DNA from: Mycobacterium sherrisii | GTDB taxonomy: Bacteria; Actinomycetota; Actinomycetes; Mycobacteriales; Mycobacteriaceae | Assembly: GCF_002102355.1 (NCBI RefSeq) | Contig: NZ_LQPT01000023.1 | Location: 79,675-143,674 of the forward strand | Reading direction: 5' to 3' | DNA: 64,000 nucleotides | Made by a program: the position numbers and the translations under genes | Part shown: positions 1 through 64,000 of the stretch, one piece after another | How positions within the stretch are numbered: the stretch's first letter is position 1 | Layout of the letters: every line of letters starts with the position of its first letter | The notes under the pieces: model-generated | The model's database searches: none | What the model was told of the DNA's origin: nothing | What the model saw: the letters and a program-made list of their open reading frames with translations, nothing else

Positions 1-2
1 AT

Positions 3-476
3 CGGCTGTTGGCGCGCGGCCTGGTCAGCGAGATCGGTGCCCAGTCCGGCAGGCGCGCGATCACGTTGTACGAAACCACCGAACCCGGACTGGATGCGCT
101 GCGCCGGTGGGTGCAGCACTTTCCGGGCGATGAACAGGTCGTTATCAAGCACCCCGTGATTCTGCGCACCTGGCTGGCACGGGGCGAGGATCCGGAACGC
201 ATCGTCGACACCCTGGACCGCCATCTCGACGCGACGCGGGCGCGGCTCGACGAGGCGCTCTGGTCGCGGCAGCGTTCCCGCGAACTCGGCATCACCGAGG
301 AACCCGGACAACGCTTTTCGTTTGCCGTGTTGGACTACGCCATCCGCGGGTTGTACGCGGAGATCTCCAATATCGCACAGCTGCGCGACGAGATCGCCGG
401 CGGCACCAGCCGAGACCCGGTCAGACGGGTGCCCCGGACGAAGGGACAGATGCGCCGTCGTAAACACCGGGGTTAG
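3..476 (+). CDS. PadR-like transcriptional regulator, 5' truncated
   Basis: The open frame runs in from the left window edge, so the N-terminal winged helix is missing. What remains starts with the end of a wing-like segment (GLVSEIGAQSGRRAITLY) and continues into a helical C-terminal region of about 150 residues ending in a basic tail. This pattern fits PadR/Vir-type regulators, whose C-terminal helices form the dimer. The 3' end overlaps the convergent acyl-CoA synthetase gene by 56 bp. The ligand is unknown; regulation of the neighbouring fadD-like gene is possible but only inferred from position. Confidence 0.6.
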   Translation, partial: RLLARGLVSEIGAQSGRRAITLYETTEPGLDALRRWVQHFPGDEQVVIKHPVILRTWLARGEDPERIVDTLDRHLDATRARLDEALWSRQRSRELGITEEPGQRFSFAVLDYAIRGLYAEISNIAQLRDEIAGGTSRDPVRRVPRTKGQMRRRKHRG

Positions 477-2049
477 CGGCATAGGCGGTGCCGCGCGGCT
501 CTCGCACCCAGAGGCGTTCGCCGGCGCCGATCGTCGTGGCCTCGGCGATCAACTGCCGCTTGAGCACTTTGTGGGTGGCCGTGCTGGGCAAGTCGGCGGC
601 CAGGCGCACATAGCGGGGCCACGCCTTGGGGGACAGGTCGGGCTGCGCGCTCAGGAAGGCTTCGAACTCGGCGGGCTCGAGGGTATGGCCGTCGTTGACG
701 ACGATGGCCGCCATCACCTGATCGCCCACCCGGCCGTCCGGGACGGCGTACACCGCGACGCGGTTAACCGCGTTGTGGCGCAAAAGAATTCGCTCGATCG
801 GTGCCGCCGCCATGTTCTCGCCGTCTACCCGCATCCAGTCGGCGGTGCGCCCGGCCAAGTAGATCCAGCCCTGCGCGTCGCGGTAGGCGAGGTCGCCGGA
901 CCAGTACATGCCGTGGCGCATCCGCTCGGCGTTGGCCGCGGGGTCGTTGTAGTACCCGGTGAAGAATCCCGATCCCGCCGTGTTGACCAGCTCGCCGACG
1001 GCCTCGTCGGCGTTGATCAGGGCACCGCTGGCGTCGAAGCGGGCCACCGCGCACTCGGTGACCGTGTCGCTGTGATAGATCGCGACGCCGTCGACGCCTC
1101 TGCCGATCGAGCCCTTGGGGGTGCCCTCTTCGCGGATCACGATCACCGCGTTCTCCGTCGAGCCGAAGCCGTCTTCCACCCGCACGCCGAATCGACGACC
1201 GAACTCCTCGATGTCCTTGTCGTTGGCCTCGTTGCCGAATGCGACCCGCAGCGGGTTGTCCGCGTCGTCGTCGCGTTCGGGTGTGGCCAGGATGTAGGCG
1301 AGCGGCTTGCCGACGTAGTTCATGTAGGTCGCACCGTAGCGTCGGACGTCGTCGAGGAAGTTCGTCGCCGAGAACTTCGCCGGCACCATCGCGGCGCCGG
1401 AACACACCGCGGGTGCCCACCCCGCGACGACCGCGTTGGAGTGAAACAGCGGCATCGACACATAGCAGGTGTCCCGGGCGGTGAGGCCGAACCGCTGCAC
1501 CAGGCTGGTGCCGGCGAACATGGCCATCAGGTGCGACACCTGAACCGCTTTGGGGTTTCCGCTGGTTCCCGAGGTGAAGATCATCATGAACGGGTCCGTG
1601 GCGGCAACCTCACGATACGGCACCAGTTCCCCTGCGGCAGCGAGGAATTCGGGCCACTGCGGCGTGGAGGTGTCCAGGATCCGCGCAGTGCCGAGGTCCA
1701 GACCCACCAGCAGCTCACGATGTTCGGCGTCGGTCACCACGAACTGGCAGTCGGCCCGGCGGATGTCGGCGGCCAGTGCCGCACCGCGGCGGGTGGTGTT
1801 CAGCCCGCACAACACGTAGCCACCCAACCCGGCCGCCGCCATCTGGGTGAGCATCTCGGGTGAGTTACCGAGCAGCGTGCCGACGTGCATGGGACGCCCC
1901 GGGTCCGCGGCGCCGATCAGGGCGGCGGCCCGGGTCGCGGCCTGGTCCAGGTGCTGACGCCAACTCCATTGCAGGTCACGGTGCTTCACCGCGACGGCCG
2001 GATCCGACCGGCGGCGGCGCAGGAACGCCTGCATGGTGTCGTCAGTCAT
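421..2049 (-). CDS. fadD1: FadD1-like acyl-CoA synthetase (AMP-forming)
   Basis: This 542-residue protein belongs to the ANL superfamily, which activates a carboxylic acid with ATP and transfers it to CoA. The phosphate-binding loop reads TSGTSGNPK near residue 175. The adenylate-binding GFGSTE motif and the C-terminal hinge region (SGDLAYRD, GRTADWMRVDGEN) are present. The length is close to M. tuberculosis FadD1 (about 532 residues) and the start MTDDTMQAFLRRR resembles it as I remember it, so the symbol is tentative. The true substrate is unknown. A purine-rich Shine-Dalgarno region (GAAGGTGGA) precedes the start. An SDR gene on the same strand lies 117 bp upstream, and a 13-bp palindrome sits in that gap. 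Confidence 0.75.
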   Translation of the reverse strand: MTDDTMQAFLRRRRSDPAVAVKHRDLQWSWRQHLDQAATRAAALIGAADPGRPMHVGTLLGNSPEMLTQMAAAGLGGYVLCGLNTTRRGAALAADIRRADCQFVVTDAEHRELLVGLDLGTARILDTSTPQWPEFLAAAGELVPYREVAATDPFMMIFTSGTSGNPKAVQVSHLMAMFAGTSLVQRFGLTARDTCYVSMPLFHSNAVVAGWAPAVCSGAAMVPAKFSATNFLDDVRRYGATYMNYVGKPLAYILATPERDDDADNPLRVAFGNEANDKDIEEFGRRFGVRVEDGFGSTENAVIVIREEGTPKGSIGRGVDGVAIYHSDTVTECAVARFDASGALINADEAVGELVNTAGSGFFTGYYNDPAANAERMRHGMYWSGDLAYRDAQGWIYLAGRTADWMRVDGENMAAAPIERILLRHNAVNRVAVYAVPDGRVGDQVMAAIVVNDGHTLEPAEFEAFLSAQPDLSPKAWPRYVRLAADLPSTATHKVLKRQLIAEATTIGAGERLWVREPRGTAYAANPGVYDGASVPSSGAPV

Positions 2050-2085
2050 CGAGATCCACCTTCACCCTGCGTTACCTACGAGACG

Positions 2086-2098
2086 AGACGGTCCGTCT
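2086..2098. promoter_or_regulatory. Perfect 13-bp palindrome upstream of the fadD1-like gene
   Basis: AGACGG-T-CCGTCT is a perfect inverted repeat with six-base arms, 37 bp upstream of the fadD1-like start codon. Its size and position suit a dimeric repressor such as a TetR-family protein. Which regulator binds it cannot be told from the sequence. Confidence 0.45.
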
Positions 2099-2166
2099 TA
2101 TCTTAGCGGTCGGCGCCGCCGGGAAATCCGGATGTCGCCATGCCGGAGTTGAGGAAGCCCGGGTGG

Positions 2167-2937
2167 CTAGCCGCCCACCATCATCAGGCCGCCGTCGACG
2201 GCCAGCAGTTGGCCGGTAATGAAGCCCGATCCCGGTCCGGCCAGGAAGACCAGCATCGGCCCGACATCGCGGGCCGGTTCGCCCAATGTCCCGCCCAGCG
2301 GGATCATCATCTTCATCTGCTGGTCGATGAGCGCGGCGGCGTCCGGGCCGAGGAACTCGCGCAGCCGGTCGGCGCCCGGTGTCTGCACGGCCGGTGCCAG
2401 CGCGTTGACGGTGATGTCGTCGGACGCCCAGGCCTTGGCCGCCGAACGTGTCCACGCCTGCACCGCGCCCTTGGTCGCGGCGTAGACCGCCGAAATGGGG
2501 CTGCCCATAACGGCTTCGGAGGAGCCGAAATTGATGATCCTGCCGCCCCTGGGTTCTTGGTCCTTCATGACCGCGTAGGCCGCCTGATTGGTCAGGATGG
2601 TGGCCTTGACGTTGGTGTCCAGCAGGAACGAAATATCCTCGGCACCGACGTATCCCGGTATGCCCGCCTGCCACAGCCCGGCCGCGTTCACCAGGACGTC
2701 GAGCCCGCCGAGCTGCGCGGCGGCGTGCTGGACCATGGCCGTGACGGCGTCGGCGTCACGGACGTCGCACTGGATCCAGGTGGCCGCGAGGCCATCCGGC
2801 GGCGGCGTCCGGTGATACGTCGCGGCCACCCCGGCGCCCGCTGCGGCGAGCACTTCGACGGCGGCCGCACCGATTCCGGTTGCGCCGCCGGTCACCAGGA
2901 TTCGCCGACCGTCGAGCGGCTGCGTCACGTCTGACAT
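2167..2937 (-). CDS. Short-chain dehydrogenase/reductase (SDR)
   Basis: This is a classical SDR of about 256 residues. It has the nucleotide-binding motif TGGATGIG near the N-terminus, a NAAG segment near residue 85, and the catalytic Ser followed by YAATK. The C-terminus ends in VDGG, typical of FabG-like members. The start is set at the ATG encoding MSDVTQ; the longer in-frame start adds nine residues that do not resemble the family. It probably reduces or oxidises a hydroxyl/keto substrate with NAD(P)H and may be cotranscribed with the downstream fadD1-like gene. The substrate is unknown. Confidence 0.85.
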   Translation of the reverse strand: MSDVTQPLDGRRILVTGGATGIGAAAVEVLAAAGAGVAATYHRTPPPDGLAATWIQCDVRDADAVTAMVQHAAAQLGGLDVLVNAAGLWQAGIPGYVGAEDISFLLDTNVKATILTNQAAYAVMKDQEPRGGRIINFGSSEAVMGSPISAVYAATKGAVQAWTRSAAKAWASDDITVNALAPAVQTPGADRLREFLGPDAAALIDQQMKMMIPLGGTLGEPARDVGPMLVFLAGPGSGFITGQLLAVDGGLMMVGG

Positions 2938-2989
2938 GGCCGAAACGGTATACGGCCGGCACAACGCTCACTATCCCGGGACAAGCTGG

Positions 2990-3820
2990 CTAGGTGTGCA
3001 CCGCGATCGTCGAGAGCAGATCGGCGAGCGCGTCCGGCCGGTCCAGCATCGAGAAGGTCCGCGCCCCGTCGATGACTTCGAGCTTGGCGTGCGGAATGGT
3101 CGCGGCCAGCCGTTCACCGTAGGCGAGGTCGAAGAACACGTCGTCGCGCGACCAGGCGATGAGTGCCGGCTTGTCGAATTCAGGGAGCCGGGCGGCGACG
3201 TCCAGGGTCACCTCGGGACGCAGCGACAGGGTCAGTTGACGTAGGTCCTCGGCGATGGCGCGGTCGGCGAGACCGGGACGCACCCACGCCTCGGTGAGGT
3301 CGTCGATGTTGCGATGCGCGAGTCCGTCGTAGGCGCGCTTGCGCGCCGCGGGCACCCGCATGGCCTGGGCGACGGCCCGGAACGTGGTCTTCGCCTTGGC
3401 GGCCAGGATGACCGGCTTGAGGATCGGCGGCGGAAAGTGTTCGAACGCATCGCAACTCGTCAGTACGAGCGCACCGAGGCGCTGCGGGTGATGCACCGCG
3501 ACCAGTTGGGTTACCACACCGCCGGTGTCGTTGCCGACCAGCACCACATCATCGAGGCGCAGGGCGGCCAGCGTGTCGGCGACGATGCGCGCGACACCGC
3601 CGACGGTGCGGTCGGCGCCGGGGCGCAGCGGTTGTGGGTGGGCACCGAGCGGCCAGGTGGGGGCGATGCATCGCAGGCCGCGGTCGGCCAGGCGTTCGCT
3701 GACCGGGCGCCACAATTGTCCGCCCATCATGTAGCCGTGGACGAACACGACCGGCCTGCCGTCTTCGGGTCCGGTTGCTTCGTAATGGATGGTTCCGGCA
3801 CTAATGTCGATCGTCGACAT
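2990..3820 (-). CDS. Alpha/beta hydrolase with Asp nucleophile and no obvious catalytic His
   Basis: This 276-residue alpha/beta-hydrolase fold protein has the oxyanion segment VHGYMMGG near residue 28 and the nucleophile elbow GNDTGG near residue 97. Aspartate replaces serine at the elbow, as in haloalkane dehalogenases and epoxide hydrolases. The acid loop reads AWSRDD. Where the catalytic histidine normally sits (a GxxH segment), the sequence reads DGARTFSMLDRPD, with no histidine. I recall similar His-less forms among actinobacterial homologues, so activity is uncertain. The gene is transcribed away from a TetR gene across a 68-bp region holding a likely operator, so it is probably repressed by that TetR protein. 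Confidence 0.75.
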   Translation of the reverse strand: MSTIDISAGTIHYEATGPEDGRPVVFVHGYMMGGQLWRPVSERLADRGLRCIAPTWPLGAHPQPLRPGADRTVGGVARIVADTLAALRLDDVVLVGNDTGGVVTQLVAVHHPQRLGALVLTSCDAFEHFPPPILKPVILAAKAKTTFRAVAQAMRVPAARKRAYDGLAHRNIDDLTEAWVRPGLADRAIAEDLRQLTLSLRPEVTLDVAARLPEFDKPALIAWSRDDVFFDLAYGERLAATIPHAKLEVIDGARTFSMLDRPDALADLLSTIAVHT

Positions 3821-3849
3821 GAAAGGCTCCTTCGTCGGGATATATAGTT

Positions 3850-3889
3850 ACAAACAGGCTGTCTGTTCGTAAGTTACCAACAGGTTGTA
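3850..3889. promoter_or_regulatory. Likely TetR operator between divergent hydrolase and tetR genes
   Basis: ACAAACAG-GCTGT-CTGTTCGT (3850-3870) is an inverted repeat with 7 of 8 paired arm bases. The unit ACCAACAGGTTGT follows at 3876-3888 and repeats ACAAACAGGCTGT with two changes, ending right at the tetR ATG. Two related half-sites in a 68-bp divergent promoter suggest autorepression and control of the hydrolase. Confidence 0.55.
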
Positions 3890-4503
3890 TGGAAAGCAAG
3901 AGACGGACTCAGGTAGAGCGCTCCGCGGCGACCCGCGACGCGCTGATTGCGGCTGCCCGTCGCCTGTGGGGCGAGCGGGGCTACGCGGAGGTAGGCACGC
4001 CCGAGATCGCGCTGACCGCCGGCGTTACCCGCGGGGCGATGTATCACCAATTCGCCGACAAGGCAGCGCTATTCAAGGATGTCGTCGAAGTCGTCGAACA
4101 GGACGTGATGGCGCGGATGGCCGGCGTGGTGGCCGAATCGAACGCGGCGACACCGGCTGACGTGCTCCGCGCCGCGCTCGACGCGTGGCTCGACGTCTCC
4201 GCCGATCCCGAGGTGCGCCAGCTGATCCTGCTCGACGCACCCAGCGTGCTGGGGTGGGCCGGATTCCGCGACGTCGCCCAGCGTTACAGCCTGGGCATGA
4301 CCGAGCAGATGCTCAGCGAAGCGATCAAGGCGGGCCAACTGGCGCGGCAACCGGTGCGACCGCTGGCGCAGGTGCTGATCGGTGCACTCGATGAGGCGGC
4401 CATGTTCATCGCCACTTCCGATGATCCGAAGCGGGCCCGGCGCGACACCCGCCAAGTACTGCACCGGTTGATCGACGGCATGCTGCACGACCCGACACGT
4501 TGA
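3889..4503 (+). CDS. TetR/AcrR family transcriptional regulator
   Basis: This 204-residue protein has a TetR DNA-binding domain at about residues 12-58 (TRDALIAAARRL, then ALTAGVTRGAMYHQFADKAALF). The C-terminal ligand domain includes DAPSVLGW, a feature I associate with a common TetR C-terminal family. The ATG at 3889 immediately follows a repeated operator-like sequence, which implies autoregulation. The divergent alpha/beta hydrolase is the most likely target. The ligand is unknown. Confidence 0.88.
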   Translation: MESKRRTQVERSAATRDALIAAARRLWGERGYAEVGTPEIALTAGVTRGAMYHQFADKAALFKDVVEVVEQDVMARMAGVVAESNAATPADVLRAALDAWLDVSADPEVRQLILLDAPSVLGWAGFRDVAQRYSLGMTEQMLSEAIKAGQLARQPVRPLAQVLIGALDEAAMFIATSDDPKRARRDTRQVLHRLIDGMLHDPTR

Positions 4504-4661
4504 GTTCAGACCGGCCCCCTGGGCGCTCATACTGCTGGGTGAAAGCGGCACTCGGTTGCTGGTCCGCGAACGCGACGCAGTGCGTCGTGGCCGTGCGGGA
4601 GCCCTGGGACAGAGGACCAGTGACCCTAGGCGTGGGCGGCACTCGAATCGACAATCGCACC

Positions 4662-5246
4662 ATGTCAACAGTTGGTGGCGAACGCATGCTCATCGAAGAG
4701 GCCGTTCCGACGTTCGACGCGATGATCGCCGAACACGTGGTGGTCGCCGCTGACCCGGCGACCGTTTTTCGGGCCGCACGGGGCCTGGACCTGCTCACCG
4801 TGCGTACGCCGCTGCTAGCCGCATCGATGTGGATCCGCGTCGTGCCGGCGCGATTGCGGGGCAAGGCCGCCCCGGCGCCACCGCGACTGGTGATAGCCGA
4901 CAACGCCGGACTGCCGGGCTGGCTACTGCTGGGCGAACTCCCCGACCGTGAGCTCGCCTTCGGCGCGGTGGGCAAGTTCTGGCAGCCCGTCATCGAATGG
5001 CGTGACGTGGCGTCCGCGGATTTCCGGGGTTTCGCCGAACCCGGTTGGGGAAAGATCGCCGCGAACTTCTCGGTAGTGCCCTACGGTGAACGTCACACCC
5101 TGCTGAGCTACCAATGCCGAACTGTCACAACCGATCCGGGCAGCCGTCAAAAGTTCCTGAGGTACTGGTGGCTGATTCGTCCGTTCGTCGCACACATCAT
5201 GCGTGCCACGCTGCGCACGATCAAGGGCGACGCTGAAAGACGCTGA
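4662..5246 (+). CDS. Conserved hypothetical, SRPBCC-like
   Basis: About 194 residues from the ATG encoding MSTVGGERM. The frame is open further left to 4500, but that extension lacks family character, so the internal ATG is preferred; an alternative start lies eight codons downstream. The protein has no signal peptide. Its pattern (AEHVVVAADPATVF, then FSVVPYGERHTLLSYQCRTVTTD, then a C-terminal WLIRPFVAHIMR helix) resembles a helix-grip lipid-binding fold of the SRPBCC type. The function is unknown. It is convergent with the polysaccharide deacetylase gene, 24 bp away. Confidence 0.6.
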   Translation: MSTVGGERMLIEEAVPTFDAMIAEHVVVAADPATVFRAARGLDLLTVRTPLLAASMWIRVVPARLRGKAAPAPPRLVIADNAGLPGWLLLGELPDRELAFGAVGKFWQPVIEWRDVASADFRGFAEPGWGKIAANFSVVPYGERHTLLSYQCRTVTTDPGSRQKFLRYWWLIRPFVAHIMRATLRTIKGDAERR

Positions 5247-5270
5247 AAAAGGTGCACGAGTCGACTGTGG

Positions 5271-6095
5271 TTAGGGCGTTCTGAGGAACACGTCGTTGAG
5301 CGTGACCGTCCGCAGATTCCGATCGCGGATGGTGTCGACCAGTTGCGGATACACGTGGGTGACCGGCAGATGGTTGAGGTGACCGATCACGATCGACTGG
5401 GGGGTGAAGTACTCGTCGGCCATCTTGAGGATGTACTCCTCGGTGATCAGCGTGGAATCCGACAGCGAACCCGACCACAGCGTGGGGACGGTGTACCCGA
5501 GGTAGGACGCGACGGCGTCAACGGTGGCGTTGCGCTTGGCGTAGGGCGGCCGGTAATACGGCTTCGCGCCGACGCCGTAGGTCTTCTTCAGAAAGTCGTC
5601 GTTGCGTTTGAGTTCCTCGGCGACCTTGGTTTCGGGCACGGAAGTCAGGTCCGGATGCGACCACGTGTGGTTGCCCAGCTGAATCTGCCCCGACTCGACC
5701 AGCGGCCGCAGCAGATCCAGATTCTCGGTCCAGGAGCTGTAGATGCCGTTGACGAAGAACGTCATCCGCAGGCCGGTGTCCTTGGCCAGCTGGGTGTAGG
5801 CCCGCACGACGTCGCTATTGACGCCGTCGTCCAGGGTCAGTGCGAGCAGATCGCCGTCGCCGGGGAGCTTCATCAACGCACCGCCGCCGGGCAGCGGAAT
5901 GCGGGCACTGAGCGGGGGCGGCGGTAACAGGCCGGCCGGCGAGGGCGCCGCCGGACCGGAGGTCGCGGTCGACCCGAGCGGGGCTTGCGCGTAGGTGCGC
6001 GGTTGCGGATCGACGATGAGGCGGGCCAGGCCGACGCTGGCGACGGCGGCCGCGGCCAGCGAGCCCAGGAAACGACGGCGCCTCATCTCGTCCAT
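5271..6095 (-). CDS. Secreted polysaccharide deacetylase (NodB domain), Tat signal
   Basis: This 274-residue protein begins with a twin-arginine-like signal (RRRRFLGSLAAAAVA), followed by a proline/alanine-rich linker to about residue 65. The NodB deacetylase domain shows TLDDG (motif 1, with Leu in place of the usual Phe), HTWSH (metal-binding histidines, motif 2) and RPPY (motif 3). These enzymes remove acetyl groups from peptidoglycan or other glycans outside the membrane using a divalent metal. The late motif with histidine reads IGHLNH. The polymer substrate is not determined by the sequence. Confidence 0.85.
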   Translation of the reverse strand: MDEMRRRRFLGSLAAAAVASVGLARLIVDPQPRTYAQAPLGSTATSGPAAPSPAGLLPPPPLSARIPLPGGGALMKLPGDGDLLALTLDDGVNSDVVRAYTQLAKDTGLRMTFFVNGIYSSWTENLDLLRPLVESGQIQLGNHTWSHPDLTSVPETKVAEELKRNDDFLKKTYGVGAKPYYRPPYAKRNATVDAVASYLGYTVPTLWSGSLSDSTLITEEYILKMADEYFTPQSIVIGHLNHLPVTHVYPQLVDTIRDRNLRTVTLNDVFLRTP

Positions 6096-6302
6096 GGCAC
6101 GGCCTTGTTTGCGGGGCGGCGGTGCTCGGGCGGGTCCGCCTGCGGATCGCCTACCTTGCCAAACTTCGCAGCCACAGCAGCGAACCGTATCACCGCCACC
6201 CTGGATATGTCGGTTTCGTTACGGGAGGGTCAGCTGTGAATTCTTGGCGAGAAGCGGCGCCGAGCTGCGATGGTCACGGTGTGGTCTCGAACCGGTCACG
6301 GA

Positions 6303-7685
6303 TCAGTGCGGCTCGCCGGTAGCTCGTTGCGGCAACCGCGTCGGCTCGACACCGGGCGTCCCCAGTGTCGAGGCGAGCCATGGCAATGATGCGTCGAATG
6401 CCTGGGCGGCGAACGGCCAGTCGTGTTTGCCCGGCTGGGTCACCACCGCACAACTGATTCCGTTGGCCTTGGCGATCGTGCACAGCGCGTGGGCGGCCGC
6501 GTCTTGACCTTCCGGGTTGGCCGCGGCCGTACTTGCCAGGCTCAGGTCGGCCGCCTGGGCGACGTTGTGCGCGCCCGGTGGGGTGGGGATGTCGAACCAT
6601 CCGGACAGCCCGGTGTAGCGGCCGTGCCGGGTCATGACGGTGAGCGGGTCGAACTCGATCCAGGCGGCGGTGTCGCCGCCGAACAGTTGGGCGATGGTCT
6701 GGTCCTTGCCGCCGATGTTGGGCCGCAAATCGCCGGCGATATCGACGAATGCGCTGAACAGCTCCGGATGCATGACGGCCAGGGTGACGGCGCAGGTGCC
6801 GCCCATCGACCAGCCGGCGACACCCCAGTTCGCCCGCTCGGCGCTGACGCCGAAGTTGGACACGACGAACGGGATCACCTCCTTGGTCAGGTGGTCGGCG
6901 GCGTTGCCGCGGCGTCCGTTGACGCATTCGGTGTCGTTGTCGAATGCGCCCGTGGGATCGGGGAAGACGAAGACCGGCGCGAAACCGTGATGGCGGGCGG
7001 CGAATCCGTCGATGGCGGTGAAGGCGCCGCCGGGCCCGAGCCAGTCGGACGGAAGGTTGAACGCCGAGCCGATCATCATGACCGTCGGGAGCCGGGGCGG
7101 GGGGTTGGTGTTGAACCATGCGGGGGGCAGGTAGACGAGTTCCTGCCGATGCGGGAAGTGGGATTTGTCGGAGTCGATGTTCACCGGCACCACGACGCCC
7201 TTGTCCGGCTTGGTCCCCGCGACCTGCATGGCGGTGACCTGCAGCCGGTCAATCTGATCGGGCAGCGGCCCGCTCGTCACGTGGTTCCATGCCGCGAACA
7301 CGGTGGGGAAATAGCCAACCCAGAGGTTCAGGGACATGCCCGCGCACAGCACGCACAGCGGAACCGACACCACGGCGAGCGCCCGGCGCCACCAGCGCGC
7401 GCCCTTCCAGCCCAGCAGCAGGACCGCGGCGGTCACTCCGCTCATCGCGATCCACAGCCACAGGGTCTTCGGCGCCGGATCGCCGGCGACCCCGAGCGAG
7501 ACGATGTACCAATACGCCAGGGCCGCAACGGCCGCCCCGGCGATCAGCGCCACCGGCAGGGCGCGCTGCCACCAGCCGCGCCGGCGCCAGTCGATGACGA
7601 TCACGGCAACTAACAGCGCCAGTGCTTGTGCGGCGAGCGGCGACCAGCCGTGCAGCAGGGACAGTTGTCCGACGAATTGGGGCAA
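6303..7685 (-). CDS. Membrane-anchored esterase (antigen 85-like alpha/beta hydrolase)
   Basis: This 460-residue protein starts with about four hydrophobic segments within the first 130 residues, followed by an extracytoplasmic esterase domain of the PF00756 type. The nucleophile elbow reads GWSMGG near residue 295, and a likely catalytic histidine lies in GKHDWPFA near residue 425. The architecture (N-terminal membrane region plus Ag85-like esterase) is common in mycolate-producing actinobacteria, where such proteins act on cell-envelope lipids. A role in mycolyl transfer is possible but unproven. It is read in the same direction as the P-type ATPase upstream, with a 44-bp gap. Confidence 0.78.
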   Translation of the reverse strand: MPQFVGQLSLLHGWSPLAAQALALLVAVIVIDWRRRGWWQRALPVALIAGAAVAALAYWYIVSLGVAGDPAPKTLWLWIAMSGVTAAVLLLGWKGARWWRRALAVVSVPLCVLCAGMSLNLWVGYFPTVFAAWNHVTSGPLPDQIDRLQVTAMQVAGTKPDKGVVVPVNIDSDKSHFPHRQELVYLPPAWFNTNPPPRLPTVMMIGSAFNLPSDWLGPGGAFTAIDGFAARHHGFAPVFVFPDPTGAFDNDTECVNGRRGNAADHLTKEVIPFVVSNFGVSAERANWGVAGWSMGGTCAVTLAVMHPELFSAFVDIAGDLRPNIGGKDQTIAQLFGGDTAAWIEFDPLTVMTRHGRYTGLSGWFDIPTPPGAHNVAQAADLSLASTAAANPEGQDAAAHALCTIAKANGISCAVVTQPGKHDWPFAAQAFDASLPWLASTLGTPGVEPTRLPQRATGEPH

Positions 7686-7729
7686 GCGAGCAGACCTCAG
7701 AAGCTGTGAAACCCGGTAGGCCAGACCAA

Positions 7730-9997
7730 CTATCCCATATCGCCGGAACGGATCGTGCTCGCGAAGGAGCGCAGCCGCAAGCTGTTTGCGACGACGAAGA
7801 CACTGGAGAATGCCATCGCCGCGCCGGCCAGCATGGGGTTCAGCAGGCCCGCCGCGGCGAGCGGGATCGCGGCCACGTTGTAGCCGAACGCCCAGAACAG
7901 GTTCATCTTGATGACGGCCAGCGTCTTGCGGGAGAGCAGGATCGCGTCGGCGGCGGCACGTAAATCGCCGCGTACCAGGGTCAGATCGGCGGCCTCGATG
8001 GCCACATCCGTCCCGGTGCCCATCGCCAGGCCCAGATCGGCGGTCGCCAGCGCGGCGGCGTCGTTGACCCCGTCGCCGACCATTGCGACAACCTTGCCCT
8101 CGGACTGCAGGCGCGCAATCACGGCGACCTTGTCAGCGGGCAGGACCTCGGCGACGACCTGGGCGATCCGCAGCTCGCCGGCGATGCGGTCGGCCACGAT
8201 CTCGTTGTCGCCCGTCAGCAGGATTGGGGTGAGGCCGAGCCGCTTGAACTGCCGGACGGCCGCGGCGCTGGTGGGCTTGACGGTGTCGGCGATCACGAGC
8301 ACCCCGCGGGCGCTCCCGTCCCAGCCGACGGCGACCGCGGTCTTGCCTTCGCTCTCGGCGCGAGCCTTGGCGGTGACCAGCTCCGGCGTCAGTGCCGGGT
8401 CCAGGCACCCAGACCGGTCGGCCAGCAGATTCTCCCGTCCGACGACGACGGTGTGGCCCTCGACGACGCCGTGCACGCCCTTGCCCTGCACATTGGTGAA
8501 GCCTTCGGCCGCGGGCAGCGCGCCGAGTTCGGCGGCGGCGGCTTTTGTGATCGCCCGGCCGATGGGGTGCTCGGAGGCGTCCTCGAGTGCTCCGGCGTAG
8601 CGCAACACCGTCGCGCGGTCGACGCCGGGCGCGGTGATGACCTCGACGAGATTCATCCTGCCGGTGGTCACGGTGCCGGTCTTGTCCAGCACGATGGTGT
8701 CGACCGCGCGGGTGGATTCCAGCACCTCGGGTCCCTTGATCAGGACGCCGAGTTGCGCCGCGCGACCCGTGCCGACCAACAGCGCGGTCGGCGTGGCCAG
8801 CCCCAACGCGCACGGGCAGGCGATGATCAGCACCGCCACCGCCGACGAGAACGCCGCGGCGGCACCGAACCCCGCCACCAGCCACGCCACCAGGGTGGCC
8901 CCGGCGATCCCGACGACGATCGGGACGAAGACGCCGGAGATGCGGTCGGCGAGCCGTTGCACGCTGGCCTTCCCTGATTGCGCCGCTTCGACCATCCTGG
9001 CCATCTGCGCCAGCTGGGTGTCGGCTCCGATGCGGGTGGCCCGCACGACCAGACGTCCACCCGCGTTGACGGTGGCGCCGGTGACCGCGTCGCCCTCGCC
9101 GACCTCGGTCGGGACGGACTCGCCCGTCAGCAGCGCGGCGTCTACGGCCGAGGAGCCGGACACGACGATCCCATCGGTCGCGATCTTCTCGCCGGGACGT
9201 ACCACGAACAGGTCGCCGACCCGAAGCTGCTCGATTGGAATGCGACTTTCGGCGCCGTCCATGTCGGGACGCAGCACCGCGACGTCCTTGGCGCCGAGCT
9301 CGAGCAGCGCGTGCAGCGCGGCACCGGCGCGGCGCTTTGCACGCTTCTCGAAATAGCGCCCGGCGAGCACGAACAACGTCACCCCGGCCGCGACTTCGAG
9401 GTAGATGTTGCCCGTCGCGTCACCGCGGGCGGCCGTCAGCACGAAGCCGTGGTGCAGGTGCCGGTGGCCGGCCGTCCCGAACAGCAGCGCGTAAAGCGAC
9501 CACCCGAACGCCGACAGCGTGCCGACCGAGATCAAGGTGTCCATGGTGGCCGCGCGGTGCTTGAGGTTGGCCCAGGCGGCGGCGTGAAACGACCAGCCGG
9601 CCCAGCCGACCACCGGTGCGGCGAGCGCCAGCGACACCCACTGCCAGTACCGGAACTGCAGCGCGGGGACCATCGCCATGGCGATCACCGGCGTCGCGAG
9701 CACGACCGCGGCAAGCAGCCGATTGCGCAGCGACGCCAGCTCGCGGTCGTCGGCGCGGCCGGCCTCCTGGCGCAGTCGCGGCAGCACTGCGGAGTATCCA
9801 GCCTTTTTGACCTCGTCGACCAGCACCTGCGGGTCGTAGCCGGGCGGCACGGCGACGGTGGCCCGTTCGGTCGCGAAGTTCACGGCGGCCGTCACGCCGT
9901 CGAGGCTGTTGAGCGCCTTTTCCAGCCGGGCCGCGCAGGAGGCGCACGACATGCCGCTGATGTTCAGCTCCACGTTGCCCACCGCTCGCGTCACCAT
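7730..9997 (-). CDS. Copper-type P1B ATPase (CtpA/CtpB-like)
   Basis: This 755-residue heavy-metal ATPase has one N-terminal metal-binding domain (GMSCASC, Cys18 and Cys21), the intramembrane CPC motif (IACPCALG, Cys394/Cys396), the phosphorylation motif DKTGT (Asp438), and TGDN and GDGVND in the ATP-binding domain. The CPC motif and HMA domain place it in the Cu(I) transporting class, like mycobacterial CtpA, CtpB and CtpV. The start at 9997 is chosen over the upstream codon at 10012 because GGAAAGGAG lies at the right spacing. A copper-repressor-like palindrome overlaps the promoter. Which Ctp paralogue it corresponds to is unresolved. Confidence 0.9.
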
Positions 9998-10012
9998 GGC
10001 GCTCCTTTCCAA

Positions 10013-10047
10013 TACCCCCAGGGGGTAATTTCTCTAGCTCTCTTATA
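10013..10047 (-). promoter_or_regulatory. CsoR/RicR-like copper operator and promoter
   Basis: TACCCCC-A-GGGGGTA (10013-10027) is a perfect palindrome with seven-base arms. It resembles the TACCC...GGGTA core bound by copper-sensing CsoR/RicR repressors. It lies 15 bp upstream of the ATPase start codon. On the same strand a TATAAG -10-like hexamer preceded by TG lies at 10042-10047, so a bound repressor would cover the transcription start. Confidence 0.65.
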
Positions 10048-10329
10048 CACCCCTCGGGGCGGCAGCGTCGAAGAGTCGCTCCGCCGGATACCGAAACGAT
10101 TCTGCCCGCCGGACGACACGGGTGGGCGCCGGGCGCCCACCGTCGGGCCCCAGGTATCGGACCCAGCCGGCGGCGCATTCGGCGCCCCGGTACTACGGGT
10201 GAAGGTCGACCGGCGCCACCCTCGTCGGGTTTGCCGCGCCCGCCGGTGCAGTCGCGCCGGTGAGCCCGAACCGCAACGTTTGCAACCCCCGCGCGGGTCT
10301 ACGCTGCCGGGTAGCGGAAGGAGATTCTC
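10048..10329. other. Non-coding gap between the copper ATPase and the SRPBCC gene
   Basis: No convincing gene is seen. The left end contributes the upstream part of the ATPase promoter (CCCCTCGGGG at 10051-10060). The right end contains an AAGGAG ribosome binding site (10318-10323) for the gene at 10330. Confidence 0.5.
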
Positions 10330-10803
10330 ATGACCGTCCTGATCGTCGAAGCAGGACCGCATCAAGTGAGTAGGTCGGTCGACGTGGCCGCGCCGGCCGC
10401 CCAGCTATACGAATTGGTGGCCGACCCCCGGCGGCATCCGGAGCTGGATGGGTCGGGCACGGTTCGCGGCAACATCACCGCACCCGAGGTGCTGACAAAG
10501 GGCGCCAAATTCTCCACCAGCATGAAGATGCTGGGCGTGCCGTATCGCATCACCAGCACGGTGACCGCGCTCAAACCGCACGAACTGATCGAATGGCGCC
10601 ATCCCCTGGGGCACCGCTGGCGGTGGAAGTTCGAGCCGCTCGGCCCGAACCTGACCAGGGTCACCGAGACCTTCGACTTCCGTGACGCGGGCACCCTGAA
10701 GAAAAAGTTGAAGTACTACGAGCGAATGGGATTCGCCAAGGCCAATGCGTCGGGCATCGAGGCGACGCTGGCCAGGTTGCGGGATCGTTACCCGGCGAAC
10801 TGA
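10330..10803 (+). CDS. SRPBCC family protein (polyketide cyclase/dehydrase-like)
   Basis: This 157-residue protein has the START/Bet v1-like helix-grip pattern: an N-terminal strand [21 protein letters not shown], a central [15 protein letters not shown] segment and a long C-terminal helix. Such proteins bind hydrophobic ligands; many in mycobacteria have no assigned role. AAGGAG precedes the ATG with six-base spacing. It is followed 70 bp later by a DUF417 membrane gene on the same strand. Confidence 0.8.
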
Positions 10804-10873
10804 ACGCGGCGCGGCGGGGAATCGTAAGCGTCGTAGGCATTAAGCCCCTGCCCCGTCGAAAGGACGTCTATCG

Positions 10874-11371
10874 ATGACCGCTAGCCGGACCGTCGCACTC
10901 ACACCCCACTTGTCGGATTCACTGACCCGGGCGGGTCATCTGATCAGCCGTTACGGCCTGGTGATCGTCTTGGCCTGGATCGGGTTCGGCAAGTACATCA
11001 AGATGGAATCCCGTGTCCTGATCCAGCACAGTCCCCTGATGAGCTGGATCTACGACTTTCTCAGTTTCACCGCGGTTGCACGCGCGCTGGGGACGATGGA
11101 AATCGTTGCGGCCCTTCTCATCGCGCTGTACCCGATCTGGCCGCGGGTGTCCGCGCTGGGTAGCGCTCTGGCGATCGTACTGTTTTTGGGCACGCTGAGC
11201 TTTCTGTTCACCACCCCGGGGGTGGTTGCCTACCACGCCGCCGGGTTACCGGTGCTCTCGGCGCTGCCGGGGCAATTCCTGCTCAAGGACCTGGTGCTGA
11301 TCGGCGTCGCGGTGTGGACGCTCGGTGAGGCGCTGCGCAAACAGCGTTCCGCGGATCATCCGCTTGGCTGA
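10874..11371 (+). CDS. DUF417 (YkgB/RclC-like) membrane protein
   Basis: This 165-residue protein has four hydrophobic segments and a WIGFGKY motif near residue 35, characteristic of the DUF417/YkgB family. In E. coli the homologue RclC belongs to a reactive-chlorine resistance operon, but no such regulator is seen here. Its last 126 bp are overlapped by the convergent TetR gene, an unusually long antisense overlap. Confidence 0.75.
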   Translation: MTASRTVALTPHLSDSLTRAGHLISRYGLVIVLAWIGFGKYIKMESRVLIQHSPLMSWIYDFLSFTAVARALGTMEIVAALLIALYPIWPRVSALGSALAIVLFLGTLSFLFTTPGVVAYHAAGLPVLSALPGQFLLKDLVLIGVAVWTLGEALRKQRSADHPLG

Positions 11372-11941
11372 GGTCAGCGCGGCCCGGTAGGCCTGCGGCC
11401 GTAGGCTGTCGGCCTGCTCGGACAGTCCCCGCACCAACGCGCAGATAGCCTCGGCCGCCGACCGGGTGTCGGTCTCGGCACAGAGCGTGCCACTGCTGCG
11501 CGCCTCGCCGACGATTTCGGTGACGACGTCGTGTAAGGCCCTGGATCCGGGGTATTCTGCGGCGCCGCAACGGGATTGGGCCGTGCTCTCGGCGCGCAGC
11601 GCGCGCAGGAAACCGGTCAGGTAGGGATAGTCACGGATCAACCGGGCGGACTCGTCAAGTACCGCGTCGATCCGGTCGGCGACATGGTCGTGCTGCTGAC
11701 CGGCCGACCGCAGCCGGGGCGCCACGATCGCCTCGATCTCCTCGCCGGTCGCCGTCAGCAGCGCCGACTTCGTCGGGAAGTAGTGGTACAGGCTGCCGCT
11801 GGTCATGCCCGCGGCCCGCGCGATCTCGCGGATCGTCGCCTGGGAGTAGCCGACCTCGGCCACGCAGCGCATGGCGGCGGTGATGATCCGTCGCCGGGTC
11901 TGCTCGCTATCCGCTCCCACGGGGCGACCCAGCGTGGTCAT
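11246..11941 (-). CDS. TetR family transcriptional regulator
   Basis: 231 residues from the ATG encoding MTTLGRPVGAD. The N-terminal helix-turn-helix (TRRRIITAAMRCVAEVGY, then REIARAAGMTSGSLYHYFPTKSALL) is typical TetR. It is closely related to the divergent TetR at 12730 (same GRPVGAD start and TIREIAR helix), suggesting a duplicated pair. The start overlaps the stop of the TRIC channel gene in an ATGA, so the two are translationally coupled. The frame stays open far upstream but that part overlaps the TRIC gene and is not used. Confidence 0.87.
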   Translation of the reverse strand: MTTLGRPVGADSEQTRRRIITAAMRCVAEVGYSQATIREIARAAGMTSGSLYHYFPTKSALLTATGEEIEAIVAPRLRSAGQQHDHVADRIDAVLDESARLIRDYPYLTGFLRALRAESTAQSRCGAAEYPGSRALHDVVTEIVGEARSSGTLCAETDTRSAAEAICALVRGLSEQADSLRPQAYRAALTSAKRMIRGTLFAQRLTERPHRDADQHQVLEQELPRQRREHR

Positions 11942-12636
11942 GTCTCGTCCGGGCGATGCACGCCGTTGTCGCGACGAATTCGCCAGATACGCTTGCGCCG
12001 CGTCAAGAAGTAGTCCGCCGTGAGGCTTTCGCCGAGGCGCCAACCGCGCCACCTGGCCAGCAGACACAGCCCCGCGCCGACCGCGATCCCGGCCAGCTCG
12101 CCGTAGGGCGCCAGGCCGTGGCGGGCCAGCAGTACCACCGCGGCGCTGGCCGCCACCGCCGGCGTCGCATAAAGGGTGTTGCCGCCGAAGATCGCCGGGG
12201 TGCGATGCACCGCCAGATCGCGCAATGCCCCACCGCCGACGGCGCTGACCGTGCCGAGTAAAACAGCTGGGAGCCAAGACAATCCGGCTGCAAGCGTCTT
12301 CTCGGCACCGGCCACGGCCCAGGTACCCAAGGCCAGCGCATCGATGACCGGATAGGTCAGTGACCAGAGTCGGGCGCGCAGCGGTATCAGAAACGCGACG
12401 GCCGCTCCCAGCAGGGCGATCACCACGTAACGCGTGTCGGTCAAGGCCACCGGCGGTCCGTGCTGCAGCAGCGTATCGCGGATCACGCCGCCGCCGAGTC
12501 CCGACAGAATCGCGAGCGCGACGAATCCCACGGGGTCCATGCGGAATTCGCGGGCCACCACGCCACCGAGCACCGCATTGACGAACACACCCGACAGGTC
12601 GATGGCCCGGGAAAGCTCGCCCAATGCGGGGTTCAC
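11938..12636 (-). CDS. TRIC cation channel family protein (UPF0126)
   Basis: This 232-residue membrane protein has about six to seven hydrophobic segments in two repeated halves. The repeats carry the UPF0126 signatures LSGLGGGVIRDTLL near residue 45 and GTVSAVGGGALRDLAV near residue 130. Bacterial TRIC homologues form homotrimeric monovalent cation channels. It is the first gene of a two-gene unit with the downstream TetR gene. A divergent TetR gene lies 93 bp away and may share its promoter. Confidence 0.87.
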   Translation of the reverse strand: MNPALGELSRAIDLSGVFVNAVLGGVVAREFRMDPVGFVALAILSGLGGGVIRDTLLQHGPPVALTDTRYVVIALLGAAVAFLIPLRARLWSLTYPVIDALALGTWAVAGAEKTLAAGLSWLPAVLLGTVSAVGGGALRDLAVHRTPAIFGGNTLYATPAVAASAAVVLLARHGLAPYGELAGIAVGAGLCLLARWRGWRLGESLTADYFLTRRKRIWRIRRDNGVHRPDET

Positions 12637-12729
12637 GGACGCTCACCCACCGCGCACCTCCGGGAATCAATCGGTGGATCAAATATATTCGACTGCGGAA
12701 CTACGCCCAGGGTCGAAGGGTGGGCAACC

Positions 12730-13410
12730 ATGCGACCGAGCAACCGACGGGGTCGTCCCGTTGGTGCCGACGGAGACGAGACCCGCCGGCGCATCACCGC
12801 CGCGACCATGAAATGCGTGGCCGAGGTGGGGTATGCCCGGGCCACGATCCGTGAGATCGCCCGCACGGCGGGGGTGACCAGCTCGACGCTGTACAACTAC
12901 TTCCCGAACAAGTCCGCGTTGATCGAGGCGGCCGTCGCGGCCAGGACCGACACCGCGATGCCGCGGCTGCGCCGTGCCGCTGATGGCCCCGGTGACCCGG
13001 GCGACCCCGGCCATCCCGGCCACCCCGGCAATATTGTCGCGCGGTTCGAAGCGGTGCTCGACGAATGCGGCCGGCTGATGCGCGAGTACCCGGACCTGGC
13101 GGCGTTCGAGTTCGCGATCCGAGCCGAGGCGTCGTTGCCGCGGAAGCCGAAGCCTCGAGGCAAACCCGAAGATCGGGGGTTCGAGGCGTTTCGCGCCCTT
13201 ATCGACGGGGTGGTCAGACAGGCGCGCGAGCGCGGCGAGCTCGATGCTCAATCCGATCCGGCGGGCGTAGTCGCGGCGATTTATGCACTCGTCTACGGCC
13301 TGACGGAGCTGGCCGCCACGCTGCCCGCCGAGGACTACCACGCCGCGCTGGGCGCGGCAAAAGTACTGGTCCGGGGCACCCTGCTGGGGACCGGCAAACC
13401 TCCTCCTTGA
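12730..13410 (+). CDS. TetR family transcriptional regulator
   Basis: 226 residues from ATG 12730 (MRPSNRRGRPVGAD). The HTH domain (RRRITAATMKCVAEVGYARATIREIARTAG) is a close relative of the TetR at 11246-11941. A low-complexity Gly-Asp-Pro/Gly-His-Pro run lies at about residues 88-98 between helices, encoded by tandem nine-base-like units and probably made by slippage. The 3' end overlaps the start of a duplicated operator-like sequence in front of the monooxygenase genes, which makes those genes its most likely targets along with the divergent TRIC gene. Confidence 0.87.
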   Translation: MRPSNRRGRPVGADGDETRRRITAATMKCVAEVGYARATIREIARTAGVTSSTLYNYFPNKSALIEAAVAARTDTAMPRLRRAADGPGDPGDPGHPGHPGNIVARFEAVLDECGRLMREYPDLAAFEFAIRAEASLPRKPKPRGKPEDRGFEAFRALIDGVVRQARERGELDAQSDPAGVVAAIYALVYGLTELAATLPAEDYHAALGAAKVLVRGTLLGTGKPPP

Positions 13411-13455
13411 TGCGATCAAGCGGTTGATTTCCTTGATACGATCAAGCGATTGATT
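13405..13455. promoter_or_regulatory. Duplicated 26-bp operator in front of the monooxygenase operon
   Basis: A unit CTTGATRCGATCAAGCGRTTGAT occurs twice with a 26-bp period (starting at 13405 and 13431). Each unit contains the perfect inverted repeat CTTGAT-NCG-ATCAAG and a second overlapping repeat ATCAA-GCGR-TTGAT. The layout, directly upstream of the first monooxygenase gene and at the end of a TetR gene, is that of a cooperative repressor binding site. Confidence 0.65.
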
Positions 13456-13488
13456 ATAGAGTTGATCCCGACGAAGCGGAGTGGGGAC

Positions 13489-15288
13489 TTGACCGAAATT
13501 GTTGGGAGCGCATTCGACGTCGACGCGCTGCGGCGCAAGTATGCGCAGGAGCGCGCCCGACGCCTGCGTCCCGACGGCATCGACCAATATGTGGAGATCG
13601 CCGGCGAATTCGCCGCATTCGCCGAAGACCCGTGGGCCGACGCGAAATTCAGTCGCCAACCGCGCACCGACGAAGTCGACGTGGCGATCGTCGGCGCCGG
13701 CTTCGGTGGGCTGCTGACCGGTGCGCGGCTACGCGAACTCGGCGTCGAGAAGGTGCGCTTGATCGACCGCGCCGCCGACGTCGGCGGCACCTGGTACTGG
13801 AACCGTTACCCGGGCATCGCCTGCGATGTCGAGTCTTACGTGTACATGCCCCTGCTGGAGGAACTCGGCTACCTGCCCACCGAAAAATACGCCAAGGGCG
13901 CGGAGATTTTCGCGCACTGCCAGCGCATCGCCCGGCGCTACGACCTGTACCGCGACGCATGCCTGAGCACAGAGGTACGCGAAATCCGCTGGGATGCAAC
14001 CCAATCGCGCTGGATTGTCCGCACCGACCGCGGCGACGTGATGCGCGCCAAGTTCGTCTCGATGGCCAACGGCTATCAGGCGAAACCCAAATTGCCCGGC
14101 ATCCCCGGCCTCGGATCGTTCGGCGGCCACGCCTTTCACACCAGCCGGTGGGACTACGGCTACACCGGCGACAAGCTGCAGAAGCTGGGCGGCCTGCGGG
14201 TCGGCATCATCGGCACCGGTGCCACCGCGATCCAGTGTGTGCCGCATGTAGGGGCCGCCGCCGGGCACCTCTACGTCTTCCAGCGCACGCCGTCGTCGGT
14301 CGATGTGCGCGCCAATCGGGCCACGGATCCCCAGTGGGCCAGCACGTTACGGCCCGGTTGGCAACGCCGGCGCATCGAGAACTTCCAGATTTTGACCGCG
14401 GGCGGCCAGGCGCCCGAGGATCTCGTCGCCGACGCCTGGACGAGCATCACCCGCAAACTGCCGGTGATGCGGCACGACAGCGACGGGACGGCGGACGGGG
14501 CGCAGCGCAGCCGCGACGTCGAGCTCGCGGACTTCGCCAAGATGGAGGAGATCCGGGCCCGGGTCGATGCCATCGTGACCGACCGGGCCACCGCCGAGGC
14601 GCTCAAACCGTGGTACGGGTACTTTTGCAAACGCCCCTGCTTTCACGACGAGTACCTGCAAACCTTCAACCGCGACAACGTAACCCTGGTCGACACCCGC
14701 GGTCGTGGTGTGCAACGGATCACCGAGGCCGGGGTGGTGGTCGACGGGCTGAGCTACGAGCTGGACTGCTTGATCTTCGCCACCGGCTTCGAGGTGGGCA
14801 CCGACTACTGTCGGCGCACCGGGTTCGAACTGATCGGTCGCGACGGCGTCACCCTCACCGAGCGGTGGCGCGACGGCGTCCGAACCTTCCAGGGCTTGTG
14901 CACCAACGGTTTTCCGAACTGCTTCATCGAAAGCATCGCCCAGGCCGGGTTGACGGTGAACTTCCCGTACCTGCTCGACGTGCAGGCCCGCCACGCGGCC
15001 TGGATCATCGCCTGGGCCCTGCAACACAAGGCCACCGAGATCGAAGCGACACCGGCCGCCGAGGCCGCGTGGGTCGACACGGTGGTTGCCCGATCCGCCG
15101 CCTCCGCCGAGCGGGCCGAGACCTGCACACCGGGCTATTACAACCGGGAAGGCCGGGCCGACGCCAAGACGCGGCAGGGCAGCTTCTTTTTCGGCGCGCC
15201 AACCGAATACGCCGACATCCTGCGGGACTGGCGGGGGGGCGGCGGTCTGGTCGGTCTCGAGGTTCGCGGCGCCGAGGCCGAGCCGTGA
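13489..15288 (+). CDS. Baeyer-Villiger-type flavin monooxygenase (steroid/cyclic ketone type)
   Basis: This is about 599 residues from a TTG start at 13489, chosen because GGAG lies seven bases upstream and because the earlier in-frame TTG at 13450 falls inside the operator. It has an FAD-binding GAGFGG, the segment GGTWYWNRYPG, the BVMO fingerprint FGGHAFHTSRWDYG (about residues 211-224, with Asp where many have Pro) and the NADPH-binding GTGATA. The length fits the group of cyclohexanone/cyclopentadecanone/steroid monooxygenases, which insert oxygen next to a ketone. The substrate is unknown. The stop overlaps the next monooxygenase in GTGA. Confidence 0.85.
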   Translation: MTEIVGSAFDVDALRRKYAQERARRLRPDGIDQYVEIAGEFAAFAEDPWADAKFSRQPRTDEVDVAIVGAGFGGLLTGARLRELGVEKVRLIDRAADVGGTWYWNRYPGIACDVESYVYMPLLEELGYLPTEKYAKGAEIFAHCQRIARRYDLYRDACLSTEVREIRWDATQSRWIVRTDRGDVMRAKFVSMANGYQAKPKLPGIPGLGSFGGHAFHTSRWDYGYTGDKLQKLGGLRVGIIGTGATAIQCVPHVGAAAGHLYVFQRTPSSVDVRANRATDPQWASTLRPGWQRRRIENFQILTAGGQAPEDLVADAWTSITRKLPVMRHDSDGTADGAQRSRDVELADFAKMEEIRARVDAIVTDRATAEALKPWYGYFCKRPCFHDEYLQTFNRDNVTLVDTRGRGVQRITEAGVVVDGLSYELDCLIFATGFEVGTDYCRRTGFELIGRDGVTLTERWRDGVRTFQGLCTNGFPNCFIESIAQAGLTVNFPYLLDVQARHAAWIIAWALQHKATEIEATPAAEAAWVDTVVARSAASAERAETCTPGYYNREGRADAKTRQGSFFFGAPTEYADILRDWRGGGGLVGLEVRGAEAEP

Positions 15289-16829
15289 CATACCTGCTGG
15301 GGCGCGTCCGGGCGGCGACGCGACACCGGCGCCCGCCGAAGGTGGCCATCATCGGCGCCGGTTTCGGCGGGTTGGCCGCGGCGGTGGCGTTGCGGCGCGC
15401 CGGCATTGACGACCTGGTGATTGTCGAGGCCGACGACGGCGTCGGCGGTACCTGGCGGCGCAACACCTATCCCGGCGCCGCTTGCGATATCCAGAGCCAC
15501 CTGTACTCGTTCTCCTTCGCCCCCAACAAATATTGGAGCCGCACCTATGCGCGCCAGCCCGAGATCCTGGCCTACCTGGAGGCGGTGGCCGACGATTTCG
15601 ACCTGCGCCGCCACTTGCGGCTCGGCACGCGGGTGCGTTCCGTGGCATGGAATGCCGATGCTTGCGGCTGGGATGCGCAGCTGGAACATCACGGGCACGC
15701 CAGCACATTGAGCGTCGACGTGGTGGTCTGCGCCGTCGGCCTGTTCGGTTCGGTGAAATTTCCCGACCTCACGGGCCTGCGCGATTTCGCCGGTCCCGTC
15801 ATGCACACCGCGCAGTGGGATCACGACATCGAACTTGCCGACCGGACGGTGGCGGTGATCGGAACCGGAGCCAGCGCAGTGCAACTGGTCCCCGAGTTGG
15901 CGAAGACCGCCGGCCGGGTAGTGGTCTTCCAGCGCACCCCGCCGTGGATGGTTCCCAAAGACGACCGACCTTACAGCGCAACGGAATTGGCGCGGTTCCG
16001 GCGTAATCCCTTTGCGGTGCCACGCACCCGCTGCCAGATCTGGAAGTTCCAGCACGACAACACCGCGACCTTCGCCGACGACCCGGTTGTCACCGCACGC
16101 AGCCAAGTCGCCACGTCGTTTTTGGAGCGCACCGTGGCCGACGCCAGCCTGCGCGCCGCCTTGACGCCGGACTACCCGTTCCGCTGCAAACGCGTGCTGC
16201 TCGGCGACGAATATTACCTTGCGCTGCAACAGGATAACGTCGCTCTCGTCACCGACCCCATCGAACGGATCACCCCGACGTCGGTGCTCGCCGGCACCGG
16301 TGCCGTCGACGTCGACGTGATCGTGCTGGCCACCGGATTCGAGACGGCGCGCTACCTGTCGGGCATCGACGTGGTGGGGCGCGGTGGCCGCCAGCTGCAC
16401 GAGCACTGGGGCGATGATCCCCGCGCGTATCTGGGCGTCGCGGTCGGCGGGTTCCCTAACTTCTTCATGCTGTACGGGCCCAACACGAACCAGGGCGGAA
16501 ACTCGATCGTCTACATCCTGGAGGCGGGTGCGCGGCTGGTGGCCAGCGCGGTGACCCGACTGGCCCGTCGAGGCGGCTACCTCGAGGTGCGGCCCGAGGC
16601 GGAAAGACGCTACAACGACCGACTCTCACGGGATCTGGAACGGACGATCTGGACGCGCTGCGACAGTTACTTCCGTTCGCCGACGGGGCGCATCGTCACC
16701 CAGTGGCCGTACACCGAGCTGGAATACGCCCGCCGCACATGGCGCCTGCGGCCCCGAGATTGGTTGCATTACACCGGCGCCGGGCCGGCGTGGCGGGCAC
16801 AGCCGAACGGTCTTGTCGGCAGCCGGTAG
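15285..16829 (+). CDS. Flavin-containing (BVMO/EthA-like) monooxygenase
   Basis: 514 residues from GTG 15285, which overlaps the preceding stop by four bases and implies coupled translation. It has an FAD motif GAGFGG near residue 22, GGTWRRNTYPGAACD, a BVMO-like FAGPVMHTAQWDHD segment and a second nucleotide motif GTGASA. The C-terminal YGPNTNQGGNS is a common signature of class B flavoproteins. It may act on the same pathway as the upstream BVMO, for example on sequential ketone oxidation, but this is inferred from the operon only. Confidence 0.85.
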   Translation: MTYLLGRVRAATRHRRPPKVAIIGAGFGGLAAAVALRRAGIDDLVIVEADDGVGGTWRRNTYPGAACDIQSHLYSFSFAPNKYWSRTYARQPEILAYLEAVADDFDLRRHLRLGTRVRSVAWNADACGWDAQLEHHGHASTLSVDVVVCAVGLFGSVKFPDLTGLRDFAGPVMHTAQWDHDIELADRTVAVIGTGASAVQLVPELAKTAGRVVVFQRTPPWMVPKDDRPYSATELARFRRNPFAVPRTRCQIWKFQHDNTATFADDPVVTARSQVATSFLERTVADASLRAALTPDYPFRCKRVLLGDEYYLALQQDNVALVTDPIERITPTSVLAGTGAVDVDVIVLATGFETARYLSGIDVVGRGGRQLHEHWGDDPRAYLGVAVGGFPNFFMLYGPNTNQGGNSIVYILEAGARLVASAVTRLARRGGYLEVRPEAERRYNDRLSRDLERTIWTRCDSYFRSPTGRIVTQWPYTELEYARRTWRLRPRDWLHYTGAGPAWRAQPNGLVGSR

Positions 16830-16833
16830 GCAC

Positions 16834-17679
16834 CTACCCGGTCTGGTCGCCGGCCGCTACCCCGGCACGCTCGGTCATCGAGGCGACCACGCCACCGTCG
16901 TTGAGGATGTCGGTGCCGGTGAGGTAGCCGGCCTTGTCGCTGGCACAGAACGCCAGCAGCTCGCCCATCTCCGCGGGCGTGCCCCAGCGTGGGATGGCGG
17001 CGTTGGTCACCATCGCGCCGGCCCCGGCCTGTTCTTCCAGCCGGCCCATCTCGGTGTCGATCGAGCCCGGTGAGACCGAGACGATACGCAAGCCGCGCGC
17101 GCTGAACCGCTCGGCCTGGGACTGGCTGTACCACTTGACGAAACTCTTGCTCACCGCATACGCGAGACCCGATCGCGCCTCCTGCGGCGCGATTTCGCAC
17201 GCTGCCAGCATGGCGTCGATGAATGCGTCGCGATCCCGCAGCGCCAGCCGAAACTGTGTCGTCGGCGTGACCTCCGCGGGCAGCAGGTGCGCCGCCATCG
17301 AGGCGACGTTGACCACCGCGGCGCCCTCGCCGGCCGCCGCGTAGAACGCCTCGTCGACATTGAGGGTGCCGATGGCGTTGGTCCGCAGCACATAGTCGGC
17401 CGGTCCCATGCTCGGGCTGACCCCGGCGGTGTGGATGACCGAAGCCAGCGGGCCGAGTGCGCGGGCGGTGTCGAGCACGTCTGCAACCGCATCCCGGTCG
17501 GTAACGTCACAGTGGACGGCAGTCGGCTTTATCCCGAGGTCTTGCAGTGTTGTGACCGCGGCGGCCAATCGGTCTTGCCGCACGTCGCACAGCACCACGG
17601 TGTGGTCGCGGCCGACGACCTTCGCTGTGGCGACGCCCATGCCGCCCGCGCCGCCGGTGATTACCGACACTCGATTCAT
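16834..17679 (-). CDS. Short-chain dehydrogenase/reductase
   Basis: 281 residues from the ATG at 17679. It has the nucleotide-binding GGAGGMG, a CDVTD segment, and the catalytic YAVSK. The C-terminal part reads TGTDILNDGG, as in many SDRs. The frame remains open another 63 codons upstream, but that stretch lacks SDR character and the ATG at 17679 starts directly with the first beta strand. It converges on the monooxygenase operon with a 4-bp gap and could supply or use its ketone substrates. An insertion around LRDRDAFIDAMLAAC before the active site makes it longer than average. Confidence 0.82.
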   Translation of the reverse strand: MNRVSVITGGAGGMGVATAKVVGRDHTVVLCDVRQDRLAAAVTTLQDLGIKPTAVHCDVTDRDAVADVLDTARALGPLASVIHTAGVSPSMGPADYVLRTNAIGTLNVDEAFYAAAGEGAAVVNVASMAAHLLPAEVTPTTQFRLALRDRDAFIDAMLAACEIAPQEARSGLAYAVSKSFVKWYSQSQAERFSARGLRIVSVSPGSIDTEMGRLEEQAGAGAMVTNAAIPRWGTPAEMGELLAFCASDKAGYLTGTDILNDGGVVASMTERAGVAAGDQTG

Positions 17680-17914
17680 ACCTGGACGGTATACGCAGCG
17701 CGATTGTGGACCGTCGCGGGTCAACCTGAAGCCCGGTGCCGGCCCTCGCCCCGCGTCCAGCCGCGCGTGGCCAATACCCGGGCGCATCGAGCTCATCTCC
17801 GCCCCCGTGCTTCGCCGACTGATGGTGAAGCGAGGCGGGTTCCCCCAACCCGCCCAGGATTTCGTCATCGGCAGCGGGGCGCCGGGACCGAGTTCCTCGA
17901 GGCAGCAGCTTGCG

Positions 17915-20900
17915 TCACGGAGGGTCTTGCGTGGTCTGAGCCAGCCGGGACACGACGTCCGTCAATGACGCCCCGCCGAGCAAGTCCGCGACATCCAGTT
18001 CGTGGTCCAGCGCGATCTTGACCCGACGCCGGAACTCGAGTGCCTGCAACGAATCCAGGCCCATCGCAACCAGCGGCAGGTCGGTGTCGACCGGATCCTG
18101 GTTGGCCACACCGAAAGTGTCCAGCAGGATGCCGCGCACCGTGCTGGCGACGTCGGTCGGCCCACCGGCGACGACCGCCCGGTGGGCGGGTGAGGTCAGT
18201 TGCGAAAGCAGCGGCCCGTAGCCGTACGGCTCGAGCATCAGCCGGGCGCGATCCAGCTCGAGGGCCATGACGATGGCATTGTGACGCAGCGGGGCCAACC
18301 CCACCGCGAGTGCGTCGGCGGGCGGCATGGGGATGACGCCGATGGCGGCCAGCTGGGCGATGACGTCGGCGTCGAGGTCGAGGTGTACCTGCCACTGACC
18401 CCACTGCAGGGAAACACAATCCAGGCCCCCGGCGCGGAGCTCGTGCGCCATGGCGTCCAGCATGCGGTTGCTCGCCGCGTAGCTGATCTGTCCGCGACCG
18501 CCGATCGTCGCCGCCACCGAAGAGCAAAACAGCAGCCGGCAGCCCGCCGACCGCGGGTAGGCTTCCAGCACCTGAGCGATTCCGACCACCTTGGCGCCCA
18601 GCGCCCGGTCCAGCTGTTCGGCGGTGAGGTCCGGGGAGTCGGCGGCCGAATAGTCCACGGCGGCATGGATTATCAGATCCGCTGGGGTGTCGTGGTGCGC
18701 GCGAGCGAGTTGGGCCACCGCAGCCGGGTCGCGCACATCGCAGGGCGTCACCCGCACCTGCGTCCGGTTCGCGTGGGCCGAACCGATCTGGCGCAGTCCG
18801 GCCTCGACCGCGGCCGTCGCGCCTGATCTGCTGACCAACGTGATCAGACGCGCTCCGCGCCGCAGGTAGTGCTCACAGAACTTCAGGCCGAGGTGCCCGG
18901 TGCCGCCGATGATGAGCACATGATCGGGCGGCACACCAGCGGAGTCGACGGGAATATCGCGGTGCGCCAACCGCTTTGCATAGAGGGCATCGCCGCGGCG
19001 GGCCAACTCCGGCTCGTCCCGGGTATGTATCGCGGCCAGGATCGCGTTCGCCGACTCCGGCGTCGTCAAATCGGCGGGCAGATCGAGATGCTTGAAACCG
19101 ACGCCCGGGTATTCGGCCCCGATGCTGCGAAAACCCGCACTCGCGGCGGCATGCACCGGGTTCGGTGGTGCGTCGTCGGCCAGCACCACCTCACCGGCCA
19201 CCGTCACCAGCCAGCAGTCGGCGCCGGCACCGGCGAGTCGGGGTAGCCAGGTGCGGTCGGAGAAAAGCGCGGTGACCTCCTCGGCGGCGGCACGGTAGTC
19301 CGTGCGGGCCGACCGGGGAAGCAAGATCACCAGGGTATCGAGATCTGCTCGTGCACCGGTGTCTTCACCGTCGATCGGGTGAGCGGTGGCGCCCATATCG
19401 GTCGCCGCAGCGCACAGAGCGGCAATTAAGTCCGGCTGCGCCCGGGTGTAGTCGACGAAACCGATGGTGCGCGGCGGCACCAAGGAGCGGCGCGACAGCC
19501 GGACCCATTCCTCGGCGAACAGTTGGGGTCGTGCGATCGGCGCGGCCGGGTTGGGGTCCGGCGATGTGCCGGTGACCTGCTCGCCGCCGGCCAGCCACAG
19601 CCGGGTCTCGCTCATCCGGGTGTTGGGGAAGTCGAGCAACGGAAGTGGTGTGGGCCCGTCGGTGTCGGTGCGCAGGCACGACCACGGGTAGTCGGCGTGA
19701 TGAACTGCCAGCACCGCAAGACTGCGGGTGAACGCGGTCAAGTCGGTGACCGTGCGCTGCGACGTACCCACCACCAGGGGGTTACCGTTCGTCCTGGCCG
19801 CTGCGATGTTGTCCTGCATGGGCAGTTGCAACGTCGGGTGTTCGGCGAGTTCGACGAAGGTATCGGCGCCACGGGATATCGCGGCCGCGATTGCCTTGTC
19901 GAACCGAACGATGTTGCGCAGGTTGGAAAACCAGTACTGTCCGGTGGGTGTGCCCGCCGTGAGGGCGGCGCCGAACGTGGAGCCGAAACACTCGGTGCTG
20001 GTCTGCGGAAAACTGCGGTCTTGCAGTTGTCGTTGCAGGTCGGCGAGCAGCGTGTCGCCGACAGTGTCGATTCGGCTCGTGTGCGCGGGGAACCGGACGT
20101 CGATGACCCGGGCGAAGACGCCGCGCTCGGTCAACGTGTCCACGACACCCTGGATCGTGGCGCGTTCGCCCGAGATCCCCAGCATGCCAGGCGAATTGAT
20201 GACCGATAACTCCGCCCAGCCCGAGCAGCGTGCCAGCAGGTCTGCGCAGGTGTGGCGGTCGGTGGCGACGACCGCCATGGCGTAGTCGCCGGGGGCGAAC
20301 TCCTCGGCCGCCCGCGCGCGTAGGCCCACCACCGTGACGGCGTCGGCCAGCGAAACTCCGCCCGCTACGTAGGCCGCGGCAATCTCTCCTTGGCTGTGCC
20401 CGATCGTGATGTCCGGTGTGATCCCGAACGACCGCCACATCGCCGCCAGCCCGGCCATCTGGGTGAACAGCGCCGCCTGGATGGTGAGCGCGTTCCCGTC
20501 ATCCGGGATATGTTGATCGATAAGGTAATTCAGCGGCGACCGGCCCAGTCGGGCCTCGAATGCCTGGGCGCAGTGCTCCGCTTCCGAACGGAAGGCGGGG
20601 ACCGAGTCATAGAACAGTCGTCCCATGCCCGGATGTTGTATTCCCTGCCCGGGGAAGACGTAGGCGAGTCGTCGGTGGGTGGCGGGTGTTTCGGCACGGA
20701 CCACCGAAGGATGGTCGAACTCCCCGGCGATCGCGCGCAGCGCGGCCAGCAGGTCGGCCCGGACGCCGGCCAGCACCAGAGCACGGTGTGGGCGGGCGGT
20801 GCGGGTGCGAAACAACATCGCGGCAATGGCCTGTGGCTCGACCTCGGGATGGTTTGTGGCATAAGACAATAGCGCGGCAGCTTCGTCGCGCAACAGTTCC

Positions 20901-20965
20901 CGGGTGTTCGCCGACAGCAGGACGGGGATCGTGCCGTCCGGGAGTCGGTAGGTGCAAACGGTCAC
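17915..20965 (-). CDS. mbtD-like: MbtD-like polyketide synthase (AT-KR-ACP)
   Basis: This 1016-residue protein is close in length and domain order to mycobactin synthase MbtD (about 1004 residues). An acyltransferase domain carries GHSQG (Ser191) and an active-site His295 in the segment FPAH, which is neither the malonyl-type HAFH nor the methylmalonyl-type YASH. A ketoreductase has the GGTGHLG nucleotide motif and catalytic Ser/Tyr (SSVAAT...YAASN). A C-terminal carrier domain has GLDSL (Ser972). It lacks a ketosynthase, which is supplied by the MbtC-like protein encoded immediately upstream; MbtC TAA is directly followed by this GTG start. In mycobactin this module adds a reduced two- to four-carbon unit. 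Confidence 0.85.
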   Translation of the reverse strand: MTVCTYRLPDGTIPVLLSANTRELLRDEAAALLSYATNHPEVEPQAIAAMLFRTRTARPHRALVLAGVRADLLAALRAIAGEFDHPSVVRAETPATHRRLAYVFPGQGIQHPGMGRLFYDSVPAFRSEAEHCAQAFEARLGRSPLNYLIDQHIPDDGNALTIQAALFTQMAGLAAMWRSFGITPDITIGHSQGEIAAAYVAGGVSLADAVTVVGLRARAAEEFAPGDYAMAVVATDRHTCADLLARCSGWAELSVINSPGMLGISGERATIQGVVDTLTERGVFARVIDVRFPAHTSRIDTVGDTLLADLQRQLQDRSFPQTSTECFGSTFGAALTAGTPTGQYWFSNLRNIVRFDKAIAAAISRGADTFVELAEHPTLQLPMQDNIAAARTNGNPLVVGTSQRTVTDLTAFTRSLAVLAVHHADYPWSCLRTDTDGPTPLPLLDFPNTRMSETRLWLAGGEQVTGTSPDPNPAAPIARPQLFAEEWVRLSRRSLVPPRTIGFVDYTRAQPDLIAALCAAATDMGATAHPIDGEDTGARADLDTLVILLPRSARTDYRAAAEEVTALFSDRTWLPRLAGAGADCWLVTVAGEVVLADDAPPNPVHAAASAGFRSIGAEYPGVGFKHLDLPADLTTPESANAILAAIHTRDEPELARRGDALYAKRLAHRDIPVDSAGVPPDHVLIIGGTGHLGLKFCEHYLRRGARLITLVSRSGATAAVEAGLRQIGSAHANRTQVRVTPCDVRDPAAVAQLARAHHDTPADLIIHAAVDYSAADSPDLTAEQLDRALGAKVVGIAQVLEAYPRSAGCRLLFCSSVAATIGGRGQISYAASNRMLDAMAHELRAGGLDCVSLQWGQWQVHLDLDADVIAQLAAIGVIPMPPADALAVGLAPLRHNAIVMALELDRARLMLEPYGYGPLLSQLTSPAHRAVVAGGPTDVASTVRGILLDTFGVANQDPVDTDLPLVAMGLDSLQALEFRRRVKIALDHELDVADLLGGASLTDVVSRLAQTTQDPP

Positions 20966-22255
20966 TTACTCACCCGGCGAACCAGCAGGCATGGCGATGA
21001 GCGCGTGGGCATTGGCGCCGCCGGCGCCGAACGACGACACCGCCCCGTATCGGATGCCGTTCTTCGGTTGCCAGCGGTGCAGTTTCGTGGCCAGCTGCAC
21101 ACCCGTGCGGGTCCAGTCAACCTTTGTGGTGGGATTGTCCGAGAACAGGGTCGGCGGTATGTGACCGTGTTGGCCGGCCAGCAGCACCTTGATCAGCCCG
21201 AGTATCCCCGCCGCCGCCTGGGCGTGCCCGGCGTTCGATTTGATCGAGCCCAGGAAAGCCTGCGATCCCAACGCGCCGTAGGTCTCGAACAGGGCGGTCA
21301 ACTCCACCGGGTCGCCGGCGCGAGTCGCGGTGCCGTGGCCCTCGATCATGCCCACATCGGTCGCTTCGACTTCCGCCGCGTCCAGTGTCTTTCGGATCAC
21401 CTGCTGTTGCGCGTGCGCACGGGGAACCAGGATCGGCTGGCCTTTTCCGTTGTGGTTGGTGCGCACGGCGAGAATGCGCCCGTAGATCCGGTGGCCCAGC
21501 CGGCGCGCGCGTGCTTCGGTCTCGACGAGCAGCATTCCCGCGCCCTCGCTCCACACCGTGCCGGTGGCATCGTCGGCGTAGGCGCGGCAATGCCCGTCCT
21601 CGGAAAGGGCGTTGAGGCGGGCGAACTCGTAGAAGGCCAGCGGCGATCCCATCACGCACACCGCACCGGCCAGCGCCCATTCGCATTCGCCGCTCCGAAC
21701 GGCGTTGGCCGCCAACTGAAGTGCGGCCAACGACGAGGCGCAGGCGGAGTCGACGCACAGCGACGGGCCGGTCAGGCCGAGGCAGTGCGAAATGCGGGCC
21801 GCCGCCCCGAGTTGCCCGAGACTGACGACCCGATGTCCACTGACCGCGTCGGCGGCGGTGCCGGGCGGCCCGTACGCATACGGCGACATGCCGACGAAGC
21901 AGCCGCCGTCCTCGCCGTCCAGCGCATCGGGATTGATTCCCGCGTTTTCCAGCGCCTTCCAGGCCACCCGCAGTGCAACCCGCTGCTGGGGATGCATCGC
22001 CACAGCCTCGCGGTGCGTGACGCCGAACAAGGACGGGTCGAAAGTCGCTGCGTTGTCCAAAAATCCGCCCGCATCACACACCTGCCCCCAGCCGTCGAGC
22101 CGTGACACGGTCAGCAGATCGTCGATGGGCCAACCGCGGTCGCGCGGAAGGGCGCCGACGAGTTCCCGCGCTTCGGCAAGCGCGGCCCACAGGCCACCCA
22201 GGGTGTCGATCCCGCCGGGTGCCTCGACGGCCATGCCGGAAATGACGACGCTCAT
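20966..22255 (-). CDS. mbtC-like: MbtC-like stand-alone ketosynthase
   Basis: 429 residues, close to MbtC (about 444). It has the beta-ketoacyl synthase active-site cysteine in SACASS (Cys172), EGHGTAT with the first catalytic histidine and KSNAGH with the second. It performs decarboxylative condensation and would work with the AT-KR-ACP protein encoded next. It overlaps the upstream thioesterase stop by four bases (ATGA), so thioesterase, ketosynthase and AT-KR-ACP form one coupled operon. Confidence 0.87.
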   Translation of the reverse strand: MSVVISGMAVEAPGGIDTLGGLWAALAEARELVGALPRDRGWPIDDLLTVSRLDGWGQVCDAGGFLDNAATFDPSLFGVTHREAVAMHPQQRVALRVAWKALENAGINPDALDGEDGGCFVGMSPYAYGPPGTAADAVSGHRVVSLGQLGAAARISHCLGLTGPSLCVDSACASSLAALQLAANAVRSGECEWALAGAVCVMGSPLAFYEFARLNALSEDGHCRAYADDATGTVWSEGAGMLLVETEARARRLGHRIYGRILAVRTNHNGKGQPILVPRAHAQQQVIRKTLDAAEVEATDVGMIEGHGTATRAGDPVELTALFETYGALGSQAFLGSIKSNAGHAQAAAGILGLIKVLLAGQHGHIPPTLFSDNPTTKVDWTRTGVQLATKLHRWQPKNGIRYGAVSSFGAGGANAHALIAMPAGSPGE

Positions 22256-22980
22256 AGCAACAGCTTCGAGACCGCTTCGAGGTGGGATTCCAGGTAGAAG
22301 TGTCCGCCGTCGAACATGGTGACCGCCACCGCGTCGGCGTGCTTACCCCAGTCGTAGAGATCGCCCAGCGTGACGTTCGGGTCTCGATCCCCGGCCAGGG
22401 CGTGAACCGGTACGGCGACCCTGGCGCCCGGCGCGCAGCGGTACGCATCGAACGCCGCATAGTCGGCCTTGACCACCGGCAGCGCCAGCCTCATGATCTC
22501 CCGGTTGGCGAGCACGGCGGCGTCGGTGCCCTGCAGCGCTGCCAGATGGTCGAGCAGATCGTCATCGTCGACGGGATGGGGCGGCTTGTCGGCCACCCGG
22601 CACGGGGCGACCGCGGCCGAAACGTTGAGACGCCGCACCTCCATCCCGCTGGCTTCGGCGAGCCGCACGAATTCGAACGCCACGATGGCGCCCATGCTGT
22701 GGCCGAACGCGACGACCGGGCGCCCGGCGTGCTGGGACGCCGAGAATTCCTGGAATGCCCCCGCCGCCATGTCTTCCAGTGAGCCGAGCAATGGTTCGTT
22801 CGCGCGGTCTTGACGTCCGGGGTACTGGAAAACGATGACGTCGAACTGCGCACTGCAAAGCTTGGAGAATTCACGGTAGGCGGAGGCACCGGCCCCGGCA
22901 TGGGGAAAAGCGAGCAGCGAGGTGCCCTTCGCCGGTTCCGCAGGGTGGAACTGCCGCATCCATCCCAGCCCGCGCGGCAT
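22252..22980 (-). CDS. Type II thioesterase, MbtT-like
   Basis: 242 residues with the alpha/beta-hydrolase thioesterase pattern: AFPHAGAGASAYREF at the N-terminus, GHSMGA with nucleophile Ser95, AGDRD for the acid and GGHFYL for the histidine. Such free-standing thioesterases clear mis-primed carrier domains in NRPS/PKS systems or release product. In M. tuberculosis the comparable domain is, as I recall, at the end of MbtB; here it stands alone and no MbtB is nearby. It is the first gene of the leftward operon, 125 bp from an IdeR-like box. Confidence 0.85.
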   Translation of the reverse strand: MPRGLGWMRQFHPAEPAKGTSLLAFPHAGAGASAYREFSKLCSAQFDVIVFQYPGRQDRANEPLLGSLEDMAAGAFQEFSASQHAGRPVVAFGHSMGAIVAFEFVRLAEASGMEVRRLNVSAAVAPCRVADKPPHPVDDDDLLDHLAALQGTDAAVLANREIMRLALPVVKADYAAFDAYRCAPGARVAVPVHALAGDRDPNVTLGDLYDWGKHADAVAVTMFDGGHFYLESHLEAVSKLLL

Positions 22981-23104
22981 GCAACCACCTCGATCCTGTC
23001 AACCCGCCCGGCGGCGTACGGACCGTGTGCCCACCGGCCGCACCGCCCCCGCGCGTGCATGCACCGGGGCGTCCGGGTACCGCGGGCGTCCGCGAGACGA
23101 TAAC

Positions 23105-23123
23105 GTAGCGAAGGCTAACATAA
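23105..23123. promoter_or_regulatory. IdeR (iron) box in the divergent promoter of the PKS-NRPS locus
   Basis: GTAGCGAAGGCTAACATAA matches 14 of 19 positions of the mycobacterial iron box TTAGGTTAGGCTAACCTAA, including the whole core AGGCTAAC. It lies almost midway between the thioesterase start (22980) and the NRPS start (23245). IdeR-Fe represses siderophore genes at such sites, so both operons are predicted to be induced by iron starvation. Confidence 0.7.
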
Positions 23124-23244
23124 CTTCAGCCGCGACCAGTTGTCGCTCGGATGAGCGCCGATGAAGCGTCGTGCCAACCGAATCGCGCGGTCGCCCAGGC
23201 GGGCCGGCGGCGGTCTCGCCGATGAACGGAGAGTGAGTTAAGTC

Positions 23245-26200
23245 GTGGCGGACGACGCCAAAACGCTGCAGGAGAAACAACTCGAACTCCTGCGGCGGCG
23301 GATCGCCGAGAATGGCTTGGCTGCGACGGCCCCCGCTCAACCTCGGCAACTTGTGCCGGGTGAACGCTACCCACTGTCGTCGGGTCAGCTGCGGATGTGG
23401 TTCCTGCAGGCCATGGACCCCGCCGAGACCGCCCTCAATATCGGCGTTGCCTACCGGCTGGCGGGCGCTGTGGACGAAGCGCGGCTGCGGGCCGCGGTGA
23501 GCAATGTCGTTGCACGCCACGCCATCCTGCGCACCACCTACGGAGTGGACGCCGACGGCGAGCCGTACCAAACCTTTGCCGATCACGTCGAGACCCCGTG
23601 GCAAGTACGCGATTGGACCGGCCGGGCCGGCACGGACCTCGTCGAGGCGGCGCGACGCGAATTCGCCCGGCCCTTCGACCTGGCCAACGAACTGCCGCTG
23701 CGGATCACCCTGGGACGTCTGGCCGAGCGCGAGTTCGCACTGGTGCTCGTCGTGCACCACATCTGTTGGGACGACGACTCGTGGGCGGTCTTCCTGCACG
23801 AGCTGGGCGTGGCCTACGAAGATCGTCGGCTGGCCTTGCCGGCGACCCAGTTTGTCGCCGTCGAAGTTCTCGGCAATTCAGCCGCACCGTCCGATGACGA
23901 TCTCGATTACTGGCGCAAAACACTACGGCCGCTGCCCGAACCGCTGGAGCTGCCGGGCACAGCGAGCAGCCCGCCGGCGGCACAGCCGTCCAAACGCGCC
24001 GCCAGTCGAACCCGCATGCTGCCCGTGGAGTTGTTCACCCGGGTCGAAGACTTCGGCCGCAACCACTCCGCCACCCCATTCATGGTGTTGCTGGCGGCCT
24101 TCGGTGCGCTGGTGCGGCGCTACACCGGCGCCTCGGACTTCGTCGTCTCGGTGCCGGTAACCGAACGCAGCGCCGCGGCCGAGCAGGCCATCGGCTATTT
24201 CGGGAACACCCTGTTGCTGCGGATCGCGCCGGAGCCGTCGGACACGTTCGCATCGCTGGTCGGCGCCGTCCGGGAAACCTGCCTGAGCGGATTTGCCCAC
24301 CAGTCGGTGGGCATCGAACAGTTGGTCCGCGAGCTCAACCCGGAACGGACGTTCGGCGGCGGAGGCACCGATCAACTGGTCCGGTTGGGTTTCAGCCTGC
24401 GCAAAAGCGCGGACGCACTGGCGCTCGACGGGATCGCCGTGCGGCAACTGCAGGTGCCCGCGGTGACCACGCAGGTTCCACTTGCCGTCGCGGTGGTGCT
24501 CGACACCGGCGGCGTTTACGTCGAGTTCGAATACCAAACCGACGTCCTGGCGGCCGAGCTCGTCGAGCGGATGCAGGACCACTACCTTCGACTGCTGGAC
24601 AACGCGCTGTGCGAGCCGGACCGACGTCTGGCGAGTCTGCAGTTTTTCGGGTCGGACGAATTGGCCGCCATCCTCACGCAATCCCGGGGCGAGCGTGTCG
24701 ACCCACCCGCAAGCACCATGGTGGCGCTACTCGAAGCTGCGGCGACCGCCGCGCCGACGGCGGTCGCGCTGATCTCCGACGATGCGGAACTGACCTACGA
24801 ACAGCTGCACAGCCGGGCGAATCGGTTGGCACGCTGGCTGGTTGCGCAGGGGATCGGCGCCGACGACGTCATCGGACTGCGGATGACAACTTCGGTCGAG
24901 TTCATGGTCGCCGTGTTGGCGACGTTGAAGGCCGGTGCCGCGTATCTGCCGATCGACCCGGCTAATCCGGCCGATCGCATCGAGTACTTCGTCAGTGACG
25001 CCGCGCCGCGCCTGGTCTTCGGGCGCGAGGAATTCGACGCCGCAGAACGCGCCGCCGCTCCGATGCCGGATTCGGATCTCACCGACGCCGAACGGCTCCA
25101 TCCACTACATCCCGAGCACCTGGCCTACGTGATCTACACTTCCGGGTCCACCGGCCTGCCCAAGGGCGTGGCGGTGTCGCACCGCGCCCTGGCCGAGCAT
25201 CTGTACAGTTTCTTCACCGAGTGGACATTGACTCCCGAAGATATTGCTTTGCAATGGATTTCGGTGAGCTTTGATGCGTCGCTAGCGGAGATCTTCGGCG
25301 CGCTCGCCTTCGGCGCAAAGCTGGTCGTGCCCAAGCCGGATGCGTTCGGGGACATGGCCTACGTTGCCGAACTGATGAACCGCCACCACATCACCGTGTT
25401 GCAGATGGTGCCCTCGATGCTGAACGTGCTGCTGCTGCTCCCGGAGCCGGCACAGTGGAACAGCCTGCGGCACATGGCAGTCGGTGGCGAGCCGCTGTCC
25501 GGCGAGGTGGCCGACACGTTCACCCGGCATTTCGACGCGGAGCTGCGCAATCACTACGGCCCCACCGAGGCCGTCGTCTGCGCCACCCATATGCCGGTCG
25601 ACGGGCCGCAGGGCGTTGGCGTGGTTCCGATCGGTGTTCCCAATCGCAATGTCTTCGCCTATGTCCTGGACATGGATCTGCAGCTGGTGCCCGCGGGCGT
25701 GATCGGTGAACTCTACCTCGGTGGAGTGCAGCTGGCGCGTGGGTATCTGAACCAGCCGGTGTTGACCGCGGAGCGGTTTGTCGCGGACCCGTTCAACCCC
25801 GGCACGCGGATGTACCGGACGGGAGATCTAGTACGCCGCAACAGTTCTGGTGTCCTCGAGTTTCTTGGCCGGGCGGACGAACAGGTCAAGATCCGGGGGT
25901 ACCGGATCGAACCCGGCGAAATCGAGTCCGTGATTGCGGGGCACCCGGCCGTGCGGCATTGCCTGGTCGTCGTCGAAGACACGGTGGCGGGCCGCACGCT
26001 CGTGGCTTACGTGGTGCCGGCCGCGGCGGCGGAGGAGCCCGCGCGCACCCACGCGGACGTCGATCTCGGCGAGATACGCGCTTTTGCGGCATCGGCATTG
26101 CCGGAATACATGGTGCCCAGCGCCTTCGGGGTAATCACCGACATCCCGTTGACCAATAGTGGGAAACTGGATAAGCGGGCGCTGCCCGCACCCATGCCCA

Positions 26201-28281
26201 TCGCTGCGTCGAGCTATCGTGCACCGGCGACACCGACCGAACGTCGGGTCTGTGCCATCTTCGCCCGGCTGTTCGACTGCGAGCGCGTCGGTGCGCAGGA
26301 CTCGTTCTTTCAGTTGGGCGGTCATTCACTGCTGGCGGCCCGGCTCGTCGCGCAGATCCGCGCCGAGTTCGGTATCGAGCTCAGCGTCCGTGCCGTGTTC
26401 GATTCCCCGACCCCGGCCGGGCTAGCGGAAAGACTCGTCGCACAGTTTCTCGCCGACTACGACATTGACCTGGACGAGCTCGACGACGACGACATCGCCG
26501 CCGAGCCCCGGTCGCAGCGCCCGGCGCTCGTCGAATGCGCTCGGCCGGAACGCCTTCCGTTGTCGTACTCCCAGCTTGCGATGTGGTTTCAGTACCGAAT
26601 GGAGGGCCCGAGCGCGGGTGTGAACATTGCGATCGGACTCCGGATCGAGGGCCCGCTGGACGCCGCCGCACTCAACGCCGCGCTCAACGACGTGGTGCGC
26701 CGGCACGAGTCACTGCGCATGCACATTCGGGAGCACCAGGGCATGCCGTACCAATCGGCATCCCCGACGCGGGAACTGCAGCTGCCCGTCACCACGGTCG
26801 ATTCGACCGGAGTCGACGGGGCGGTGACCGAGCTGTGCCGGTACGCGTTCAAGCTGGAGTCCGAACCTTTGATCCGGGCAACGTTGTTGGCGCAGGACCC
26901 GAATCGGCATGTGCTGCTGTTGCTGGCGCACCACATCATCATCGACCACGCCTCCCTGAGAATCGTGCTGCACGACCTCACCGTCGCATACCGTGCGCGG
27001 CTGAAATCGACGGCGCCAGAGTGGGATCGGTTACCCATCGACTACGCCGACTACGTCCTTTGGCAGCACCGCGCCTTCGACGCGTCCAGCGAATGGGGTC
27101 ACGCCGAACTGGCATACTGGCGCGAAGCGTTGGCCGGGCTGCCCGAGGAGACCTCGGTCGCGCTCGACCACGTCCGACCGCCGGTGCTGGGCCGTCACGC
27201 CGCGGTGTCCAGCGTGCTGGTGCCGGCTGCGCGCCGGGCGGCACTTGCCGAACTCGCCGAGCACAGCAGCGCCACCGAGTTCATGGTCTATCAGGCCGCG
27301 CTTGCGGTGGTGTTGCACAAGCTCGGCGGCGGCAACGACATCGCCATCGGCACTCCGGTGGCTGCCCGGGTCGACCCCGGCACGGTCAACGTGATCGGCT
27401 TGCTCGCCAACGTGGTGGTGCTGCGCACCGACCTATCCGGCACGCCCTCGCTGCGCGACGTCATCACACGCAGCCGCGACGTGGTGCTCGACGCGTTCGC
27501 GCACCAGGAAGTGCCCATCGCGCGGCTGGTCGAGGAGATCAATCCGCCCCGCACACGATCACGTAACCCGTTGTTCCAGAACATGCTTCACTTCCACGGC
27601 GACGACTGGGCACTGGCGCAGCGTGACCTCACCGAGGCGGGCGGAACCAAGATTGTGCCCCTGCGGTCAGAGTTCGACGTCTCGCTGTTGGATCTGGACG
27701 TCGGAATCAACGTGACCCCCGATGGGGGCCTCGAGGTGCGGGTCGTCGGCAACGCGGACCTCTACCAGCCCACAACCGTCGCCCTCATCGCCGACGCGTT
27801 GACCGCCGTCATCGAGGCCTTCGCCACGACACCCGACGCCGCCGTGTCAACGCTGGAGCTGTTGCCGGAAGCCGCACTGGACCGGCTGCGCCGCGCGCCG
27901 ACGCCCAACGTCGGCGGGCGGTCACAACCGCTCACCGCGGCGGCCGCACAAACCCAGCAAGTCCTGATCGAGGTGCTCGAAGAACTGCTGGAAATCGGCG
28001 GTGTGGCGGCGACCGACAACTTCTTCGCCCTCGGCGGAGACAGCATCATCTCGATCAAGTGGTCGGCACGAGTCATCGAGCGGGGATTGGCCCTGACCCC
28101 CGCAATGGTGTTCGAGCACGCAACGATCGGCGAGTTGGCCGCGGCCGTCGACGCGGCCACCGATTCCCCTGCCGCGGCAGCCGATTCGACACCGGAACGT
28201 GATTACACGCCGATGAGTGCGTCGGGCCTGAGCACCGACGCGTTGGCGGACCTCACCGCGGCCTGGGAGAATCGTCAATGA
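23245..28281 (+). CDS. MbtE-like non-ribosomal peptide synthetase (C-A-T-C-T)
   Basis: 1678 residues, almost the length of mycobactin MbtE (about 1682). Domains: condensation at about 40-470, with HHICWDD at 171-177; adenylation at about 490-990, with TSGSTGLPKG at 632 and core FDASLAEIF at 676; carrier LGGHS (Ser1028); a second condensation domain with HHIIIDH at 1229-1235; and a second carrier LGGDS (Ser1600) with no adenylation domain in between. The final Gly of the HHxxxDG motif is replaced in both condensation domains. My hand-read specificity code is roughly D-A-A-S-A-G-H-V-C, which I cannot assign. The start is GTG, after an iron box. An NRPS gene follows 7 bp later. Confidence 0.85.
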   Translation: MADDAKTLQEKQLELLRRRIAENGLAATAPAQPRQLVPGERYPLSSGQLRMWFLQAMDPAETALNIGVAYRLAGAVDEARLRAAVSNVVARHAILRTTYGVDADGEPYQTFADHVETPWQVRDWTGRAGTDLVEAARREFARPFDLANELPLRITLGRLAEREFALVLVVHHICWDDDSWAVFLHELGVAYEDRRLALPATQFVAVEVLGNSAAPSDDDLDYWRKTLRPLPEPLELPGTASSPPAAQPSKRAASRTRMLPVELFTRVEDFGRNHSATPFMVLLAAFGALVRRYTGASDFVVSVPVTERSAAAEQAIGYFGNTLLLRIAPEPSDTFASLVGAVRETCLSGFAHQSVGIEQLVRELNPERTFGGGGTDQLVRLGFSLRKSADALALDGIAVRQLQVPAVTTQVPLAVAVVLDTGGVYVEFEYQTDVLAAELVERMQDHYLRLLDNALCEPDRRLASLQFFGSDELAAILTQSRGERVDPPASTMVALLEAAATAAPTAVALISDDAELTYEQLHSRANRLARWLVAQGIGADDVIGLRMTTSVEFMVAVLATLKAGAAYLPIDPANPADRIEYFVSDAAPRLVFGREEFDAAERAAAPMPDSDLTDAERLHPLHPEHLAYVIYTSGSTGLPKGVAVSHRALAEHLYSFFTEWTLTPEDIALQWISVSFDASLAEIFGALAFGAKLVVPKPDAFGDMAYVAELMNRHHITVLQMVPSMLNVLLLLPEPAQWNSLRHMAVGGEPLSGEVADTFTRHFDAELRNHYGPTEAVVCATHMPVDGPQGVGVVPIGVPNRNVFAYVLDMDLQLVPAGVIGELYLGGVQLARGYLNQPVLTAERFVADPFNPGTRMYRTGDLVRRNSSGVLEFLGRADEQVKIRGYRIEPGEIESVIAGHPAVRHCLVVVEDTVAGRTLVAYVVPAAAAEEPARTHADVDLGEIRAFAASALPEYMVPSAFGVITDIPLTNSGKLDKRALPAPMPIAASSYRAPATPTERRVCAIFARLFDCERVGAQDSFFQLGGHSLLAARLVAQIRAEFGIELSVRAVFDSPTPAGLAERLVAQFLADYDIDLDELDDDDIAAEPRSQRPALVECARPERLPLSYSQLAMWFQYRMEGPSAGVNIAIGLRIEGPLDAAALNAALNDVVRRHESLRMHIREHQGMPYQSASPTRELQLPVTTVDSTGVDGAVTELCRYAFKLESEPLIRATLLAQDPNRHVLLLLAHHIIIDHASLRIVLHDLTVAYRARLKSTAPEWDRLPIDYADYVLWQHRAFDASSEWGHAELAYWREALAGLPEETSVALDHVRPPVLGRHAAVSSVLVPAARRAALAELAEHSSATEFMVYQAALAVVLHKLGGGNDIAIGTPVAARVDPGTVNVIGLLANVVVLRTDLSGTPSLRDVITRSRDVVLDAFAHQEVPIARLVEEINPPRTRSRNPLFQNMLHFHGDDWALAQRDLTEAGGTKIVPLRSEFDVSLLDLDVGINVTPDGGLEVRVVGNADLYQPTTVALIADALTAVIEAFATTPDAAVSTLELLPEAALDRLRRAPTPNVGGRSQPLTAAAAQTQQVLIEVLEELLEIGGVAATDNFFALGGDSIISIKWSARVIERGLALTPAMVFEHATIGELAAAVDAATDSPAAAADSTPERDYTPMSASGLSTDALADLTAAWENRQ

Positions 28282-28288
28282 GGCGCGC

Positions 28289-31200
28289 GTGACGCAGGCC
28301 CCGCCGTCGATCGAGGATGTCCTTGCCCTCAGCCCGCTGCAGGAAGGGCTCTTCGCGCTGTACCGGCTCGCCGAGGACAGCGTCGACCTCTACACGATGC
28401 AGTTCGAGTTCGACGTTGACGGACAGGTGGACCTTCAACTGCTGCGCCGCAGCGCGCAGGCCATGCTGGAACGGCACCCGAATTTGCGTGCCGCGTTCTG
28501 GGATCACGGCGTGCCGAAGCCCGTGCAGATCATCCCGACCGCGGCCGAGTTTCCCTGGTTCGAAAGGACCGCGACGGCAACCGAATTCGCCCGCATCGCC
28601 CGATCGGAACGACACCGCCCGTTCGACTTGAGCCGCGGGCCGGCCATGCGCATCGTCATGCTGACCGTGCCCGGCCAGACACGACGCCGGATGATCCTCA
28701 CCGCGCATCACATCCTGGTCGACGGCTGGGCACTCGCCGTGTTCTTCACCGAGATGCTGGCCGTCTATCGTGCCGGGGGATCGTTGTCGGCGCTGCCGCC
28801 CGCCCGGCCCTACCGCGACTACATCGTCTGGTTGGCCCAACAGGACCGCGGGGCCGTGCTGGCCAGGTGGCGTGAGTATCTGTCGAGTGTCTCCGGACCA
28901 TTGATCATGGCCGAAAAGGCGGTCGCGGCGGGCACCGTGGTGCCCCAGCAGACCGGACTGGTGCTGTCGCCCGCCGACACAACCCGGCTGCGCGGGTGGG
29001 CGGGCCGAAACGGCCTCACCCTCAATACCGCGGTGCTGTTCGCGTGGTCCGTCGTGCTCGCCCGCCTCAGCGGCCGTCCCGATGTGGTGTTCGGCACCAT
29101 CGTCTCCGGTCGCCCCGAAGACCTGCCCGGGGTCGAGACCATGGTGGGGCTGTTCATCAACACCGTGCCGGTGGTGCACCGCGTGAGCGACCAGACTCCC
29201 GTGGTCGAGCAGTGTGCACAGCTGCAGCGTGAGCTGTCGGTGATGCGTGACATCGGTTATGTGGGCCTGTCCGAACTGCAGCGTCCCCAGGGCGGCGGGC
29301 CGCTTTTCGACACCCTGTTCGTATTCGAAAACGCGCCGATCGATCAGGCGATCCAACCGATCACCACGCCCGACGGTGCCCGGTTCTGCCCGGTGCAGAT
29401 GGAGAGCCTGACACACTACCCGTTGACCGGGGTGTCGCACCTGGCCGGCGACGCACTGGTGGTGGTCGTCGAGGCGATTCAGGAAGCGTTGCCAACTTTT
29501 CCCGCCGCGCAGATCTGCGCCCGGATGGTTGCGGTGCTGCGCCAACTCCCCGACATCGGCGAGGGCACCCCCGCCCTGTTCGACGTGCTCACCCCGGCCG
29601 AGCATGCGCAACTGACAGATTGTGCAGCCCAACCGATCCCCGTCGCCAACTCGGTGTGGGAGATGTTCGAAGGACAGGCCCGCGCGGTACCCGACGCGGT
29701 CGCCCTGTCGGCCGGCGCTTCCGAGCGGTACACCTACGCGGAACTGCACGCGCGCGCCTGCCGGCTGGCGGGGGAATTGGCACACCGCGGCGTGGGTCCG
29801 GAATCGGTGGTGGCGCTAGTGCTTCCGCGCGCGGCGCGATCGATCGTGGCGATCCTGGCGGTGCTCGGGGCCGGCGCGGCGTATGTGCCGGTCGACGTCA
29901 CGCTCCCCGCCGCCCGCATCGAGGCCATTTTCCGGCGGGCCGAACCGGTCCTGGCGATCACCGAGCAGGCCTACGCGGAACTGGTCGGTGCCCGCGCACC
30001 GGCCCTGATCCTCGACGATCGGGAAGTGGCCGAACGTCTTTCGCGGCTGCCCGCGGCTGCACCGGTGGTCCACCGCGACCCGGACCACAGCTGCTATGTG
30101 ATATTCACCTCGGGCTCGACCGGCGAACCGAAGGGCGTCGTCGGCACCAACGGTGCGGTATTGACCTACTTCGCCGACCACCGCGAGCGCGTTTACCGTC
30201 CGGTATCGGCGCGGCTGGGCCGCGCGCTGCGGATCGCCCACACGTGGTCGTTGAGCTTCGACGCCTCCTGGCAGCCGATGATCGGTCTGCTCGATGGTCA
30301 CCGGGTGCATCTGTTCGACGCAGAGGAGATGCGTGACGCGGATCGACTGGTCCGCGGGATGGCCGATCACCAGATCGACATGATCGACACCACCCCGTCG
30401 ATGTTCGTGCAACTTCGCGCCGCCGGGCTGCTGCGGCGGGCCCTGCCGGTCTTGGCCCTGGGCGGCGAAGCGATCAACACCACGCTGTGGGAGCAGCTGC
30501 GATCGTCGTCCGCCGGCGCGGTCTTCAACTGTTACGGGCCCACCGAAGCCACCGTCGAGGCGGTAGTGGCACCCGTAGCGGAGTACGAAACACCGACAAT
30601 TGGCATCGCCAACGCCGGAACATATTGCTATGTACTGGATCCGGCGTTGCGAGCGGTTCCCGGCGGCGCTGTCGGCGAGCTGTATCTGTCCGGCCTGCAG
30701 CTGGCCCGCGGCTATCTCGGCAGTCCCGCGATGACTGCCAGTCGGTTCGTGGCGGATCCGTTTCGCCGGGGATGGCGGATGTATCGCACGGGCGATCTGG
30801 TGCGTCGGCTACCGCATGGCGGGTTGGCCTTCCTGGGGCGGGACGACAGCCAGGTCAAGATTCGCGGCTATCGCGTCGAGCTGGGCGAGGTCGAGGCCGC
30901 ACTGACCGCCCAACGCGGGGTGCGAGCGGCGGCCGTGTCCGTGCTGCGTCGTGCCGGCGGTGCCGTGTTGGTGGGCTTCGTCGTCGCACAACCGGATACC
31001 GATGACCACCTGGCGGCGCTGCGGGATCAGCTGCCGCCGCATATGGTTCCGGCGCGCATCGTGGCGCTGCCGCGTCTTCCGATGACTACCAACGGCAAGC
31101 TCGATCTCGCCGCGCTGGACCGGCTGGCCGAAGATGCACTCGTCCGCGTCACACCGGGAACCGGCGCGTCCACCGACACCGAGCGGACGCTGTGCGAGGT

Positions 31201-32791
31201 CTTCAAGGAACAGTTTTCCGGTGCGGTGCCACATGTCGATGACGACTTGTACGCCCTCGGATTGGACAGCATCCTCGCGATTTCGCTGGTGCACGAGCTG
31301 CGCCGGCACGGATGGCCGGTGAGTCCCCGAATGGTGTTGGAAGCAACGACAATTCGTCAGCTCGCGGGTGCGATCGATGCGGCCGGGGCGCAACCGGCGC
31401 ATGCGGACGCCGAATACGGCGTGGTACCCCCGCTGCCGATCGTGTCCTGGTTGTTCGAGTACGGGAACTACCGGCGGTTCACCAATACCGCTGTGCTTCG
31501 GCTGCCGGACGAGGTCGACCTTGGGGCAATCGAAGGCATATTGCAGACGCTGCTCGACGGTCACGACGTGCTGCGGGCGGTGCTGACCGACACGGCCGAA
31601 GGGCCGCGGCTGCTCACCCGTGAACCCGGTGTGGTCTCTGCCGCGGACGTTCTCACCCGTGTCGAGCTATCCGGCGATTGCGAACTGGGGCCGGCCCTTT
31701 CCGAGGCCGCCCCGCGCATCATGGACAAGATCGATCCGCGTGCCGGCACCCTGCTGCAGGCGGTGTGGTTCACCGGCGCCGCCAGCGGTGCGGCGCTGCT
31801 GCTCACGATCCACCACCTGGCGGTCGACGTCGTCTCCTGGCATACCATCCTCGGCGATATCACCGCGGCGTGGAACTCCTTGCAAATGGGCGCGGCGCCG
31901 AAGACGTTGCCCGAGTTCACTTCCTACCGGCGTTGGTCGCAATTGATGTGGGCGCGAGCGTCGGCTCCGGAAGTGTTGGTGCAGCGCGACTACTGGGCCG
32001 GCCAGGTGCGTGACCCCGATCCGGCGTTGGGAGTCCGGTATCCGGACCCCACCCGGGACACCTGGTCGAGTTTGCAGGTGGGGGAGGTGGCGACACCGGT
32101 CGCCGAGACCGAGCGGGTGCTCGCCAGCCTGACCCGGGAAGCCGGACTGCACGAATTCCTGCTGGCCGCACTGACCTTGGCGGTGACCGCCTGGCGGCGC
32201 GAACGCGGCCAAGATGCAACCACGGGAACGTTGATCACGCTCGACGGTCACGGCCGCCGCGATGATGTACTGGGCACCGACGCCACCAACACCGTCGGTT
32301 GGTTCACCACGGCCTATCCGGTGCGGCTTCCGGCGGGCCCCACGACCCCGGCGGCCGGGCGGGACGAGGTCGACCCGGCAGCGGCGCGCGCGCTGCTCGA
32401 ATCGGTGGTCGGGCAGCTGGCGGCGATCCCCCACGAAGGCCTCGATTACGGGTTGCTGCGTTATGTGAACCGGGTTCCGGAGCTGTGCAACGCGCCCGAA
32501 CCTCAGATCATGTTCAGCTACCTGGGGCGCCTGGATCTGGCGAGCACCACCGACCAGCCCTGGACGCTGCTCACGGGATCTGACATCGAGGGGCTGCCGG
32601 TGGCGGCCGAACCGGACCTGCCGCTGCGCTTCGCGGTGTACATCAGCGCGCATGTGCGTCGCACGTCGCGGGGGCCGCAACTGGTGACCAGCCTGCTCTG
32701 GGGCGATGCCCTGTTCACGGCGTCCGACATCGACCGGCTGACGCACTGCTGGCGGCGCAGCATCACCGCGATCGCTCGCGGCCTGGCATAG
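28289..32791 (+). CDS. MbtF-like non-ribosomal peptide synthetase (C-A-T-E)
   Basis: 1500 residues from a GTG start seven bases after the upstream NRPS stop; MbtF is about 1461. Condensation domain with HHILVDGW (His140-141, Asp145), adenylation domain with TSGSTGEPKG at 607 and FDASWQP at 657, carrier LGLDS (Ser994), then an epimerisation-type domain with HHLAVD at 1175, DGHGR at 1319 and NTVGWFT near 1337. FDASWQP is a core I associate with siderophore NRPSs that load ornithine- or lysine-like residues. Hand-read code: about D-A-Q-S-A-G-C-V-E. MbtF likewise ends in an extra C/E-type domain linked to the terminal lysine of mycobactin. Confidence 0.85.
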   Translation: MTQAPPSIEDVLALSPLQEGLFALYRLAEDSVDLYTMQFEFDVDGQVDLQLLRRSAQAMLERHPNLRAAFWDHGVPKPVQIIPTAAEFPWFERTATATEFARIARSERHRPFDLSRGPAMRIVMLTVPGQTRRRMILTAHHILVDGWALAVFFTEMLAVYRAGGSLSALPPARPYRDYIVWLAQQDRGAVLARWREYLSSVSGPLIMAEKAVAAGTVVPQQTGLVLSPADTTRLRGWAGRNGLTLNTAVLFAWSVVLARLSGRPDVVFGTIVSGRPEDLPGVETMVGLFINTVPVVHRVSDQTPVVEQCAQLQRELSVMRDIGYVGLSELQRPQGGGPLFDTLFVFENAPIDQAIQPITTPDGARFCPVQMESLTHYPLTGVSHLAGDALVVVVEAIQEALPTFPAAQICARMVAVLRQLPDIGEGTPALFDVLTPAEHAQLTDCAAQPIPVANSVWEMFEGQARAVPDAVALSAGASERYTYAELHARACRLAGELAHRGVGPESVVALVLPRAARSIVAILAVLGAGAAYVPVDVTLPAARIEAIFRRAEPVLAITEQAYAELVGARAPALILDDREVAERLSRLPAAAPVVHRDPDHSCYVIFTSGSTGEPKGVVGTNGAVLTYFADHRERVYRPVSARLGRALRIAHTWSLSFDASWQPMIGLLDGHRVHLFDAEEMRDADRLVRGMADHQIDMIDTTPSMFVQLRAAGLLRRALPVLALGGEAINTTLWEQLRSSSAGAVFNCYGPTEATVEAVVAPVAEYETPTIGIANAGTYCYVLDPALRAVPGGAVGELYLSGLQLARGYLGSPAMTASRFVADPFRRGWRMYRTGDLVRRLPHGGLAFLGRDDSQVKIRGYRVELGEVEAALTAQRGVRAAAVSVLRRAGGAVLVGFVVAQPDTDDHLAALRDQLPPHMVPARIVALPRLPMTTNGKLDLAALDRLAEDALVRVTPGTGASTDTERTLCEVFKEQFSGAVPHVDDDLYALGLDSILAISLVHELRRHGWPVSPRMVLEATTIRQLAGAIDAAGAQPAHADAEYGVVPPLPIVSWLFEYGNYRRFTNTAVLRLPDEVDLGAIEGILQTLLDGHDVLRAVLTDTAEGPRLLTREPGVVSAADVLTRVELSGDCELGPALSEAAPRIMDKIDPRAGTLLQAVWFTGAASGAALLLTIHHLAVDVVSWHTILGDITAAWNSLQMGAAPKTLPEFTSYRRWSQLMWARASAPEVLVQRDYWAGQVRDPDPALGVRYPDPTRDTWSSLQVGEVATPVAETERVLASLTREAGLHEFLLAALTLAVTAWRRERGQDATTGTLITLDGHGRRDDVLGTDATNTVGWFTTAYPVRLPAGPTTPAAGRDEVDPAAARALLESVVGQLAAIPHEGLDYGLLRYVNRVPELCNAPEPQIMFSYLGRLDLASTTDQPWTLLTGSDIEGLPVAAEPDLPLRFAVYISAHVRRTSRGPQLVTSLLWGDALFTASDIDRLTHCWRRSITAIARGLA

Positions 32792-32798
32792 ACACGGC

Positions 32799-34223
32799 AT
32801 GGAAAGGCGTGCGATGGATCGGATTGGTGCGCTGACGGCCGGAGCCCCGTATCCGGTGCAGACGAGGTTCGCGTTCCGCACGGGCGTGACCTGCGTGACG
32901 ACGTCCACGGGAGCGGTGTTGCTCGACCCGCCGCACAGTGAGAAGCTGGCGAAACTGGCGCCCGGCGGGCTGCAGGCACTCAAGACGTTGAATTCCGGGC
33001 CGGCGACGCTGTCGGAGATGTCCACGTCGGCTGAACTCGATGAGGTGGGCGCCCTGCTCGATCGCCTCGCCGCGGCAGGGTGGCTGACGATTACGGTGCG
33101 CGACCAGGGCCGGGATCTCTACTCGGTAGTACCCTTCGCCCGACCGGCATCCCGGCCACCCGGGGGGCCGCCCGCGCAATCGGTGCAGCCGCTGGTGATG
33201 TCGAAGTTCGCTGTGCTGCACCGTGACTCGGCGGGTTTCGTCCTCGAGCATCCGCTGGGCTGGTGCGATGTACGCATCCATGATGCGAATCTTCTTGCGC
33301 TACTTGACGGTTCGATACCAGACCGGCACGGCGTGACGGGGGCCGTCGCGGCACAGTTCCTGCGGGATCTGCGCTGGAGTGCAATCCTTGTTTCGGCCGG
33401 CGCCGACGAGGCCGAGTTCGACACGATTGCCTGGAGTGCGCCCGATTTGTGGTTCCATCGCCGCAGCACGCTGGGGCAGCGCACGGTCGCCTGGGAGGAC
33501 TTCGGTCCGACCAGGTGGGCAAGGGGCCGATTCCCGCAACCTCCCGCACGCCGGATGAATTACCCCAGCGAACCGATAGTCCTGTCCACCCCGGACCTCA
33601 CCACCACGCGGGCGCAGGACCCCACATTGACGGCGGTGCTGGAAGACCGGATCTCGACCCGGGCATTCGACGACAGCCGTCCGATGACGGTGCAGCAGCT
33701 GTCCGAGTTGCTCTACCGCACGGCACGCACCCGCGGAATCGTCCCGGTCGGCGACGGCGAGCACCTGCTCTCCCGTCCCTACCCTTCGAGCGGCGGGCTG
33801 TACGAGCTCGAGCTCTATCCAGTGGTGCGCAATGTCGCCGGACTGCGGCCGGCCATGTACCACTACGACTCGTTCGACCACGTGCTGCGCCCGGTGGCCA
33901 CCGCGGATTCGCGGCCGGTGTCGCAGCTGATCAAGGCGGCGTCGGCGACGCTGGCTGGTGGGGCCGAGCCGCAAGTGCTCGTCGTCATTGCCGCGCGCTC
34001 CGGCCGGATCACCTGGACTTACCAACAGATCTGTTACGCAACGATTCTCAAGGATGTTGGGGTGTTGATGCAGACGATCTATCTGGCCGCAACGGCGATG
34101 AAGCTAGGGGCCTGCGCCCAGGGATACAGCGACACCGCCGCATTTGCTGCCGCCACCGGCGTCGACGAGCTGCAGGAGTGCAGCGTAGGCAGCATCGTGG
34201 TGGGGTCACCGGTGCGAAATTAA
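32799..34223 (+). CDS. SagB-type flavin-dependent oxidoreductase (nitroreductase fold)
   Basis: 474 residues from ATG 32799; an ATG at 32814 with GGAAAGG in front is an alternative. An N-terminal region of about 200 residues precedes a SagB/McbC-like nitroreductase domain, recognised by RISTRAFDD, SRPYPSSGGLYELELYPVV, MYHYDSFDHVL and a C-terminal LMQTIYLAATAMKLGACAQGY. In thiazole/oxazole-modified peptides these FMN enzymes oxidise azolines to azoles; related domains also serve NRPSs. It follows the MbtF-like gene by 7 bp and is very likely its partner. No heterocyclisation domain is encoded beside it, so the substrate is uncertain. Confidence 0.78.
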   Translation: MERRAMDRIGALTAGAPYPVQTRFAFRTGVTCVTTSTGAVLLDPPHSEKLAKLAPGGLQALKTLNSGPATLSEMSTSAELDEVGALLDRLAAAGWLTITVRDQGRDLYSVVPFARPASRPPGGPPAQSVQPLVMSKFAVLHRDSAGFVLEHPLGWCDVRIHDANLLALLDGSIPDRHGVTGAVAAQFLRDLRWSAILVSAGADEAEFDTIAWSAPDLWFHRRSTLGQRTVAWEDFGPTRWARGRFPQPPARRMNYPSEPIVLSTPDLTTTRAQDPTLTAVLEDRISTRAFDDSRPMTVQQLSELLYRTARTRGIVPVGDGEHLLSRPYPSSGGLYELELYPVVRNVAGLRPAMYHYDSFDHVLRPVATADSRPVSQLIKAASATLAGGAEPQVLVVIAARSGRITWTYQQICYATILKDVGVLMQTIYLAATAMKLGACAQGYSDTAAFAAATGVDELQECSVGSIVVGSPVRN

Positions 34224-34246
34224 TTGCGGCCCACGGGGGCGGCGAA

Positions 34247-35551
34247 TCACACCGGCAGTGCGGGCTCGTGGTGCGGGTGGCCCGAGTGTCGGACGGCGGT
34301 CCCCACGAAGGGCGCCCGCAGCGTCGCGACCACGTGACGACGGTTGAAGATCAGCGCGCCGACCGCGATCACTAGATAGCTGCCGCAGAGCACCAGGCGC
34401 CCGGTGGTCGAGGTGATCGGGAACTGAATGGCGAACAGCGCCAACAACGTCCAGGCGGAGATCCGGCTGAAGCGCAGCGCCAAGATGACCGCGATGCCCA
34501 TCAGGGTCTGGCACGCCGTCAACAACACCTCTTCGGTCTGGCGCGCGTCGAGCGCCAGCGAGAGGCCGCCGCCGCCCAGCAGATGGGCCAGCGGCAGCGA
34601 GCCGATCAGCAGGGTCCACTGGTTGACCTTGGACGAGATCAGCGTGGCGATGGCCGCGGTGCCCTTACCGCGCGTGGCGAAAATGATCGCGATGATGAAC
34701 TCGGGCGCCTCTGAAGCCAGTGGCGCCAGCCACTGCACCAGCAGGAACCGATCGATACCCAGCTCGGTGCCGGCGGCGACGAGATTGTCGGCAAACGGTT
34801 TGGCGCACAGCAGGATCACTGCGCCGGCGACCACGAACAGGCTGCCGACGACGAGACGGCGGGTCCGGTCGGAGAGCTCACCCAGCGCGGCGGCGGTGCC
34901 GACCAGGTCGGGCTCCTCCACGTCGCCGTGGCTGACCTTGTAGAGGTAAAAACCGAACCAGGCCAGCAACGCCAACCCCATCGTGAGGTGGATTTCGTCG
35001 GTGACCGGTAGCACGAACGCGACGACACCGGCGATCAGCAGGAAGCCGAGTTCGACGCGGTTTGCCGGCTCGAGCCGCAGGCCGGTGAGTTTCGCGGTGC
35101 CGAACCTGCGTGCGGCGAGGATGCTCACCAGCACCACGACCGGCCAGCCCAACCCCATCAGCAGCCGGTTTGAGCCGGTCATGTTGGCCGCCGCGTACTG
35201 CGTGTAACTCGGGTTGTGGCCGGAGACGTATGCGTAATACAGGTCGACGGCGTATTCCGGCAGCACCGCCACCAATGCGAGGGCCGCAATGGCCAGGCCA
35301 CCCGAGACGTCGATCTGCGCGGCCTCGGCCGCCCAGGCCAGCAGGAAGCTGGCGGATACGACGGCGGCGCCGAAGATCAACAGGGCGGCCACCGGGTCCG
35401 GGTGCAACCCCATGATCCGCACGACGACCGCGGGGGCGATGAAGAGCGCGGTGAGCAGTGCCGACCGGACGAGGGTGCGTCGCGGAAGCCGCCAGGCCCT
35501 CGACACCGCCGTCGCCGCGGCGGGTGCCCTGTCAGTGGCGAGCATCGTCAT
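34247..35551 (-). CDS. CaCA-type cation/calcium antiporter
   Basis: 434 residues with about ten to eleven hydrophobic segments and two acidic alpha-repeat motifs, ALVAVLPEYAVDLYYAY and APLASEAPEFIIAIIFA, typical of the Ca2+/cation antiporter superfamily. It converges on the SagB-type gene with a 23-bp gap. An IdeR-like box lies 142 bp upstream of its start, so it may be iron regulated and linked to the siderophore-like locus, for instance in counter-ion transport. The transported ion is not known. Confidence 0.82.
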   Translation of the reverse strand: MTMLATDRAPAAATAVSRAWRLPRRTLVRSALLTALFIAPAVVVRIMGLHPDPVAALLIFGAAVVSASFLLAWAAEAAQIDVSGGLAIAALALVAVLPEYAVDLYYAYVSGHNPSYTQYAAANMTGSNRLLMGLGWPVVVLVSILAARRFGTAKLTGLRLEPANRVELGFLLIAGVVAFVLPVTDEIHLTMGLALLAWFGFYLYKVSHGDVEEPDLVGTAAALGELSDRTRRLVVGSLFVVAGAVILLCAKPFADNLVAAGTELGIDRFLLVQWLAPLASEAPEFIIAIIFATRGKGTAAIATLISSKVNQWTLLIGSLPLAHLLGGGGLSLALDARQTEEVLLTACQTLMGIAVILALRFSRISAWTLLALFAIQFPITSTTGRLVLCGSYLVIAVGALIFNRRHVVATLRAPFVGTAVRHSGHPHHEPALPV

Positions 35552-36080
35552 CCTTGTGTTCGAACGGGCGCCGATCGCGATGGCTGCTCGCCCACGGTAC
35601 CCGGAATGCCGACCCCCAGCAACGCTCTAAGTACACCAAGCGACGGCCTCCGCCCGCCTATCTTTGCTGACCAGAGTACCCAATATGAGAAGTTAGGCGG
35701 CGCTAACTTAATTGTGTGGCAAACCTGCCGCGGTGTCTTGCCGGTGGTCGGCTGCGGTGGGCCGGCCTCGAGACGGCCGTGCCGCGGCCCCGAGCGGCAC
35801 CTAGGGGTTGCTGAAGATCAGCGGTATCCGGCGTGTCCGGCGTGTCCCAAAGGGTTCGCCGGCTCAGCTATCCGGCCCCATGGCCGCCGCCGCGACCTGG
35901 TCGAGCACCACCTGTCGGCAACCTCATGAACTCCGTACGACAGCACGGGTTCTCGATCGCGAGTTTCCGGATGGTCCATGAAGCGCACACGCAACGCGTC
36001 TGCCTCGAGTTTTCGATTATTTGAGTTAATCTGTCGAATGTTCGCTATAACAGTAGAAACTTGGTCGGCAAGGAGTCAAC
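35552..36080. other. Gap between the CaCA antiporter and iclR genes
   Basis: This 529-bp stretch shows no convincing gene on either strand. It contains the IdeR-like box at 35693-35711, a short direct repeat CCGGCGTGT at about 35829-35848 and, at the right end, an AAGGAG ribosome binding site for the IclR gene. Confidence 0.5.
35693..35711. promoter_or_regulatory. Second IdeR-like iron box upstream of the CaCA antiporter
   Basis: TTAGGCGGCGCTAACTTAA matches the mycobacterial iron box at 14 of 19 positions, and sits in a longer perfect inverted repeat AAGTTAG-N6-CTAACTT (35690-35709). Its central six bases differ from the consensus, so IdeR affinity needs testing. The nearest start is the leftward CaCA gene; the iclR gene lies 370 bp to the right. 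Confidence 0.55.
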
Positions 36081-36980
36081 ATTCGCGGATCAACCTCGGC
36101 GCCGACCGCGCGGGTCCTCGATGTCGTCGAGCTGTTGGCGCGGTCTGCACATGCGTGGCCGCGCTTCTCCGACGTCGTGCGTGAGCTGGAGCTGACGCAG
36201 GGGACGGTGCATGCCATCCTCAAGACGCTCTGCGACCGCGGCTGGGCCAGCCGTGATCCCATCACCAAGACATTCAGCCTGGGTCCCGCGTTCGCCGTGG
36301 TGGCCGCGCGGATGGACAACGCCCGCCCGCTCGCGCATGCCGCCCGGGCGGCGGCGGTGCGCCTTTCGCGCGAGGTCGGCTATGCCGGTTCGGTCGTCGA
36401 GCGCTTCGGTGAGTCGTTGGTAGTCACGGCCTTTGAGGGCAGCCCCGCCACCCAACCCGCCGGCATACCCGGCGATCGCATCCCGTACACGCCGCCGTTC
36501 GGCGTGGCATTCGCCGCCTGGGACAGCGACGAGGAGCGGCGCGCGTGGATCCGCCGGGGCACGGGCGGCAACGCCGATCGGGTCCGGCGACTGGAACACG
36601 TGTTGGCGCGCACCCGCGAGCGCGGGTTCGACGTCGACTGGACCACACCAGCACTGGCCCAGGCCGTCCAGGTGGTCGGCACGTTGGACAGCAACGCGAT
36701 GCCGACGCCGGTGCGCCACATCCTGGATCAGTTGCTCGTCGAGTTCACCACGATCGGCTTCCTGTCCGACGACAATCCCGGACGCCGCAAGCAGCCCGTC
36801 GTGACCATCGCCGCACCGGTTTTCGATCACCGCGGCCACGTCGCTCTGATGCTCGCCGTGCATCCGCTGTCCCCCCTGAGCGCGCGACAGATTCAAATCA
36901 TCGGCGAGAAGCTGGTCGAGGAGACCACCGCGATCAGCGAAGCCCAGCAACACCCGGCGGTGGTGGACCTCGGAGAGTGA
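36081..36980 (+). CDS. IclR family transcriptional regulator, probable ATT start
   Basis: About 299 residues if read from ATT 36081. The segment TARVLDVVELLARSAHAWPRFSDVVRELELTQGTVHAILKTL is an IclR winged helix. The first conventional start, a TTG at 36135, would remove the first helix. A perfect AAGGAG (36070-36075) sits five bases before the ATT, and no ATG/GTG/TTG occurs between them. I therefore place the start at the ATT, like the rare ATT starts of infC. The C-terminal half is an IclR effector domain. No divergent partner is adjacent; the target is unknown. Confidence 0.75.
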   Translation: MRGSTSAPTARVLDVVELLARSAHAWPRFSDVVRELELTQGTVHAILKTLCDRGWASRDPITKTFSLGPAFAVVAARMDNARPLAHAARAAAVRLSREVGYAGSVVERFGESLVVTAFEGSPATQPAGIPGDRIPYTPPFGVAFAAWDSDEERRAWIRRGTGGNADRVRRLEHVLARTRERGFDVDWTTPALAQAVQVVGTLDSNAMPTPVRHILDQLLVEFTTIGFLSDDNPGRRKQPVVTIAAPVFDHRGHVALMLAVHPLSPLSARQIQIIGEKLVEETTAISEAQQHPAVVDLGE

Positions 36981-37003
36981 AACGCGATCACGAATTCAGC
37001 CCG

Positions 37004-37576
37004 CTAGGCCTCCCGTAAGGACGGCAGCGCAGCGTCAAACGCGTTGAGCGTTACCGCCACCATGGAGAAACAGCCCACGAGAAACACGATCTCGGCAACA
37101 CCCTGTTCACCGAAGCGCGCGGTGGCGGCTCGGTAGGTGGACTCGGGCAGGACACCGCCGCGGTTGAGCGCGGCGGCCACGTCGTAGGCAACCCGCTCGT
37201 CATCGGTCAGATCCGCGGGACGTTCGCCGGCGGCGACGGCGGAAATCTTGTCGTCGGAAAGCCCGGCGCGCCGGGCGAAGTACTCGTGTCCGTCGATGGC
37301 ATACCTCGCACCGAATTTGGCGACAGTGATCAAGATGACCATTTGGTGGACGGCTTCGGGCAGGACGCGGAAATCCCACAGCGACTTGTTGAATGCCCAA
37401 GCCGGCGTGCCGAATTGGGGGAAATGCAGCCACGGGTTGAACGGCCCGAGCAGAGCACCGCCTGGGCCGCGTGCGACGAGTCCGCCGAAGCTCTTGTCGA
37501 CTACCTCGGTGATGTCGTGATACAGACGCTGTTGCTCGGAGCTCAAGCTGTGCGGGGGGAGAGGCGGTAAACGCAT
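37004..37576 (-). CDS. Carboxymuconolactone decarboxylase (AhpD-like) family protein
   Basis: 190 residues, all-helical, with the CMD-family core VHQMVILITVAKFGARYAIDGHEYFARRAGLSDDKI and a second hydrophobic helix EIVFLVGCFSMVAVTLNAF. The CxxC redox pair of AhpD is not present, so a peroxidase function like AhpD is unlikely. Some members act in aromatic degradation; others are uncharacterised. It is divergent from the LysR gene at 37698, which probably regulates it. Confidence 0.75.
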   Translation of the reverse strand: MRLPPLPPHSLSSEQQRLYHDITEVVDKSFGGLVARGPGGALLGPFNPWLHFPQFGTPAWAFNKSLWDFRVLPEAVHQMVILITVAKFGARYAIDGHEYFARRAGLSDDKISAVAAGERPADLTDDERVAYDVAAALNRGGVLPESTYRAATARFGEQGVAEIVFLVGCFSMVAVTLNAFDAALPSLREA

Positions 37577-37655
37577 CCGGCTTCCTTTCCTGTTCTGCTC
37601 TCAGACAACATTCGGGTACGCCCGCCGTCCACGACCGATCGCCGACCAGTGGTAA

Positions 37656-37666
37656 GCAACGCTTCC
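37656..37666. promoter_or_regulatory. Possible LysR-type binding site
   Basis: AAGC-AAC-GCTT is a short perfect inverted repeat in the 121-bp gap between the divergent CMD and lysR genes, 32 bp before the lysR ATG. Size and place fit a LysR recognition site, but the repeat is short. Confidence 0.3.
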
Positions 37667-37697
37667 TACGGGGGGTGGTGGAATTTAGGCTCAGGGC

Positions 37698-38654
37698 ATG
37701 GAACTGCGGCAACTGCGTTACTTCGTGGCCGTGGCGGAGGAACCGCATTTTGGGCGTGCTGCGCAGCGGGTGCATATTTCCGGTCCTGCGCTCTCACAAC
37801 AAATCCTCGCCCTGGAGCGCGAATTGGGCACGGAGCTGCTCGTGCGGGATCGTCGCAGTGTTCGGCTCAGCGCGGCCGGTCAATCGCTGCTCGGCGACGC
37901 GCGCAGGATTCTTCGGCTTGCCGACGACGCCAAGCTAGGGGTGCAGCGGACCGCTGAACAACGTGCTCCTGTGCGGCTGGGGTATGTCAGCTGGTTGCCC
38001 GACGGCCTCAACTCGGCGGTGGGGTCTTCGGTGTCACTGCGAATCGATGAATGGGTGCTGCCCTCCCATGTACAGGCCGACCGGGTTGCCGAAGGCACTC
38101 TCGACATCGGGCTGGCCTGGATCACCGCGGAGCAAGCCCGGGCGCGCGATCTCACCGCGCATCTGCTGCGCGCTGAACGCCTGGATGCGGTGCTACCCGT
38201 AAGCGCATCGTCGGAAGTTGTTGCAGCGCGAAGGCTAACGGCGCTTGTCGACCCTGATGTGGCGGCGTGGTGGTCGTGGAATCGATTCGCCGAGGCATTC
38301 GCCGTCGACACCGGTGCCCGGCTCGTACGGATCGATGACGGCGGCATCACCGGTGATGCGTTCTACGCACACGTCCGCAGAATCCGCGGACCGGTGCTCG
38401 CGTCCCCAAAACGCCATACCGCTGTCACCCCACCCAGTCTTTCGCAGCGCCCGGTTGCCGAACCCGTTCCGCTATGGACGTGGTCACTACTGCATCGCAA
38501 CGACGACGACCGGGCCGCTATTCGCGAGGTGGTTGATTCGCTGCTTGCCTTGGCTCGTGTCCGAGGTTGGCTGGTGCCGCCCACCCAGCGATGGTGGGTC
38601 CCCGCCGACGATCCACACCGTGCGGCGCTCGATCCCGGGTCGGACCTGCGCTAG
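37698..38654 (+). CDS. LysR family transcriptional regulator
   Basis: 318 residues. The N-terminal winged HTH (MELRQLRYFVAVAEEPHFGRAAQRVHISGPALSQQI) is characteristic of LysR proteins, followed by a shorter than average effector domain beginning near PVRLGYVSWL. It is divergent from the CMD-family gene and upstream, on the same strand, of the PrpD-like gene. Regulation of the CMD gene is the usual arrangement. The inducer is unknown. Confidence 0.87.
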   Translation: MELRQLRYFVAVAEEPHFGRAAQRVHISGPALSQQILALERELGTELLVRDRRSVRLSAAGQSLLGDARRILRLADDAKLGVQRTAEQRAPVRLGYVSWLPDGLNSAVGSSVSLRIDEWVLPSHVQADRVAEGTLDIGLAWITAEQARARDLTAHLLRAERLDAVLPVSASSEVVAARRLTALVDPDVAAWWSWNRFAEAFAVDTGARLVRIDDGGITGDAFYAHVRRIRGPVLASPKRHTAVTPPSLSQRPVAEPVPLWTWSLLHRNDDDRAAIREVVDSLLALARVRGWLVPPTQRWWVPADDPHRAALDPGSDLR

Positions 38655-38745
38655 GAAGTTCAGTCAAGGACAGCTAAGGAGCCGGTCCTGGACGTCACGG
38701 TCCGAACGCGCTTGAGTCAACGAACGGGCGAAAGGGCGAAAAGCG

Positions 38746-40152
38746 ATGCGAAGCGGCTATGTTGTGGATGATCTCGCTGAATTCGTCGTCGGTGCAAAGC
38801 AATCGGACCTGAGCCCGCGGCAGCGGGAACTGCTGAAGCGCAATGTGCTCGACAGCGTCGCCTGCGCCGTCGGCGCGTTGGGCGGTGAACTCATCCCGAC
38901 GATCCGTGCGCACGCCCAACAATTCGGCGGCACGCCCTCGGCGACTCTCGTCGGCGGCGGTCGCACCTCGGTGGATCAGGCCGCGTTCTTCAATACGGTG
39001 CTGGTGCGCTATCCCGATCTGCTCGACACCTACCTGACCGTGGGAGGTCTTTGCCATCCGGCCGACAACTTCGGTGCGGTCCTTGCCGTGGCCGAGCACG
39101 TCGGCGCGGGCGGAGCCGATTTCCTGCTCGCCCTCGCGGTCGCCTACGAGCTCCAATGCCGGTTCAGTGCAAAGGTTCCCGTGATGGCCCGCGGACTCAA
39201 CCATGCCCTGCAACTGGCGATGTCGGTTGCGGCGGGCTCGGCGCGACTGCTCGGGTTGGACGCGGCCGGCACCGCCAACGCCATTGCGGCCGCGACGGCC
39301 GACAACGTTTCCCTGGCCGCGGTCCACACCGAACCGGTGTCGGCGTGGAAAGGGATCTCGCCGGCGATCACCGGCATGCGCGCCGTGTACACGACGATCC
39401 TGGCCGGGCGGGGCATCACCGGACCCAGGTCGCTGTTCGACGGCCCGAACGGTCTGGTTCAACTCTTCGACCAGCCAATCGATTTCGACACCAGTGACCG
39501 ACGACTCGGCTCCGTCGAGCGGACCTACCTCAAGAAGTACTGCGCGCTGATCCACGGACAGGCGATCATCGAGGCGCTGTTGACGATTCGAGCCGACCAC
39601 GAGCTGACCGGTGACGACATCGCGAACGTGAGGATCGATGTTTTCCAGACCGGCTATGACATCGCCGGCGGAGGAGCATATGGCAGCAAGGATCATCCGG
39701 AAACCAAGGAGCAAGCCGACTACAACCTCAAGTACCTGAGCGCGGTTGCACTGCTCGACGGCGGCGTCGGCCCCGAACAGCTTGAGACCGAACGTGTTCG
39801 GCGCAGCGACGTCCAGCAGCTGTTGACCCGGGTCGAGGTCGTCGCTGCGGCCGATCTGACCGCGGACTACCCGGACCGCACCGCCGTGCGAGTGCAGGTG
39901 CGCACCCGCGACGGACGCGAATTCAACCGGGAGGAAAGCGATTACGAAGGGTCACCGACGCGCCCGATGTCGTGGGGTCGGGTCGTGGCAAAGTTCCACT
40001 GGCTGTCCGCGCCGTGCTGCGATGAGCCGCTGCGGGCCGACATCGTCGCCGCCGTCGACCACCTCGAACAGATCCCGGTCGCCGAGCTCACCCGCCTGCT
40101 GGCCGCGGTGAGCCCCGCGCCGCGGCGGCCCCGCGGACATCCACGCTTTTGA
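38746..40152 (+). CDS. MmgE/PrpD family protein
   Basis: 468 residues with MmgE/PrpD features: the N-terminal LAEFVVGAKQSDLSPRQRELLKRNVLDSVACAVGA helix bundle, NTVLVRYPDLLDTY, and the LKKYCALIHGQAIIEALLTIR segment of the second domain. Members include 2-methylcitrate dehydratase and cis-aconitate decarboxylase. No other methylcitrate cycle gene is next to it, so it may act on another tricarboxylic acid. The ATG at 38746 is 91 bp from the lysR stop. Confidence 0.8.
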   Translation: MRSGYVVDDLAEFVVGAKQSDLSPRQRELLKRNVLDSVACAVGALGGELIPTIRAHAQQFGGTPSATLVGGGRTSVDQAAFFNTVLVRYPDLLDTYLTVGGLCHPADNFGAVLAVAEHVGAGGADFLLALAVAYELQCRFSAKVPVMARGLNHALQLAMSVAAGSARLLGLDAAGTANAIAAATADNVSLAAVHTEPVSAWKGISPAITGMRAVYTTILAGRGITGPRSLFDGPNGLVQLFDQPIDFDTSDRRLGSVERTYLKKYCALIHGQAIIEALLTIRADHELTGDDIANVRIDVFQTGYDIAGGGAYGSKDHPETKEQADYNLKYLSAVALLDGGVGPEQLETERVRRSDVQQLLTRVEVVAAADLTADYPDRTAVRVQVRTRDGREFNREESDYEGSPTRPMSWGRVVAKFHWLSAPCCDEPLRADIVAAVDHLEQIPVAELTRLLAAVSPAPRRPRGHPRF

Positions 40153-40202
40153 CCTCCGCGTGGCCCCTTGCATCGGTTGCGGCGCGCGGTGAATGATCGG
40201 CC

Positions 40203-40967
40203 ATGCGCAAAGATCACGGCATGAACCGTTGGGAGCTGGCGACCTGCGCGCTGGCGGGCCACGTCACCTACGCGCCCGACGACCAAGCCCTGGCGGACCG
40301 GCTGAGCGGCACGACCGGGCTGGGCGAAGTGTGGCGCTGTCTGCGGTGCGCAGAGTTCATCGTCGGTGAACCGCACGGTCGGGGCCGCGCCGAGGATGCT
40401 CCACTGATCATGCGCGGCAAGGCGTTACGGCAGGCGATCATCATCCGTGCGCTGGCGATCGAGCGCCTGTTTCGGGCGGTGGTGATCATGCTTGCGGCAT
40501 ACGCGGTGTGGAAGTTCCGCGGCGCCCGCGGCGCCATCCAGGCCACCCTGGACCGCGACCTGCCGGTCTTCCGCGCCGCGGGCTTCAAGGTCGATCAGAT
40601 GACGATTGTGCACGAGCTGGAAAAAGCGCTTGCCGCCAAACCGTCGACGCTGGTGCTGCTGACCCTGATGCTGGCCGGCTACGCGCTGATCGAGGTGCTC
40701 GAAGCCGTCGGATTGTGGTTGCTCAAACGCTGGGGCGAATATTTCGCCGTGATAGCGACCTCGGTCTTCTTGCCGCTGGAAATCCACGACCTGGCCAAAG
40801 GCATCACGATGACGCGGGTGGTGACGCTGGGCGTCAACGTTGCGGCGGTGATCTATCTGCTGGTCTCCAAGCGGCTGTTCGGCCTGCGCGGTGGCCGCAA
40901 GGCCTACGACGAGGAGCGTCGCGGCGAGCTGCTCCTCGACGTCGAACGCGCTGCCACGACGACCTGA
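40203..40967 (+). CDS. DUF2127 membrane protein (Rv0090-like)
   Basis: 254 residues. An N-terminal cytoplasmic part contains CALAGH and CLRC, a possible small metal-binding motif. Three to four hydrophobic segments follow, with LVLLTLMLAGYALIEVLEAVGLW and GEYFAVIATSVFLPLEIHDLAKG typical of DUF2127. In M. tuberculosis, as I recall, the same type of gene (Rv0090) lies directly before the mtn gene, and the same order is seen here. An alternative ATG lies six codons downstream. Function unknown. Confidence 0.8.
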   Translation: MRKDHGMNRWELATCALAGHVTYAPDDQALADRLSGTTGLGEVWRCLRCAEFIVGEPHGRGRAEDAPLIMRGKALRQAIIIRALAIERLFRAVVIMLAAYAVWKFRGARGAIQATLDRDLPVFRAAGFKVDQMTIVHELEKALAAKPSTLVLLTLMLAGYALIEVLEAVGLWLLKRWGEYFAVIATSVFLPLEIHDLAKGITMTRVVTLGVNVAAVIYLLVSKRLFGLRGGRKAYDEERRGELLLDVERAATTT

Positions 40968-41148
40968 CGGCGCTGGCTCCGGCAAGGAAGGACACGGGAA
41001 TTTGTGACCGGGAGAACCGGTTGCACTGTGCGCTATGCCACAAGGCGGGTTCGCGCGGCGTTAACTTTGCTGCTGCACATTTGTAAAACAGCCGGGGTGC
41101 AATTGGAAACAGTCGGCTGACTAGGTCGATAGGAGGAGGGTTGAGACT

Positions 41149-41313
41149 GTGGTGACACTGCAGACTTTGATCAACCAGGGCTCTGGCAACCTCGACGTAG
41201 TGGCCCCCATCAAGGAGCGCGCGTGTAGCGCGCTGCAGGTCGTCATGCGGAGCAGGTCACGCGCGCAGGCTGGAGAGCCGCGCGTGATGCGCCGGGGCGC
41301 GGAGCGCTGCTGA
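41149..41313 (+). CDS. Small hypothetical protein (54 aa)
   Basis: A tandem GTG-GTG start at 41149 is preceded by a strong AGGAGGAGG sequence (41131-41139). It opens a 54-codon frame ending at TGA 41311-41313. The predicted protein is basic in its second half (RSRSRAQAGEPRVMRRGAE) and ends in cysteine, with no recognised domain. It lies in the 438-bp gap between the DUF2127 gene and mtn and may be the first part of the mtn transcript. The Shine-Dalgarno sequence is the main evidence. Confidence 0.4.
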   Translation: MVTLQTLINQGSGNLDVVAPIKERACSALQVVMRSRSRAQAGEPRVMRRGAERC

Positions 41314-41405
41314 CGTCCCGATCGGGTCGATAGACTCGCCGACGGCGCCGCCACCGATGGCCCGCGCCCGGCGAGGGGAGTCCAGGTGCGTCCGAGCGAA
41401 TCTCG

Positions 41406-42161
41406 GTGACGATCGGCATTGTGTGCGCGATCCCGCAGGAGCTTGCCTATCTGCGCGGCATGCTGTCGACCGAGCGTCACGAGCGGGTTGCGCAGCTCAG
41501 TTTTGAGGCCGGTGACCTGGGCACGCACCGGGTGGTGCTGGCGGCCGCCGGTATGGGCAAGGTCAACTCCGCATTGGTGGCGACCTTGCTCGCTGACCGA
41601 TTCGGTTGCCGCCCAATAGTTTTCACCGGTGTTGCCGGCGGACTGGACCCGAAGTTGGGTATCGGCGACATTGTCGTCGCCGATCATGTGGTGCAGCACG
41701 ATGCAGGGGTCATCGAGGATGGACGGCTGCGTCGCTACCAGCCCGGGCACGTCCCGTTCATCAACCCGACCGATCGGTTCGGGTACCCGGTCGACCCCGA
41801 ACTCCTCGGTCGCGTCCGGCGCCGCTTGGCGGGGTTCACGCTGCCGGCACTGCTCCCCGCGGCGGGCGGCACGGGCGTGGCGCCGCGGATCACCTACGGG
41901 ACGGTCTTGAGCGGTGATCAGTATCTGCATTGCGAAGCCACCCGCAATCGGTGGCACGACGAATACGGCGCCCTGGCCGTCGAAATGGAGGGCGGCGCAC
42001 TGGCCCAGGTGTGCGAGGCCTTCGCGATACCGTGGCTGGTGATCCGGGCGCTGTCCGACCTGGCCGGCGTCGACTCCGGCGTCGACTTCAACCTGTTCGC
42101 CGAGACGGTCGCGATCAACTCTGCGCGGGTGTTGCTGCACCTGTTGAAGGAGCTGAGCTGA
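41406..42161 (+). CDS. mtn: 5'-methylthioadenosine/S-adenosylhomocysteine nucleosidase
   Basis: 251 residues from GTG 41406. It starts with [11 protein letters not shown], and has [19 protein letters not shown] in the phosphorylase/nucleosidase fold, [11 protein letters not shown] with the ribose-binding Met-Glu, and the catalytic aspartate in RALSDLAG. The enzyme removes adenine from methylthioadenosine and S-adenosylhomocysteine in methionine salvage. It corresponds to mycobacterial mtn (Rv0091). The 3' end overlaps the convergent CGNR gene by 47 bp. Confidence 0.92.
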
Positions 42162-42756
42162 CCGCACCGCCGTCCACGGCGCGTTCACGCAGCCGCCGGC
42201 GCGCCCGGGACGCCCGCAGGTTGGCCACGTTGCCGCACGTCTTCGCGTTGCACCAGACCCCGCTGTTGTTCTTGGAGCGGTCGTAGAAGGTCGTCTCACA
42301 GGGGTCGTTGCGGCATTGCTTGAGGCGCCGCCAGGTGTCGGCCTGTTGGCTGAGCAGGATCTCACCCCAGATCGCCGACGCCAGCCAGCGCCAGCCGCTC
42401 CCCGCGGGGTCCAGGCGTACCTCGCCGGTGCCGGACACCGCGAAGCACGCCGCGACCGAGTCGGGGCCGGCCCCGGCAGCCTCTTCCCGGCGTACCAGCC
42501 GCGCGACGGTGCCGCGCAAGGCGCGAAGTTTCGGCAGATCCTGCTCGGCCAGCCGCGGCGGTTCGACGGGAGCGCCCCGCTGCGCCGACCAGATCTTGCC
42601 GGCACGGTCGGCCCACTCCTGCGCGGGCGCGAGGTCTTCCAGCAGATCGGAGCCATAGTGCGGCACCGCGACGGTGTTGAGGAAGTCCTGCACCAGCCCA
42701 AGTCCACCGGGTGCCGAGGCGGCCTTGTAGCGCTGTGATGCAAACCATTCAGACAT
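42115..42756 (-). CDS. CGNR zinc-finger (ABATE domain) regulator
   Basis: About 213 residues from the ATG encoding MSEWF; an ATG two codons upstream is possible. The N-terminal ABATE domain ([11 protein letters not shown]...) is followed by a C-terminal CGNR zinc finger: [18 protein letters not shown], then [19 protein letters not shown], giving four cysteines for zinc. These proteins are probable transcription regulators with a stress-related N-terminal sensor. It is divergent from an SDR gene, with a repeated TTGACTAYGTCA element in between, which is the probable operator. The C-terminal tail overlaps the mtn gene. Confidence 0.85.
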
Positions 42757-42769
42757 AACCAAATGCTAC

Positions 42770-42829
42770 TTGACTATGTCATGGTCGCCAACTACGTTGA
42801 CAGAACCAAAGCAGGTTTGACTACGTCAA
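42770..42829. promoter_or_regulatory. Repeated operator between CGNR regulator and SDR
   Basis: TTGACTATGTCA (42770-42781) and TTGACTACGTCAA (42817-42829) are two copies of a near-palindrome, TTGAC-TAC-GTCAA being perfect. The second copy touches the AAGGAG ribosome binding site (42828-42833) of the SDR gene. A related CTACGTTGACA lies between them. This fits repression of the SDR and autoregulation by the CGNR protein. Confidence 0.5.
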
Positions 42830-42841
42830 GGAGAGTGCATC

Positions 42842-43534
42842 ATGGTCAACATCAACGGATCGACGGTGGTGGTCACCGGAGGGCAACGCGGACTCGGCAA
42901 GGCGATCGTTGAGGAGTTTCTGCGGCGAGGCGCGGCGAAGGTTTACGCCACCGCTCGCTCACCGCAGCCCAGCGACGACCCTCGCATCGTGAGCGTGCCG
43001 CTCGACGTCACGCAGACCGAATCGGTTGCGGCGCTCGCCGTGCGGGCATCGGACGCCACCATCGTGGTCAACAACGCCGGCATTGCCGGGGCCACCCAAC
43101 TGCTCGGCAGCGACCTGGACGAGGTCCGCGAGGTCTTCGAGACCAATTACTTCGGCGCCCTGCGAGTGGCGCAGGCCTTCGCGCCGATCCTGGCCGAGAA
43201 CGGCGGCGGCGCACTGGTCGACATCAGCTCGGTGCTGGCCTGGATCGGCGGCTTCGGCGGCTACGGCGACTCGAAGGCGGCCATCTGGTCGCTGACCAAC
43301 TCGCTGCGCGTCGAGCTCGAGAAGCAGGGCACGCTGGTGACCGCCGTTCATCTGGGCTTCACCGACACCGACATGACTGCGTCCTTTGCGGTGCCGAAGA
43401 ACGATCCACGCGACGTCGCCCGCCAAATCGTGGACGGCATTCGGGATGATCAGGCAGAGGTGCTGGCCGACGAAACCAGTCGCCGCGTCAAGACGGCACT
43501 GGCGGGCCCGGCGGAGTTGCTGCGGGCCGGCTGA
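42842..43534 (+). CDS. Short-chain dehydrogenase/reductase
   Basis: 230 residues with the motif TGGQRGLGK, NNAG near residue 78 and catalytic YGDSK. ATG 42842 follows AAGGAG at eight-base spacing. The deduced size is at the low end for classical SDRs. It is the first gene after the operator shared with the CGNR regulator, so its expression likely responds to that sensor. Substrate unknown. Confidence 0.87.
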   Translation: MVNINGSTVVVTGGQRGLGKAIVEEFLRRGAAKVYATARSPQPSDDPRIVSVPLDVTQTESVAALAVRASDATIVVNNAGIAGATQLLGSDLDEVREVFETNYFGALRVAQAFAPILAENGGGALVDISSVLAWIGGFGGYGDSKAAIWSLTNSLRVELEKQGTLVTAVHLGFTDTDMTASFAVPKNDPRDVARQIVDGIRDDQAEVLADETSRRVKTALAGPAELLRAG

Positions 43535-43604
43535 GCGGGCGACCGCGCCGGGCGGGTTCGTGATCGGCACGCGCCGGGGTCGCTGGACATGTTTGGATTG
43601 GCCT

Positions 43605-44081
43605 ATGGCGGAAACGGATCCACAAGGCCCAGCAGGTCCAGAGGGTATTGTCAGCGCTTCGCGTGTCATCTCGGCCAGCGCCGAACGCATCTTCGAATTG
43701 ATCGCCGACCCGTCCCGACAACCGAGTTGGGACGGCAACGACAATCTCGAATCGGCTGCGCCGGGGCAGCGCGTCCGCGGGGTCGGTGACGTGTTCAAGA
43801 TGTTGCTGACCAACGGCCAAGTGCGGGAAAACCACGTGGTGGAGTTCATCGAAGGCGCCAAGATCGCTTGGCGCCCAGCAGAACCCGGCAAGAAACCGCC
43901 AGGGCATCTGTGGCGCTGGGAGCTCAACGCCATCAACGCCACACTGACCAACGTGACCCACACCTACGACTGGACGGCGCTGACCGACGCCACGCGGCTG
44001 GCGAAGGCGCGCTCGACGACGCCGGAGATGCTGCGCGAGTCGATGGACAAGCTGGCGTCGATCGCGCAGCGCACCGACTGA
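43605..44081 (+). CDS. SRPBCC family protein
   Basis: 158 residues from ATG 43605, chosen because the upstream extension of the frame overlaps the SDR gene. The pattern SASRVISASAERIFELIADPSRQPSWDGND followed by NHVVEFIEGAKIAWRPAEPG and a terminal helix is a helix-grip fold (polyketide cyclase/START-like). Such proteins in mycobacteria bind lipids or are uncharacterised. It is convergent with the methyltransferase gene, 4 bp away. Confidence 0.8.
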   Translation: MAETDPQGPAGPEGIVSASRVISASAERIFELIADPSRQPSWDGNDNLESAAPGQRVRGVGDVFKMLLTNGQVRENHVVEFIEGAKIAWRPAEPGKKPPGHLWRWELNAINATLTNVTHTYDWTALTDATRLAKARSTTPEMLRESMDKLASIAQRTD

Positions 44082-44085
44082 GGGC

Positions 44086-44823
44086 TCAGCCGTTCTTACC
44101 CCGGATCCACTGGAAGGTGCCGAGGTTGTGCACTCGCACGCTCACGAAGCCGTGCTCTTCCAGGACGTCGGCGATTTCGTCCTCGCCGAACGCGTGCGCG
44201 CCGAAGTTCGGCAGCAGCTGCCATAGGCGCGCGGCTCGCCCGACGGTCGGAACCATGATGGCCAGCCGGCCACCGGGGCGCAGCACCCGTGCCATCTCGG
44301 CCAGCGCGGTCACCGGATTCGGAATCAGTTGTAGGACCGCCAGGGCGATCACCGCGTCAACGGTGTTGTCCCGGAATGGAAGTCGCTGGGCGTCGGCGCG
44401 GATGAAGCCGACGTACGGGCCGGCCTCGTTGCGGATTGCGCGGGTCAGCATCGCCTCGGAGATGTCGACGCCCAGCGCCAGCCCGTCCTCGCCGGCGGCC
44501 CGCGCCAGCGACGCGGTCACCGTGCCGGGCCCGGAACCGACGTCCAGCGCGGTTCCGCCGGTCGGGATGTCCAGCCACTCGGCGGGGTGCTGCAAGGCGT
44601 TGAACAGCCGGCGCGACCAGGCTTGCGCGTTGTCGTAGAGCATCGATCCGATCGGCGAGGCCCACGCCGCCTGGATCGGGCCGGTGTTCTTCGGGACGTC
44701 GTCCGCGTTGCCGCCGAGCAGATCGAGGTATCCTTTACTGGTATCGGGCTCCGCCGGCGGGTCGATGAGCAGATCCAGCGCCCGGCGCAACGCGGGAGAT
44801 GGCGACACATGTACGTCGGTCAT
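44086..44823 (-). CDS. Class I SAM-dependent methyltransferase
   Basis: 245 residues from the ATG at 44823. The SAM-binding motif I reads ALDVGSGPGTVTASLA near residue 90, followed by GVDISEAM, RADAQRLPF and RVLRPGGRLAI, all typical of class I methyltransferases of the UbiE/Methyltransf_11 type. The target molecule is not known. The frame continues upstream into the neighbouring gene, but this ATG fits the family start. Confidence 0.87.
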   Translation of the reverse strand: MTDVHVSPSPALRRALDLLIDPPAEPDTSKGYLDLLGGNADDVPKNTGPIQAAWASPIGSMLYDNAQAWSRRLFNALQHPAEWLDIPTGGTALDVGSGPGTVTASLARAAGEDGLALGVDISEAMLTRAIRNEAGPYVGFIRADAQRLPFRDNTVDAVIALAVLQLIPNPVTALAEMARVLRPGGRLAIMVPTVGRAARLWQLLPNFGAHAFGEDEIADVLEEHGFVSVRVHNLGTFQWIRGKNG

Positions 44824-44957
44824 GCGACTCCTTTGCTGAAATATCAAGCTGTACAACAAAATCCAGGGGAGCTGCGGCAGTGAAGAAGATCGACCCCCTG
44901 CTGCGCAGCCTACGCGCGAGCGTCGGGCGCCTCGAGAGGCCGAGCGTGTGGATTTCG

Positions 44958-46325
44958 TTAACGATTGACGACGGAGTGCTCGCTCACCAGGGCGTACACC
45001 CGCCACATACCCGGTACCCCTTTGAGCGCGCTCTCGCCGCGGTCGGTGAACCGGTGCCGCGATCCGGTCACGATGTCCCGCAATGTCGAGGAGACGAGCA
45101 CCTCGCTGGGACCGGCCAGCGCGGCAACGCGTGCCCCGATGTGCACGGCCATTCCGGCCACGTCGGTGCCGCGCACCTCGACCTCGCCCGCGTGAATGCC
45201 GACCCGAACCTCGATGCCCAGCACCCGAACCGCGTCGACGATGGCGTCGGCGCACGCGATCGCCGCGCTCGGGCTGGTGAACGTGGCGACGAATCCGTCG
45301 CCGGCGGTGTTGACTTCGCGGCCGGCGAAGCGCTGGAGTTCCTGGCGCACGATCGTGTCGTGGTTGTCCAGCAGATCGCGCCACCGGTCGTCGCCGAGCA
45401 GGGCGGCGTGTTCGGTCGAACCGACGATGTCGGTGAACACGATGGTGGTGAGCAGCCGCTCGGCGGCCGCCCCGCCGCGCACGCCGGTGATGAACTCCTC
45501 GATCTCGTCGAGCATCGGCGCGGTATCGCCCACCCAGTACAGGGCGTCCTTTCCCGGCAGCTCGATCAGGCGCGATCCGGCGATGTGCTCGGCCAGGTAC
45601 CGGCCGTGCTCGACCGGACTGAACTCGGGGTTGTCGCGGTGCAGGATCAGTGTCGGCGCGCTGACGCGAGGCAGCGTCTCGCGCACGTCGGACTGCCGGA
45701 GCCTGGTGATGAACACGCGCGCCATGCTGGGCGAGGCGGCGCGGTTGCCGGCGTGGTCCCACCAGGCGCGGAACACGCCGTCGGAAGCGACGGACGGCGC
45801 GATGATGGCCAGCATGTCGAAGCCCTGCTCGACGGCGTCCGGTTCCATTCCGACGGTCGTGTAGGCCTCGGAGGCGCTTTCGTCGCTGCCGATCGGGTAG
45901 TCCGGCCCGCGCAGCGTGCGTGCCGCGCCGTTGAAGATCACCAGGTTGTTCACCCGCTCGGGGAAGTCGGCGGCCAGGACGAGGCCGGTCAACGACGTGA
46001 AGCCGGGCGCGAAGATCGTCGCCCGTTCACATCCGACCGCGTCCATCACGGCAAGCGCGTCTTGCGCCCAGAAGTTCGGCCCGATCACGTCCAGCGAGGG
46101 CACCCGCGACGACAAGCCGATGCCGCGCTGGTCGAACCGGATCACCCGGACAAAGGACGCCAGCCGACGATGGAAGCGGTACATCGACGGCTCGCTGTCG
46201 ACGCAGTCGATCGGTATGAGGGGGCCCGGCAACACCAACAGGTCGATCGGCCCATCGCCAAAAACCTGGTAGGCGATGTCTATCCCACCGCAGCTGGCGT
46301 ACCGCAGCCGTGGAACCGGCGCCAC
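44958..46325 (-). CDS. Alpha/beta hydrolase-adenylate cyclase fusion (LipJ-like)
   Basis: 455 residues. The N-terminal 270 residues form an alpha/beta hydrolase-like domain (FDQRGIGLS), but the usual GxSxG elbow reads FAPGFTS, so the nucleophile elbow is degenerate. The C-terminal part is a class III nucleotide cyclase domain: [11 protein letters not shown] with metal-binding Asp, [11 protein letters not shown] with the second Asp, and GIHAGEVEV. The same architecture and length occur in M. tuberculosis Rv1900c (LipJ, about 462 residues). It probably makes cAMP in response to a ligand sensed by the dead hydrolase domain; the ligand is unknown. Confidence 0.85.
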
Positions 46326-46356
46326 TCGTCCAGGTTAGTGCAGTGGCGCGACACGT

Positions 46357-46992
46357 CTATGGGACAGCTACACCACGTTGTCCAGGAGCGGTGTTGTCCA
46401 GGAGCGGTACCAGGTAGCGCGCGGCGTAGCCGCGGACGGCCGCGTCGTCGGCGATGTCCAGGCGGTCGGTGGGGAAGACGATGATGCCCAGCGCGACACG
46501 CAGCAGCACGTCGGCGATGTTGGCGAGGTCGGGCTCGGCAATCTCGGCTCCGCACCGGCGCAGGGTGCGGGCGATCCCGTCGGCGAATTGGCCGATGGGG
46601 AAGACATGCGAGCGGGAGAACAGACCGAACAACTCGGGTTCGCTCTGCACGATGCGCGAATACAGCGGCGAATCCTGGACCAGCCGAACGCCCAGGGTGA
46701 ACGCCTCGATCACTGCCTGCCGCGGGCCACAGCCCGCGGTGGCCCGGTCCAGGGTGGCGAAAAACAGCTCGGCTTCGCGCCGCACCACCCGTTCGACCAG
46801 ATCGTCTTTGGTGGGGAAGCGGCGGTAGACGGTGCTGCGGCTGACGCCGGCTTGCACGGCGACGTCCTCGATGTTCGCGCGGCGCACGCCGTAGGTCTCG
46901 AACACCGTCCGCGCGGTGTCGAGAATGGTTCGCTCCACGTCGGTGCCGTCTTCGACTTGACCGACCTGGCCGGCCGAGCTGCGGCTACGCAT
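46357..46992 (-). CDS. TetR family regulator with C-terminal 16-bp duplication
   Basis: 211 residues from the ATG at 46992. The HTH domain (ERTILDTARTVFETYGVRRANIEDVAVQAGVSRSTVYRRFPTKDDL) is clear. A 16-bp tandem duplication in the last codons shifts the frame, so the protein now ends LLDNTAPGQRGVAVP; without the repeat it would end LLDNVV. The tail is outside the DNA-binding domain and function may be kept. It is divergent from the MpaB-like oxygenase gene, with an inverted repeat in the 91-bp gap, and probably regulates it. Confidence 0.87.
   Translation of the reverse strand: MRSRSSAGQVGQVEDGTDVERTILDTARTVFETYGVRRANIEDVAVQAGVSRSTVYRRFPTKDDLVERVVRREAELFFATLDRATAGCGPRQAVIEAFTLGVRLVQDSPLYSRIVQSEPELFGLFSRSHVFPIGQFADGIARTLRRCGAEIAEPDLANIADVLLRVALGIIVFPTDRLDIADDAAVRGYAARYLVPLLDNTAPGQRGVAVP
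46377..46408. repeat. 16-bp perfect tandem duplication
   Basis: GTTGTCCAGGAGCGGT occurs twice head to tail (46377-46392 and 46393-46408) at the 3' end of the TetR gene. Because 16 is not a multiple of three, it changes the C-terminal reading frame and delays the stop codon. Confidence 0.9.
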
Positions 46993-47045
46993 GACTACCG
47001 ACCCCCAGTGCGATGGCGAACGCCCAAATGTTAGCGTGGAACAAA

Positions 47046-47061
47046 GATACATTTTTGTGTC
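47046..47061. promoter_or_regulatory. Likely TetR operator before the MpaB-like gene
   Basis: GATACA-TTTT-TGTGTC is an imperfect inverted repeat (five of six arm bases pair) in the divergent tetR/mpaB-like promoter, 22 bp before the oxygenase GTG start. A flanking ACAAA...TTTGT pair extends it. It is a reasonable site for the adjacent TetR protein. Confidence 0.45.
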
Positions 47062-47083
47062 AGTGGTTCAGGGGAGGTGGGCC

Positions 47084-48037
47084 GTGACTGCCCAGCAGGA
47101 CCGGCTGGCCGGCCCGAACGCCGGTGCGCTGTTCGATTCCCGCGTTCGGGAAGCCGTGCCCGTGGTGCTCGACGAGCCGGTTGACGCCCACGCCCGACTG
47201 GGCCCCGACTCCCTGATCTGGAAGTTTTACGGCGATCACCGCACTCAGTTCTTCGGGTTTCAGCGCGTGGCCGGTGTGGAGAACTGCATTGAGCAACTCG
47301 CCCAGGGCGTGTTCGATCACTCGGTGGTTTTCAGCGACACCCTGGGTCGCGCCAAACGGACGGCGCCGCCGCTGATGAAGACGGTTTACTCCGACGACCC
47401 GCACGAGTGGGGCCGCAAGGTGCGTGACTTCCACAAGCCGATCAAGGGGACGATCAGCGACGGCTCCCGGTATCACGCGTTGAATCCCGAGTTGTTCTAT
47501 TGGGCGCACGCGACTTTCGTCGATCAGGTCATCTACAACACCGACACGTTCATCCGCCGCCTCTCGGATGCGGAGAAGGAACAGATCTTCGAGGAAGGCA
47601 AGGTCTGGTACCGCCTCTACGGCGTCAGCGACCGCGGTCAGCCACAGACCTACACCGAGTTCCTCTCCTACTGGGATCAGATGCTCGAACGGTTCGTGCC
47701 GCACAAGACGGTCCTGTACGGAACCGGCTACATCCGCAAGGGCATCCCGGCGCCGCGCCGGATACCCAAGCCGATCTGGGCGGTGCTGGCCGCCCCGCTG
47801 AACGCCTACACCCGCCTGGTACTGGTCGGCACCATGCCGCCACAGATGCGCGAGGTGTGTCAGCTGCACTGGAATGCCAAGAAAGAGAGACGGTTTCAGC
47901 GTTTCGCGGCCGTTATGCGCGCGTTGAACCCGTTGATCAACCGGCTGCCGCTGCCGCTGCTTTACGCGCCGTGGGCGGTGACGGCGTGGCGCCGCGCGGG
48001 CGTCGACCCCCGCCGGCTGCACAATCGAGCGGCCTAA
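47084..48037 (+). CDS. MpaB/rubber-oxygenase family protein (DUF2236)
   Basis: 317 residues from GTG 47084, preceded by GGGGAGG. The DUF2236 core is visible: LIWKFYGDHRTQFFGFQRVAG, the histidine segment DDPHEWGRKVRDFHKPIKG and WAHATFVDQVIYN. The family includes the latex-clearing oxygenase Lcp and the fungal MpaB oxygenase, which bind b-type heme and cleave double bonds. The substrate here is unknown; an acyl or terpenoid chain is plausible. An SDR gene follows on the same strand. Confidence 0.8.
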   Translation: MTAQQDRLAGPNAGALFDSRVREAVPVVLDEPVDAHARLGPDSLIWKFYGDHRTQFFGFQRVAGVENCIEQLAQGVFDHSVVFSDTLGRAKRTAPPLMKTVYSDDPHEWGRKVRDFHKPIKGTISDGSRYHALNPELFYWAHATFVDQVIYNTDTFIRRLSDAEKEQIFEEGKVWYRLYGVSDRGQPQTYTEFLSYWDQMLERFVPHKTVLYGTGYIRKGIPAPRRIPKPIWAVLAAPLNAYTRLVLVGTMPPQMREVCQLHWNAKKERRFQRFAAVMRALNPLINRLPLPLLYAPWAVTAWRRAGVDPRRLHNRAA

Positions 48038-48153
48038 CCGAGCAGTTGCCGAGGTTTTCGGGACGTCATCGCGGTCCTGACGGAGACTGGTGGTTACCCC
48101 GCGCCATACCGGGGCATCCCGCTACGTCGGCCCCAAGCGTGAGGAGTACCGCG

Positions 48154-48933
48154 ATGCAGATGACGGGTAATACCGTGCTGGTCACCGGCGGCGGAACCGG
48201 TATCGGACGCGGTCTGGCCGAGTCATTGCACCAGTTCGGCAACAAGGTGGTGATCGCCGGCCGCCGCCGCGACGCCCTGCAGGCCGTCGTGTCGGCCAAC
48301 CCCGGAATCGAGTGCATGCCGCTGGATCAGGCCGACGCCGCGGACGTCCGGCGCTTCGTCGTCGAACTGACCGACCGTCATCCCGACCTCAACGTGGTGG
48401 TCAACAACGCCGGGATACAGCGAGTCGAAGACCTGACCGCCACCAACATCGGGCTGGCCGAGCAGAGCATCGCGATCAACCTGGTGGGCCCGATCCGGCT
48501 GATTTCGGCCCTACTTCCGGGGCTGCTGCGCAAGCCGCGCGCGGCAATCATCAACGTGACGTCCGGCCTGGCCTTCATGCCCAGCGCGCTGACACCGACC
48601 TACTGCGCCGCCAAGGCGGCGCTGCACTCCTACACCCAATCGCTGCGCTTCCAGCTACGCGGAACACCCGTCGACGTCATCGAGATCATCCCCCCGCAGG
48701 TGCAGACCGCACTGCAGGGCGAACGGGGATTCGACCCCAGCGGGATGCCGGTGGACGAGTTCATCGCCGAGACGATGTCCCTGTTGCAGGCGCAGCCCCA
48801 GGCCGACGAGATCGTGGTGGAGCGCGCCAAGGCTTTCCGGTACGCCGAACGCGACGGCACCTACGACGACATCTATCCCGTATTCAACGAGGCGATAACG
48901 TCGTGGTTCCGCCGCGAAAGCGATAAGGGCTGA
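48154..48933 (+). CDS. DltE-like short-chain dehydrogenase
   Basis: 259 residues from ATG 48154 after GAGGAG. It has TGGGTGIGRG, NNAG near residue 87, and YCAAKAALHSYTQSLR with the catalytic Tyr and Lys. The sequence resembles DltE-type SDRs. It is the second gene behind the MpaB-like oxygenase and may process the aldehyde or alcohol produced by it, or by the acid-reductase pair further along; this is only positional evidence. Confidence 0.85.
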   Translation: MQMTGNTVLVTGGGTGIGRGLAESLHQFGNKVVIAGRRRDALQAVVSANPGIECMPLDQADAADVRRFVVELTDRHPDLNVVVNNAGIQRVEDLTATNIGLAEQSIAINLVGPIRLISALLPGLLRKPRAAIINVTSGLAFMPSALTPTYCAAKAALHSYTQSLRFQLRGTPVDVIEIIPPQVQTALQGERGFDPSGMPVDEFIAETMSLLQAQPQADEIVVERAKAFRYAERDGTYDDIYPVFNEAITSWFRRESDKG

Positions 48934-49025
48934 AAACCTTGCGGCCACGCGGAATTCGCCGCCGTATGGACAGACGTTCAATCGCTGTATGCCTGGCCGA
49001 ACCCGAGCCGCCGTAGCCAACGGCG

Positions 49026-50144
49026 GTGGCATCCGACAGGATCGAAGCCATGGCCGGTGTCGACTTTTCACTGTTGGACGTCCCGAGATCCGAACCGATC
49101 GACGACCCCGACGCTTACCTGCGTGCCGCGATCGCCTGGCACTTCGGCCAGGACACCGGCTCGGCCTTTTGGTTGCGAGCCGCCGAGACGCTGGACTTCG
49201 AGCCGTTGACCGACGTCACCACATACGAGGATCTGCGGCGATTCCCCAATCTGCTGACCGAGCTGCGCAACGTACCGATCGAGGACCTGATTCCGCGGGG
49301 GTACGGTTCGCCGCCGCCGGTGCCGCAGATATTCGAGTCCGGTGGCACCACCGGCGCGCCGAAACGCACCGCGCAGCTTCCCGATTGGGTCGCCCAGGTC
49401 ATCGACTGGCAGACCGAGGACTTCGCCGCCGGCGGCTTCCGGCGTGGTCAGGGCTTTTTGTGCCTGATGCCGAGCGGGCCGCACGGCGTGGGTTACTTTT
49501 CGCGGCTGGTCTCCGAACGCCTGGGCTCGGCGTTTCACGCGATCGACATCGATCCGCGCTGGGTGAAGAAGATCGCGGCGCAGCATGCCGCGGCGCAAAA
49601 TGTCGCGGCCTACGTCGACCATGTTCTCGAGCAGGCCACTTACGTGCTGCAGACGCAGAACGTCGCCAACCTGCACGCCACGCCGCCGTTGCTGGAAGCC
49701 ATGGCCCGCAACGACGACTTGGTGGACCTGGTGAACGCCAAGATTCGTTACCTGTTGCTCAGCGGCGCGCACGTGGACGCCGACACGCTGGACCTGCTGC
49801 GCGGCATCTTCCCGGACACGACGATCACGATGGCCTTCGGCAGCACGATGATTCTCTCGCAGGCAATCACCCGAATCGACGGTGACGCCTTCGTGTTCGA
49901 CCCGCGGACGCCCTACGTCGTGTTCTGGGTCATCGATCCGGATACCGGCGAGCAGGTGCCCTACGGTCAACTCGGTCAGGTTGTGATGAACCACATCAGC
50001 AAGGGCATGTTCCTGCCGAACAATCTGGAGCGCGACATGGCGATCCGAATGCCCGGTCCGGCCGGCCCGCTCAGCGATTCGGTCAGCGCTGTGCGGCCCG
50101 TCCTTACCTTCGAGGGTGCGGCCGTGATCGAGGGCGTGTACTGA
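49026..50144 (+). CDS. Adenylating enzyme (EhpF/phenazine antibiotic type)
   Basis: 372 residues, shorter than a normal acyl-CoA synthetase because the C-terminal lid domain is missing. The P-loop reads ESGGTTGAPKRTAQ near residue 103, and a partial adenylate core SGAHVDADTLDLLR and AFGSTMIL follows. Such reduced ANL proteins (as EhpF of phenazine synthesis) activate an aryl acid for reduction by an aldehyde-dehydrogenase-like partner, and the gene that follows encodes exactly such a partner one base later. The N-terminus may begin at a methionine eight codons downstream. Confidence 0.7.
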   Translation: MASDRIEAMAGVDFSLLDVPRSEPIDDPDAYLRAAIAWHFGQDTGSAFWLRAAETLDFEPLTDVTTYEDLRRFPNLLTELRNVPIEDLIPRGYGSPPPVPQIFESGGTTGAPKRTAQLPDWVAQVIDWQTEDFAAGGFRRGQGFLCLMPSGPHGVGYFSRLVSERLGSAFHAIDIDPRWVKKIAAQHAAAQNVAAYVDHVLEQATYVLQTQNVANLHATPPLLEAMARNDDLVDLVNAKIRYLLLSGAHVDADTLDLLRGIFPDTTITMAFGSTMILSQAITRIDGDAFVFDPRTPYVVFWVIDPDTGEQVPYGQLGQVVMNHISKGMFLPNNLERDMAIRMPGPAGPLSDSVSAVRPVLTFEGAAVIEGVY

Positions 50145-50145
50145 C

Positions 50146-51543
50146 GTGAGCGGCGAAACCCGAAGCGCGACCGCGGAATTGGTGGGCATCGACGCGCTCG
50201 GACCCGACGGCGAGTATCGGACCCGTAACCGGCAGGTGATCGCCACCACGGCGGGCACGCCGATCGCCGAGTTGAGCCTGGTGCCGCCGCTGTACGTGAC
50301 ACGCACCATCAATGCCCAGCGCAAGGCGGTGCCGCTGCCCGCTGTCCCGCGCGAAGACGCGCTGGCCGAAGCGGCCCGGATCTTTCGGACCGGCGTCATC
50401 GGGGGCATGGACTTCGCCGCGTACGTCGCGCTGGCCAGCCGGATTTCGGGTGTCCCGATCGCGGTCACCCGTGCCGCCGCACATGGCGTCGGCGACGCGG
50501 TGGCGGATGCGGTCGACGCAGTGCGGCCCGCCCGACCGGTCGGCGCGGCCGGTGACTGGCGCGACGAACGCACCCGCGCCGGCGCCGCGGTGTGGACCCG
50601 GCGCGGCGAGGTCTTTGCCGTGCTCGCTGCCGGAAACGGCGCGGGGGTGCACGGCACGTGGCCGCAAGCGCTCGCCTTGGGCTACCGGGTCGCGGTGCGA
50701 CCCTCCCGGCGTGAACCCCTGACCGGGCACCGGCTCGTGAACGCGTTGCGCCAGGCCGGGTTTCGCGGCGAAGACGTCACCTTTTTGCCGACCGATCACC
50801 GGGCGGCCGACGAGATCGTCCGCGCCGCCGACCTTGCCCTGGTGTACGGCGGCCAGGACGTCGTGGACAAATACGCCGATGACCCGAGGGTGTGGGTGAA
50901 CGGCCCGGGCCGGGCGAAGATCCTGATCACCGCGAGCCACGACTGGCGCGACTACCTCGACCTGATCGTCGACTCGATCGCAAACCTGGGCGGAATGGCC
51001 TGCGTCAACGCCACCGCGGTGTTGTACGAGGGCGATCCGGCCCCACTCGCCGCGGCTGTCGCCGAACGGCTGTCGGCGATCGAGCCGATGCCCACCGAGG
51101 ACGAGCGCGCGGTGTTGCCCACGCAGCCGGTCGCCACGGCGCGGGCGCTCGCGGACCACCTGGCGGTCAAGGCCGCCGGCGCGACTGCGCTGCTGGGCGC
51201 CGACCAGGTCGTCGCCGCGGTGGGAGACGGCTGCGCCGCCCTGCGCCCCGCCGTGCATCTGCTGAGCGAACCCGACGCCGACAAGCTCAACGTCGAACTA
51301 CCGTTCCCCTGCGTGTGGATCGCGCCGTGGTCGCGCGACGACGGCCTGGAACCACTGCGAAAGTCGTTGGTAATCACCGTGATCACCGATGACGACGGCC
51401 TGGTCGACGCCTTACTGGGCGAACCGACGGTGAGCAATGTCTATCGCGGCAACCGGCCGACGCCCTACAGCGCGCCGGGCATTCCGCACGACGGATTCCT
51501 GGCGGATTTCCTGATGCGCAACAAGGGATTCGTGCGGGACTAG
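50146..51543 (+). CDS. Aldehyde dehydrogenase-like acyl/aryl reductase
   Basis: 465 residues from GTG 50146, one base after the upstream stop. It belongs to the aldehyde dehydrogenase fold family: the nucleophile cysteine lies in [12 protein letters not shown] near residue 285, and [32 protein letters not shown] is the nucleotide-binding side. With the reduced adenylating protein encoded before it, it fits a two-protein carboxylic acid reductase (EhpF/EhpG-like) that turns an activated acid into an aldehyde using NAD(P)H. The product aldehyde could then be handled by the nearby SDR. Confidence 0.75.
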
Positions 51544-51794
51544 CTGCGGGTGGTCGCGGGATAGGGCAACAGCGCCACCTCGCGAGCGTTCTTGATCGCG
51601 GTGGCTACCTGCCGTTGCTGCTGGACCGTCAGGCCGGTGACGCGTCGCGACCGAATCTTGCCGCGGTCGGAGATGAACACCCGCAACGTGTTGGTGTCCT
51701 TGTAATCGACGGTCTTCAGGCCGAGGCTGGCGAGCAGATTCTTGCGCTTCTCTCCCGACACCGGCTTGTTCGGCCGCCTGACTTTGCCGGCCAT
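51540..51794 (-). CDS. rpsR2: Ribosomal protein S18, zinc-independent paralogue
   Basis: 84 residues with the S18 core ([54 protein letters not shown]). It contains no cysteine, so it is the zinc-free (C-) form. It is last in a four-gene operon with S14, L33 and L28 paralogues, matching the mycobacterial zinc-starvation ribosomal set. The stop overlaps that of the convergent dehydrogenase-like gene. Confidence 0.93.
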
Positions 51795-52100
51795 TCACCA
51801 ACTCGCTTTCCGGATACCGGGCAGTTCCCCGCGATGGGCCAGTTCGCGCATCCGCACCCGCGACAGCCCAAACTTGCGCAGCTGCCCGCGCGGGCGGCCA
51901 TCGATCGCGTCGCGGTTGCGGATCCGCACCGCGCTGGCGTCGCGGGGCTGGCGGGCCAGTGCTTGCTGCGCGGCCAGTCGCTGCTCGGGTGTGCTCTGCG
52001 GCGATCGAATGATCTCTTTGAGACCGGCCCGCCGTTCGGCGTAGCGTGCGACGATCTCGCGGCGCTTGTCGTTCTTGACGATCTTGGACTTCTTGGCCAT
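51795..52100 (-). CDS. rpsN2: Ribosomal protein S14, zinc-independent paralogue
   Basis: 101 residues, the long S14 form without the CxxC zinc ribbon: [28 protein letters not shown] near the start and [29 protein letters not shown] at the end. It directly abuts rpsR2 (no gap) and shares one base (TGATG) with the L33 gene upstream. It replaces the zinc-binding S14 in zinc-poor cells. Confidence 0.93.
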
Positions 52101-52264
52101 CAGCGCTCTTCCCGGAACTCGACGTGGCGGCGCACGACCGGGTCGTACTTGCGCAGCGTCAGCCGGTCGGGGTCGTTGCGCCGGTTTTTGCGGGTGATGT
52201 AGGTGTAGCCGGTGCCGGCGGTGGACCGCAGCTTGACCAGGGGACGAATCATGTTGCGCGCCAT
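52100..52264 (-). CDS. rpmG: Ribosomal protein L33, zinc-independent paralogue
   Basis: 54 residues from the ATG at 52264 ([14 protein letters not shown]), with the L33 signature [24 protein letters not shown]. No cysteines are present, so this is the C- form. It overlaps the L28 gene upstream and the S14 gene downstream by one base each, implying tight coupling. Confidence 0.92.
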
Positions 52265-52500
52265 CAGATGCGCTGTCCTTCCCGGCGCAACCGGGCGACG
52301 ACGGCCTCGATGCCGTCGCGATCGACGACCTTGATGCCCTTGGTGCTCAACCGCAACGTGATGCGCCGGCCCTCCGAGGGCAGGAAGTAGGTCTTGGTCT
52401 GAATGTTCGGCGACCACCGCCGCGGGGTTCTGCGATGCGAGTGCGACACCGAATTACCGAACCCGACGGTGCGACCGGTCACCTGACAGCGCATGGGCAC
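52264..52500 (-). CDS. rpmB2: Ribosomal protein L28, zinc-independent paralogue
   Basis: 78 residues with the L28 core ([51 protein letters not shown]). Only one cysteine remains, so the four-cysteine zinc site is absent. First gene of the alternative ribosomal operon; two Zur-like boxes lie in the 119-bp divergent gap to the Mrf-like gene. Confidence 0.93.
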
Positions 52501-52535
52501 GACGGCTCCTCTCCCCCGCGCCAGCGGCGCAGTTA

Positions 52536-52553
52536 TTGAAAATCATTTTCGAC
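52536..52553. promoter_or_regulatory. Zur (zinc) box 1
   Basis: TTGAAAATCATTTTCGA contains the perfect palindrome GAAAAT-C-ATTTTC (52538-52550), the core of the mycobacterial Zur site TGAAAATCATTTTCA. It lies 35 bp upstream of the rpmB2 start and predicts zinc-dependent repression of the ribosomal operon. Confidence 0.8.
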
Positions 52554-52591
52554 AATGCCTGTCCGGCACTGTACCGTGACATCGGCGTTGA

Positions 52592-52606
52592 TGAAAATCG
52601 TTTGCA
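52592..52606. promoter_or_regulatory. Zur-like box 2
   Basis: TGAAAATCGTTTGCA matches the left half and most of the right half of the Zur consensus with two changes. It lies just upstream of the AAGGAG and ATG of the Mrf-like gene, so both directions of the divergent promoter appear to be zinc controlled. Confidence 0.65.
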
Positions 52607-52619
52607 ATAAGGAGTCGGG

Positions 52620-53813
52620 ATGCGGACGCCGGTGGTGTTGATAGCGGGGCAGGGCGACGCGGACCGGGTGGCGGGCGGGCTGCTGGGCAAACCCGGAACC
52701 GTGGTCGTCGAGCACCGGTTCGACGGCCACGTGGTGCGGCGGGCAACGAGCATGCTGCGCCACGGCGAGCTGAGCACCGCCGAGACCGCCTTGGAGCTGG
52801 CGCACGGCTGCGTGTCCTGCACCGTGCGCAACGACCTGCTGGTGCTGCTGCGCAAGTTGGCGCATCGCGACGGGGTGCAGCGCATTGTCGTGCACCTGGC
52901 GCAGTGGCTCGAGCCCGAACCCATCTGCGTCGCGATCAACCACGTGCGGGTGACCGTCGGTCCCGGCTACCCGGAGGGCCCAGCCGCGCTGGACGTGATG
53001 ATCGCGGGCGTGCTGACGTGCATCGACACCCGAACCTGGCTGCCTCGCGCGCTCGGCGACGCGGTGTTGTCGGACGGTCGCACCATGGCCCAGGTCGTGG
53101 TCGGCCAGGCGGAGTTCGCCGACCTGTTGGTGCTGACCCGCCCCGACCCGGTGACGCTGGCCGTGCTGCGCCGGCTCGCCCCGCGGTCACGGATCACGGT
53201 GGGGCCGGACCGGGTCGACGTGGCCCTGGCCAACCTCGACGACAACTCCCGGCGCGGGCGCAGTGATCACCCGCACGGCTGGCTGCTGGCCGGCCTGCCG
53301 CCGCTCACCGCGGACGGGGCGGTGCGCATCGTCGAGTTCAACGCTCGCCGGCCGTTCCACCCGGAACGCCTGCACGCCGCGGTCGATCTGCTGCTGACCG
53401 GTGTAGTGCGCAGCCGTGGCCGGCTCTGGCTGGCCAGCCGACCCGACCAGGTCATGTGGCTGGAATCGGCCGGCGGCGGGCTGCGGGTGTCCAGCGCGGG
53501 AAAGTGGCTGGCGGCCATGACCGATCGGGAAGTGGCCAATGTCGACCCGGAACGCAGGCTGTTCGCCGAGTTGCAGTGGGAATATCGGTTCGGCGACCGG
53601 CACACGGCCATGACGGTGCTGGTCTGCGGTGCCGAGCCGCCCGACATCCTCGACGCGCTGCACGGGGCACTGCTCACCGACGCGGAAATGGCGGCACCGC
53701 AGGACTGGCGCGAATATCGAGATCCCTTCGGCGACTGGCACCAAGACCCGTGCGATGAAATCACCAGCGCCGCAGAAGAAGCCGCATCCGAGGCGGAGCG
53801 CCGCGAATCCTGA
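52620..53813 (+). CDS. mrf: CobW-like protein, probable Mrf (Mpy recruitment factor)
   Basis: 397 residues. The CobW/ZNG1 fold is recognisable, including GCVSCTVRND near residue 60 (variant of the zinc-binding GCxCC), but the GTP-binding P-loop is lost: the expected GxxGxGKT reads GQGDADRVAGG. M. tuberculosis Rv0106 (about 398 residues) and the M. smegmatis Mpy recruitment factor of the zinc-starvation response are the closest matches by memory; Mrf brings the hibernation factor Mpy to C- ribosomes. Position next to the C- ribosomal operon and the Zur boxes supports this. GTPase activity is not expected. Confidence 0.8.
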   Translation: MRTPVVLIAGQGDADRVAGGLLGKPGTVVVEHRFDGHVVRRATSMLRHGELSTAETALELAHGCVSCTVRNDLLVLLRKLAHRDGVQRIVVHLAQWLEPEPICVAINHVRVTVGPGYPEGPAALDVMIAGVLTCIDTRTWLPRALGDAVLSDGRTMAQVVVGQAEFADLLVLTRPDPVTLAVLRRLAPRSRITVGPDRVDVALANLDDNSRRGRSDHPHGWLLAGLPPLTADGAVRIVEFNARRPFHPERLHAAVDLLLTGVVRSRGRLWLASRPDQVMWLESAGGGLRVSSAGKWLAAMTDREVANVDPERRLFAELQWEYRFGDRHTAMTVLVCGAEPPDILDALHGALLTDAEMAAPQDWREYRDPFGDWHQDPCDEITSAAEEAASEAERRES

Positions 53814-53952
53814 ATTGACGCCGCACCACACCGCTGCGCCGGAACCGGTGGTTCCGACTGTGCGTGCCGTCTGGTAGCTGTAGGTTACGAGTCACGGACG
53901 TTAAGACAACAGCGTTACACCACGACTCGGCCCGCCATCTCGGTGAAGCGGT

Positions 53953-54849
53953 GTGAAGGTGAACTTGATAGGTCAGGCCTTGACAAGGGCGACCGACCGA
54001 TTGGCCAATCCGGCGCGGCTGTCGGACCCCGACAAGCTTCGCGCCGCGGTCGCCGGCAAAACGGTGCTGGTCACCGGCGCGTCCTACGGGATCGGTGAGG
54101 CGACGGCGCGTCGGTTTGCCGCGGCCGGCGCCACGGTTCTAATTGTTGCCCGGTCGGCGGAACGGCTCGACGACCTCGCCGCGGCGATCAATGCCGGCGG
54201 CGGCCGGGGCGTCGCGTACCCCACCGACCTCAGCGACGAGGCCGCCGTGCACGTGCTGACCAAGCAGATCACCGAAAACCACGGACCGCTGGACATCGTG
54301 GTCAGCAACGCCGGCAAATCGCTGCGCCGCTCGCTGCATCAGCAATACGACCGCCCGCACGACTTCCAGCGCACCATCGACATCAACTATCTGGGCCCGA
54401 TCTGGCTGCTGCTGGGAGTGCTGCCGACCATGCGGGAACACGGCGGCGGCCATATCGTGAACGTCTCCAGCGTCGGCGTGCGGGTGGTGCCCGGCCCGCA
54501 GTGGGGCGCCTACCAGGCGTCCAAGGGCGCGTTCGACCGCTGGCTGCGCAGCGTGGCCCCCGAACTGCACGCCGACGCCGTCGAGGTCACCTCGGTCTAC
54601 TTCGCGCTGGTCCGGACCCGGATGATCGCCCCGACGCCGGTGTTGGGCCGGCTGCCCGGGTTGTCCGCCGACGAGGCCGCCGATGTCATCGCCAAGGCGG
54701 TCATCGAGCGTCCGCGGACGCTGGAACCGCCGTGGGTGTTCCCGGCCGAGGTGGCCTCGGTGCTGTTGGCCGGACCGGCCGAGCGGGCGGCCCGGCTGTG
54801 GCACCGGCGGTTCTTTGCCGACCGCACACCGCGCAAGGACGACCGATGA
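53953..54849 (+). CDS. Short-chain dehydrogenase with C-terminal extension
   Basis: 298 residues from GTG 53953. SDR motifs: TGASYGIGEA near residue 40, SNAGKS near residue 120, YQASKGAFDRWLRS with catalytic Tyr and Lys. An N-terminal extension of about 35 residues and a C-terminal tail are present, as in mycobacterial SDRs fused in function to acyl-CoA synthetases. It overlaps the FadD-like gene by four bases (ATGA) and is surely cotranscribed with it, suggesting a fatty acyl reducing or modifying pathway. Confidence 0.85.
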   Translation: MKVNLIGQALTRATDRLANPARLSDPDKLRAAVAGKTVLVTGASYGIGEATARRFAAAGATVLIVARSAERLDDLAAAINAGGGRGVAYPTDLSDEAAVHVLTKQITENHGPLDIVVSNAGKSLRRSLHQQYDRPHDFQRTIDINYLGPIWLLLGVLPTMREHGGGHIVNVSSVGVRVVPGPQWGAYQASKGAFDRWLRSVAPELHADAVEVTSVYFALVRTRMIAPTPVLGRLPGLSADEAADVIAKAVIERPRTLEPPWVFPAEVASVLLAGPAERAARLWHRRFFADRTPRKDDR

Positions 54850-56408
54850 GCGACGGTGTGGCCGCCACGGCCGCCCGCGCGCTGGTGTCGTCGCGGCTGC
54901 TGAGCGTCCCCCCGCCGCTCGCGGCGCTGCGGGTGGTCCGCGAGGTGAATCGCGGCGGCACAAACCTTTACACGCTGCTGGCAATCGCCGCGACCCGCTG
55001 GCCGCAACGCACGGCGATCATCGACGATGACGGGGCGCTGAGCTACCGCGAGCTGCGAGTCACGACCGAATCGCTGGCTCGCCGACTCGTCGACGCCGGC
55101 GTCGGACCGGGCGAAGCGGTCGGCGTCATGTGCCGAAACGGCCGCGACTTCGTGGTTGCCGTCTTTGCCACCGCCCTGGTCGGCGCCGATCTGGTGCTGG
55201 TGAACACGGAGTTCCGCAGCGACGCCCTGGCGGGCGCGCTCAGCGCGCACCAGGTGACAACGATATTGTGCGACAACGAGTTTGCCGGACAGGTCCGCGA
55301 TGCGCTGCCGTCGATTCACGTGCTCGACCTCGCCGATGGCCATCCGGTTGCGGGCGCGTCACGGCCCAAGGTCGCACCGTCGGGCCGCATCGTACTGCTC
55401 ACGTCCGGCACCACCGGCATCCCCAAAGGCGCGCCGCGCACCCCTCGGATCAGCTCCGGGCTGGGGGCCGGGGTGACGATCCTAGAACGCACCCGCCTGC
55501 GCACTGGTGCGCGAATTACGTTGGCAACACCAATGTTTCATGGCCTCGGCTTCGGCATCATGACACTGTCGGTCAGCCTGGGTGCCACCATGCTGACCCG
55601 TCGCCGCTTCGACGCCGAACAGACGCTGGCCCAGGCCTCGCTGCAGCGCGCCGACGCGATGAGCGTGGTGCCGATCATGCTGGCGCGCATCCTGGACCTG
55701 CCGCAGCGCGTCCGGATACGAAACCCGCTGGGATCACTGAAGGTCGTGATCTCCAGTGGCGATCGGCTCGACCCGAGCCTGGCGCGCCGGTTCATGGACG
55801 AATACGGCGACGTCCTCTACAACCTTTATGGTTCAACGGAAGTCGGGATCGGTGCGCTGGCGACGCCGGCCGAGCTGCGGGCCGCCCCGGAGACCGTGGG
55901 CAGGCCGGTCGCAGGCTGCCCGGTGCGCATTTATGACCGCAGCGGCCGGCCCGTAGGACCCCGGGTGACCGGCCGTATCTTCGTCGGCGGCGAACTGAGC
56001 TCCGACGGCTACACCGGCGGCGGCGCCAAGCACGTCATCGACGGCCACACCAGCACCGGCGACATGGGCTATCTGGACAACGCGGGCCGGCTCTACATCG
56101 TCGGCCGCGAGGACGACATGATCGTGTCCGGCGGTGAGAATGTGTACCCGCGGGCGTTGGAAAACGCGCTCGCCGAGCACCCCGACATCGCCGAAACCGC
56201 GGTCGTTTCGGTGCCCGACGAACAGTTCGGCCGGCGGCTGGCCGCGTTCGTCGTCCCGCGCCATCGGCGCGAAGTCGATGTGACGGCGCTGCGAGAGTTC
56301 CTGAAGGGCAAGGTTGCCCGTTTCGAACAGCCCCGCGACATCCACCTGGTCGACAGCATCCCGCGCAATCCGGCCGGCAAGGTCATCCGCCGCGAACTGT
56401 CGAGCTAG
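54846..56408 (+). CDS. Acyl-CoA/acyl-AMP synthetase, FadD-type
   Basis: 520 residues from ATG 54846. ANL features: P-loop LTSGTTGIPKG near residue 185, core NLYGSTEVG, hinge TGDMGYLDNAGRLYIVGREDDMI, and the catalytic lysine in NPAGKVIRRE near the C-terminus. It activates a carboxylic acid, most likely a fatty acid, with ATP. The upstream, coupled SDR suggests a reduced or hydroxylated acyl substrate. It converges on ctpI with stops overlapping. Confidence 0.87.
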   Translation: MSDGVAATAARALVSSRLLSVPPPLAALRVVREVNRGGTNLYTLLAIAATRWPQRTAIIDDDGALSYRELRVTTESLARRLVDAGVGPGEAVGVMCRNGRDFVVAVFATALVGADLVLVNTEFRSDALAGALSAHQVTTILCDNEFAGQVRDALPSIHVLDLADGHPVAGASRPKVAPSGRIVLLTSGTTGIPKGAPRTPRISSGLGAGVTILERTRLRTGARITLATPMFHGLGFGIMTLSVSLGATMLTRRRFDAEQTLAQASLQRADAMSVVPIMLARILDLPQRVRIRNPLGSLKVVISSGDRLDPSLARRFMDEYGDVLYNLYGSTEVGIGALATPAELRAAPETVGRPVAGCPVRIYDRSGRPVGPRVTGRIFVGGELSSDGYTGGGAKHVIDGHTSTGDMGYLDNAGRLYIVGREDDMIVSGGENVYPRALENALAEHPDIAETAVVSVPDEQFGRRLAAFVVPRHRREVDVTALREFLKGKVARFEQPRDIHLVDSIPRNPAGKVIRRELSS

Positions 56409-59400
56409 ACGTCCGGGTCCTCCTCGGACTCGTCGATCGGCTGGATGACCCCGATCGTCTTGTTCAGCCAGTTCGGCGCCAGCCAGGAGATCGCGGTGGC
56501 GCCCGCCGTCGCTCCGACCACCCCGGACCAGGCGACCGGGCCCAGCGGTGTGCAGCCGAAGAACTGGCTGACCACCGGGGTTTGAATGATGCCGACCAGG
56601 ACGCCCGCGCTGCCCAGCGCGGTCGCCACCACCAGCGGGCTGTGCTGGCGGGTCAGCAGCGTCTGCGCCAACTGCGTCGTCACCAGCGCGGCCAATCCCA
56701 TTGTCGCCGTACGGCGTTCGCTGCCCGGCGTGTAACGGCCGATGCCCCAGGCCGCCGTGGCACCCGCCGCGGTGACCACACCGCGGGTGATGATCTGACG
56801 CATCAGGGGTGCGTCGAGCGACGGCCGCGCCCCGGTCAGCACGGCCAGACGGTGTGCGGCGCGCGCACTTTCGGCCGCCTCCTCGCTCTCGTACTCCGCG
56901 GCGTCGGGCTCGGCGTATTGCGACGTGACGGCGACCGCCAGCGCCGGGAACATGTCGGTGAGCAGGTTCACCAGCAGCAGCTGCCGGGTGCCCACCGGTG
57001 CGCGGCCCTGACCGAACGCGGTCCCGATGATGGTGAACAGCACCTCGCCGACGTTGCCGCCGACCAGGATCGTGACGGCGTCGCGAACCCCGGCCCACAT
57101 GCCGCGGCCCTCCACCAGCGCGTCGAGCAGCACGCTCAAATCGCGGTCGGTCAAGACGATGTCGGCCGCACCGCGGGCCGCCGACGATCCGCGGCCGCTG
57201 ACCCCGATGCCGACGTCGGCCATCCGGATCGCCGCGGCGTCGTTGGCGCCGTCGCCGACCATCGCCGTCACCCGGCCGCAGCGCTGCAGCGCCGCGACGA
57301 TCTGCACCTTCTGCTCCGGGCTGACCCGGGCGAAAACCTGCACGTCGGCGACCATCTTGGCGCAGGCGTCCTCATCGAGGCCGGCCAGTTCGGTCCCGGT
57401 GACCACCCGCGCATCCGCCGGCAAGCCCAGCTGACGGGCGATCGCCCGCGCGGTGATCGGGTGGTCTCCGGTGATCAGCACGACGTCGCGACCGGCCGCC
57501 TCCAGCGCCTCGATCAGCGGGCGCGACGAGGCCCGGGCGGTGTCCGCCAAGCCGACATACCCCAGCAGTTCGAGGTCCTGGGCGGTGGCGTCGACGGCGT
57601 CGGCGTCGGTGTCGGTGTCGTGGGTGGTCCCGTTCGGCCACGGGCGGCGCGCCACCGCCAGCACCCGCAAGCCCCGTTCGGCGAGTCCGCGTACCACCGA
57701 CTCGGCGTGCGCGCGGTCGGCGGCCGGATCGTTGAACCGGCAGCGCGGCAGCACGACCTCCGGGGCGCCCTTGAGCATCAGCACGGGCGTGTCCGGGTCC
57801 GAGCCGAGGGTGCCGATCGCGGCGGCGTACCCGCGGCTGGATTCGAACGGAACCTCGGCGAGCAACTGCCAGCCCGAATTGTTCTTGGTCAGCAGGAAAC
57901 TCGCAGCGGTGATGATGGCCTCGTCGGTGGCGTGTGCGTGGCCTTGTCCGTCTTGGGGCTGCGACGACGCCCACGCCGCCGCCCGCAGCACGGCCGCCGA
58001 CCGCGGGTCCTCGGTTTCCGGGAAGGGATCGCCCGGGCGGGCGTCGTGCGGCACGGCGCAGAGCACCCGCAGCCGATTTTCGGTCAAGGTGCCGGTCTTG
58101 TCGAAACATACCGTGTCGACGCGGCCCAGCGCCTCGATGGTGCGCGGCGAGCGGACCAGCGCGCCGCGCGCCGTCAGCCGCTGCGCGGCGGCCAACTGGG
58201 ACAGGGTGGCCACCAGCGGCAGGCCCTCCGGCACCGCGGCAACCGCGATCGCGACACCGTCGGCGACCGCTTGCCGCAGCGGTGAGCGTCGCAGCAACGC
58301 CAGCGCGGTGACCGCCGCGCCGCCGGTCAGGGTCAGCGGCAACACCTTGCTGGTGAGCTCACGCAGTCGCGCCTGCACACCGGCCGACGTCTCGACGTCA
58401 GCGACGGCCGAAATCGCCCGGTGCGCCGCGGTATTCACCCCCGTGGCCACGACGATCGCGCGTGCGTGCCCCGCGACGATGGTGCTTCCCTCGAACAGCA
58501 TGCTCGCCCGTTCCGGATCGTTGACCGCGACCGGCTCCACCTGCTTGTCCACCGGCAGCGACTCCCCGGTCAGCAACGACTCGTCGACCTCGAGGTCTTC
58601 GGCGATCAGCAGACGCGCGTCGGCCGGCACCACCTCCGGAGCGGCCAGATCGATGACGTCGCCGGGCCGCAGTGACTTGGCGGACACGGTAGCCGTGCGG
58701 GTCGCGTGCCGGGCCGCCTCCAGCCGGCGCCGGGTGGTGGCCACCGCGGGGACCACGACGCGGCGGACCAGTTGATCCTGTTCGGCGAACAGCTCGGCGG
58801 CCGCCGCTTCGGCCCGCAACCGTTGCGCCCCACCGGTTATCGCGTTGACCGTCATCACCCCACCGACCAGCAGCGCGTCGATGTTGCTGCCGACGATGGC
58901 CGAGGCTGCCGCCCCGACGGCCAGGATGGGGGTCAGCGGGTCGGCCAGTTCGACGCGGGTGGCCGCGGCCAACCGTGCCAAGCCGTGCACCGGTCCGCGT
59001 AGGCCCGCGAACGGCGGGCTGTAGGAGAGATCGTCGAGGCGGCGACGCCACGACGGGGTCAGGGTCTGTACCGCCATCGGCCGGGCGCCGCCGGCCAATC
59101 GCGAATAGACGATCTCCGGATCCAGCGCGTGCCAGGCGGTCAGTGGTTGCGGGGTGGGGTCCGGCAGCCGTAATACCCTGCTGGCCGAGAACGTTCCGGC
59201 CACCAGCGCGGTGGCCGCGGCGGCATTGACGGGGTTGAGCCAGCGCCGAAAGCTCACCGGGTTGTTGTTCTGCTTTTGATCGGTGCCGGTGACCAACAGC
59301 AACCCGGCCAGCGTCGTGCCGCCCTGAGCCAGGTGTACGGCCGATTCGCTCGCCGAGCGCGCGACCGGAATCGCCGACAGGATACGCACCGCGGCGGCCA

Positions 59401-61258
59401 GGTCGGTGCCGGTGATGATGTCGGCCGTCCAGGGCGTGGCCGCACGCGGATCATCAAGTGCCACACCAACATCGGCGATGGCAAGCGCAGCCAATGTGTC
59501 CGTCGACGCGAAATCGCGGTGCACCGCGGTGATCAGCAGCACCGGACCGCGATCGGCCCGCAACTCCCGCACCACACCGAGCAGCGGCGTGCCCGGCGGG
59601 TGCGTCGCGGCGACGCTCGCCGTCAGGTCCTCGGTGCCGGCGACGTGTCGCAGCACCACCCGGGCGCCGGTTCGGTTCGCGGTCTGCAGCAACGGAATCG
59701 CGTAGGGGTCCACTTCCCAGCCGACCTCGACCCGGCCCACCCGTTCGCCGTCCACCATCAGTTCGGCGGTCTCCAGGCCCTGGGCCGGCGTCGCCGACGG
59801 ACCTTGTGCGGGAACCCAGCTCAGATGTGCTCCGGTGGCAGGCAATTCGTCGGGGTCAGGGTCCGGGGCCTGTTCGCCATGTAGCAGCGCGTCGGCGACC
59901 TCGTAGACCCGGTCGTCGTCCCAACCCGGCGCCTCCCCGGACGATCGCAGCACGGCGCGATGATCACCGCGCAGCGCGGCCCCGTCGATCACGACGACCT
60001 TCACCCGGTCCAGTCGGCGCAGCGCACCCGGATCCAGGACCAGCTGACCGTCGTTGGCCAGGCCGCGTCCCAGGGTCGCCGCGAAAGCCTGCCGGCCGAT
60101 GTGCGCGGCCCGGGGCACGCCGGCCTCGATCGCGGCGGCGGCGTCTTCGGTGCCGCCGCCGGCCACCAGCGCGCTGGCCGCGGCGATCAGCGAACCGTTG
60201 GCCGCCGAATCGACGTAGCTTTCCACCGGCCCGGCCATCGAGCCCTTCTCTTTGTCCATCGCGGCGTCGATGGTGCCGCCGACCACGACGTGTGATGCCT
60301 CGCCTGCCGCCGCGGCTCCCCAGCTGTGCCGGGGCATCTGCGACTTCACCCCGGCCGAGGAGATGACCGGGACCACCGGCGCCTGCGGACGTTCCGGCGA
60401 CGCCAGATGCGGCTCGCGGTCGCGCCAGACGCGGCGGTGCGCGGCCGCCTCGCTGATCTGCAGGGTCCGCTGCGTCATATCGAGCAGCGGGGTGCCGAAC
60501 GAGTGGGTCAGCCCATGCGCCGCCGCGGTCGCGGCCGCCAGCGCGACATCGGTGCCCACTCGTCCCAGCCGCGATTCCAGGATCGAGACCATGCGCGGTT
60601 GGTGGTTGATCAGCGCGGCCGCCGCCCGGGTGGTCTGCGGTGCCGCGGGCAGCCGGGCCACCCAGCCGGTCAGCGCGGCCGTCACGGCGACCACATCGAG
60701 GGCGGCCGCGGTGAACGGCACCAGAATCGCGAGCGGATTGCCGGGGTCGGCGAAGGGCGCGGAAGCCGGCAGGTCGGACTTGGTGGACGCCAGATCGGCG
60801 GCAACGTCGGCCACCGTCGACCGCACTTCCGCCACCACGGCCTCGTTGTCGACGCCGTCGGCAAGTTGGACCACCAGCCGGCCGAGCGCCCCCTCCACAT
60901 GGGCCTCGGCGACTCCCGGAATTCGGCGAACCGGCTCCTCGACGACCGCCGAATACTCATACCAGCGCGCAAACGGCAACAGCGGGTCCAGATCGAGGTG
61001 CACCCGCTGCCCGCTGCGCCAGCGAACCGGGGGCTTGATGCGTTCCGGGGAACCGTCGGTAGACGCGTTCATCCCGAGCGCCCGGCCGGTGGAGCTGGCG
61101 ACCGACTGCACCACGGGACCCGCCAGTTCGACGACCGGGCTCGCCAGCAACTGCACCGCACCGGCGGCTCCCGCCGCCGTGGACACGCCGGCCTTGACTA
61201 GCTGAGCCGCTCCGCCGGTGACACCGGCGACCACGCCGGATACACCCGGAATCTTCAT
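56405..61258 (-). CDS. ctpI: CtpI-type giant P-type cation ATPase
   Basis: 1617 residues, near the length of M. tuberculosis CtpI (Rv0107c, about 1632). The first 700 residues are a long mycobacterium-specific region with weakly ATPase-like and hydrophobic parts. The C-terminal half has TGES, the phosphorylation motif DKTGTLTEN (Asp1053), TGDHP and GDGANDAAAI, then six membrane helices. The family moves divalent cations; the ion for CtpI is uncertain. As in M. tuberculosis, an Mrf/CobW-like gene is in the vicinity, though here an SDR-fadD pair is inserted between them. Confidence 0.9.
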   Translation of the reverse strand: MKIPGVSGVVAGVTGGAAQLVKAGVSTAAGAAGAVQLLASPVVELAGPVVQSVASSTGRALGMNASTDGSPERIKPPVRWRSGQRVHLDLDPLLPFARWYEYSAVVEEPVRRIPGVAEAHVEGALGRLVVQLADGVDNEAVVAEVRSTVADVAADLASTKSDLPASAPFADPGNPLAILVPFTAAALDVVAVTAALTGWVARLPAAPQTTRAAAALINHQPRMVSILESRLGRVGTDVALAAATAAAHGLTHSFGTPLLDMTQRTLQISEAAAHRRVWRDREPHLASPERPQAPVVPVISSAGVKSQMPRHSWGAAAAGEASHVVVGGTIDAAMDKEKGSMAGPVESYVDSAANGSLIAAASALVAGGGTEDAAAAIEAGVPRAAHIGRQAFAATLGRGLANDGQLVLDPGALRRLDRVKVVVIDGAALRGDHRAVLRSSGEAPGWDDDRVYEVADALLHGEQAPDPDPDELPATGAHLSWVPAQGPSATPAQGLETAELMVDGERVGRVEVGWEVDPYAIPLLQTANRTGARVVLRHVAGTEDLTASVAATHPPGTPLLGVVRELRADRGPVLLITAVHRDFASTDTLAALAIADVGVALDDPRAATPWTADIITGTDLAAAVRILSAIPVARSASESAVHLAQGGTTLAGLLLVTGTDQKQNNNPVSFRRWLNPVNAAAATALVAGTFSASRVLRLPDPTPQPLTAWHALDPEIVYSRLAGGARPMAVQTLTPSWRRRLDDLSYSPPFAGLRGPVHGLARLAAATRVELADPLTPILAVGAAASAIVGSNIDALLVGGVMTVNAITGGAQRLRAEAAAAELFAEQDQLVRRVVVPAVATTRRRLEAARHATRTATVSAKSLRPGDVIDLAAPEVVPADARLLIAEDLEVDESLLTGESLPVDKQVEPVAVNDPERASMLFEGSTIVAGHARAIVVATGVNTAAHRAISAVADVETSAGVQARLRELTSKVLPLTLTGGAAVTALALLRRSPLRQAVADGVAIAVAAVPEGLPLVATLSQLAAAQRLTARGALVRSPRTIEALGRVDTVCFDKTGTLTENRLRVLCAVPHDARPGDPFPETEDPRSAAVLRAAAWASSQPQDGQGHAHATDEAIITAASFLLTKNNSGWQLLAEVPFESSRGYAAAIGTLGSDPDTPVLMLKGAPEVVLPRCRFNDPAADRAHAESVVRGLAERGLRVLAVARRPWPNGTTHDTDTDADAVDATAQDLELLGYVGLADTARASSRPLIEALEAAGRDVVLITGDHPITARAIARQLGLPADARVVTGTELAGLDEDACAKMVADVQVFARVSPEQKVQIVAALQRCGRVTAMVGDGANDAAAIRMADVGIGVSGRGSSAARGAADIVLTDRDLSVLLDALVEGRGMWAGVRDAVTILVGGNVGEVLFTIIGTAFGQGRAPVGTRQLLLVNLLTDMFPALAVAVTSQYAEPDAAEYESEEAAESARAAHRLAVLTGARPSLDAPLMRQIITRGVVTAAGATAAWGIGRYTPGSERRTATMGLAALVTTQLAQTLLTRQHSPLVVATALGSAGVLVGIIQTPVVSQFFGCTPLGPVAWSGVVGATAGATAISWLAPNWLNKTIGVIQPIDESEEDPDV

Positions 61259-61417
61259 TCAGTCATCCTTCGAAGACGTCTACCGCGCTAATAATCCTGG
61301 GGTGCCGGTGACCTGTCTACATATGCGCCCGAAGGCAGGCCCCGCGATGACACCACTGCTGCGGTGGCTGGGTATCGGCTGTGTGACCGGCGGGTGTAAT
61401 CGCGTCCCTCCCAAAGC

Positions 61418-62374
61418 TTACCGATCGGGCGGCAAATCAAACCTTGCGAACAACGTCGGATCCAGGAACACGATGATCCCGGCGATGCCCGAGGCGCCCG
61501 GGGTGAGCACGTGAACCGAATGCGCCCGTAGGACGCCGTCCGCGGCCCGCCGGTACTCGGCAACGGCGGGTTGCGCGTTCGCCGCGGTCGCCACCATCAC
61601 GATGTCGCCGGGCCTCGTAAATGCCCGTGCGGCAAGGAATTCCAGCACGGTGTCGCGTCCGGTGAACCACACCCGTTGCGGCGGCATTTCGAGCCGGACG
61701 TCGGCCTGCAACAACTCGGTGAGTGCGGCCATGTCGGCGTTTTCGAAGGCCGCGCAGTAACGGTCGAGCAGGTCACGGCGCTCGGCGCTGTCGGGGTCGA
61801 CGGCGTCGTCTTCGGTGGGTGAGATCTCGGCCAGACGGGCCCGGGCCCGCTGCAGCGAACTGTTGACCGCGGCGGGTGTGGTTGCGAGAAGTTCGGCTAC
61901 CTCGGCGGCACTGAACTGTACGACATCACGCAGAATCAGCACGGCGCGTTGGCGGGCGGGTAGCTCCTGTAGCGCGGTCATCACGGCCAGTCGCACACTG
62001 AGTCGCGCGGTGACGGTGTCTTCCGGAGTCGCGAACACGTGGGTGTCGGGGATGGGTTCCAGCCATTGCTGGGCGCCCGCGGCGGCATCGAGGTCGACGT
62101 GCGGGTCGAGGGTACTGTCGCCCAGTCCGGCCGGCGGTACCCGCCGGGCGCGCTGCTCCAACGCGCGCAGGCACGCCGTGGTGGCGATCCGGTACAGCCA
62201 GGTGCGCAGCGCCGCGCGCTCCTCGAATGCCTGATATCCCCGCCAGCCGCGCAGATACGTCTCCTGCACCAGGTCTTCGGCGTCGTGCACCGAGCCGAGC
62301 ATCCGGTAACAGTGCGCGATCAGCTCGGCACGGAACGGCGCCGCCTGCTCGATGAATTCTTCCTGAGCCGGCAC
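61418..62374 (-). CDS. ECF sigma factor with SnoaL-like C-terminal domain (SigG-type)
   Basis: 318 residues. Sigma region 2 (AHCYRMLGSVHDAEDLVQETYLRGWRGYQAF) and region 4 (LPARQRAVLILRDVVQFSAAEVAELLATTPAAVNSSLQRARARL) are clear. The last 120 residues (DRYCAAFENADMAALTELLQADVRLEMPP...) form a SnoaL/NTF2-like domain, as in SigG and the SigX5-type sigma factors, where this domain modulates activity and no anti-sigma factor is needed. None is encoded here. It is divergent from the SDR/DUF899 pair, its possible targets. Confidence 0.87.
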   Translation of the reverse strand: MPAQEEFIEQAAPFRAELIAHCYRMLGSVHDAEDLVQETYLRGWRGYQAFEERAALRTWLYRIATTACLRALEQRARRVPPAGLGDSTLDPHVDLDAAAGAQQWLEPIPDTHVFATPEDTVTARLSVRLAVMTALQELPARQRAVLILRDVVQFSAAEVAELLATTPAAVNSSLQRARARLAEISPTEDDAVDPDSAERRDLLDRYCAAFENADMAALTELLQADVRLEMPPQRVWFTGRDTVLEFLAARAFTRPGDIVMVATAANAQPAVAEYRRAADGVLRAHSVHVLTPGASGIAGIIVFLDPTLFARFDLPPDR

Positions 62375-62532
62375 GGTCGTCCTCCATCTCGGACGCGGGA
62401 CCGGTTGGCCCGGAACCCTGCTTTAGGTACTGAGCCGGGCAGACGGCGAAATTAATCGGTCGCGCGCGATGAATCAAGGCGATGCGCCGTATCTGAATTG
62501 GTGGAGGAGTTCACCAAGAAAGCGAGTACGAC

Positions 62533-63300
62533 ATGACCCAGACCCACGCCGACGGCCTCGTCGGCACGACCGCGATCGTGACGGGGGCGAGCCGCGGATT
62601 CGGCCGCTCCATTGCGGTCGCGTTGACGGCAGCCGGCGCCGAGGTGGTCGGTGTAGCGCGCACCGCCGCCTTGCTCGACGAGGCTCATGCCGAGTTGGGC
62701 GACGCGTTCATCCCCGTGGTGGCCGACGCGGCCGATCCGGCCACCGCGGCCGAGCTCATCGAGAAATACGCGCCACGCACGCTGGTGCTGTGCGCCGGGG
62801 CGGCCCCGCAGCTGAATCCGGTGCAGGAGCAGAGCTGGGAAAGCTTCAGCGCGAACTGGAGTGTCGATGTCGCGCAGGCGTTCCACTGGAGTCGCAGTGC
62901 GCTGCGGCGTCCGTTGGCGCCGGGCAGTGCGGTAATCCTGATGTCCACCGGTGCGGCCGTCAACGGCTCGCCACTGTCCGGTGGTTACGCGGGCGCGAAA
63001 GCGACCGTCAAATTCATCGGCAGCTACGCCGCCGACGAGTCGAACCGCGCCAGGCTCGGCATCACGTTCGCGTCGCTGCTGCCGCGGCTGACGCCGGTCA
63101 CCGACCTGGGTGCGAAGGCGGCCGCGGCTTACGCCGCGCGGGAAGGCCTCGCCGTCGACAAGTTCGTCGAATCGACCGGTCCCGCGCTCACCGCCGAACA
63201 CGTCGGCGATGTGGTGGTCGCGCTGGCCACCGGCGACATCCGGGGGCACGATGCTTACCTGCTCGCCGCGTCGGGTCTGACGCCGTTGGCCGGACGCTGA
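62533..63300 (+). CDS. Short-chain dehydrogenase/reductase
   Basis: 255 residues. TGASRGFGRS near residue 16, CAGAAP in place of NNAG and YAGAKATVKF with catalytic Tyr and Lys. It lies divergently from the sigma factor gene and just upstream of the DUF899 gene, and may be part of the same regulon. The substrate is unknown. Confidence 0.85.
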   Translation: MTQTHADGLVGTTAIVTGASRGFGRSIAVALTAAGAEVVGVARTAALLDEAHAELGDAFIPVVADAADPATAAELIEKYAPRTLVLCAGAAPQLNPVQEQSWESFSANWSVDVAQAFHWSRSALRRPLAPGSAVILMSTGAAVNGSPLSGGYAGAKATVKFIGSYAADESNRARLGITFASLLPRLTPVTDLGAKAAAAYAAREGLAVDKFVESTGPALTAEHVGDVVVALATGDIRGHDAYLLAASGLTPLAGR

Positions 63301-63332
63301 TCCGCTCGTCGAGCAGGAAGGCGGACACCACC

Positions 63333-63961
63333 ATGAACACACCCCCGATTGTGTCGGCAGCGCAATGGGAGGCCGAGCATCGGCGAATGATGGTGAAAGA
63401 AAAGGAGCTGACCCGCTCCCGCGATGCCCTGGCCGCGCTGCGCCGACGGATGCCGTGGCAGGCGGTGGACCGGCGCTACGAGTTCGACGGTCCGGACGGC
63501 AGGGTGAACCTGCTCGGGCTATTCGAGGGGCGTCGGCAATTGATCGTCTACCGCGCGTTCTTCGGGCCGACGTCCACGGCTGGCCCGACCACGCCTGCCG
63601 CGGTTGCTCGATGATCGCCGACCACATCGGCCATCTCGCGCACCTCAACGCCCGTGACACGACGCTGGTGTTCGCCTCGCGGGCGCCGCAATCCGACATC
63701 GAGCGGTTGAAGGCGCGGATGGGTTGGCGCATGCCCTGGTACACCATCACCGACAGCTTTGACGTCGATTTCGGTGTGCACGAATGGCACGGCACCAATG
63801 CATTTATCCGCGACGGTGATCGCGTCTTTCGGACTTACTTCATCAACAACCGGGGCGACGAGGCGCTGGGCACCACCTGGAGCTTCCTGGATATGACGGC
63901 GCTGGGCCGGCAGGAGTCCTGGGGGTTGCGTCCAGCAGAGTGGTGTACGAGTCGGACCTGA
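63333..63961 (+). pseudogene. DUF899 (thioredoxin-like) gene, frameshifted
   Basis: The ATG at 63333 starts a DUF899 protein (VSAAQWEAEHRRMMVKEKELTRSRDALAALRRRMPW, then LFEGRRQLIVYRAFFGP). The frame breaks at 63567-63570: one base appears missing, because the other frame immediately continues the family with DVHGWPDHACRGCSMIADH and FASRAPQSDIERLKARMGW. The uncorrected frame stops at 63614. The C-terminus after GRQESWG also departs from the family. It could be a recent mutation or a sequencing error. DUF899 proteins are thioredoxin-fold with a CxxC (CRGCS) motif. Confidence 0.7.
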
Positions 63962-64000
63962 TCAGCGGTACCGGCGTGTCGTAGCCGAGTGATTGGAGGT

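What the first reader, a model, noticed from the sequence alone, without database searches (positions are those of the whole stretch)
17915..34223. Second, iron-repressed mycobactin-like PKS-NRPS locus with a rearranged gene order
The locus holds an MbtT-like thioesterase, MbtC-like ketosynthase and MbtD-like AT-KR-ACP on one strand, and MbtE-like (1678 aa, C-A-T-C-T) and MbtF-like (1500 aa, C-A-T-E) NRPSs on the other. In M. tuberculosis mbtB-C-D-E-F run in one direction. The divergent order, together with an iron box and a SagB-type oxidoreductase, points to a distinct assembly line rather than the standard mbt cluster. The lengths of all four synthases match MbtC-F closely, so homology is likely. 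I infer a siderophore-like product.
Basis: partly seen in the sequence, partly recalled or inferred. Interest (0 to 1): 0.9.

Follow-up and report, generated by a model that had tools for sequence, protein, structure and literature searches.

The report
Siderophore assembly line with borrowed starter
This mycobacterium carries a second iron-scavenger assembly line of the nocobactin kind that lacks its own first module and most likely borrows the first module of the ordinary mycobactin line, so that two siderophores seem to be started by one shared enzyme.

Summary
But this is not a rearranged mbt cluster: its AT-KR-ACP protein passes the NbtC (nocobactin) model and fails the MbtD model, and the divergent order nbtCBA | nbtDE is the usual one of nocobactin-type loci in mycobacteria. 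A SagB/ThcOx-type azoline oxidase and an iron box go with it.

What is odd is what is missing: the Cy-A-T starter NbtF, NbtG and the GNAT that a majority of relatives have. Yet the locus is under purifying selection (dN/dS 0.12-0.21). Each of 55 nbt genomes holds one MbtB/NbtF starter gene. Of 18 with both MbtD and NbtC, 9 keep MbtB and 9 keep NbtF. The nine NbtF-less loci in such genomes arose at least three times; all have L where other NbtD have R/Q and MbtE has L, the only one of 1642 columns to separate them. Where MbtB is lost, MbtE's helix is lost or degraded.

Best reading: MbtA/MbtB primes NbtD in trans. Three further NbtF-less genomes, which use MbtB but lack MbtD, keep R, so the helix residue alone does not decide.

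The parts
17915..20965 (-). NbtC-type PKS (AT-KR-ACP), 1016 aa
   Evidence: NF037941 PKS_NbtC 1324.8 bits over cut-off 1150; AT GHSQG and ACP GLDSL motifs
20966..22255 (-). NbtB-type ketosynthase, 429 aa
   Evidence: Pfam ketoacyl-synt; SACASS active-site region; 50% to own MbtC region
22252..22980 (-). NbtA-type thioesterase, 242 aa
   Evidence: Pfam Thioesterase; GHSMG
23105..23123 (+). IdeR-type iron box between the divergent operons, 5 of 19 mismatches
   Evidence: equivalent box in 36 of 53 stretches upstream of nbtD
23245..28281 (+). NbtD-type NRPS C-A-T-C-T, 1678 aa
   Evidence: Pfam; A-domain code DAAQAGHVCK
23275..23319 (+). N-terminal helix-like stretch of NbtD (KQLELLRRRIAENGL, residues 11-25); L13 (codon 23281-23283) is the converged position
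   Evidence: that it is a docking helix is inferred
28289..32791 (+). NbtE-type NRPS C-A-T-E, 1500 aa
   Evidence: Pfam; A-domain code DAQDAGCVEK identical to own MbtF
32799..34223 (+). SagB/ThcOx-type azoline oxidase, 474 aa
   Evidence: TIGR03605 over cut-off; Pfam Nitroreductase + ThcOx; best solved relatives a SagB-type dehydrogenase (8pz5) and CyaGox (5lq4), weaker BmdC and McbC

Best explanation
The locus is a nocobactin-type (nbt) assembly line, nbtABC | nbtDE-sagB, in a Mycobacterium that also has a mycobactin (mbt) line. Relative to the common nbt locus it lacks the starter module NbtF, the hydroxylase NbtG and the GNAT. MbtA activates salicylate and MbtB makes the salicyl-oxazoline. 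MbtB then passes this starter either to MbtE (mycobactin) or, in trans through the N-terminal helix of NbtD, to the nbt line. MbtG would supply the N-hydroxylation. NbtD and NbtE add two (hydroxy)lysines, NbtB-NbtC insert a hydroxy acid, expected to be long-chain as in nocobactins, and SagB oxidises the oxazoline to an oxazole. Shown by sequence: family, gene content, single starter gene, converged helix residue, purifying selection, iron box. Inferred: in-trans priming, products, shared MbtG, site of SagB action.
For: NbtC model passed, MbtD model failed. A separate mbt locus exists. Window 10000-40000 has no Cy domain; the genome has one MbtB/NbtF-type gene, MbtB. One such gene (over 1000 bits) in 55 of 55 nbt genomes; six of them have a further 38% hit inside an NRPS of about 3000 aa. 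In a genus sample of 148, 117 have one (G118 counted as one gene in two pieces), 31 none at E 1e-220. Of 18 genomes with MbtD and NbtC over cut-off, 9 keep MbtB and 9 keep NbtF. One MbtA in 22 of 22 genomes tested, in the locus of the kept starter. MbtG-like genes: one in each of the 9 MbtB-keepers, two in each of the 9 NbtF-keepers. The nine NbtF-less loci of the double genomes are not one clade (AU p 1.9e-12; 3 supported independent contrasts, 4 on the best tree) and all have L in the helix. 1 of 1642 tested columns separates 9 from 42 (scan made after I had seen the helix). RLEL in 19 of 19 readable mbt-only MbtE, 20 fetched. MbtE helix absent or degraded in 11 of 11 MbtB-less genomes read, two of them with a broken MbtD. 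dN/dS 0.12-0.21 for NbtA, B, D, E and SagB.
Against: Three NbtF-less genomes that have MbtB but no MbtD hit (G033, G171, G201) keep R in the helix, and the MbtB tails of G033 and G171 are of MbtB type, not NbtF type, so L is not required for every MbtB-NbtD pair. Those three also lack SagB. With three supported contrasts the sign test gives p 0.25 and cannot reach 0.05. M. avium TH135 has MbtB on the chromosome and an MbtB-like gene on pMAH135 (PMC4324632, passages seen), so one starter per genome is not absolute. The helix as a docking element is inferred, not solved. MbtD/MbtE of MbtB-less genomes keep dN/dS 0.2-0.4, so a line may go on without helix and starter. MbtI (salicylate synthase) was not searched for.
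Confidence: 0.74

Rival explanations
1. The nbt line no longer uses the salicyl-oxazoline starter: it begins with (acyl)hydroxylysine on NbtD and makes a cap-less or otherwise capped product.
For: No starter gene in the locus. Three NbtF-less genomes show no helix change. MbtE in MbtB-less genomes lost its helix yet stays constrained, so starterless lines may exist.
Against: NbtD keeps its first C domain with HHxxxD. SagB, whose expected substrate is an azoline ring, is present in all NbtF-less loci of the double genomes: window, L078, L079, L086, L087, L111, L125, L126, and L004 for G216, against 24 of 36 NbtF-bearing loci. Of 9 NbtF-less genomes with a separate MbtB, 8 have MbtD.
Confidence: 0.15
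2. Decaying remnant of a formerly complete nbt locus.
For: No NbtF, NbtG or GNAT.
Against: All reading frames open with conserved catalytic motifs; dN/dS 0.12-0.21 against the same-type locus of G216 / L004, similar to MbtB at 0.17 (NbtC was not compared); iron box kept.
Confidence: 0.06
3. One reading: a rearranged second mycobactin cluster, i.e. an mbt duplicate.
For: Homology to MbtC-F and similar protein lengths.
Against: NbtC over and MbtD under cut-off; only 33-50% identity to own MbtC-F; nbt order shared by 49 of 53 other loci fetched.
Confidence: 0.04

Closest known systems
Nocobactin NA gene cluster, nbtA-H (N. farcinica; described in PMC7413640, section 9 read)
   Same: NbtA-E domain layout; SagB-type dehydrogenase in some subfamilies; in almost 45% of Nocardia species NbtF lies in a second cluster
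   Different: In Nocardia the split-off NbtF serves the nocobactin line; here the only starter belongs to a second siderophore line (mbt)
Mycobactin Ab of M. abscessus (PMC9505556, section 2.7 read)
   Same: Long alkyl chain in the MbtC-MbtD moiety, no N-epsilon acyl group; loci G088, G092 and G050 of my sample score as nbt with NbtF and SagB and no GNAT (that they are of the abscessus group is my guess)
   Different: There it is the single siderophore line with its own starter
pMAH135 / pFLAC0070_1 plasmid 'mycobactin' genes (PMC4324632 and PMC11877719, passages seen)
   Same: NbtA-E, NbtC 54% identical, GNAT
   Different: Has its own MbtB/NbtF-like NRPS next to NbtE; its NbtD helix has R
mbt locus of the same genome (C101)
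   Same: Parallel domain layout; identical MbtF/NbtE A-domain code
   Different: 33-50% identity, PKS family, gene order; no SagB among the C101 genes I listed
Rhodochelin-type cross-talk between siderophore clusters (recalled; only a search listing seen)
   Same: Enzymes shared between clusters
   Different: Here the starter module of one megasynthase appears to feed a second, homologous megasynthase

Membership tests
nocobactin (nbt) cluster | PKS of the NbtC equivalog model | tested here: met
   1324.8 bits, cut-off 1150
nocobactin (nbt) cluster | NbtD C-A-T-C-T and NbtE C-A-T-E | tested here: met
nocobactin (nbt) cluster | NbtF (Cy-A-T starter) in the locus | tested here: not met
   no Cy domain in window 10000-40000; only MbtB in the genome. 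In Nocardia NbtF may lie in another cluster (PMC7413640)
nocobactin (nbt) cluster | NbtG hydroxylase and NbtH/GNAT acyltransferase in the locus | tested here: not met
   only one MbtG-like gene in the genome, on C101; no GNAT in the locus; best GNAT relatives in the genome 33% and 27%, on C76 and C81
nocobactin (nbt) cluster | SagB-type dehydrogenase (some subfamilies) | tested here: met
nocobactin (nbt) cluster | product with hydroxyphenyl-oxazole/oxazoline and long alpha-alkyl beta-hydroxy acid | not testable with these tools
   needs LC-MS
mycobactin (mbt) cluster | PKS of the MbtD equivalog model | tested here: not met
   758.7 bits, cut-off 1150
mycobactin (mbt) cluster | MbtB in the locus | tested here: not met
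SagB/ThcOx azoline oxidases | TIGR03605 and ThcOx domain | tested here: met
SagB/ThcOx azoline oxidases | oxidation of an azoline | not testable with these tools
   needs assay

The most novel reading that the evidence does not exclude
In mycobacteria that own both a mycobactin and a nocobactin line, a single MbtA plus Cy-A-T starter module serves both megasynthases; either copy can be the survivor, and where NbtF was the one lost, NbtD was re-docked to MbtB by a converged R-to-L change in its N-terminal helix. One starter enzyme thus sets the branching between two siderophores.
Probability: 0.62. Interest if true: 0.78.

Novelty: new variant of a known kind. Interest (0 to 1): 0.68.

Why it matters
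If one MbtA/MbtB pair starts two siderophores, inhibitors of salicylate loading would hit both lines at once. The repeated losses would be a natural experiment on how assembly-line docking specificity is rewritten, which is an open question in NRPS engineering. It would also help explain why nontuberculous mycobacteria are reported to carry duplicated mbtC-F genes (PMC10667711, passages seen) while a second mbtB is rare.

Tried and rejected
Mbt duplicate and 'only, rearranged mbt cluster': rejected by the NbtC/MbtD models and by the C101 locus. Plasmid origin of the window: not shown; the plasmid homologues are only 54% identical. That the helix L is simply inherited from one ancestor: rejected by tree and AU test. 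That L is needed for any MbtB-NbtD pair: rejected by G033, G171 and G201. Iron box with 3 or fewer mismatches: none.

Rows dropped and limits: of 56 NbtC loci over cut-off in 55 genomes, two (G007, G010) lie at contig edges and were not fetched. Of the 53 fetched, four (L098, L102, L124, L129) have NbtABC without NbtD and are not in the NbtD tree; G122 (L124) is one of the 18 genomes with MbtD and NbtC, so 17 of the 18 have NbtD too. L128 (G201) was missed by my ORF picker and is not in the tree or in the 1642-column count; its helix (R) was read and counts against a simple rule. L105 and L118 (MbtB adjacent, R) were placed with the 'others' in the 42-against-9 comparison; counted as NbtF-less together with L128, L occurs in 9 of 12. 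The 1642 columns are those of 1806 passing my gap filter. The tree is a quick one (LG+G4); the 9-row group was named before the tree, the two smaller groups tested after it. MbtE was not in the stretch for G040 and G030 nor found in L162. That L004 belongs to genome G216 is inferred from the contig break. L014 was an unrelated hit. In one search my MbtG frame had no NCBIfam hit and my MbtH frame was wrong; one search mends both by Pfam.

Not in print, as far as these searches go: (listings and abstract beginnings) showed no paper on a shared starter or on reciprocal loss of MbtB/NbtF. The library holds open-licence papers only; PMC3194918 is not held.
Full report
WHAT IS THERE. All six ORFs of the finding are real and lie where stated. 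Pfam gives thioesterase, ketosynthase, AT-KR-ACP, C-A-T-C-T and C-A-T plus an E-type C domain; the catalytic motifs I looked for are present. The AT-KR-ACP protein passes the curated NbtC model (1324.8 against 1150 bits) and fails the MbtD model (758.7 against 1150). The SagB protein carries a ThcOx domain; its nearest solved relatives are a SagB-type dehydrogenase and CyaGox, with weaker matches to the NRPS oxidase BmdC and to McbC, so azoline oxidation is the likely reaction. An iron box lies in the divergent promoter region; 36 of 53 comparable stretches have one with 5 or fewer mismatches.

NOT THE ONLY MBT LOCUS. The window is C23:79675-143674 of a 5.56-Mb Mycobacterium assembly. An mbt locus sits on C101: MbtA-like ligase, MbtB, MbtT, MbtC, MbtD, MbtE (2195 aa), MbtF, MbtG (Lys_Orn_oxgnase) and MbtH (PF03621); MbtI was not searched for. 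MbtD of C101 scores 1357 bits on the MbtD model. An MbtK-like GNAT beside an acyl-CoA dehydrogenase lies on C81. Identity of window proteins to own Mbt proteins: NbtC/MbtD 33%, NbtB/MbtC 50%, NbtD/MbtE 41%, NbtE/MbtF 41%, NbtA/MbtT 36%. The A-domain code of NbtE equals that of MbtF (DAQDAGCVEK); the first lysine codes differ (DAAQAGHVCK against DVGHPGFVNK).

THE USUAL NBT LOCUS. NbtC over cut-off occurs in 55 of 297 genomes sampled from the genus, the window's included. I fetched 53 further loci of 55 and read the gene order. The fullest order is NbtG(+), NbtC(-), NbtB(-), NbtA(-), GNAT(-), then NbtD(+), NbtE(+), NbtF(+), SagB(-); 49 of the 53 have NbtD divergent from NbtAB, so the divergence is ordinary. 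GNAT is found in 29 of these 49, and SagB in 24 of the 36 that have NbtF in the stretch. With the window there are 50 loci with NbtD: 38 have NbtF (two of them on another contig), 2 stand beside MbtB (G033, G171), and 10 have neither: G000, G216, G270, G046, G220, G040 (two loci), G030, G213, G201. The window type (no NbtG, GNAT or NbtF, SagB on the + strand) was seen elsewhere only in G216 / L004; L004 is Mycobacterium sp. 1100029.7, and that G216 is this genome is my inference.

ONE STARTER PER GENOME. A search with the genome's MbtB found one MbtB/NbtF-type gene (over 1000 bits) in each of the 55 nbt genomes; six have a further hit of 38% identity in NRPSs of about 3000 aa. In a genus sample of 148, 117 had one, G118 counted as a single gene in two pieces, and 31 had none at E 1e-220 (the samples overlap). 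Eighteen of the 55 also have MbtD over cut-off: MbtB (60% or more identity) is kept in G000, G216, G270, G046, G030, G220, G040, G213 and G122; NbtF (51-54%) is kept in G071, G218, G074, G221, G158, G091, G057, G215 and G006. G122 has no NbtD in the fetched stretch. MbtA is single in 22 of 22 genomes tested and lies in whichever locus holds the kept starter. MbtG-like genes are single in the nine MbtB-keepers and double in the nine NbtF-keepers. A known exception is M. avium TH135, which has MbtB on the chromosome and an MbtB-like gene on pMAH135 (PMC4324632, passages seen).

THE HELIX. NbtD begins with a short helix-like stretch. At the position of window residue 13, 42 loci have R or Q and the 9 NbtF-less loci of the double genomes have L. 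This is the only one of 1642 tested NbtD columns that separates the two sets (the scan was made after I had noticed the helix). MbtE has L there (RLEL) in 19 of 19 readable mbt-only genomes, 20 fetched, and in 7 of 7 readable MbtB-keeping double genomes of 9. The NbtF-less loci do not form one clade (AU p 1.9e-12; window+G216 with M. colombiense also rejected, p 0.0005, a group named after seeing the tree). The helix residue changes four times on the best tree, and three contrasts lie on well supported branches; the sign test is then p 0.25 and cannot reach 0.05. In the 11 MbtB-less genomes read, two of them with a broken MbtD, MbtE has lost the helix or most of it; I did not count how many events these are. 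Against a simple rule: G033, G171 and G201 have no NbtF, have MbtB, lack an MbtD hit and SagB, and keep R; the MbtB tails of G033 and G171 are not NbtF-like. One reading is that a donor with a single client need not force a change, while a donor shared with MbtE does; this is inference.

FUNCTION. dN/dS between the window and G216 / L004 is 0.12 (NbtB), 0.15 (NbtA), 0.18 (NbtD, 1310 codons), 0.21 (NbtE) and 0.17 (SagB), as for MbtB 0.17; NbtC was not compared. The reduced locus is therefore in use. The best-supported mechanism is priming of NbtD by MbtB in trans, lysine hydroxylation by MbtG, insertion of a hydroxy acid by NbtB-NbtC, chain end by NbtE, and ring oxidation by SagB. The expected product is a nocobactin-like oxazole siderophore beside ordinary mycobactin. 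That such lines carry a long alkyl chain in the hydroxy acid is reported for M. abscessus mycobactin Ab (PMC9505556, section 2.7 read) and for nocobactins (PMC7413640, section 9 read). The product here is not tested.

VERDICT. The new point is the missing starter and the pattern, across the genomes sampled, of one starter for two lines.

Noticed in passing
window 34247-35551 and 35693-35711: A sodium/calcium exchanger (PF01699) next to SagB has an iron-box-like site (5 mismatches) upstream; L004 has a 4-mismatch site in the comparable stretch.
   Followed up: partly
L125, L126: NbtF-less nbt islands of G040 and G213 are 99.97% identical over 20 kb, while their mbt regions are 74-77% identical: recent transfer between species is likely; nearest in the tree is the plasmid locus L015.
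   Followed up: partly
L098, L102, L124, L129: Four genomes (G039, G081, G122, G063) have NbtA-NbtB-NbtC within 20 kb of canonical MbtF/MbtG (MbtE too in three) and no NbtD in the stretch: the reverse hybrid.
   Followed up: no
L137-L149: MbtD/MbtE of MbtB-less genomes lack the starter and the helix but keep dN/dS 0.2-0.4 in the pairs compared; what they make is unclear.
   Followed up: partly
G000:C101:27881-34468: Own MbtE is 2195 aa with a second adenylation domain after the second C domain; a pattern search found no second HHxxxD motif in own MbtF, whereas NbtE has one.
   Followed up: no
window 13450-15288: Flavoprotein monooxygenase resembling pentalenolactone D synthase PtlE, below that model's cut-off.
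   Followed up: no
window 16834-17868: SDR gene directly downstream of nbtC, where many relatives have NbtG; membership in the locus unclear.
   Followed up: no
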